A DNA stretch of 34,145 bases from NCBI GenBank assembly GCA_903822015.1, contig CAIJNQ010000272.1, forward strand, positions 1-34,145. Reading direction: 5' to 3'. Every line of letters starts with the position of its first letter. Position 1 is the first letter of the stretch. Shown here one piece after another: positions 1 to 34,145 of this stretch. The DNA is from an uncultured Verrucomicrobia subdivision 3 bacterium. Its GTDB lineage: Bacteria > Verrucomicrobiota > Verrucomicrobiia > Limisphaerales > UBA11358. A model generated the notes under the pieces. That model searched no databases. It had not been told where the DNA came from and was given only the letters and a program-made list of their open reading frames with translations. Position numbers and translations under genes: made by a program.

Positions 1-1
1 G

Positions 2-1015
2 TGGGTTTTCGAGCACAACGGGCTGAATCCGAGCTATCTCCTCGGCGGCATCCCGAACAATTTTTCGCAGGGCGCACGGTTCACGGACAGCGACTGGTTC
101 ATCATCGAGGGCGACGAATATGACACCGCGTTCTTCGACAAGCGCAGCAAGTTCATCCATTACCAGCCGGAAATTGCCATCATCAACAATCTGGAATTCG
201 ACCACGCCGATATTTTTGAAAATCTGGCGGCGGTGAAGAAAACCTTCAGCCATTTCATCCGGCTGGTGCCGCGCAACGGGCTGCTGCTCGGCAACGGCGA
301 CGACGCGAATCTCAAGGAACTCCTCAACGTCACGCATTGCCCGGTGAAAAAGTTCGGCCTCGGCGGTGATTACGCGGTTTATGCCTTCAACATTCGCTAC
401 GGTCCGACGGCGACGGAATTTGAAATTCCCAGCTTCAAGTTCCATTTGAACCTGGTTGGCGAACTGAATGTCCGCAATGCGCTGGCCGTCATCGGGGCGG
501 CGAAACATTGCGGCCTCTCGAACAAGCAGATCCAAAGCGCGTTCGACACATTCAAGGGCATCAAGCGGCGCATGGAGGTGAAGGGCATCGCGGGCGGCGT
601 GACGGTGATCGATGATTTCGGGCATCACCCGACGGCCATCCGCGAGACGCTCAGCGCGCTGCGCATCAAATACGCGAAGGAAAAAATCTGGGCCATCTTC
701 GAGCCGCGCACCAACACGACGCGCCGGAATTATTTCCAGGCGGAACTGGCCGATTCCTTTGCCGACGCCGACGCGGTGGTGGTGGCGCAAATCGCGCGGC
801 TGGAATTGCTCGCGCCGGAGGAGCGCTTGAATCCGCAAAAGCTGATGCAGGACATCGGCGCGACCGGCAAGCCGACGGCGTATCTGCCGGATGCGGACGC
901 CATCGTCGCGCACCTGGCAAAAAACGCGCAGGGCGGCGATGTGGTGGTGGTCTTCAGCAACGGCGGCTTCGGCGGCATCCATGCCAAGCTGCTGGCGCGG
1001 CTTGGTGGATGCTGA
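2..1015 (+). CDS. mpl: UDP-N-acetylmuramate:L-alanyl-gamma-D-glutamyl-meso-diaminopimelate ligase (Mpl, Mur ligase family), 5' truncated by the window edge
   Basis: The frame stays open upstream of the listed ORF (233) to the window edge: WVFEHNGLNPSYLLGGIPNNFSQGARFTDSDWFIIEGDEYDTAFFDKRSKFIHYQPEIAIINNLEFDHADIF. The EGDEYDTAFFDKRSKF and NNLEFDHADI motifs are typical of Mpl, and DDFGHHPTAI lies downstream. Confidence 0.93.
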   Translation, partial: WVFEHNGLNPSYLLGGIPNNFSQGARFTDSDWFIIEGDEYDTAFFDKRSKFIHYQPEIAIINNLEFDHADIFENLAAVKKTFSHFIRLVPRNGLLLGNGDDANLKELLNVTHCPVKKFGLGGDYAVYAFNIRYGPTATEFEIPSFKFHLNLVGELNVRNALAVIGAAKHCGLSNKQIQSAFDTFKGIKRRMEVKGIAGGVTVIDDFGHHPTAIRETLSALRIKYAKEKIWAIFEPRTNTTRRNYFQAELADSFADADAVVVAQIARLELLAPEERLNPQKLMQDIGATGKPTAYLPDADAIVAHLAKNAQGGDVVVVFSNGGFGGIHAKLLARLGGC

Positions 1016-1096
1016 CCATGGCGGCGTCCCGGCAGAGCGCCGCAAATCTCAAATCTACAAGTGCGGCTTTCTGCCGAAAGCCGCTACCAGAAAACT

Positions 1097-4000
1097 TCAC
1101 TGTTCAATGATGCGGTAGTAGCGAGTGGTGAAGTTCGACGAGTTGGTGTCCTGCAGCAGCAGCATCCCGTTGGTGAGGCTCAAGGCGTTGGGCAGCGTCG
1201 CCCAATTCACGAGGTCGGTACTGGCCTGCGCTGAGAAGTTGGCGAGGTCGGACGGCGAGAGCAATCCGCCGTTGGCGTCGGTCGAGGTCAACTGGAGCGA
1301 GCCGTTTGGCAGCAGCACCGGCGCAGCCAGGAGCTGCGGCACGAGGACTTTCAATACGGCGTTGCTGCTGACGGCGCTGCCACCGGCACCCGTAACTGTG
1401 ACCGCATAAGTGCCATTTTGTGCGCGGCCCACGTTATTAAGCAGGAGAAAGGGACCGTTGCCGCCGACGGGGTTTCCATTCTGCAGCCATTGATAGTTCA
1501 GCCGGATCTGGCCCGAGACCGGCTGCCCGGAAGCGGTCACCTGGAAGAAGGTGTTGGTGCCCAGGTTGACGATCTGGCTGACGGGCTGGACCGTAATTTG
1601 CGGCGGAGCCGGGACATAGGTGAATTGATCCACCCAGCCGGCGTCCAGACCCATGTCAATGCTGACGTCCTTGGAATAGCGCCACATCAACACATTCGTG
1701 CCGGCGGCGACGGGGATGCTGACCTGCGACCAGCCCGGCGAGCCGGAAATGCTCGTCTGCACGATGCCGTTGATGCGGAATTCGAGGATGTCGAAATCCT
1801 GCTCCGAGGAAACATTCCACCAGAAGGTGTAACTGCCCGGCCAGTTGGTAGCCACGGTGGTTTGCAGGATGGTTTCCTGCAACGCCCCGATGCCTCCGCT
1901 CTGGGCCGCGGACACGCCGTCGTGGGTGAAGTTGGTTTCACCGAACCACTGCGCGTTGCCGCTGGTGTTCCAGCTATAGAGATAATTGCCCTTGGCGTCC
2001 GCCGGAGTGTTCAGCGCATCGCCCAGCGGAATGAACGTGGTCACCTTGACATATTTGCTGGCGGCGACGCCGTAGGCGTTGCTGGCAACCAGTTGATAAA
2101 CGCCCGTCGGGATATAACGGATGGGACCGAATTGCAGCGACGGATTGTTCGTCAGGACCAGCGTGTCATTGGTGGCGCCCGGCACGTTGGTGCCGTTCAA
2201 TTGCCACTGGTAATACACCGGCTGAACGCCGGCGCATTTGGCAGCAAGCATGATGTTCGTCCGGGCGGTGGCAATGACGGACCGGTTCCACGGCTGGACG
2301 GTAAAGGACGGCGCGCGGGTGCCGAACAAGGCCAGGTCATGGTCGCCGCTGCTGGCAATGGCGATGACGTTGGCCAGGTCGGGCGGGACCGAGCCGGAAG
2401 TGGAAGTGGGGCCGTTGTAATAACTGCCCAAGGTCAGGATGGTGCCGTCGTTGCGCAGGGCGACACTGTGGTTCCCACCGGCGGAGATGGCCACAATGTT
2501 GCTCCAGGTCGCCGGAATGGTCGCCTGGCCGGAGACATTATTTCCCCAACCGAAGACCGTGCCATTCGCGCGCAGAGCGAGGAAATGCGAACTGCCCGCG
2601 GCGACGGCAATGAAGTTGGAGGCGATAGATGTGAAGTATTGGCTACCGCCATTTAAACCCCAAGTGACCACCGAACCATCCGAACGTAAGGCAATACTGT
2701 CCGATCCGCCGGCGGCGATGGCCACGACATTGGTCGCCGCCACATTGGTGGTCTGTAAATAACTATTTTGTCCCCAGCCCGCGACGGTGCCATCCGATTT
2801 CAACGCCAGGTCGTGATAATCGCCGCAAGCAATCGCCGTGACGCCGCTCAATCCCGCCGGCACATTCGTTACGCCATATTGGTTGTTGCCGATGGCATAC
2901 ACCGTGCCGTCGGATTTCAACGCCAGACTGTCGCCGTAACCCGCCGCAACAGCGGTGACGATGGAATTGCTCAACGCCGAGAAATTCGTCTGGCCGAAAG
3001 TGGCGAATCCCCAGCTGGCAATTTTTCCGTCCGACTTCAGCGCCAGATAAGGCCCATACGAATTACCGGTGCCCTGATTGCCCACGGCGATGGCGGTCGC
3101 ATTGGTCACAATGATGGATGGATCGGTGGGCAGATAGCCCCAGGCCTTGGCGAACAGAACGCGCTCGTAAATTGATGGACTGGTTACGGTGGTAAACTGG
3201 TTGCTTGCGACGACGCGATAATAACCCGACTGACTGGCCAGCGCTGGATCAAAGACCAGACCGTCACTATTTGCACCGGAAACAGCGGTGAAATTACTCT
3301 GGATGTTCGTTGAGTAATACCACTGGTAGCTCACCGGCCCGCTGCCAAGGACGGTCACACCCAGTGTGACCTTGCTGCCCTGATAATTGGTTTGGGTAGT
3401 CTGACCAGCCGGCGCGCTCAAAAACGTCAGCACGCTGTTGCTGATGACCGTCAGTGGCGCGGGCAAGCTCAACGCCGTGTTGAGGTTGTTGCTGACGAAC
3501 AACTGATAATTGCCGGCGTTGCCGAATTGGACATTGGAGATGACCAGGCTGGGGTTGGTGGCGCCGGGAAGGTTCGTGCCATTCAGCCGCCATTGGTAAC
3601 TCAGGGGCTGCGCGCCCGCGGCGGAACCTTGCAGCGTCACGCTGCGGCCGGTAAATGCTGTTTGGCCGACCGGCGGTTGCAAGATGACCGGACTGCCGTC
3701 GTTGACCAGAGCAAGGCCGTGATACGTTGCGGCGGCGATGGCGATGGAAAGCAGATTGCTCAAGGCCGCCGGCGGAATCGTCTGGTTGTAGACATTGGCG
3801 CCCCAGGCGACGACGGTGCCGTTGGCGCGCAACGCCAGGCTCAGCGTGTCGGCAAAACCGTTCTCGGTGGAGATGGCGATCACATTAGTGAGGCTGGCCG
3901 GCAGATTGGTTCCGAGTCCGGTGCCCCACGCCACCACCGTGCCGTTGGATTTCAGCGCGAGGCTGTGGGTATAACCGGCGGCGATCGCGGTCACATTTGC

Positions 4001-7000
4001 CAGGCCGGCGGGGACACTGATGGCCGGCAGCGCGGAAACGGATCCCCACGCCGCGACCGTGCCGTCGCTGCGCAGCGCCAGCGAATGCGAGAAGCCGCAG
4101 GCGATGGCTGTGATGTGGCTCAATCCTGACGGTATGGCGAACGGCGGAGATCCCCAGCCGACAACCGTGCCCTCGGCCCGCAGTCCCAACCCGAAATTAT
4201 TTCCGGCCGCGATGGAAACGAGGTTGCTCACGCCTGGCACCTGAAAACCGTTCTGGTCGGAAACAGTGCCGTCCGCGCGCAAAGCGAAACTGAAGGCCGG
4301 CCCGAAGGCCGCCAGCGCCACGACATTGCCGGCGTTGCGATAAAGATTGGTCGCATAGCTGGAGCCCCAGGCGATCACATTCCCGCCGGTCCCCACCGCG
4401 AAGCTAGCGCCGGGGCTGCCGGCGACGGCAATCACATTGCTCAATCCCGGCGGCGGCAGACACTCGCCGGAGGTATTCAGACCCCACACAGCGACCGGTC
4501 CAAATGTCAGTTGCGCCGGCGCGCTGACCGCGACACCGACTGAGTTGCTGGCGATGACTTGATAGAAACCGAGATTATTTGTTCCAACCGCCGGATTGGT
4601 GTAGCTCGAACTGGTCGCACCGGGGAGGTTCGTGCCATTCAACAACCATTGATAACCCGGCGCGGGAATGCTGGATGCCACGGCGGTGAAAACGGTTGGC
4701 AAACCCGGTGGCACCGAGCGGCCAACCGGTTGCGAAGTGATGGTCGGCGGAACCAGAACCGTCAATATGGCCGGGCCGGTGGCGGAGCCGGAGACGTTCG
4801 TGACGGTCAGCGAATAGCTGCCCGCGTCCGCCGTGGTGAGATTGGAAATGCTCAAGCTGGCGGTTGCCGAGCCGACAATATGGACGCCGTCATCCAACAG
4901 CGGGGTGCCGTTGAACGACCATTGATAATTATACGGCGGCGTGCCGTAAACCGCCGCGGTGAACGTGGCGGCCGAGCCGATGAGCACGGACTGATCCGTC
5001 GGCGCCTGCGTGAAGACCGGCGGCAGGATGACCGGTGTCAGGATCGCCACGGAACTGGTGACCACACCGACAATATTTGACACGACGAGCTGGTAGCCGC
5101 CGCCGTCGTTGGTCAGGACGCCGGTGAGGTTGAGCGTCGAGTTCGTTGAACCGCTGATGCGCCCGCCGTCCGTCAACGGCGTGTTATTGAAATACCATTG
5201 GAAACTCATCGGCAACGTACCGGTGAGCGTGGGGGCAAAACTCGCGTTGCTGCTGACGACGACGGATTCATTGGTCGGTTGCACGGCAAAGGCCGGCGGC
5301 GTCAGGTAGTTGAGGTGGAGCACCAGATTGCCCGCATCCGAACTGTAACCGCCGGCAAGAATGGCATAGGTCGTGCCGGCCGTCGTCGGGATGATGACCT
5401 GCGAAGTGATGCCGCCGGTATCGTCGTTGCAGGCCACTTCCGTCAGCGAGTCGCAAGACCCCGTGTAAAGTGCCAGGCCGGTATCAAAGTCGCTCCCGAA
5501 GGTGTCCACGATGAGCAATCCCGCGACCGGCGAAGTGAATTGATACCAGACACCGTGACCAAAGCCATCCACGCAATCCGGCACCGGATCGCCATAAGAA
5601 GTGGCCGGAACGGTGGATTGAACATTCGTATAGCTGGCGCTGGGGATGACGATGGCGCCGCTGCACAGGTCATTGGCGACGGTCGAGTCAATCACCTTGA
5701 GCGACACGTTGGTGCTGTCGGCCGAGCCGTAGGCGTTGGTGATGAAACAACTGAACTTGCTGCCGGAATCCGACAATTGGGCGTTGTTGAGCGCGTAGCT
5801 GACATTGGTCGCGCCGGGAATCAACACACCGTTCCGGCTCCAGAAATAACTCATCGGAATACTGCCGTAGACATTCACGCTGAAGGTGGCGGTGTGGTTC
5901 AACAAGACAACCTGATTCGGCGATTGCGAAAGAATGGCCGGCGGGGTGGGCGGCAGATAAACGGTCAGCACGGCGTTGGAGCTCACTGCCGATCCGATCA
6001 GATTCGAGACCACCACGGAGTAATTGCCGGCCTGCGTGAGTTGGACATTGGCCAGGGTCAGCGAAACATTGGTGGCGCCGGCGATGTTGGTGCCGTTGAA
6101 AAGCCATTGATAATTGAGCGGGGACGAGCCTTGAGCCGCTACGGTGAAGGTGGCCGTGCCGCCGACGGTAATATTCTGGTTGGTTGGCTGCACCGTGATG
6201 GCAAGCGCCCCGGCGATAGGTGTCTGATTCTGATAGATGGTTATCGTGTTATCATAGGAGTTGGCAAAAACGACGTCCGTCCGTCCGTCTCCGTCCAGAT
6301 CGCCCGCGGCCAAGCCCCAGGCATTCCAGCCGGTTGCAAAATCCACCCGCGATCCCAGCGAAGCGCCGGTAAAGGCGCCGGTGCCAATATTCTGAAACAA
6401 GGAGAGGGCGCTGTTTAATTCCGTGACCTCGGCGATATCGGGCTTGCCGTCGCCGTTAAAGTCAGCCAACGCGAGGGAGTGGCCGCGTCCAGCCAGGCCG
6501 AAATCCAACTCGGCGGCGAAGGAATTGGTTGTCAGCGAACCCGGCGTGGAAAGGTTCCGGTAAACCGACATTGTTTGGGGCTGGTAGGCGGTAGTTATGA
6601 GTTCCGGCTTGCCATCGCCATCGAGGTCGCCGATTAACACGGTCACGGAATTATTTTGCGCCGGCAAATCGACGCGGGTGTCGAAGGTGTTGGTGCCGAT
6701 GTTTCCCGGGGTGCCGTTGTTCCGGAAGAGCGAGATGAATCCGCTATTGCCGGTCACGGCCAGATCCGGTTTGCCGTCGCCGTCCAAATCGCCAATCGCC
6801 ACATTTAATGGACCACCCCCGGTGGCTATAAATCTGGGAGTAAAAGCAATGTTTCCGATGGTGCTGATATTCTGGAAAATTGAAATTGAATTGTCTCCGT
6901 TATTGGCCGTTACAATCTCCGGTTTGCCATCGCCATCGAGGTCCCGGATCGCAATTCCGATGGGGGTGGTCCCGGTTGCCAAATCCACCCGCGCGGCGAA

Positions 7001-9712
7001 CGAGTTCGTTGTCAGGCTGCCGGGCGTGCTGATGTTTCGGTAAATCGAAATCAGATTGTCGCCGTAATCCGACGCGATGATGTCCAGTTTCCCGTCGCCA
7101 TCCAGATCCGCCACATCGACATAATATGGACTTTCCGACCCGGCCGGCGTGGCCAAAACCACTGGGGCTGCAAAGGAAGCCGCCGTCAGCGAACCATTGG
7201 TGCTGAGGTTCTGATAAATCCAAACGGTGTGGTCATAGGTATTGGCCACCACTAGGTCCGGTTTGCCATCGCCATCGAGATCGGCAATCACAATTTTGAC
7301 AGGGCCGTTGCCGGCCGCCAGATTCTGGTTCGGGCCAAAGGTTGCGGAACTGATGGCTTGGCCGACGCCAGCAAACGTGGGTTCGAACGGCGTGCTGGCG
7401 TAAGCAATAAGACCATTCACGGTCACGGTGATGGGTGCAAACGTTGCCCCGGTGGGAACAGAAACGGTCAGGCTGGTCGGACTCGACGTCAAGACACTGG
7501 CCCGCACTGCGCCAAAATAAACAATGTTGGCAGACGGCGCCGGGCTGAAGTTGTTTCCGGAAATGGTCACCACGGTTCCATTCGTGCCGGATGCCGGCGC
7601 GAAGCTGGAAATGACCGGCACACCGGACGGTGCGTTACTCAAGTTAGCCGAGGACAGGATTTGAACGCCGGAGAGGATGGCATAACCGGCAACGCCATTG
7701 CGCACGTTGAGAACCAACGGTTGTCCTGTGGTCACCGGCACGTTCCGCCAGCGCGCATATTGCACCCCTTCCGTCCAGACCGGAATACTGCTGACGGGCG
7801 AATCGTAGGTGGTTTTGACGCCGTAGCTGGTGGCGCCGACCGTCACCTCGTAGTTGCCGTCCACGGAATAAGCCAGCACGTCATACGGGCCGGAAGGCAG
7901 ATTGGTAAAGGTGACGATATCGGTGCCGCCATCCAACGGGTAAATGTAATTCGCGTACATCGGATCGCTGGAAGCGTCACCCCAGGCCCCCGGCGCATCC
8001 GAAACGCTCACGCCCACGGTCGTGGCTCCCCCATTGGCTGCTTCCAGGTTTGTCAAATAGCCCGAGAAACGCCAGACCCCGGGAGCATTGGAAATGTCGC
8101 GATCATAGAAATTCCAAAAGTCATTGGTCGCCAGGCCGACGGCGGCCAATCCGGTCTTCAAACTGTAGCCGCGTCCGCCGCCGCCGCCAAAATCAACATC
8201 CAGCAAGAACGGCGGGCCGGCGGCGCCGGTACATTTGCCCGCGCTGCCGGCGTTGTAGATGGCGGCAATTTCGTTGGAAGCCAGGGCGCGAGTGTAGATT
8301 GAGGTTTCGTCAATGACGCCGCCGAACATGTTCAAATAAGGCGCCCAGGTGCCCGTGGTGCCGATGAAAACCGGAGTGGTGTCGTAATCGAGCGCGAAGC
8401 CGGGGGTCGCCGAAGCCTCCAGCACGCCGTTGACATACAATCTGGACTGGGTGCCGTCGTAGGTGGCCGCGACGTGATACCAGACGCCGCGCTGCACGAT
8501 GGTTTGCGAATTGATCGCGACCTGGTTGCCGGTGCGGGAGACGCAAAACTGGAAGCGGTCGGAGTACGTGCTGTTGCCGTTATCGAGGGTGCCTTTCAGC
8601 AGGCTGTAGCCTTCAAACCACGCCGTCCAGGTGTTTTTCTTGAACACGATTTGTTCGCCGCCGCGGTTGGCGGGAAGATTGGGATCCAGCCAGACCCAGG
8701 CCTCGACGGTGACATTAGCGGGTTTGAGCGCGGCCGAATCGGGGATTTGCACGAAGCCGTTGGTTCCGTCGAACCGGAAACCCTGCCCGACCTTGCCGGG
8801 AGCAAAGGCGGCCCCGCCTTGCAGCGAACCGTTATCGCCGCCGATAATATCATTGGCATTGCCTTCCGCCGGCCACCAGCCGACCAAGCCTGACGGCGGC
8901 GTCACGCAACTGGCTTGGGTCGTTCCGCATTTGCCGGCGTTGCCGGCATTATAGATGGCGGCGATTTCTGATGATGACAAAGCGCGGTTGTAAAGGCTGG
9001 ACTCATCGATGGTCCCGCCAAAAAAGCTGCCGGCATCAGTTCCAGACGCCCGGGTGCCCAAATAAAAGTCATAACTGGTTTGCGGCGTAAATGAACCCAG
9101 ATTCGAAGATTGCACGGCCAAGCCGTTGCAATAAAGCACGGCGATGCCGCTGGCTTTGTCGTAGGTCAACGCGATGTGCTGATAGGTGTTTGGCACGACG
9201 ACACCGCCACCGGTGCTGAAAACGTGAGTACCACCGCTGGTATCAATCAGGTTGGCGTAGAGGCAGCCGGGCGCTCCGCCACCCAGGGTGGGGTATTGGC
9301 TTTCGGTGATAAACAAATGCGCGCCGATGCCCGCATCCCCGGCATTATTGTTCCATTCCGCCAAAGCTTGACGGTTGGTATTCAGGGGATTGATCCAGGT
9401 TTCGAAAGTAAAACCGCTGCCGCTGCCGACATTCAGGCTGGAACTGGCGGGAACCCGGACGTAGGCGTTTGAGCCATTGAGATAGAAAGCCCCGCCGGCT
9501 TCCCCGGCGCTAAAGGAAATATTTGTGGTCACGCCATTATTGCCACCGACCAGGTCATTGGCATTGCCTTCCGCCGGCCACCAGCTGATCAGGCCCGAAG
9601 GTGGGGGGTAGCAGGAGGCGCCTTGAGTCTGAGGGGCGGCGATAATGGCCGCGAGCAGGAAGAGACCCGCCGACAGCGCTTTACCGGATGAGAATTTCAG
9701 GTTCCTTTTCAT
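1097..9712 (-). CDS. Giant secreted multidomain protein (2871 aa): signal peptide, 2x LamG-like, IPT/TIG, 7 FG-GAP/VCBS repeats, Ig-like domains, PPC-like domain, two RCC1-like 7-repeat blocks, C-terminal Ig and sorting-like tail
   Basis: Single uninterrupted ORF; N-terminal MKRNLKFSSGKALSAGLFLLAAIIAAPQTQGA signal peptide; AAGGAAATAGTCATG Shine-Dalgarno/start region; repeated DLDGDGKPD, YQWxxNGTNxxGAT and LALKSDGTVxAWG motifs. Confidence 0.95.
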   Translation of the reverse strand: MKRNLKFSSGKALSAGLFLLAAIIAAPQTQGASCYPPPSGLISWWPAEGNANDLVGGNNGVTTNISFSAGEAGGAFYLNGSNAYVRVPASSSLNVGSGSGFTFETWINPLNTNRQALAEWNNNAGDAGIGAHLFITESQYPTLGGGAPGCLYANLIDTSGGTHVFSTGGGVVVPNTYQHIALTYDKASGIAVLYCNGLAVQSSNLGSFTPQTSYDFYLGTRASGTDAGSFFGGTIDESSLYNRALSSSEIAAIYNAGNAGKCGTTQASCVTPPSGLVGWWPAEGNANDIIGGDNGSLQGGAAFAPGKVGQGFRFDGTNGFVQIPDSAALKPANVTVEAWVWLDPNLPANRGGEQIVFKKNTWTAWFEGYSLLKGTLDNGNSTYSDRFQFCVSRTGNQVAINSQTIVQRGVWYHVAATYDGTQSRLYVNGVLEASATPGFALDYDTTPVFIGTTGTWAPYLNMFGGVIDETSIYTRALASNEIAAIYNAGSAGKCTGAAGPPFLLDVDFGGGGGRGYSLKTGLAAVGLATNDFWNFYDRDISNAPGVWRFSGYLTNLEAANGGATTVGVSVSDAPGAWGDASSDPMYANYIYPLDGGTDIVTFTNLPSGPYDVLAYSVDGNYEVTVGATSYGVKTTYDSPVSSIPVWTEGVQYARWRNVPVTTGQPLVLNVRNGVAGYAILSGVQILSSANLSNAPSGVPVISSFAPASGTNGTVVTISGNNFSPAPSANIVYFGAVRASVLTSSPTSLTVSVPTGATFAPITVTVNGLIAYASTPFEPTFAGVGQAISSATFGPNQNLAAGNGPVKIVIADLDGDGKPDLVVANTYDHTVWIYQNLSTNGSLTAASFAAPVVLATPAGSESPYYVDVADLDGDGKLDIIASDYGDNLISIYRNISTPGSLTTNSFAARVDLATGTTPIGIAIRDLDGDGKPEIVTANNGDNSISIFQNISTIGNIAFTPRFIATGGGPLNVAIGDLDGDGKPDLAVTGNSGFISLFRNNGTPGNIGTNTFDTRVDLPAQNNSVTVLIGDLDGDGKPELITTAYQPQTMSVYRNLSTPGSLTTNSFAAELDFGLAGRGHSLALADFNGDGKPDIAEVTELNSALSLFQNIGTGAFTGASLGSRVDFATGWNAWGLAAGDLDGDGRTDVVFANSYDNTITIYQNQTPIAGALAITVQPTNQNITVGGTATFTVAAQGSSPLNYQWLFNGTNIAGATNVSLTLANVQLTQAGNYSVVVSNLIGSAVSSNAVLTVYLPPTPPAILSQSPNQVVLLNHTATFSVNVYGSIPMSYFWSRNGVLIPGATNVSYALNNAQLSDSGSKFSCFITNAYGSADSTNVSLKVIDSTVANDLCSGAIVIPSASYTNVQSTVPATSYGDPVPDCVDGFGHGVWYQFTSPVAGLLIVDTFGSDFDTGLALYTGSCDSLTEVACNDDTGGITSQVIIPTTAGTTYAILAGGYSSDAGNLVLHLNYLTPPAFAVQPTNESVVVSSNASFAPTLTGTLPMSFQWYFNNTPLTDGGRISGSTNSTLNLTGVLTNDGGGYQLVVSNIVGVVTSSVAILTPVILPPVFTQAPTDQSVLIGSAATFTAAVYGTPPYNYQWSFNGTPLLDDGVHIVGSATASLSISNLTTADAGSYSLTVTNVSGSATGPAILTVLVPPTITSQPVGRSVPPGLPTVFTAVASSIPAPGYQWLLNGTNLPGATSSSYTNPAVGTNNLGFYQVIASNSVGVAVSAPAQLTFGPVAVWGLNTSGECLPPPGLSNVIAVAGSPGASFAVGTGGNVIAWGSSYATNLYRNAGNVVALAAFGPAFSFALRADGTVSDQNGFQVPGVSNLVSIAAGNNFGLGLRAEGTVVGWGSPPFAIPSGLSHITAIACGFSHSLALRSDGTVAAWGSVSALPAISVPAGLANVTAIAAGYTHSLALKSNGTVVAWGTGLGTNLPASLTNVIAISTENGFADTLSLALRANGTVVAWGANVYNQTIPPAALSNLLSIAIAAATYHGLALVNDGSPVILQPPVGQTAFTGRSVTLQGSAAGAQPLSYQWRLNGTNLPGATNPSLVISNVQFGNAGNYQLFVSNNLNTALSLPAPLTVISNSVLTFLSAPAGQTTQTNYQGSKVTLGVTVLGSGPVSYQWYYSTNIQSNFTAVSGANSDGLVFDPALASQSGYYRVVASNQFTTVTSPSIYERVLFAKAWGYLPTDPSIIVTNATAIAVGNQGTGNSYGPYLALKSDGKIASWGFATFGQTNFSALSNSIVTAVAAGYGDSLALKSDGTVYAIGNNQYGVTNVPAGLSGVTAIACGDYHDLALKSDGTVAGWGQNSYLQTTNVAATNVVAIAAGGSDSIALRSDGSVVTWGLNGGSQYFTSIASNFIAVAAGSSHFLALRANGTVFGWGNNVSGQATIPATWSNIVAISAGGNHSVALRNDGTILTLGSYYNGPTSTSGSVPPDLANVIAIASSGDHDLALFGTRAPSFTVQPWNRSVIATARTNIMLAAKCAGVQPVYYQWQLNGTNVPGATNDTLVLTNNPSLQFGPIRYIPTGVYQLVASNAYGVAASKYVKVTTFIPLGDALNTPADAKGNYLYSWNTSGNAQWFGETNFTHDGVSAAQSGGIGALQETILQTTVATNWPGSYTFWWNVSSEQDFDILEFRINGIVQTSISGSPGWSQVSIPVAAGTNVLMWRYSKDVSIDMGLDAGWVDQFTYVPAPPQITVQPVSQIVNLGTNTFFQVTASGQPVSGQIRLNYQWLQNGNPVGGNGPFLLLNNVGRAQNGTYAVTVTGAGGSAVSSNAVLKVLVPQLLAAPVLLPNGSLQLTSTDANGGLLSPSDLANFSAQASTDLVNWATLPNALSLTNGMLLLQDTNSSNFTTRYYRIIEQ
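8850..9585. repeat. Pair of identical 31-nt direct repeats (8850-8880 and 9555-9585) within the two LamG-encoding segments
   Basis: tcattggcattgccttccgccggccaccagc occurs identically at both places, encoding WWPAEGNAND on the minus strand. Confidence 0.9.
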
Positions 9713-9920
9713 GACTATTTCCTTAGAAAATGCGCCGGCTTTTCTGAAAAAACCGGTTGCGTGACATATGCGGATTGGCGTGGTGGATATTAAAAGCAGA
9801 ATTCGATGGCTTTGGCAATTCTAAAGTTCGCTATAGCCATGGATAAAGATGATCAAACGCGGCCATGGCAGCCGTGCCATTAAAGGTTGGATTACCGAAG
9901 AATCGTTTGGAAAATCGGCC

Positions 9921-9960
9921 GGCTAAAAGATGGAATCCACCGGTTTAGCCTTGATTTTTT
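9921..9960 (+). terminator. Terminator-like hairpin plus T-tract with no annotated plus-strand gene upstream
   Basis: GGCTAAA (9921-9927) pairs with TTTAGCC (9944-9950), followed by TTGATTTTTT. Confidence 0.45.
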
Positions 9961-9989
9961 CTGGCACATGAATTGCGACCTTTGGCGGC

Positions 9990-10211
9990 ATGGCTAAGAA
10001 AGTAAACGCACTGAAGCTCGTGCTGGAATCCCGGGGACAGGCTGAACTCACCAATCGGCTGCCCGCGAAGATTTCTCCCGCGCTATATCTGATGCAGCTG
10101 CGGTTGCCGAAGGTAAAGATTTCCCCGATGAAAAGAAAAGTGCCGGTGATCGTCGATGCCGAGACCCGCGCCCAGATTGAGCACCCGGTGAAGATTAGAC
10201 ACGTTGACTAG
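9990..10211 (+). CDS. Small hypothetical protein (73 aa), possibly a truncated gene because the frame stays open after the TAG
   Basis: ATG-initiated ORF MAKKVNALKLVLESRGQAELTNRLPAK..VKIRHVD*; the frame continues open from 10212 to the TGA near 10380. Confidence 0.4.
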   Translation: MAKKVNALKLVLESRGQAELTNRLPAKISPALYLMQLRLPKVKISPMKRKVPVIVDAETRAQIEHPVKIRHVD

Positions 10212-10290
10212 TTTCTGGACAGTGGCGGCAAAGAAATTGAGCATGGATTTTTGATCCCGTTGAAGGCGGTGGAGACACAGATTGTGGGTA

Positions 10291-10941
10291 TCAGTCCTTT
10301 GGCACTTCCAAGAGAACCGGAATACCGCCAGTCGCATTTTGACCCGGAAATTCCACGCGCTCAAATCCAGCACTCTTGAAAAACATAACCAGCTGCCATT
10401 CTGCGCGCTGTGTCGCCTCATTCAGAATCCCATCCGTTCGGGCCGCGCGCTTGACGTCATCCACGGCCATTTGCCTTGCCGCCTGCTCGAGATCCTTGTC
10501 GAAACTCCTTAAAAAGCCCTGTTTCCAGTCTATCACCCGAGTCAGGTTGTCATCGAGATAGGCGTCCATGATCTGCGCCGGGGGGAGGGTGATACGGATG
10601 CTTTTACCGGAGACTGAAATCGCCTCAGGCGCCAGATGTTTCAGGTCAATACCCGCCTTCACCACGCCGTGGGCGAGCAGCAATATGCGGTTATCGCCCT
10701 GCACCAGCTGGCCGAGGGTGCTGGTCGGTGGCGCGTCGAGAATGACCACTTTTTCGATGACGTATTTGACGGTGACGAGATCGGCGAGCGATTGCACCTG
10801 GCGGATGACCGCCGAGGTGTTTTCCTCGCGGGGCAGGGTATGCTGATGCCGTTGGGATAATTTGAAGCCAAGCCAGCCACCGGCGCCGAGGAGAAACGCC
10901 GCCAGGACCGTGATCGAGAAAATCCGTTCCAACCGCCGCAT
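10291..10941 (-). CDS. DUF4230-like membrane-anchored protein
   Basis: 216 aa with N-terminal TM segment (RIFSITVLAAFLLGAGGWLGFKL) and DUF4230-like pattern ..SLADLVTVKYVIEKVV..LLLAHGVVKAGIDL..; codes against the small plus-strand ORFs. Confidence 0.75.
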   Translation of the reverse strand: MRRLERIFSITVLAAFLLGAGGWLGFKLSQRHQHTLPREENTSAVIRQVQSLADLVTVKYVIEKVVILDAPPTSTLGQLVQGDNRILLLAHGVVKAGIDLKHLAPEAISVSGKSIRITLPPAQIMDAYLDDNLTRVIDWKQGFLRSFDKDLEQAARQMAVDDVKRAARTDGILNEATQRAEWQLVMFFKSAGFERVEFPGQNATGGIPVLLEVPKD

Positions 10942-11014
10942 GGCGGGAAAGTAAATCGCGAGGGGCAGGAAGCAAGCCGCAATTGGCGATCCGCGGGCAA
11001 CGGGCCCGGGCGAT

Positions 11015-11470
11015 TTACTTTTTCGACGGCTGCAATGATTGCCGGCGCGTGGCTTGCAGCCGCTCGATCACCACTTTCGTCACGCGTTTCATCCATTCGT
11101 AACCCAGCGCGTGGTCGCTTTCGCAGAGCTCGCGGAGCGTGGTGGCAAAAAAGATAATCGCCCTGGTGGGTTTCACCGCGCGGGCATCAAAACTCCATTG
11201 GTAAGGCGGAAACAGCCACGACCAGCCGAGTACGTCGCCGGCGTGGATGGTCTGAACGAGCTGCCCGGCTTTTTTTCCGGCGGCCGATTCCAGCGCGACT
11301 TCGCCCTCGAGGATGATGTAAAAACGGTTGGCGGCGAGACCCTCGTTAAAAATCATCTTGCCCGCGGGGAAGGCGACCTCCATGGCGTTGTCGGCCAACA
11401 CCTCGAGCTGTGGCCGGGACAAGCCTTTGAGAAACGGTTGCGCGGCCAGAAGAGCGGTGTCGATTTTCAT
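11015..11470 (-). CDS. Single-domain cyclic-nucleotide-binding-fold protein (no HTH)
   Basis: MKIDTALLAAQPFLKGLSRPQLEVLADNAMEVAFPAGKMIFNEGLAANRFYIILEGEVAL... CNBD fold pattern. The listed ORF begins at a TTG (11488); the ATG at 11470 follows an AAAGG Shine-Dalgarno-like sequence. Confidence 0.82.
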   Translation of the reverse strand: MKIDTALLAAQPFLKGLSRPQLEVLADNAMEVAFPAGKMIFNEGLAANRFYIILEGEVALESAAGKKAGQLVQTIHAGDVLGWSWLFPPYQWSFDARAVKPTRAIIFFATTLRELCESDHALGYEWMKRVTKVVIERLQATRRQSLQPSKK

Positions 11471-11624
11471 AATTTTGCCTTTCGCCAATGGCTGCAGATT
11501 ATTGTTTCAGCCGCTCATAACTTATCGGCGCCGCCCAAAATGACTCTCCTTGGTTTGCGGTATTTCAAACATATTTTGGCCTCCGCGCCGGCGACTTTGC
11601 CGCCCGGAGGAAAAACTTTCCGCT

Positions 11625-11652
11625 TTTACGGGCGCCCGGCAAAACCTAGAAT
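11625..11652 (+). promoter_or_regulatory. Predicted promoter for hemB (leaderless-type)
   Basis: TTTACG (11625-11630) - 16 nt - TAGAAT (11647-11652) - GCGCCC - ATG (11659). Confidence 0.5.
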
Positions 11653-11658
11653 GCGCCC

Positions 11659-12666
11659 ATGAATTTGCCCGGATTTCCCATTGCCCGCCCGCGGCGGCTG
11701 CGGACCTCGCCCGCGCTGCGCCGCCTCGTAGCGGAAACCTCGCTGGATATTTCGCAACTGGTACTGCCGCTCTTCGCCCGCGGCGGCCGGAAGCTGCGCC
11801 GGCCGGTCGACGCCATGCCGGGCGTGTTTCAATTGTCGCCGGATGAAATTGTGCGCGAGGCGTCGGCCGCCCATGCGCTGGGCGTGCCGGCGGTATTGCT
11901 GTTCGGCATACCCGATAAAAAAGATGCCCGAGCCACCGGCGCCTACGCCCGGAACGGCATCGTGCAGCAAACGGTGCGGCTGCTGAAAAAGGAATTGCCG
12001 TCGCTGCTGGTCATCACGGATGTCTGCCTGTGCGAATACATGAGTCACGGCCATTGCGGCCTCATCCACGGCGGCAACGGCAAGGTGCCGGGGTCAGGCA
12101 AAATCCTGAATGACCCCACGCTGAAACTGCTGGCGAACACGGCGGCGAGCCACGCGGCGGCGGGCGCAGACATCGTCGCGCCGAGTGACATGATGGACGG
12201 CCGCGTGGCCGCGATCCGGGCGGCGCTGGACCGGGAAGGCTTTCCCGACACGCCGATCATGAGCTATGCCGCGAAATTCGCGTCGGCGTTTTACGGCCCG
12301 TTCCGCGAAGTGGCGGAGTCCGCACCTTCGTTCGGTGACCGGCGCAGTTATCAGATGGATGCCGCGAACGCCAACGAGGCCCTGCGCGAAGTGGCCCTGG
12401 ACATTCAGGAAGGCGCGGACATTGTGATGGTCAAGCCGGCGCTGGCATATCTGGACATCATCCAGCGGGTGAAAGCGGAATTCGGCTTGCCCACCGCGGC
12501 CTACGCCGTAAGCGGCGAACATGCCATGATCAAGGCGGCGGCGGCGAACGGCTGGATAGACGAGCGGTGCGTGACCCTGGAAAGTTTGCTGGCGATGCGC
12601 CGGGCGGGCGCGGATATTTTGATCACGTACGCGGCGGTGGACGCCGCCAGGTGGCTGAAGGAATAG
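11659..12666 (+). CDS. hemB: Delta-aminolevulinic acid dehydratase (porphobilinogen synthase)
   Basis: Diagnostic DVCLCEYMSHGHCGLIHGG (Zn-cysteine site), APSDMMDGRVAAIRAALD, SYAAKFASAFYGPFREV, MVKPALAYLDII and YAVSGEHAMIKAAAANGWID. Confidence 0.97.
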   Translation: MNLPGFPIARPRRLRTSPALRRLVAETSLDISQLVLPLFARGGRKLRRPVDAMPGVFQLSPDEIVREASAAHALGVPAVLLFGIPDKKDARATGAYARNGIVQQTVRLLKKELPSLLVITDVCLCEYMSHGHCGLIHGGNGKVPGSGKILNDPTLKLLANTAASHAAAGADIVAPSDMMDGRVAAIRAALDREGFPDTPIMSYAAKFASAFYGPFREVAESAPSFGDRRSYQMDAANANEALREVALDIQEGADIVMVKPALAYLDIIQRVKAEFGLPTAAYAVSGEHAMIKAAAANGWIDERCVTLESLLAMRRAGADILITYAAVDAARWLKE

Positions 12667-12777
12667 CGCGGCCGGGTGGGAATGCCCGCCGGCGCCGACC
12701 CGGGGCGTCCCGGCGCGACGGAGAATCGCCCCGACGGCCGGCCTCACGGATTTAGTCGAAGCGCGCGTGTTTTGCGT

Positions 12778-12806
12778 TTGCCATGTCCCCGCCCGCAAGT
12801 TAGGCT
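12778..12806 (+). promoter_or_regulatory. Predicted promoter for the SurA/PpiD-like gene
   Basis: TTGCCA (12778-12783) - 17 nt - TAGGCT (12801-12806); ATG at 12825. Confidence 0.4.
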
Positions 12807-12824
12807 AGGTGTTCATTTTTCACT

Positions 12825-14480
12825 ATGATTGGAACAATTCGCAAACATTCCGGCTGGCTTTGGGCGGTGATCATCACGCTCACGGTAATTTCTTTTATCT
12901 GGTGGGGCGCGTCGCCGGCTCAACGCGGCGGCGGCGGGCGCACCACCGGTGATTTCGGCTCCATCAACGGAAAAAAGGTCACCCAGCAGCAATATCTGGA
13001 GGCGCTCAACGAATTCAAATTGTTCTATCTGTTCCATTACGGCACCTGGCCGGACAAGAAAAGCAACGTCTCGCAGACGGACATGGAACGCGAAGCCTAC
13101 ATCCGGCTGCTGCTGGTGCAAAAGGCGTCCGAGCTCGGCATCCATGTGGGGGTGGACGCGGCGGCGGCGGCGGCGAACCAGATGCTGCGCTCGCTCGGCC
13201 GGAACGGCCAGACCGTCACGGTGGAAGAATTTGCGAAACAGATTTTGCTGCCGGAGGGATTGACGGTGACGGATTTTGAAAATTTCACCCGCCACGACGT
13301 CGCGATCCAGCAGCTGGTACAGGCCATCGGTTCGTCCGGGGCGCTGCTCACGCCGCAGGATGCCGCCAGCATTTACCGGCGCGAACACCAGGAACTGTCG
13401 GCGCAGGCCGTTTTCTTTTCGGCCCGGAATTATCTTCCGTCGGTCAAAGTAACGCCGCAGGCGGTCGGACAATTTTACACCAATTACCTGGCGGAATACC
13501 GTTTGCCTGACCGGGTGCAGGTCAGTTATGTCGCGTTCAACCTGGGGGATTACGTCGCGCAAGCGAAGGCGGAATGGGCGAAGACCAATTTTGAGGCGCA
13601 GATTGACGCGATTTATCTCCAGAACGGTCCGCAGGCGTTTCCCGACGCCAAGACGCCCGAGGCGGCCAAGGCCAAAATCCGCGACCTGATGATCCGCCAG
13701 CGGGCACTGGTTGACGCCCGCGGCCAGGCCAACGAATTTGCCAGCGCGGTCTTCAATCTCTCACCGGCCAGCGCGAACAATCTCGCGACGGTGGCGAAGC
13801 AAAAAGGATTGACCGTGCAAACGACGGCGCCGTTCGATGCCGAAGCCGGCCCGCAGGAATTTGCCGCGCCCGAAGGTTTCACCAAGACCGCGTTCGGGCT
13901 GACGCCGGATGAGCCGTTTGCCAATCCGATCGCCAGCACCAACGCCATTTACGTCATGGCGCTGGCCCGGCAGCTGCCGAGCGAAATCCCGTCGTTTGCG
14001 GATATCCGCGCCCGGGTGACGCAGGATTTCCAGCTGCAGCAGGCCACGGTGCTGGCGCGCGAAGCCGGCACGAATTTCTTTGTCAAGCTTTCCGTCAGCC
14101 TGGCACTCGGAAAAAGTTTTGCGACCATCTGTGTTGCGGACGGCCTGCAACCGCAGGTACTGCCGCCTTTTTCAATCAGCACCCGCGAGCTGCCGGCCCT
14201 TGCCGGACATGCCGAATTGAACCAGATCAAGCAGGCGGCGTTCACCACCCAGGCCGGACATGCCAGTAATTTCCAGGAAACCGAAGACGGCGGGTTTGTG
14301 CTTTTCGTCCAATCGCAACTGCCCGTGGACCAGTCCGTCATGAACGCCGAACTGCCGCAGTTCACTGAAACGCTGCGCCGGTCGCGCGAAAATGCGGCGT
14401 TCAACGAATGGCTCCAGACGGAAGCCACCCGCGCCCTCCGCGACACGCCGGTGGTGCGCCGGATGGCGGGAGGCCAGTAA
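12825..14480 (+). CDS. SurA/PpiD-like N-terminal-domain periplasmic folding protein, membrane anchored
   Basis: N-terminal TM (WLWAVIITLTVISFIWWG), then GDFGSINGKKVTQQQYLEALNEF, typical of SurA_N/PpiD proteins. The parvulin domain is not clearly recognisable by eye. Confidence 0.78.
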   Translation: MIGTIRKHSGWLWAVIITLTVISFIWWGASPAQRGGGGRTTGDFGSINGKKVTQQQYLEALNEFKLFYLFHYGTWPDKKSNVSQTDMEREAYIRLLLVQKASELGIHVGVDAAAAAANQMLRSLGRNGQTVTVEEFAKQILLPEGLTVTDFENFTRHDVAIQQLVQAIGSSGALLTPQDAASIYRREHQELSAQAVFFSARNYLPSVKVTPQAVGQFYTNYLAEYRLPDRVQVSYVAFNLGDYVAQAKAEWAKTNFEAQIDAIYLQNGPQAFPDAKTPEAAKAKIRDLMIRQRALVDARGQANEFASAVFNLSPASANNLATVAKQKGLTVQTTAPFDAEAGPQEFAAPEGFTKTAFGLTPDEPFANPIASTNAIYVMALARQLPSEIPSFADIRARVTQDFQLQQATVLAREAGTNFFVKLSVSLALGKSFATICVADGLQPQVLPPFSISTRELPALAGHAELNQIKQAAFTTQAGHASNFQETEDGGFVLFVQSQLPVDQSVMNAELPQFTETLRRSRENAAFNEWLQTEATRALRDTPVVRRMAGGQ

Positions 14481-14485
14481 GCGTC

Positions 14486-15295
14486 GTGACCGCGGCCATC
14501 AAGCTCTCGGCTCCTGCGACGCGGGAGTTCTGGGAAATCCCCGTCCTGTTCGAGGACGAACACTGGCTCGCCCTGGACAAGCCGGCGCGATTGCCGACCG
14601 CACCGGACGCCGACAACCCGGGACGGCCGAGCCTGATGAAACTGCTGCACACCGCCATCGCCGACAAAAAACCGTGGGCGGCGGAACGGGGTCTGGAATA
14701 TCTCAACAACGCAAACCAGCCCGACGACGACGCCAGCGGCGTGATTCTCCTGGCCAAAACCAAACCGGCGTTCGTCGACCTGGCCAACCGGTTCAGTTCG
14801 GAGAAGGCCCGGCTGAAATACGTCGCGCTCGTGCACGGCGAACCGCAGGAAAACCAGTTTGAAGTGAACGCCAAGCTGTCGCCGCACCCGGTCAAACCCG
14901 GGGTGATGCGCGTCGACCCGCAGGGCGGCAAGCAGGCGACGACCCGGTTCGAACTGCTGGAAGTTTTTCCACGCCACGGCTATGCGCTCCTGAAAGGTGA
15001 ACCCCTGCAGGAGCGGGCGCACCAAGTGCGGGTCCACGCCAGCCATGTCGGCTTGAAGATCGTGGGCGATGAAGTTTACGGCGGCAAGCCGCTCTGGCTA
15101 TCGCGCTTGAAGAAGGATTACCGGCTCAAGCCGGGCCGGGAGGAGCGGCCGCTGCTGGCGCGGGCCTCGCTACACCTGGAGGAGCTGACCCTGCCGCACC
15201 CGGTCACGAATGAAAGCGTGACCATCAAAAGCGAATGGCCGAAGGATTTGAAAGTCGCCCTGAAGTATCTGCGCCTGTATTCGGCGGCAGGTTAA
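14486..15295 (+). CDS. RluA-family RNA pseudouridine synthase-like protein with divergent catalytic motif
   Basis: PVLFEDEHWLALDKPARLPT, ASGVILLAKTK, KYVALVHGEP and ERAHQVRVHASHVGLKIVGDEVYGG. GTG at 14486 preceded by GGGAGG; the listed ATG (14408) would overlap the upstream gene. Confidence 0.83.
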   Translation: MTAAIKLSAPATREFWEIPVLFEDEHWLALDKPARLPTAPDADNPGRPSLMKLLHTAIADKKPWAAERGLEYLNNANQPDDDASGVILLAKTKPAFVDLANRFSSEKARLKYVALVHGEPQENQFEVNAKLSPHPVKPGVMRVDPQGGKQATTRFELLEVFPRHGYALLKGEPLQERAHQVRVHASHVGLKIVGDEVYGGKPLWLSRLKKDYRLKPGREERPLLARASLHLEELTLPHPVTNESVTIKSEWPKDLKVALKYLRLYSAAG

Positions 15296-15328
15296 AAGTT
15301 GCACGTGGCAAGCGATAAAACCTGCCGC
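15284..15328. terminator. Inverted repeat between convergent genes; candidate bidirectional 3'-end structure
   Basis: GCGGCAGGTT (15284-15293) pairs with AACCTGCCGC (15319-15328), 10-bp perfect stem with a 25-nt loop; no T-tract on either side. Confidence 0.45.
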
Positions 15329-15335
15329 GCAACGT

Positions 15336-16235
15336 TTACCCTGCAACACACCAATTGAGAATCGCCTTCTGGACGTGCAGCCGATTTTCGGCCTGCGTGA
15401 AAATCGTGCCGGCGTGCGCCTCGAAGGTCTCCGCGTCAATCTCCTTGCCGCGATACGCCGGCAGGCAGTGCATCACCAAGGCGCCCGGCTTGGCGAGCTG
15501 CACGAGGCCGGTGTTAATTTGATAGCCGCACAAAACTTTGAGGCGTTCGGCGGCCTCGGCTTCCCGGCCCATGGAGACCCAGACGTCGGTGTAAAGCAGA
15601 TCCGCACCGCTCGCGGCGGCGCGCAAATCTTCCGTGCAAATAATATTTCCGCCGGCGCGTTTTAAAATTTCCGGGGCAGGCTGAAACGCCCGCGGGGCGG
15701 CGATGCGCAGCTCAAAGCCCAGTTTTGCCGCCGCAAAGATCCAGGACACGGGCATGTTGCAGGCCCCGTCGCCGATAAAGGTGACGACCCGGCCGGCGAT
15801 CGGGCCGCATTTTTCTTCGAAGGTAAAAATGTCCGCCAGCACCTGGCAGGGATGCTCATCATCCGTGAGCGCGTTGATGGTGGGGATTTTTGAAAACGCC
15901 GCGAACTCCTCGACATCGTTTTGCGCGAAGGTGCGGATGACCGCGCCATGCACCATCCGGCCCAGGACGCGCGCGGTGTCCCGGATCGGCTCGCCGCGGC
16001 CCAACTGGATGTCGTTGGCGCTCAAAAAGAGCGACTCACCGCCCAGTTCACGGATGCCGACCTCGAAGGAAACCCGGGTGCGCGTTGACGATTTCGAGAA
16101 CATCAGGGCCCAGGTCTGGCCGGCGAGCGGCTGATTTGCATGGGCGGCCCTCTCCTTTTTGAAAACGGACGAGTCCCGCAAAATATGCGCAAAGTCCGCG
16201 CGCGGCAGTTTTTCCAAAGACAACAAATTTTTCAT
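15336..16235 (-). CDS. argF: Ornithine carbamoyltransferase
   Basis: SKSSTRTRVSFEVG, DEHPCQVLAD, TDVWVSMG and MHCLPAYRGKEID. Likely start MKNLLSLEKLPRADF at 16235, not the upstream ORF extension to 16460. Confidence 0.95.
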   Translation of the reverse strand: MKNLLSLEKLPRADFAHILRDSSVFKKERAAHANQPLAGQTWALMFSKSSTRTRVSFEVGIRELGGESLFLSANDIQLGRGEPIRDTARVLGRMVHGAVIRTFAQNDVEEFAAFSKIPTINALTDDEHPCQVLADIFTFEEKCGPIAGRVVTFIGDGACNMPVSWIFAAAKLGFELRIAAPRAFQPAPEILKRAGGNIICTEDLRAAASGADLLYTDVWVSMGREAEAAERLKVLCGYQINTGLVQLAKPGALVMHCLPAYRGKEIDAETFEAHAGTIFTQAENRLHVQKAILNWCVAG

Positions 16236-16299
16236 GGCTCTACAGATTTTGGGGGATTTCCAACCAAAGAAAATTTTATACCGCAAAGAAAACGCGCCG

Positions 16300-16923
16300 T
16301 CACTTCTTTTTCTTGGCTGCGTCGGCCGCGCGCCAGAGGTACCAGGCCGCGGTGGTGGCATGCGGGCGCCAGCGCTTGCCGAACCGGATGAGAGCTTTGG
16401 GTTTGGGCATTTCCCGTTTTTTATAAGCGATCCGAAACCCGTTGCGCACCCCGAAATCATCCACCGGCAGAACGTCCCGGCGGCCGAGTTGAAAGATCAG
16501 CAGCATCTCGACGGTCCAGCGGCCGACGCCGCGCGCAGCGGTCAGGCGATCGATGATTTCCTCGTCGCCCAATTTTTCAATCTGCCGGGAGGAGGGGATG
16601 GTGCCGTCGAGGGTTTTCGCCGCGATGTCGCGCAGGGCCGCGATCTTGGCGAAGGAAAAGCCGCAGGCGCGAAGCTGGAGATCGGTGACGGCCGCCAGAT
16701 CCGCGGGCTTGGGAAACCGGCGCCCGGGAAAAAGCCGTTGGAACCGGCCGAGAATGTTTTCCGCCGCGGCGGCATGGAGCTGCTGGTGCGCGACCGCCTC
16801 CACGAGCGATTGAAACGGCGAACGCCATGGTTCAGGCTTGAGCCGGCAGGGCCCGGTCTGGCGGATGAGCCGGCGCATCACGGGGTCGACGCCGGACAGA
16901 TGTTTGAGCGCAGCGGAGGTCAT
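16300..16923 (-). CDS. DNA-3-methyladenine glycosylase II-like (AlkA/HhH-GPD family)
   Basis: FQSLVEAVAHQQLHAAAAENILGRF, helix-hairpin-helix ARGVGRWTVEMLLIFQLGRRDVLPVDDFGVRNG with catalytic-Asp region. Confidence 0.9.
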   Translation of the reverse strand: MTSAALKHLSGVDPVMRRLIRQTGPCRLKPEPWRSPFQSLVEAVAHQQLHAAAAENILGRFQRLFPGRRFPKPADLAAVTDLQLRACGFSFAKIAALRDIAAKTLDGTIPSSRQIEKLGDEEIIDRLTAARGVGRWTVEMLLIFQLGRRDVLPVDDFGVRNGFRIAYKKREMPKPKALIRFGKRWRPHATTAAWYLWRAADAAKKKK

Positions 16924-16942
16924 GCGAGGAAGGATGGGGTGA

Positions 16943-17422
16943 TTACGGCGGGACCACGTCCGGGGGCGAATCCAACCGGGCCTTCACCTGGTCAAGAATC
17001 TTTTTACATTCGGAACGGTATGAAACCGAGAGCGGCTTTTCCTCCTCCATGCTGGCCTCATGGCGGTCCACCACCGCATATGCATTGCCCGCGAGGATGA
17101 ACCGGCCATCGCCCGCGGAGGTAATATTGAGCCGCATCCGGATCCAAACCGGATTGGACGACCAGCCGCCGTAAGCCAGCTTATCCCAGCCGGTGCCCCG
17201 TTTTTCAAACGTCAACGGGTTGACCTGCTGGTATTCATCGGCCAAAAACACGCCGGCCGCCGCCTGCTGGATTTCAGCCTCGGTACGGCCGGAAATGGTG
17301 ACGGACGCCAATTCGCCGGAATCCGCCTGGTCGGTCGTCCGGCAACCGGCCAGGCAAACGAGGCCAGCGAGCAGCGTCCAGGCCAATGACCGGAAGAGTT
17401 TGGGGGGCAAAAGATATATCAT
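16943..17422 (-). CDS. Putative lipoprotein of unknown function
   Basis: MIYLLPPKLFRSLAWTLLAGLVCLAGCRTT: lipobox LAGC. ATG at 17422 lies just past the argD stop; the ORF-track start (17458) would overlap argD. Confidence 0.75.
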   Translation of the reverse strand: MIYLLPPKLFRSLAWTLLAGLVCLAGCRTTDQADSGELASVTISGRTEAEIQQAAAGVFLADEYQQVNPLTFEKRGTGWDKLAYGGWSSNPVWIRMRLNITSAGDGRFILAGNAYAVVDRHEASMEEEKPLSVSYRSECKKILDQVKARLDSPPDVVPP

Positions 17423-17429
17423 GACCGGG

Positions 17430-18713
17430 TCAGGCGAGCGATTTGACCAGTTCCTCAATTTTGGCGATGCCCTCGGCGGCTTCCGACGGCTGCAAGTTCA
17501 GGGCCGGCAGCAGCCGGATGACCCGGGTGCCGGCCGGAATGACCAGCACGCCGGCCGCCTGCAGGCGGTTGACGAATTGGAGGGCGGCCGGCTGTTCGCG
17601 GGCGGCGAACGCCGGGATATTTTCAGCCAATTCCAAACCGAGCATGAAGCCCAGCCCGCGGGCGTTTTTGACGACACCGGGGTAGGTTTCCACCAGCCGG
17701 GCCAGTTCATTTTTGATCCCGCCGCCCAGCGTCCGCGCGTTTTCATCCAGCTTTTCCGCCTCAATGACGGAGAGAATTTTCAAGGCGACCGCGCAGGCCA
17801 GGGGCGTGCCGCCGAAGGTAGTGCCGTGCGTCCCCGGCCCGAGCAGGTCGGAATACGGCGCCCGCAACCAGAACGCGCCGACGGGGAAACCCCCGCCGAG
17901 CGATTTGGCCATGGAAAGACCGTCGGGCAGAAAATTTTCGCCGCCGGGAACGCCCTCAAGAATCCGTTGAAAGCTCTGGAATTTTCCCGTGCGATAATGG
18001 CCGCACTGCACGCCGTCCATGAGGAGCAGCAGTTTTTTCTCGTCGCACAACGCGCGGAGGCCGAGCAAATATTCCGGGGTGGCGGGCGTGACGCCGCCTT
18101 CGCCCTGCACGCCCTCGATGAGTATGGCAACCGTCGCCGGCGAAATGGCCGCGCGGGCGGCAGCCAAGTCATTATACGGGACGTGCCGGAAGCCGGGCAT
18201 CATCGGTTCGAAACCTTTTTTAACCTTATCCTGGCCGGTGGCGGCGATGCCGGCGAGCGTGCGGCCATGAAAGGAATGGTGCGCGGTTAAAATCTCGAAC
18301 CGGCCCTCCGCGTGGCCGAATTTCCGCGCGAGTTTGAACAGGCCCTCGTTCGCCTCGGCGCCGCTGTTGCAGAAAAAGACTTTGCCGGGGCCGATGCGCT
18401 GGACGAGTTCAGCAGCGAGCCGGCCCTGCGGTTCGGTGAAATACAGGTTCGAGACATGGATGAGCTTCCGGGACTGCTCGACCAGCGCCCCGGTGATGGC
18501 GGGATGGGCATGGCCGAGCGAGCAGACGGCAATGCCACCGCCCAGGTCGAGATAACGTTTGCCGGTGACATCGAACAGATAGCTGCCCGCGCCGTGGCTC
18601 AAGACGAGGTCAAAGCGGCCGTAACTGGGCACGACGTTTTTCGCGAACAGCTCGCGGACGGATTCGTAATCGTTGCGGACAATCGCCGGCGGCGCAGGAA
18701 CAATTTCTTTCAT
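17430..18713 (-). CDS. argD: Acetylornithine/succinyldiaminopimelate-type aminotransferase (class III PLP)
   Basis: DVTGKRYLDLGGGIAVCSLGHAHPAI, FFCNSGAEANEGLFKLARKFG, HSFHGRTLAGIAATGQ and GTHGTTFGGTPLACAVAL; located beside argB and near argF. Confidence 0.9.
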   Translation of the reverse strand: MKEIVPAPPAIVRNDYESVRELFAKNVVPSYGRFDLVLSHGAGSYLFDVTGKRYLDLGGGIAVCSLGHAHPAITGALVEQSRKLIHVSNLYFTEPQGRLAAELVQRIGPGKVFFCNSGAEANEGLFKLARKFGHAEGRFEILTAHHSFHGRTLAGIAATGQDKVKKGFEPMMPGFRHVPYNDLAAARAAISPATVAILIEGVQGEGGVTPATPEYLLGLRALCDEKKLLLLMDGVQCGHYRTGKFQSFQRILEGVPGGENFLPDGLSMAKSLGGGFPVGAFWLRAPYSDLLGPGTHGTTFGGTPLACAVALKILSVIEAEKLDENARTLGGGIKNELARLVETYPGVVKNARGLGFMLGLELAENIPAFAAREQPAALQFVNRLQAAGVLVIPAGTRVIRLLPALNLQPSEAAEGIAKIEELVKSLA

Positions 18714-18749
18714 CAGAGCGGATTAAATCGCAACGGCGTCAAGACACAA

Positions 18750-19631
18750 TCACAAAACGACTTCGGTGCCCACGCCCCGGTCGGTGAAGATTTCGAGCAT
18801 CACGGCATGCGGCATGCGGCCGTCCACGAACGAGACTTTTTCGACGCCGGATTGGATGGCGGCGACGGCGCTATCCACTTTGGGAATCATGCCCCGGTCC
18901 ACAATGCCGGCGGCCTTGAGGGCGGGCACCTCGCCGGTCTGCAGATGCGCGATGACGGTGGCGGCGTCTTTGGAATCGCGCAGCAGGCCGGGCACGTCGG
19001 ACATGAAGACGAGCCGCTTGGCCTTGAGCGCGATGGCGCACATCGCGGCGGCGACGTCGGCATTGCAGTTGTAGATTTTCCCATCCTCGCCGCGCGCCGT
19101 CGGGCTGATGACCGGCGTGAAACCGCACCAGATAGATTCCTTCAGCGGCTGGACGTTGACTTCGATGACTTCGCCGACGTAGCCGATGTCGATTTTCCGG
19201 CCGGGATGCTCCCGGTCGTCGAGGTAAAGCTTCCGGCATTTGAAGATATCCGGCCCGGCGAAACCGACGGCCTGGCCGCCGAGGGAGTTGATGGTCCGGA
19301 CGACCTCGGGATTGATCTCGCGGGACAAAACGTCGTCCACGATTTGCGCCGTGGCGGCGTCGGTGACGCGCTGGCCCTGGATGAAGCTGGCTTTCAACCC
19401 GGCTTTTTCCATCGCGCGGGTGATGGCCTTGCCGCCGCCGTGGACGATCACGGGGTTGATTTCGACCGCCTCAAGAAACACGATGTCGCGCGCGACGCCC
19501 TGGCGGACGCCATCGTCCGGTGAATCCATGAAACTGCCGCCGTATTTCACGACGAAGGTTTCCCCGCTGAATTTCTGGATGTAGGGCAACGCTTCCAGGA
19601 GCGTCGCGGCTTTGGCAATGAGGTCTTGCAT
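18750..19631 (-). CDS. argB: Acetylglutamate kinase
   Basis: FVVKYGGSFMDSPD, NPVIVHGGGKAITRAMEKAGL, GYVGEVIEVN and NCNADVAAAMCAIALKAKRLVFMSDVPGLL. Confidence 0.96.
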   Translation of the reverse strand: MQDLIAKAATLLEALPYIQKFSGETFVVKYGGSFMDSPDDGVRQGVARDIVFLEAVEINPVIVHGGGKAITRAMEKAGLKASFIQGQRVTDAATAQIVDDVLSREINPEVVRTINSLGGQAVGFAGPDIFKCRKLYLDDREHPGRKIDIGYVGEVIEVNVQPLKESIWCGFTPVISPTARGEDGKIYNCNADVAAAMCAIALKAKRLVFMSDVPGLLRDSKDAATVIAHLQTGEVPALKAAGIVDRGMIPKVDSAVAAIQSGVEKVSFVDGRMPHAVMLEIFTDRGVGTEVVL

Positions 19632-19700
19632 TGTTCGCCGGCAGATTTAGCCACAGACGGAACGCGGATGAAACATTGTTTTTTCAAAAACAAAGAAAGA

Positions 19701-19728
19701 TTGTCACGCCACCCGGATTGGCGATAAT
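19701..19728 (+). promoter_or_regulatory. Predicted promoter for the ThuA-DUF1080 gene
   Basis: TTGTCA (19701-19706) - 16 nt - GATAAT (19723-19728); ATG at 19748. Confidence 0.5.
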
Positions 19729-19747
19729 GCGTCGCATTTCGCAACCC

Positions 19748-21385
19748 ATGAAACCCTCCAGATACCACCGGCTGGTCTCCGCACTGATCCTCCTGCTCCT
19801 CGCCGCCGTCACCGCCCCGGCGGCGCCGAAGAAGATTTTATTCTTCACCAAATCCAGCGGCTACGAGCATTCGGTCATTTCCTGGAAAAACGGCCAGCCC
19901 AGTTTTGCCGAAAAAATATTACTGGAGCTGGGCCGGCAGAACGGCTGGGAATTCATTTTTTCGAAGGACGGGTCGAAATTCAGCCCGGAATATCTGGCGC
20001 AGTTTGACGCGGTGTTTTTTTACACCACGGGCGATTTATGCAGCGAGGGCACCGACCGGCAACCGCCGATGACCCCCGCCGGCAAGGAGGCGCTGTTTGA
20101 TTATGTGCGGGGGGGCAAAGGTTTTATCGGCACGCACGCCGCCGCCGACACGTTTCACACCGCCAATGAATCGCAGAAAGGGCCGGATCGCTACCTGAAC
20201 CACGGCACGAACGCCGATCCCTACGTCTGTTTCATCGGTGGCGAATTCATCATCCACGGCGCGCAGCAGGTCGCGACGAACCGGGTGATTGATCCGAGTT
20301 TTCCCGGCTTTGAAAAAGCGGGCGACTGCTTCGCGTTCCCGGAGGAATGGTATTCGCTCAAGGATTTTGCGCCGGACGACCATGTGCTGACCGTGATTGA
20401 TGCGCCGCACATGAACGGGCCGATGTATGAGCGGCCGCCGTATCCGAGCACCTGGGCGCGCAAGGAGGGCAACGGCCGCGTCTGGTACACGGCGCTGGGC
20501 CATCGCGAGGATGTCTGGACGAACCCGACGTTCCAGCAGATGCTCGCCGGCGGCATCAAGTGGGCGCTCGGGGAAGCGCCGGCGGACGTGAGGCCCAACC
20601 TCCTTACCGCCGCGCCCGGCGCGTACACGAATCCGCGCTACCCCGGACCCCCGCCGGCCGGGAAGGCCGCCGCGCCGAACACCTTGTCCGCACAGGAAAA
20701 AGCCGAGGGCTGGAAATTGCTGTGGGACGGCAAGACCGCCGCCGGCTGGCGCAGCCCGCAGACCGACACCTTTCCGCAGGAAAGCTGGAGCCTGGCCGAC
20801 GGGCTGCTGACGGTGGACCCCGGCTGGACCAACGGACTGGCCGAGGCGCAATCCGGCGGCGACATCATAACCCGCCAGCGCTACGCGAACTTTGAACTCG
20901 TCGCGGATTTCAAATGCTCACCCGGTTGCAACAGCGGCATCAAAATTTTCGTGCAGCCGAACCTGTCGCCGATTGACAAAGTCACGGGCAAGCCCACCGG
21001 CAAAGGCTCGGCCATCGGCATGGAATTCCAGATACTCGACGACGCGCGCCATCCGGACGCCAAGCTGGGCCGCGACGGCGACCGCACGCTCGGCTCGCTC
21101 TATGATTTGATGCCGGCGCCGAAAGACAAGAAGGTCCGGCCCATCGGCGAATGGAATCACGCACGGCTTTTGTCGCAGGGCAAACATGTCGAGTTCTGGC
21201 TGAACGGCGAAAAGACGGTGGAATGTGAACGCGGCTCGGCGGCGTTCCGCGAAGCCGTGGCGTTAAGCAAATTCAAGAACATCCCCGATTTCGGCGAATG
21301 GGCCGACGGCCATATTTTGCTGCAGGAGCACGGCAGCGAAGTTTCCTTCCAGAATGTGAAGCTCCGCGAATTGCCGGGGCCATAA
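19748..21385 (+). CDS. Secreted ThuA-like domain + DUF1080 (3-keto-disaccharide hydrolase-like) fusion protein
   Basis: Signal peptide MKPSRYHRLVSALILLLLAAVTAPAA; ThuA-like KILFFTKSSGYEHSVI..GGKGFIGTHAAADTFH..; C-terminal DUF1080-like GWKLLWDGKTAAGWRSP..FELVADFKCSPGCNSGIKIF..GSLYDLMPAPKDKKVRPIGEWNHARLLSQGKHVEFWLNGEKTVE. Confidence 0.9.
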   Translation: MKPSRYHRLVSALILLLLAAVTAPAAPKKILFFTKSSGYEHSVISWKNGQPSFAEKILLELGRQNGWEFIFSKDGSKFSPEYLAQFDAVFFYTTGDLCSEGTDRQPPMTPAGKEALFDYVRGGKGFIGTHAAADTFHTANESQKGPDRYLNHGTNADPYVCFIGGEFIIHGAQQVATNRVIDPSFPGFEKAGDCFAFPEEWYSLKDFAPDDHVLTVIDAPHMNGPMYERPPYPSTWARKEGNGRVWYTALGHREDVWTNPTFQQMLAGGIKWALGEAPADVRPNLLTAAPGAYTNPRYPGPPPAGKAAAPNTLSAQEKAEGWKLLWDGKTAAGWRSPQTDTFPQESWSLADGLLTVDPGWTNGLAEAQSGGDIITRQRYANFELVADFKCSPGCNSGIKIFVQPNLSPIDKVTGKPTGKGSAIGMEFQILDDARHPDAKLGRDGDRTLGSLYDLMPAPKDKKVRPIGEWNHARLLSQGKHVEFWLNGEKTVECERGSAAFREAVALSKFKNIPDFGEWADGHILLQEHGSEVSFQNVKLRELPGP

Positions 21386-21403
21386 TTCAAATCCCGACGA
21401 ACC

Positions 21404-22816
21404 ATGATCATACAATCAAGACGAAGTTTCCTGAAGGCGACATTGCGCGGCGGCATCGGTCTGGCCGTCCTGCCGCAAATCATCCCGGCCCGCCTGCTGG
21501 GAGCGGAGGCGCCGAGCAAAAAAATCAACGTCGCGCAAATCGGCTGCGGCCGCATGGGGCGCAGCGACATGGGCAATGTGATGACCGAACCGCTCGGGCG
21601 CATCGTGGCCGTGTGCGACCTGGACGCCAGGCGCCTCGGCGCCGGCAAGAAAATGGCGGAAGATTATTATGCGAACCAGGGCGAAACCGGGGTGAGCGTC
21701 AAAACGTTTCATGACTATCGCGACGTGCTGGCCGCACCGGACATCGACGCAGTGGTGGTCACGGTGCCGGATCATTCCCACGCGCGGCTGGCGATTGCGG
21801 CGGCAATTGCGGGCAAGCATGTCTATGTCCAGAAGCCGGTGACGTATGCGATCGCGGAAGCCATCGGGTTGCGCCGCGCGGTCGAAACAAAACGAATCAT
21901 CCTGCAGACCGGATCACAACAGCGATCCGAACGGCCGTGGGGCAGTTTCCGGAAGGCGAGCGAGTTTGTCCGCAATGGACGGATCGGGCAGTTGAAGACG
22001 ATCAAGATCGGTGTCGGCCTTGACAAACCGAGCGGCCACGCGCCGGCAGCGATGGCGGTGCCGGCCAATCTGGATTACGAAAGTTGGCTGGGCGCGGCGC
22101 CGGAACAACCGTACATGGAACGGCGGGTGCATCCGCAAACGAGCCTGGAGGGCCGGCCCGGCTGGATCACGACGGAGGATTTCGGCCTGGGCATGATCAC
22201 CAACTGGGGGGCGCACCATGTGGACATCGCGCAATGGGCCATGGGCCAGGAACTGGGCGGGCCGACCACGATTGAGGCGCAGGCAGAATTTATGCACGAT
22301 GACGCATGGACGGTCCACGGCGCCTATCATGTGGAAATGCTTTATCCGAAAAACGTGCAGATGATACTCGACAACCAGTTTGAGACCGGCATCCGGTTTG
22401 AAGGCGACGAGGGCTGGATTTTCTGCACCCGCGGCGAAGAGAAAGCCACCGCCAGCGATCCCAACGCGCCGGTCAGCCGCGAGGCGCTGCTGCCTTTGCG
22501 GGCGAGCGACCCGAGACTTTTATCGCCGCTTGACGGCAGCGCGGTGCGCTGGATGCCGAGCAAAACGCAACACGGCAACTGGCTGGAAAGCATTGCGGCC
22601 AACCGCCAGCCGATTGCGCCGATTCAGCAGTCCGCCCGCAGTCTGGAAACCTGCGCGGCAGCCTGGATCGGCATGAAACTCAAGCGGAAGCTCACCTGGG
22701 ATGCGGCCAGCGAAACCTTCGTGGGCGACGACAAAGCCAACGCTCTCCGCGAACGGAAGACCCGCAAGCCGGAATACGATTTTGAACGGCTGCTGCAACG
22801 CGCGGGGATCGTCTGA
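21404..22816 (+). CDS. Tat-exported Gfo/Idh/MocA family oxidoreductase
   Basis: Twin-arginine leader MIIQSRRSFLKATLRGGIGLAVLPQIIPARLLGA; NAD-binding INVAQIGCGRMGRSDMGNV; ..VTVPDHSHARLAIAAAIAGKHVYVQKPVTYAIAEA.. Confidence 0.92.
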   Translation: MIIQSRRSFLKATLRGGIGLAVLPQIIPARLLGAEAPSKKINVAQIGCGRMGRSDMGNVMTEPLGRIVAVCDLDARRLGAGKKMAEDYYANQGETGVSVKTFHDYRDVLAAPDIDAVVVTVPDHSHARLAIAAAIAGKHVYVQKPVTYAIAEAIGLRRAVETKRIILQTGSQQRSERPWGSFRKASEFVRNGRIGQLKTIKIGVGLDKPSGHAPAAMAVPANLDYESWLGAAPEQPYMERRVHPQTSLEGRPGWITTEDFGLGMITNWGAHHVDIAQWAMGQELGGPTTIEAQAEFMHDDAWTVHGAYHVEMLYPKNVQMILDNQFETGIRFEGDEGWIFCTRGEEKATASDPNAPVSREALLPLRASDPRLLSPLDGSAVRWMPSKTQHGNWLESIAANRQPIAPIQQSARSLETCAAAWIGMKLKRKLTWDAASETFVGDDKANALRERKTRKPEYDFERLLQRAGIV

Positions 22817-22826
22817 CACATTTGCC

Positions 22827-22854
22827 TTTACGCAGGCGCGGCATTCACTAGATT
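22827..22854 (+). promoter_or_regulatory. Predicted promoter for the 22861 gene (leaderless-type)
   Basis: TTTACG (22827-22832) - 16 nt - TAGATT (22849-22854) - GCGGGC - ATG (22861). Confidence 0.5.
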
Positions 22855-22860
22855 GCGGGC

Positions 22861-23265
22861 ATGTCCGAAATCGCAAAATTCGTCAATAACGGCTCCGCCA
22901 GCATCACGCCGGCCATGGCGCAGAAAATCCTGCACCAACTGCCGCAGTGGAAACTGGAGTTCACCCAGATCAACGCGCCGAAATTTCCGCATCTGGTGGA
23001 CCAATTGGAGTTTCTGGCCGACGCGGTGGAGGACGCAGTGGAGGGTGCCTACCGGGAATTGCCTTATACCGCGATCGCCCAGGCCGTGTTTGCGCTGATC
23101 TATGCGCACAAGAAAATGGGAATCATTCCGGAAAGCATTCTGGAACTGGGCCGGGCGGACGACTCGAGCGTGGTGCGCGCCGTGTTGATCCAGAATGAAA
23201 AGGCCTTCGCCGTTTATGCTGGCACCCAAGGGATTAGCTGGGAAAAAATCACCAGCCAGCCCTGA
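22861..23265 (+). CDS. Small protein resembling YkvA/DUF1232 family
   Basis: 134 aa; FLADAVEDAVEGAYRELPYTAIAQAVFALIYAHKKMGIIPESILELGRADDSSVVRAVL is similar in layout to DUF1232 (..IPxxxxxxxAxxYxxxPxDxIPDxIPxxGxxDDxxV..). Confidence 0.6.
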   Translation: MSEIAKFVNNGSASITPAMAQKILHQLPQWKLEFTQINAPKFPHLVDQLEFLADAVEDAVEGAYRELPYTAIAQAVFALIYAHKKMGIIPESILELGRADDSSVVRAVLIQNEKAFAVYAGTQGISWEKITSQP

Positions 23266-23285
23266 AATCCGGATGATTTTACGAG

Positions 23286-23313
23286 TTGACAATGGACAGT
23301 TCGCCGCTATACT
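23286..23313 (+). promoter_or_regulatory. Strong predicted housekeeping sigma-type promoter upstream of the FecR gene
   Basis: TTGACA (23286-23291) - 16 nt - TATACT (23308-23313); ATG at 23359. Confidence 0.7.
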
Positions 23314-23358
23314 GCCTTTAGATAGAAAAAGTTCCGAAACAAATTCGAAACGAATCAT

Positions 23359-24204
23359 ATGAAAAATATTCAGAAACTGTTTTCCGCAGCCGTTTGCGGC
23401 TTGGTTTTGTCTTTTACCATTGCGGCCAGCGCGCAAGAAGTCAAACAGGGCATTGCGACCGTGGTCCGCGTCAAAGGCGGAGCGAGTTATACTGTTGGAG
23501 GCAATGACGGATGGCATCCCCTGGTGGCGGGTAAGATTCTGCACCCGGGTTCCACCATCAAGACCGAACCCGATGCCATGGTGGATGTGGTTTTGGGCAA
23601 GGCCATTGAAATGCCCCAGGCTCATGCCGTGCCGGACAAAGTTTCGCTGGCTCCGGACTCGGCGGTGCGCGGCATGGTCGGCTACAAGCCTTCCGTGGAA
23701 CAAAACGTCATCCGTCTTTCCGGTGAAACCACCATAAAAGTTGACATCCTGACGGTTGCGGATACCGGGGCGGACACCATCAGCGACACAGAACTTGACC
23801 TGCAGAAAGGGCGCATTTTTTACAGTGTAAAAAAACTATCCGCCGAATCGAAATACCTCGTCAAAATTCCCAACGGCATTGCCGGTGTACGCGGTTCGCA
23901 GGGTTTCATCAGTGCGGACGGCAAATGCGGCGCACTGGTTCATCCGCTGTGGCTTTCCTTTGTCGGGGCCGATGGCAAGCCGGTCACGGTGACGGTGGGC
24001 GAAGGACAGCAATTTGACCCGACTTCCGGTGGCATTTCCCCGATGCCGCCAGCCATTTTTAACTTGTTGAGCGAGATTTCGCATGCCGCGAGAACTTGTT
24101 ACCGTGAAATCTGCTCCTATTCATACAACCGTAACCAGTGGTGCCATATTTCGCCGACCACCGGTGGTGATGATGGAAAAAAAGGGAATCAAGGGCCAAC
24201 TTAA
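23359..24204 (+). CDS. Secreted FecR-domain protein
   Basis: Signal peptide MKNIQKLFSAAVCGLVLSFTIAASAQ; FecR-like GIATVVRVKGGASYTVGGNDGWHPLVAGKILHPGSTIKTEPDAMVDVVL..LDLQKGRIFYSVKKLSAESKYLVKIPNGIAGVRGS. Confidence 0.85.
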   Translation: MKNIQKLFSAAVCGLVLSFTIAASAQEVKQGIATVVRVKGGASYTVGGNDGWHPLVAGKILHPGSTIKTEPDAMVDVVLGKAIEMPQAHAVPDKVSLAPDSAVRGMVGYKPSVEQNVIRLSGETTIKVDILTVADTGADTISDTELDLQKGRIFYSVKKLSAESKYLVKIPNGIAGVRGSQGFISADGKCGALVHPLWLSFVGADGKPVTVTVGEGQQFDPTSGGISPMPPAIFNLLSEISHAARTCYREICSYSYNRNQWCHISPTTGGDDGKKGNQGPT

Positions 24205-24228
24205 GAATATAAAGCATTTTTCTTATAG

Positions 24229-24260
24229 CCAGAGCAGCCTTGAGTTGCTCTGGTTTTTTG
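24229..24260 (+). terminator. Rho-independent terminator-like hairpin between the FecR gene and the CHASE2 cyclase
   Basis: CCAGAGCA (24229-24236), 9-nt loop, TGCTCTGG (24246-24253), then TTTTTTG. Confidence 0.8.
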
Positions 24261-24274
24261 TTTAATGGGGAGAA

Positions 24275-26521
24275 GTGAAATTCAAACCGCTCAAGCGCGC
24301 GCCGGTCATGCTGGCCGCCATCGTTCTCGCGCTGGTCTGTGGGCTACGGTTGCTTCACCTCGATCTGTTTGAACGGCTGGAGCGCATCACTTATGACCTT
24401 CGCATGCGCACGGCCCTGCGCTTTCCTGCAAACACGGCGACGAACCTGGCCTTTGTTTCGATGGAAGATTCCAGCATCGCCGCCATTAAAAACGGGCTGC
24501 TGGGAAAACCCGGGTTCGGGCTTTACTGGCCGCGGCAGGTCTATGGCCGGCTGGTGGAGGAACTTTCGGCACAGGGAGCACAAACGGTCGCGTTTGATGT
24601 CTTGTTTGGTGAATTGCGGCCCGACCATGCGCCCGTCGAAATGGCCGACGGCAATTTCATAGAATCAGACACCTTTTTTGCCCTGCAAATGCGCCGGGCC
24701 GGGAACGTCCTGATCGCGGTCACGCCGGAATTGCAGCCCCCCAGTCTCTTTGCCACCAACGCCCTTGCGCTGGGCGGCATATCGACCGACAAGGATTCCG
24801 ACGGCACACTCCGACGCGTCGAAGCCTTTCACATTTATCACCGCTGGCATCCACTCTTGAAAAAGGCGGCGGCAGAATTCGACCTTGACCTCGACAAAGC
24901 GCAGTTGGCACCGGGCAAAATCATATTACCGCAGAACGACAGCACCAATGTCGTCACCCTCCCGATTGATGCGGAAAACAGGTTTGAACTGGCCGATTTA
25001 GTCGGCGACAAACTGCCCCCCGGGGCCGCTCCCAAAGCCAGAGCTTTCAATGATGAACGGGTCTGGCATATGGGGATTGTCCTGGCGGCACAGGAGCTAA
25101 AACTGGATTTAAAAAACGCGGTAATGGTGCCCGGGGAAATTATTCTGCGCGGCGCGAACGGCGTGGTGCGCACCATTCCGGTGGACAGCAGAGGCTATTT
25201 TTACATTGATTGGCGGCTGACGCCGAACGACGCAAAAATTTTCCGCCAGCCGATTGAAAGCCTGTTGATACAGGACAAGCGGCGGCTACTCGGTGAAACG
25301 AATGACCTGAGCAACGATTTTCGAGGCAAACTCGTCATCGTTGGCTCGACCGCGCAAGGGAACGACCTGACCGACCGGGGCGCGACACCGCTGGAAAAGG
25401 ATACCTTCCTGGTGAGCAAGCATTGGAATGTCGCCAATTCGGTCATCACGGGACAATTCATCCGCCGGGCGCCGGTGCCGATGGAACTGGCGTTGATCAT
25501 TCTGCTTGGAGCGCTGACGGCATTTCTGACCTGGCAATTACGCGCGTTTTCGGCCACCGGCGGAACATTGCTGCTGATGCTGGCCTATGTAACGGCCGCA
25601 TTTATTGCGTTCACGGCATTCCGCTACTGGCTGCCCATCGTATTTCCGGTTGTCGGCGCCGTTTTAATCGAACACATCATGCTGGTCACCTACCGCGTGG
25701 TATTCGAGGAGGATGAAAAGCGCCGGGTTAACTCCGTCTTTTCCAAAATTGTGTCGCCGGATGTGATGAACGAGCTGCTGCAGGCTGAAACACTCTCCCT
25801 GGGCGGGGCGCGCCGCGAGTTGACCGTATTTTTTGCCGATGTGCGCGGGTTCACGACGTTCACGGATGAAACCCAGGAGCGCGTGCTGGAATTTGTCCGA
25901 GCGCACCAACTCGACCCGGAGGCGGCGGAAAAATGCTATGATGAGTCCGCCCGCGAGACCCTGGAAACGGTAAATCTATATCTCTCGACCGTCGCCGACG
26001 CCGTGAAAAACCACGGCGGCATTGTTGACAAATACATCGGCGACTGCGTGATGGCATTCTGGAACGCCCCCGTGCCGCATGAACAGCACGCGCTGGCCTG
26101 CGTGCGGGCGGCGATTGAGGCGCAACGCGCCATTCACGGTTTAAATGAAAGCCGGCTGGCGCAAAACACGTCCCGGGAAATTGAAAACCGGGCCCGGCTT
26201 TCCGCCGGGCTGCCGCCGAAGCCGCTGTTAACCGCGTTGCAGCTGGGCACGGGCATCAACACCGGGCTGGTCACGGTGGGGCTCATGGGATCCGAAACGC
26301 ATCAATCCAATTACACCGTGTTTGGCCGGGAAGTGAACCTGGCCAGCCGGCTGGAAGGCGTTTCCGGCAGCGGGCGAATCATCATCAGCGATGCGACGCA
26401 CACCCATCTGCAGCGGCACGATGCGGCGCTGGCCGCGGCCTGCGTGGAATTGCCGCCGGTCACGGTCAAGGGCATCCGCGCCGCCGTAAAGATTTTCGAG
26501 GTGCCATGGCGCAACAAATAG
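24275..26521 (+). CDS. CHASE2-domain, membrane-anchored class III adenylate/guanylate cyclase
   Basis: N-terminal TM + CHASE2-like extracellular region (ERITYDLRMRTALRF..VSMEDSSIAAI..WPRQVYGRLVEELSAQGAQTVAFDVLFGE), three further TM segments, then cyclase domain ELTVFFADVRGFTTFTD..GGIVDKYIGDCVMAFWNAP..GINTGLVTVGLMGSETHQSNYTVFGREVNLASRLEG. GTG start after GGGGAGA. Confidence 0.92.
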   Translation: MKFKPLKRAPVMLAAIVLALVCGLRLLHLDLFERLERITYDLRMRTALRFPANTATNLAFVSMEDSSIAAIKNGLLGKPGFGLYWPRQVYGRLVEELSAQGAQTVAFDVLFGELRPDHAPVEMADGNFIESDTFFALQMRRAGNVLIAVTPELQPPSLFATNALALGGISTDKDSDGTLRRVEAFHIYHRWHPLLKKAAAEFDLDLDKAQLAPGKIILPQNDSTNVVTLPIDAENRFELADLVGDKLPPGAAPKARAFNDERVWHMGIVLAAQELKLDLKNAVMVPGEIILRGANGVVRTIPVDSRGYFYIDWRLTPNDAKIFRQPIESLLIQDKRRLLGETNDLSNDFRGKLVIVGSTAQGNDLTDRGATPLEKDTFLVSKHWNVANSVITGQFIRRAPVPMELALIILLGALTAFLTWQLRAFSATGGTLLLMLAYVTAAFIAFTAFRYWLPIVFPVVGAVLIEHIMLVTYRVVFEEDEKRRVNSVFSKIVSPDVMNELLQAETLSLGGARRELTVFFADVRGFTTFTDETQERVLEFVRAHQLDPEAAEKCYDESARETLETVNLYLSTVADAVKNHGGIVDKYIGDCVMAFWNAPVPHEQHALACVRAAIEAQRAIHGLNESRLAQNTSREIENRARLSAGLPPKPLLTALQLGTGINTGLVTVGLMGSETHQSNYTVFGREVNLASRLEGVSGSGRIIISDATHTHLQRHDAALAAACVELPPVTVKGIRAAVKIFEVPWRNK

Positions 26522-26610
26522 TTTTGAGTTTTGCGCATTTAATTTTAAGTTAACAGCGCCGTGCCGGCCATGGCCGCCAGGACAAACCAAAAACCAATGC
26601 CTAACCGCCC

Positions 26611-27093
26611 ATGATGCGAACCGCGATTTATCCCGGCAGTTTTGACCCGCTGACCAACGGCCATCTGGATGTGATCCAGCGGGCGGCCAAATTATTCGAC
26701 CGCGTGGTGGTGGCGGTTGCGAAAAACGAGGGCAAACATCCGCTGTTCGCGCTCAAAGAGCGGGTGGCGCTGGTGAAAAAATCGGTGGCCCACCTGCCGA
26801 ACGTCGAGGCGGATTCGTTTGACAGCCTGCTGGTCGAATACGTCGTGCGCCAGAAAGCGCAGGCGATCGTGCGCGGGTTGCGGGCGGTGTCGGATTTTGA
26901 ATTCGAGTTCCAGCTGGCGTTGATGAATCGCAAACTGAATGAGAATATCGAGACCATTTTCATGATGCCCAAGGACACTTATACGTTTTTGAGCTCGCGC
27001 ATCGTAAAGGAAATTGCGCGGCTGGGCGGCGATGTGAGCGCGTTTGTCCCGGTGCCGGTGCAATCAGCCTTGATCAGGAAACTCAAACCCTAA
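26611..27093 (+). CDS. coaD: Phosphopantetheine adenylyltransferase
   Basis: TAIYPGSFDPLTNGHLDVIQRAAKLFDRVVVAVAKN, RGLRAVSDFEFEFQLALMNRKL and FLSSRIVKEIARLGGDVSAFVP. Confidence 0.97.
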   Translation: MMRTAIYPGSFDPLTNGHLDVIQRAAKLFDRVVVAVAKNEGKHPLFALKERVALVKKSVAHLPNVEADSFDSLLVEYVVRQKAQAIVRGLRAVSDFEFEFQLALMNRKLNENIETIFMMPKDTYTFLSSRIVKEIARLGGDVSAFVPVPVQSALIRKLKP

Positions 27094-27154
27094 ACGCTTC
27101 ACGACAGCAAGACCAACCGCGGGTGGTTTGAAGTCGCCGGCGCAACGCAAGTTT

Positions 27155-27646
27155 ATGTCATTAATCGTCAATCTACGCCAGCTGGAGAACCGCAACCTGG
27201 AATTGGGCGGCGACCTGCCGGCGTTGGACCTGGCCTTGGATTTGCGGGACGACATGATCCGGGCCACGCAGCCGCTGCATTACGAGCTCGAGGTCGAAAT
27301 GCTGGACGACAGCCTGCTGATCCAGGGGCGGCTCCGGCTCAAGCTGGAATGCCAGTGTGTCCGCTGCCTGAAGGATTTTGAATATGAGCTGGAACTGGAC
27401 CCGTGGGTGTTGCATCTGCCGCTGGAGCCGCTGGAAGACGAGGAAGCCGTGCCCATCAAGAACGATTGCGTGGACTTGACGCCGCGGGTGCGAGAAGATA
27501 TTCTCCTTAGGTTTCCGCAGCATCCGGTGTGCAACCCGGAGTGCGGCGGATTGAAAAAAGCTAAGGTCGGCAAGGCGCTTAAAACCGCCGGCAAGGAGGA
27601 ATCCAAGCCGTCCGCGTGGGCTGAACTGAACAAACTGAAACTGTAA
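27155..27646 (+). CDS. DUF177/YceD family protein
   Basis: LKLECQCVRCLKDFEYELEL; acidic; immediately upstream of rpmF, the usual context of YceD. Likely start MSLIVNLRQLE. Confidence 0.88.
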   Translation: MSLIVNLRQLENRNLELGGDLPALDLALDLRDDMIRATQPLHYELEVEMLDDSLLIQGRLRLKLECQCVRCLKDFEYELELDPWVLHLPLEPLEDEEAVPIKNDCVDLTPRVREDILLRFPQHPVCNPECGGLKKAKVGKALKTAGKEESKPSAWAELNKLKL

Positions 27647-27657
27647 TTTTTGAATTT

Positions 27658-27843
27658 ATGGGCGTTCCAAAACGTAAACCTTCGACAAGCCGGATGCGGA
27701 TGCGCCGCGCTTACAACAGCGTGCTGAAGCTGCCGCAGATCAGCAAATGTCCGCAATGTGCCGAGCCGCATGTGCCGCACCGGGTCTGCCCGGCCTGCGG
27801 TTATTACAAGGGCCGCCAAGTTCTGACGGTCAACGCCGGCTGA
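27658..27843 (+). CDS. rpmF: 50S ribosomal protein L32
   Basis: MGVPKRKPSTSRMRMRRAYNSV..CPQCAEPHVPHRVCPACGYYKGRQVL, with a four-Cys zinc ribbon. Confidence 0.97.
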   Translation: MGVPKRKPSTSRMRMRRAYNSVLKLPQISKCPQCAEPHVPHRVCPACGYYKGRQVLTVNAG

Positions 27844-27891
27844 TCCATCAGCTTGCGGCCGCGGAGCGAATCCGCGTTTTCTCGTTCATCT

Positions 27892-28932
27892 ATGCGAATC
27901 GCAGTGGATGTCATGGGCGGCGACCACGGTTGCGGGGTCGTGATCGCCGGGGCCAAACTGGCACTGGAAGCCAGCAAAAAAATCACCGCCCTCTATCTCG
28001 TAGGCAATCAGGCGGACATTCACGCCGCGCTGCCGGAGCGCGGCTTTCGCGACCATCGCGTGCGCGTCATCCATGCCAGCGAGGTGGTGGAGATGGACGA
28101 TAAACCGGTCATCGCACTACGTAAGAAAAAAGATTCTTCCATCGGCCGCGCCGCCGAACTCGTGCGTGACGGCGAGGCGGATGCGGTTGTTTCCCTCGGC
28201 AACACGGGCGGCCTCTTTGCGGCGGCCACGTTCAAGGTCGGGCGAATCCCCGGCGTGGATCGCGGCTGCATCGCCGCCGTCATTCCGCGCCAGAGCAATG
28301 AGTTTGTCCTGCTCGATGCCGGAGCCAGCGTCGAATGCAAGCCGCTGCATCTCGCGCAATTTGCTGTCATGGGAAGCGTTTATGCGCGGGAAGTCTTGCG
28401 AAAGAAAAATCCGCGCGTCGGCATCCTGAGCATCGGGACGGAGGACTCAAAGGGCAACGACCTGTCGCTGGAAGCCTTCAAGCTCTGTAAAAGACTGGAT
28501 TTGAATTTCATCGGCAATGTCGAGGGCCACGATTTGTTCAAGGATCACGTGGATGTCGTGGTTTGCGACGGTTTTGTGGGCAACATTGTATTGAAGACCT
28601 GTGAAAGCCTGGCCGTCGGGATGTTCTCCATGCTCAAGCGTGAGTTGATGAGCAATGCCAAGCGGAAAATCGGGGCGTACCTGGCGAAGGACGCGTTTCA
28701 TGCGATCCGGCGGCGCATGGATCCGGAAGTGCACGGCGGGGCGCCGCTGCTGGGTTTCAACGGCATGGTCTTCAAAGCGCACGGTTCCGCGCGCGAACGC
28801 GCGGTGGCGAGCGCCCTGCGCGTGACCGCCGAAGCCGTGCAACATCAAGTCAATAATGTCATCGCGGGCGAGATTGCCCGGGCGAACGAGGTGTTGGACG
28901 CCGCCGAGATTTCCGCCCCTGCTGCAGCATGA
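27892..28932 (+). CDS. plsX: Phosphate acyltransferase PlsX
   Basis: MRIAVDVMGGDHG, DAVVSLGNTGGLFAAA, GTEDSKGNDL, NFIGNVEGHDLFKDHVDVVVCDGFVGNIVLKTCE, GGAPLLGFNGMVFKAHGSA. ORF-track start 27853 is probably too far upstream. Confidence 0.96.
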   Translation: MRIAVDVMGGDHGCGVVIAGAKLALEASKKITALYLVGNQADIHAALPERGFRDHRVRVIHASEVVEMDDKPVIALRKKKDSSIGRAAELVRDGEADAVVSLGNTGGLFAAATFKVGRIPGVDRGCIAAVIPRQSNEFVLLDAGASVECKPLHLAQFAVMGSVYAREVLRKKNPRVGILSIGTEDSKGNDLSLEAFKLCKRLDLNFIGNVEGHDLFKDHVDVVVCDGFVGNIVLKTCESLAVGMFSMLKRELMSNAKRKIGAYLAKDAFHAIRRRMDPEVHGGAPLLGFNGMVFKAHGSARERAVASALRVTAEAVQHQVNNVIAGEIARANEVLDAAEISAPAAA

Positions 28933-29954
28933 AAACCAAATTCAAGAATCCGCGAGCCAAACATGATTTTCAAGGCCGGCCGTGTTCCATCACCGGCGTT
29001 GGTTCCTACGTGCCGGAAAAAATCCTGACGAACGCGCAACTGGAAAAACTGGTGGACACCTCGGATGAATGGATCACCACGCGCACCGGCATCAAGGAGC
29101 GCCGCATCGCGGCCGCCACCGAATTCACCTCCGATCTGGCCGCCAAAGCGGCAAGGCGCGCGATGGAAATGGCCGGCATCACCGCCGAGCAGATAGATCT
29201 GATCATCGTCGCCAGCATCACGCCGGACATGCCGTTTCCAAACACCGCCTGCCTGGTGCAGCAGAAAATCGGCGCACGCCGGGTTCCGGCCTTCGACATT
29301 GAGGCAGCCTGCTCCGGCTTCCTTTACGCCCTGGAGGTCGGCCAGAATTTCATCGCCTCACGGAATTTTGAAACGGTGCTGGTCATCGGCGCGGAAAAAC
29401 TTTCGGCGATCACCAACTGGACAGACCGGAACACCTGCGTGCTGTTCGGGGACGGCGCGGGCGCGGCCATCCTGCAGAGCCGCGCCGATTCCCACGGTTT
29501 GCTGGCTACCGTGCTGGGCGCGGATGGCAACAAAGCGGAATTGCTCTCGATGCCCGGCGGCGGCAGCCGGTGCCCGGCCTCGGCGCAGTCCGTGGCGGAC
29601 GGCTTGCATTTCCTGCGGATGGACGGCAAGGAAACCTTCAAGAATGCGGTGCAGGCGATGTGCAGCGCCGCCAACGAGGTCCTGACCCGCTGCGAAATCG
29701 ACATCACCCGCATCAAGTGTGTCATTCCCCACCAGGCCAACCGCCGCATCATAGACGCGGTCGGCGAGCGACTGGGGGCCACGCCCGAGCAACTGTTCGT
29801 CAATCTGCACAAATACGGCAACACCTCCGCGGCCTCCGTGGCCATCGCGCTGGACGAGGCGGTGCGGTCGGGCAAGGTCCAGCGGGGCGATTTGATTCTG
29901 ATTGTCGCGTTTGGCGCCGGCCTGACCTGGGGCGCCGCGGTGATCGAGTGGTAA
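28929..29954 (+). CDS. fabH: 3-oxoacyl-ACP synthase III
   Basis: SITGVGSYVPEKILTNAQLEKLVDTSDEWITTRTGIKERRIA, AFDIEAACSGFLYAL, IPHQANRRIIDAVGERLG, KYGNTSAASVAIALDEA. Overlaps the plsX stop by 4 nt. Confidence 0.97.
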   Translation: MKTKFKNPRAKHDFQGRPCSITGVGSYVPEKILTNAQLEKLVDTSDEWITTRTGIKERRIAAATEFTSDLAAKAARRAMEMAGITAEQIDLIIVASITPDMPFPNTACLVQQKIGARRVPAFDIEAACSGFLYALEVGQNFIASRNFETVLVIGAEKLSAITNWTDRNTCVLFGDGAGAAILQSRADSHGLLATVLGADGNKAELLSMPGGGSRCPASAQSVADGLHFLRMDGKETFKNAVQAMCSAANEVLTRCEIDITRIKCVIPHQANRRIIDAVGERLGATPEQLFVNLHKYGNTSAASVAIALDEAVRSGKVQRGDLILIVAFGAGLTWGAAVIEW

Positions 29955-29982
29955 GCTAATTTATTGGATTGCACGGTCTAAT

Positions 29983-30010
29983 TTGACGATTGGCGGGAGC
30001 GTGTTAGTTT
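29983..30010 (+). promoter_or_regulatory. Predicted promoter for the PilZ-like gene
   Basis: TTGACG (29983-29988) - 16 nt - TAGTTT (30005-30010); ATG at 30022. Confidence 0.5.
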
Positions 30011-30021
30011 GTCGGTGAATT

Positions 30022-30357
30022 ATGAGTGCGCGAAAAATTGAAAGCATCGAGACCCCGAAACAGCAGGTAACGGTTGAAGGCCGGCAGTCCCGGCTGGAAC
30101 TTTCCACCGACGCCGTGTCGGTGCACAAAAGCGGCATCGAGTTTCGCAGTCCGACGCCTTTCCATGAATGGACTGAAATGACCGTCGCGCTGCAATCCCC
30201 GCATGACGGCGCCAAGCTCCAGTGCAGCGGGGTGGTCATCGCCTGTTCCGGCAACAAACACGCCGGGTACCGGGTGGCCATGGTGTTCACGCACATTTCC
30301 GAACAGGCGCAAGCCCGGCTGAATTCCCTGGCGCGGTCGACGCTGGGCGCGGGTTGA
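30022..30357 (+). CDS. Small PilZ-like domain protein
   Basis: 111 aa: ..SVHKSGIEFRSPTPFHEWTEMTVALQSPHDGAKLQCSGVVIACSGNKHAGYRVAMVFTHISEQAQARL. Beta-rich PilZ-like layout, but the canonical RxxxR and (D/N)xSxxG motifs are not evident. Confidence 0.55.
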   Translation: MSARKIESIETPKQQVTVEGRQSRLELSTDAVSVHKSGIEFRSPTPFHEWTEMTVALQSPHDGAKLQCSGVVIACSGNKHAGYRVAMVFTHISEQAQARLNSLARSTLGAG

Positions 30358-30383
30358 GTGCCACTTTTTCGCTAGAAAAGCGG

Positions 30384-30415
30384 CCCCCCAACGAATGTTG
30401 GGGGGTTATTTTTTT
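30384..30415 (+). terminator. Rho-independent terminator
   Basis: CCCCCCAAC (30384-30392), loop GAAT, GTTGGGGGG (30397-30405), then TTATTTTTTT. Confidence 0.92.
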
Positions 30416-30442
30416 GACGCACCGCCGCTGGTTTTTTAAGCT
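30414..30442 (+). promoter_or_regulatory. Predicted promoter overlapping the preceding terminator tail (leaderless-type)
   Basis: TTGACG (30414-30419) - 17 nt - TAAGCT (30437-30442) - GGTTGA - ATG (30449). Confidence 0.5.
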
Positions 30443-30448
30443 GGTTGA

Positions 30449-31438
30449 ATGAAGATCTTGCTCACCACGACTTCGTTCCAGGACACCCCCGGCGCGCACC
30501 ATGATTTGCTCAAGCAGACCGGCTGGGAAATCATCAGCGCGCGCGGCCCGTTGAACGAGGTGGATACGCTCGCGCTCGTCGGTGACGTGGACGGCTACAT
30601 TTGCGGCGACGACGCCATCACGCGCAAGGTTTTGGAAAAGGCGCGGCCGAAGCTGAAGGTCTTGAGCAAATACGGAATCGGTGTGGACAAGATTGACGTG
30701 AAATCCTGCACCGAATTCGGCATCCCGCTGCTCTTCACGCCCGGCGTGAATCACACGACCGTCGCCGAGCACAACTTCATGCTGCTGCTCGCGCTCGAGA
30801 AAAACCTTCCCTTTCACACCAACTCCACCAGCAGCGGCGATGCCAAGACGAATTGGAAGCGCAAGACCGGCCACGAACTGCTGGACAAGACCATCGGCAT
30901 CATCGGCCTTGGCCGTATCGGCAAGGAAGTGGCGATTCGTTCGCGGGCGTTCGGCATGAATGTGATCGGCTTCGACGTTTATTGGGACGAAAAGTTTGCG
31001 AAAGAACAAAACATCAAGCGCGCCGCGTCGCTCGACGAAATCTATGCGGCGAGCGACTACATTTCGCTGCACACCAATCTGACGCCGGAGACGCGCGACA
31101 TGATTTCTGCGAAGTCATTCGGGAAGATGAAGAAGGGGGTTTTGATTTTGAACTGTGCGCGCGGCGAAGTCGTGAACACCAATGACATGGTGGTCGCGCT
31201 GAAATCCGGTCAGGTGGGCGGTTACGGCACGGACGTTTTGGACCAGGAGCCGCCGGCGGCGGATCATCCGCTACTCAAGCTGCCGAACGTCGTCTGCACG
31301 CCGCACGTCGCGTCGCGCACTTACGAGAGCGTGGTGCGGCAGGCCACCTGCGCCGTGAAGAATCTCATCCTTGCGATGAACGGCGAAAAACCCATCGCGC
31401 AGGTGAATCCCGAAGTGCCGGTGAAGAAAGTGGTTTGA
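30449..31438 (+). CDS. D-isomer-specific 2-hydroxyacid dehydrogenase (SerA-like)
   Basis: TIGIIGLGRIGKEVAIRSRAFGMNVIGFD, LNCARGEVVNTNDMVVALKSGQVGGYGTDVLDQEPP, TPHVASRTYE (catalytic Arg/Glu/His set). Confidence 0.92.
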   Translation: MKILLTTTSFQDTPGAHHDLLKQTGWEIISARGPLNEVDTLALVGDVDGYICGDDAITRKVLEKARPKLKVLSKYGIGVDKIDVKSCTEFGIPLLFTPGVNHTTVAEHNFMLLLALEKNLPFHTNSTSSGDAKTNWKRKTGHELLDKTIGIIGLGRIGKEVAIRSRAFGMNVIGFDVYWDEKFAKEQNIKRAASLDEIYAASDYISLHTNLTPETRDMISAKSFGKMKKGVLILNCARGEVVNTNDMVVALKSGQVGGYGTDVLDQEPPAADHPLLKLPNVVCTPHVASRTYESVVRQATCAVKNLILAMNGEKPIAQVNPEVPVKKVV

Positions 31439-31489
31439 AAAATTCTGTTCTAATTTGAAAGCAACGCAAAGAAAGTCGGCTTTAATTTT

Positions 31490-31990
31490 ATGAAGAAAAA
31501 AATTCTCACTATTTTCGGAGTGGGGATTTTGGCGCTGATTATTTTTAGTGCTGTCTGCTTTTTCATACATTCCAGACTTGATGTCTCAAGCAAAGCATAC
31601 GTTGATACAAACATTCCACTCATTGTTTCACCTTGGTCAAAAGCGCAATTATCACAACGAGTCTCGTCGGATTACAGGCAACATGTGCCTGACGAACAAA
31701 TGAGTTTTGATTTCGACAATTTTGCCAAGCTGGGAGCGTTAAAGAAATACGAAGGCTCGGAAGGAACTTCATTTATTCTGATAGGCACAAAAATGGGAAA
31801 GGTTGTCACGGCAAACTATTCTGCCAATGCAACATTTGAAAACGGAGATGCTGAAATAATTGTTGGATTGATTAAGGAAAATGGCGATTGGCGAATCTCA
31901 AGATTTATTGTCAACGCTCCAATGTTTAAGGATCAAAAAACATTTAAGGAGTTATCCGCGCAATTTCCAATTCACCCAATTAGCAAATAG
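31490..31990 (+). CDS. AT-rich hypothetical membrane-anchored or secreted protein (166 aa)
   Basis: MKKKILTIFGVGILALIIFSAVCFFIHSRL N-terminal TM/signal; hand GC counts of four 60-nt lines are about 37-40%, against 67% for the sampled line 32101-32160. Confidence 0.7.
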   Translation: MKKKILTIFGVGILALIIFSAVCFFIHSRLDVSSKAYVDTNIPLIVSPWSKAQLSQRVSSDYRQHVPDEQMSFDFDNFAKLGALKKYEGSEGTSFILIGTKMGKVVTANYSANATFENGDAEIIVGLIKENGDWRISRFIVNAPMFKDQKTFKELSAQFPIHPISK

Positions 31991-31994
31991 TTTT

Positions 31995-33092
31995 ATGCCC
32001 GAAACGTACTACATCATTCCCAAAGACAAACACGATTCACTCGTCACGAAGGCTTATTTGAAGCGCGGTTACGATGCCGCCGAAGCCGCCGCCGGCGCGC
32101 GGTTCTGCGCCAGCGCCGCGTATTACGGCATCCGCACGCACAACGCCATCAAGGCGCTGCACCTGGATGAATTGTTCGGCAGCAAGGTCGGCCGCTGGAG
32201 GCCCGGCGCGAAGATCGAAAAACTGCCGTCGCGCTTTGCCGCCGCGGAAATCTGGAACGGCCACCACAAACTCGGCCAAGCCGTGGCTTACGAGGCGATG
32301 GACACCTGCATGCGGCTCGCCGACACCTATGGCGTGGGGATGGTGAGCGTGGACAATGCCACGCATTATCTCTGGGGCGGCGGCTACGTGATGGACGCCG
32401 CGCTCAAAGGTTACCTCGCCTACACGAACTGCACCTCGGCCACGTCCGAAGTGGTGCCCTTCGGCGGCAAAACGCCGACGATGGGCACGAACCCACATTC
32501 GTGGGCATTCCCGACGCAGGCGGCGATCGGATTTCCCATCGTGATAGACTGGGCGACCTCGACCATCGCGATGGGCCGCGTTCAAGTGATGAAACGGGAG
32601 GGAAAACAACTGCCGCCCGGAGCCGCCGTGGATGCCGAGGGCAAGCCGACGACCGATCCGAACCAAGCCGTTGCGTTGCTGCCGTTCGGCGCGCACAAGG
32701 GCTACGGCCTCGGCCTGATTGACGAACTTTATGCCGGCTACATCGGTGGATCGCTGCCGGAGATCCGGGGCACCGCGCGAGGCGACGATGGTGAAAAGCG
32801 CGGCTCCACGTTTTATTTTCAAGTGATCCACCCCGACGCGATGAAAGGCAACGACTACGCCAAAGGCCGTTCGCAAATCCAGAACGTGAAGGCCGTGATC
32901 GAAGACGTCCTCGGCCATGGCAACGAGAAGTGCCTGCTGCCCGGCCAGCCGGAAGCGCGCTGGGGAGAACTGTCGAAGCAGCACGGCGGCCTCCTCTTCA
33001 CCCAGGCGGAGATCGAGGAGCTCAACCAACTCGCCCACGAAGTCGGCGAACCGGCGTGGAATCGGGCTGGTTTTAAACCGGTTCAAGCCTAA
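31995..33092 (+). CDS. Malate/L-lactate dehydrogenase-like oxidoreductase (Ldh2/AllD/YiaK family)
   Basis: GIRTHNAIKAL, GVGMVSVDNATHYLWGGGYVMDAALKGYLAYTNCTS, MGTNPHSWAFPT, LLPFGAHKGYGLGLIDELYAGYIGG. Start ATG 31995 rather than 31881, which overlaps the preceding ORF. Confidence 0.9.
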   Translation: MPETYYIIPKDKHDSLVTKAYLKRGYDAAEAAAGARFCASAAYYGIRTHNAIKALHLDELFGSKVGRWRPGAKIEKLPSRFAAAEIWNGHHKLGQAVAYEAMDTCMRLADTYGVGMVSVDNATHYLWGGGYVMDAALKGYLAYTNCTSATSEVVPFGGKTPTMGTNPHSWAFPTQAAIGFPIVIDWATSTIAMGRVQVMKREGKQLPPGAAVDAEGKPTTDPNQAVALLPFGAHKGYGLGLIDELYAGYIGGSLPEIRGTARGDDGEKRGSTFYFQVIHPDAMKGNDYAKGRSQIQNVKAVIEDVLGHGNEKCLLPGQPEARWGELSKQHGGLLFTQAEIEELNQLAHEVGEPAWNRAGFKPVQA

Positions 33093-33114
33093 ACTTTTCA
33101 AACATCAATCATTT

Positions 33115-34145
33115 ATGGCCATCCCCTTACGCGACAAAGCCAACGGCACATACGACCAAATCTCCCTCGGCGAAGTCATGCTGCGCCTCGACCCCGGCGA
33201 AGGCCGCATCCGCACGGCGCGCACCTTCGCCGCGTGGGAAGGCGGCGGCGAATACAACACCGCGCGCGGCCTGCGCAAATGCTTTGGCTACAAAACCGCC
33301 ATCTGCACGGCGTTGGTGGACAACGAAGTCGGCCACCTGATCGAGGATTTCATCATGCAGGGCGGCGTGGACACCCCATTCATCCAATGGCGCGAGGACG
33401 ACGGGATCGGCCGCAGCGTGCGCAACGGTTTGAATTTCACCGAACGCGGTTTCGGCATCCGGGGAGCCGTTGGCGTGCCGGATCGCGGCAACTCGGCGGC
33501 GGCGCAGCTCAAGCCGGGCGATTTTGACTGGGATCACATCTTCGGAAAAACCGGCACGCGCTGGCTGCACACGGGCGGCATATTTGCGGCATTATCCGAA
33601 ACGACCGCGGCGCTCACCATCGAAGCCGTTAAAGCGGCGAAGAAGCACGGAGTGGTCGTCAGCTACGATCTGAATTACCGGCCGTCGCTCTGGAAATCCA
33701 TCGGCGGCCTCAAAAAGGCGCAGGCGGTCAACCGGGAGATTGCCAAATATGTGGACGTGATGATTGGCAACGAGGAGGATTTCACCGCGTCGCTCGGCTT
33801 TGAAGTGAAGGGCGCCGACCACAGCCTGAGCCGCATCGAGACCGACGCGTTCAAGGCCATGATAGAAACCGCCGTGAAGGCATATCCGAATTTCAAAGTG
33901 GCGGCGACGACCCTGCGCCGCGTCATCACGGCGACGAAGAACGACTGGAGCGCCATCCTCTGGCACGACGGGAAATTCTTTGAGAGCCGGAAATATCCCG
34001 AACTGGAAATCCTCGACCGCGTCGGCGGCGGGGACAGCTTCGCCTCCGGCTTGCAATTCGGATTTCTGGAATTCAACGACGCGCAGAAGGCGGTTGAATA
34101 CGGCGCGGCCCACGGCGCGCTGGCCTCGACCACGCCGGGAGACAC
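33115..34145 (+). CDS. PfkB-family sugar kinase, probably 2-keto-3-deoxygluconate kinase-like, 3' truncated by the window edge
   Basis: Not in the ORF track because it runs off the window. MAIPLRDKANGTYDQISLGEVMLRLDPGEGRIRTARTFAAWEGGGEYNTARGLRKCFGYKTAICTALVDNEVGHLIEDFI..VVSYDLNYRPSLW..LDRVGGGDSFASGLQFGFL (PfkB signature). Confidence 0.9.
   Translation, partial: MAIPLRDKANGTYDQISLGEVMLRLDPGEGRIRTARTFAAWEGGGEYNTARGLRKCFGYKTAICTALVDNEVGHLIEDFIMQGGVDTPFIQWREDDGIGRSVRNGLNFTERGFGIRGAVGVPDRGNSAAAQLKPGDFDWDHIFGKTGTRWLHTGGIFAALSETTAALTIEAVKAAKKHGVVVSYDLNYRPSLWKSIGGLKKAQAVNREIAKYVDVMIGNEEDFTASLGFEVKGADHSLSRIETDAFKAMIETAVKAYPNFKVAATTLRRVITATKNDWSAILWHDGKFFESRKYPELEILDRVGGGDSFASGLQFGFLEFNDAQKAVEYGAAHGALASTTPGD

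Follow-up and report, generated by a model that had tools for sequence, protein, structure and literature searches.

The locus considered here raises the question of whether three runs of repeats that were counted by eye in a single predicted polypeptide, seven units in each, are complete and closed beta-propellers, and what a protein carrying them could do. The window, by which we mean the whole stretch of 34,145 nucleotides that was analyzed, is one contig of a source genome of 310 contigs (2.85 Mb, 73% completeness). The ORF listing and translation of the window give an ORF for 2871 aa on the reverse strand (1097-9712), with an AAGGA about 7 nt upstream of its ATG.

Make-up of the 2871-aa protein

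The features of the gene are listed below from its N-terminal to its C-terminal end, with window coordinates and the evidence in parentheses.

1097-9712, reverse strand: whole ORF, predicted exported multidomain protein, 2871 aa (ORF call; AAGGA upstream of ATG)
9617-9712, reverse strand: putative signal peptide, aa 1-32 (hydropathy peak of 3.04 after basic residues, ending in QGA before SC)
8927-9616, reverse strand: LamG domain 1, aa 33-262 (PF13385, two stretches)
8222-8911, reverse strand: LamG domain 2, aa 268-497 (PF13385, best stretch 315-483)
7643-8215, reverse strand: middle domain, aa 500-690 (no Pfam match)
7382-7627, reverse strand: TIG/IPT domain, aa 696-777 (PF01833)
6197-7345, reverse strand: predicted seven-bladed FG-GAP/VCBS-like propeller with seven DxDxDG loops, aa 790-1172 (Pfam, unit profile, structure prediction)
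5678-6196, reverse strand: Ig-like domains 1-2 (PF13927/PF07679; own profile)
5339-5677, reverse strand: galactose-binding-like (GBD-like) domain, aa 1346-1458 (PF23759, 30.0 bits, cut-off 27)
4502-5335, reverse strand: Ig-like domains 3-5 (PF13927, best stretch 1564-1639)
3695-4501, reverse strand: RCC1-like propeller A, seven units, aa 1738-2006 (unit profile, structure model, fold match, Pfam)
3158-3694, reverse strand: Ig-like domains 6-7 (Pfam; confident in model)
2318-3157, reverse strand: RCC1-like propeller B, seven units, aa 2186-2465 (unit profile, BLIP-II homology, low-confidence model, Pfam)
2033-2317, reverse strand: Ig-like domain 8 (Pfam; own profile)
1628-2032, reverse strand: putative jelly-roll-like domain, aa 2561-2695 (no Pfam match)
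1355-1627, reverse strand: Ig-like domain 9 (Pfam; own profile)
1100-1354, reverse strand: C-terminal domain of ~77 aa, aa 2787-2871, common to many other ORFs (profile searches)

The signal peptide was assigned by hydropathy alone. Pfam recognizes nine Ig_3, nine RCC1_2, six FG-GAP_3, two Laminin_G_3 and one TIG stretch, and the description in an earlier note on this DNA of two N-terminal LamG domains and Ig-like linkers is thus borne out by the two PF13385 matches and the nine Ig_3 stretches. To the domains listed in that note are now added the GBD-like, middle, jelly-roll-like and C-terminal domains. The Pfam search of the whole protein found no enzyme or catalytic family, and an NCBIfam search of it gave nothing above a cut-off. 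The TIG domain is modelled as a confident beta sandwich. Each LamG domain is flanked by cysteines at its start and end (C34/C262 and C269/C494; window 8222-9616, reverse strand), and these pairs suggest a disulphide lock.

Seven units in each of three arrays

The earlier note had taken seven as the given number of blades for closed propellers of both families. For VCBS-like propellers this is not a given, since the median blade number of the highly repetitive ones is six (PMC9218822), and the count therefore needed testing. In the FG-GAP array all seven of the calcium-loop motifs read by eye are present, with DxDxDG loops in each of the seven blades at aa 811, 869, 924, 975, 1029, 1084, and 1138 (nt 7282 down to 6275). 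With a profile of the FG-GAP unit the count is exactly seven for all 17 of the FG-GAP arrays in 13 related proteins, the window protein included. A fragment with the TIG domain and the FG-GAP array was predicted from an alignment of 16 sequences at a pLDDT of 91.2 and a pTM of 0.90. In this model the array has six four-strand blades and a three-strand seventh blade that is completed by a strand N-terminal to blade one, such that the seven blades close into a ring, and the model argues strongly that the FG-GAP array is a closed seven-bladed propeller.

As to its kind, the FG-GAP array matches CRTAC1 (E 5e-21), the PVL lectin (E ~1e-9) and integrin alpha-IIb (E ~4e-7) in sequence, and the Foldseek matches of the model in the PDB include the propellers of LGI1, BBS1, ITFG2 and the PLL lectins. 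What is shared with CRTAC1, the PVL and PLL lectins and integrin alpha is the combination of seven blades with DxDxDG calcium loops. Integrin propellers are, however, defined by a pair of FG and GAP motifs and have calcium loops in only three or four blades (PMC3192720), whereas here the loops are in all seven. When the stretch of each blade was searched for GAP and FG, the GAP tripeptide was found in none of the seven and the FG dipeptide in only two. Because the integrin motif pair is missing even though all seven calcium loops are present, the array is, as judged from its motifs, of the FG-GAP_3/VCBS rather than the integrin kind. It differs from these propellers also in that a TIG domain precedes it.

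The two RCC1-like arrays also have seven units each by a profile built from the units, spaced at 34-43 aa in array A and 38-46 aa in array B, which agrees with the counts made by eye for the two segments (A, nt 3695-4501; B, nt 2318-3157). In both, the final unit is only half a unit, and a single W-G strand lies ahead of the first; a half-unit at one end with a matching strand at the other is the usual closing arrangement of a propeller. The fragment containing both arrays was predicted from an alignment of 10 sequences at a pLDDT of 70.8 and a pTM of 0.56. The model of array A (pLDDT mostly 60-90) has seven blades, with three strands in each of blades one to six and the last blade completed by the N-terminal strand, so that sequence and model both place seven repeats with the last blade split between the two ends. 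In array B the strands are arranged alike, at a pLDDT of ~30-80 (mean near 60), and its seven units and closing strand are seen by sequence, together with homology to BLIP-II, at low confidence of the model. Hence, of the three closed propellers proposed in one secreted polypeptide, and of the structure prediction suggested for each segment, the FG-GAP ring is strongly upheld, that of array A can be accepted with good confidence, and that of array B with moderate confidence, by sequence more than by model.

Beta-lactamase inhibitory protein II (BLIP-II) is both the best PDB sequence match of the RCC1 arrays (E 8.9e-51, the best stretch lying in array B) and their best fold match (target TM-score 0.80-0.82), and has in common with them that it is secreted and built of short RCC1-like repeats. 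It is a stand-alone domain of ~270 aa, whereas here two such domains lie within one long chain. RCC1 and the RCC1-like domains of UVR8 and HERC2 have a related repeat motif, with PDB matches at E ~1e-10 to 1e-21, but classical RCC1 repeats are ~50 aa long (PF00415, 50 positions) and those of the window arrays 34-46 aa. The arrays match RCC1_2 (PF13540) strongly, and no single stretch of the window gene passes PF00415, although the summed score of array B does exceed the cut-off. They are thus of the short (~38 aa) RCC1_2/BLIP-II type and not RCC1 proper. The integrin-alpha and RCC1 labels given earlier are accordingly corrected to VCBS-like and BLIP-II-type for the arrays themselves. Other RCC1-rich ORFs in the same genome, on contigs C81 and C161 of G000, have the classical ~50-aa repeats. 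Conservation along the RCC1 blades, taken register by register, is lower in loops than in strands, and because the variable positions are simply the loops, a selected binding face is not demonstrated by this pattern.

Orthologues and whole-propeller turnover

Among the genomes sampled, orthologues are present in six others of the same genus, and eleven loci were found in the genome collection, some from the same genomes. The named relatives of the gene are from Limisphaerales/Verrucomicrobia subdivision 3 genomes. Where flanking sequence is available, the gene has a Mur ligase gene on one side (81-93% identity in five relatives) and a DUF4230 gene on the other (54-61%, likewise in five), and the relatives at this locus are therefore true orthologues. 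The propellers of the orthologues are only 40-77% identical, and hence the three-propeller protein evolves much faster than the Mur ligase.

The domain order proposed as a signature to be sought in other genomes is retained in part. The C-terminal half is common to the orthologues (GBD-Ig-RCC7-Ig2-RCC7-Ig-jelly roll-Ig-CT, with L082 lacking the GBD), and its jelly-roll-like domain is conserved at 53-82%. The N-terminal half varies, with one or more LamG domains and differing TIG-FG7 and RCC1 content. For example, the L073 orthologue (contig CAJAQO010000228.1, ORF 3716-13261, forward strand) has two consecutive TIG-FG-GAP propellers of exactly seven units each, the FG-GAP propeller is absent in L078, L081 and L082, and an extra RCC1-like array is found in L078, L079 (near the C terminus) and L082. 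The middle domain is kept in L081 at 74% identity and is missing from most relatives. In one orthologue (L061/L080, G027 C70) the reading frame breaks into two that overlap where RCC1 array A ends, by a frameshift or a sequencing error.

In no orthologue does an RCC1 array exceed seven units, and counts below seven are mostly found where there is a gap of roughly two blade lengths, as left by one diverged blade below threshold. Since all 17 FG-GAP arrays have seven units and no RCC1 array of an orthologue has more, the seven-unit counts are not due to chance. The arrays are complete domains rather than random runs of repeats, as had been claimed, and the repeat counts made by eye here mark true closed domains, with moderate confidence for array B. 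Runs of 13-15 RCC1 units are confined to distant bacteria; they lack a linker, as would be the case if two propellers had fused. A Dormiibacterota locus (L109, ORFs 7236-20072, forward strand) has three adjacent ORFs with 14, 15, and 7 RCC1 units.

A maximum likelihood tree of 39 RCC1 arrays separates a clade of propeller A (10 rows, support 100/100) from a clade of propeller B (12 rows, 99/97). The extra arrays of L078, L079 and L082 fall outside both in this tree, of which the deep forks are uncertain, and the idea that they are copies of A or B is not supported. A comparison of A with B gave no register shift with a clear peak, and together with their separate clades this means that any duplication that gave rise to A and B is old. 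In 63 of 70 cases a window blade best matches the blade at the same position in an orthologue, and Tandem Repeats Finder detects no tandem DNA repeat of blade length in the gene. Recent amplification of blades is rejected on these grounds; the divergence of the blades is old, and what has changed recently is the propeller domain as a whole. The orthologue series therefore records the gain and loss of complete propellers and not of single blades, in contrast to the blade-by-blade amplification that has been described for highly repetitive propellers (PMC9218822).

Each module of the protein is of a known kind and it is their combination that is a clade-specific arrangement. We found no description of the LamG/TIG/FG-GAP/two-RCC1 architecture in the open-access literature. 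A signal peptide, a chain of Ig-like domains, LamG and repeat modules, and the lack of a catalytic domain are features common to the large modular Ig/LamG surface proteins of Verrucomicrobiota and other bacteria, but here two separate propeller families are found in one chain and are swapped as whole domains between orthologues.

The C-terminal domain and the role of the protein

The ~77-aa domain at the C terminus (consensus STDLxxW...DTNAxNFxxRFYR; window 1100-1354, reverse strand; L113-L142) extends well beyond this gene. It has 61 matches in the source genome at E ≤ 0.01. Matches in 27 distinct ORFs were examined, and every one of them reaches to within 10 residues of the stop codon; where the start of these ORFs could be read, the N terminus is in most cases signal-like by hydropathy. 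The domain occurs in 29 of 30 relatives, with 6-57 copies in each, and in 44 of the 195 genomes that were sampled from across the phylum. A further search found it in none of 16 genomes of other groups that were reached via other loci, and found 56 and 57 copies in two Limisphaerales-type genomes. The domain matches no Pfam or NCBIfam family at a meaningful level and no solved structure convincingly, 11 of the C-terminal domains gave no match to the Pfam or NCBIfam tails of the T9SS sorting domain, and no description of it was found in the open-access literature. A search for the SprA translocon matched in none of 20 relatives, but in none of the controls either. In these features it resembles a sorting or anchoring domain. 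A bolder suggestion, which we make tentatively and would not press, is that it could be the targeting or anchoring tag of an undescribed Limisphaerales export or attachment route that serves dozens of proteins per genome, with the three-propeller protein as one cargo whose outward half is re-equipped by whole-propeller exchange at a fixed locus. Should the domain turn out to be a sorting tag, it would provide a handle on how the cell surface is built in a mostly uncultured order.

We propose that the 2871-aa protein is probably a long exported and most likely surface-attached, non-enzymatic, multivalent binding protein of which the outer half is remodelled and the inner half kept. As this is drawn from anatomy, namely the domain content, we infer the surface location, the type of ligand and tethering by the C-terminal domain. 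The approximately nine Ig-like domains would hold the ligand-binding modules apart along the chain, these being two lectin-like LamG domains, one galactose-binding-like domain, one FG-GAP/VCBS propeller with calcium loops and a pair of BLIP-II-like propellers. With seven blades predicted to close into a disc, each propeller could present a single face to a ligand. The usual association of VCBS-like propellers is with carbohydrate recognition, and BLIP-II is secreted and binds protein (PMC9218822); the FG-GAP disc may more likely bind a glycan and the BLIP-II-like discs a protein or a glycan. Targeting or tethering of the chain would fall to the C-terminal domain, with the LamG and FG-GAP half outermost. 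In that outer half whole propellers and LamG domains are swapped across species, and the inner half, which contains propellers A and B, is retained. The discs and lectin-like domains, presented away from the cell, might then provide multivalent attachment to polysaccharide or to neighboring cells, the conserved inner propellers with a common partner and the variable outer propellers with a species-specific one. A function as a surface adhesin or scaffold is a reasonable reading of these features.

Ig chains and repeat domains often act as stalks, and the propellers might accordingly be mainly rigid, protease-resistant spacers in a surface fiber, in which only the LamG and GBD-like domains would bind. 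Propellers differ freely in number and kind between orthologues, as expected of interchangeable spacers, but A and B have each been retained as a positional orthologue of its own with blade-specific sequences (position matches in 63 of 70 cases), and as spacers would not need such position-specific conservation we regard a pure spacer role as unlikely. Less probable still is that the protein diffuses freely after secretion, as a binder or an inhibitor of enzymes, and that its RCC1-like discs work as BLIP-II does on beta-lactamases. Although BLIP-II is the nearest solved relative of these discs, it is a single small domain, while here the discs form part of a 2871-aa chain that also has lectin-like and shared C-terminal domains, and the similarity in fold does not carry over the beta-lactamase target.

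Large repeat proteins are sometimes carriers of contact-dependent toxins or effectors, and the FG-GAP region has, as do many FG-GAP propellers, a distant similarity to the propellers of Tc-type B subunits. We give this explanation very little weight, as the protein lacks a toxin domain, an RHS core and a variable C-terminal cassette, and its C terminus is the conserved end and its N-terminal half the variable one. That the architecture is an assembly artefact of a metagenome bin as fragmented and incomplete as this one is excluded in practice because the orthologues repeat the arrangement, with the same order and the same neighboring genes in independently assembled genomes, and the frame is open over 2907 codons. 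Multivalent binding at the cell surface thus remains our preferred reading of the three-propeller protein. Elsewhere in the window (15336-19631, reverse strand) there is a row of arginine-type genes for a carbamoyltransferase, a class III aminotransferase and an amino-acid kinase.
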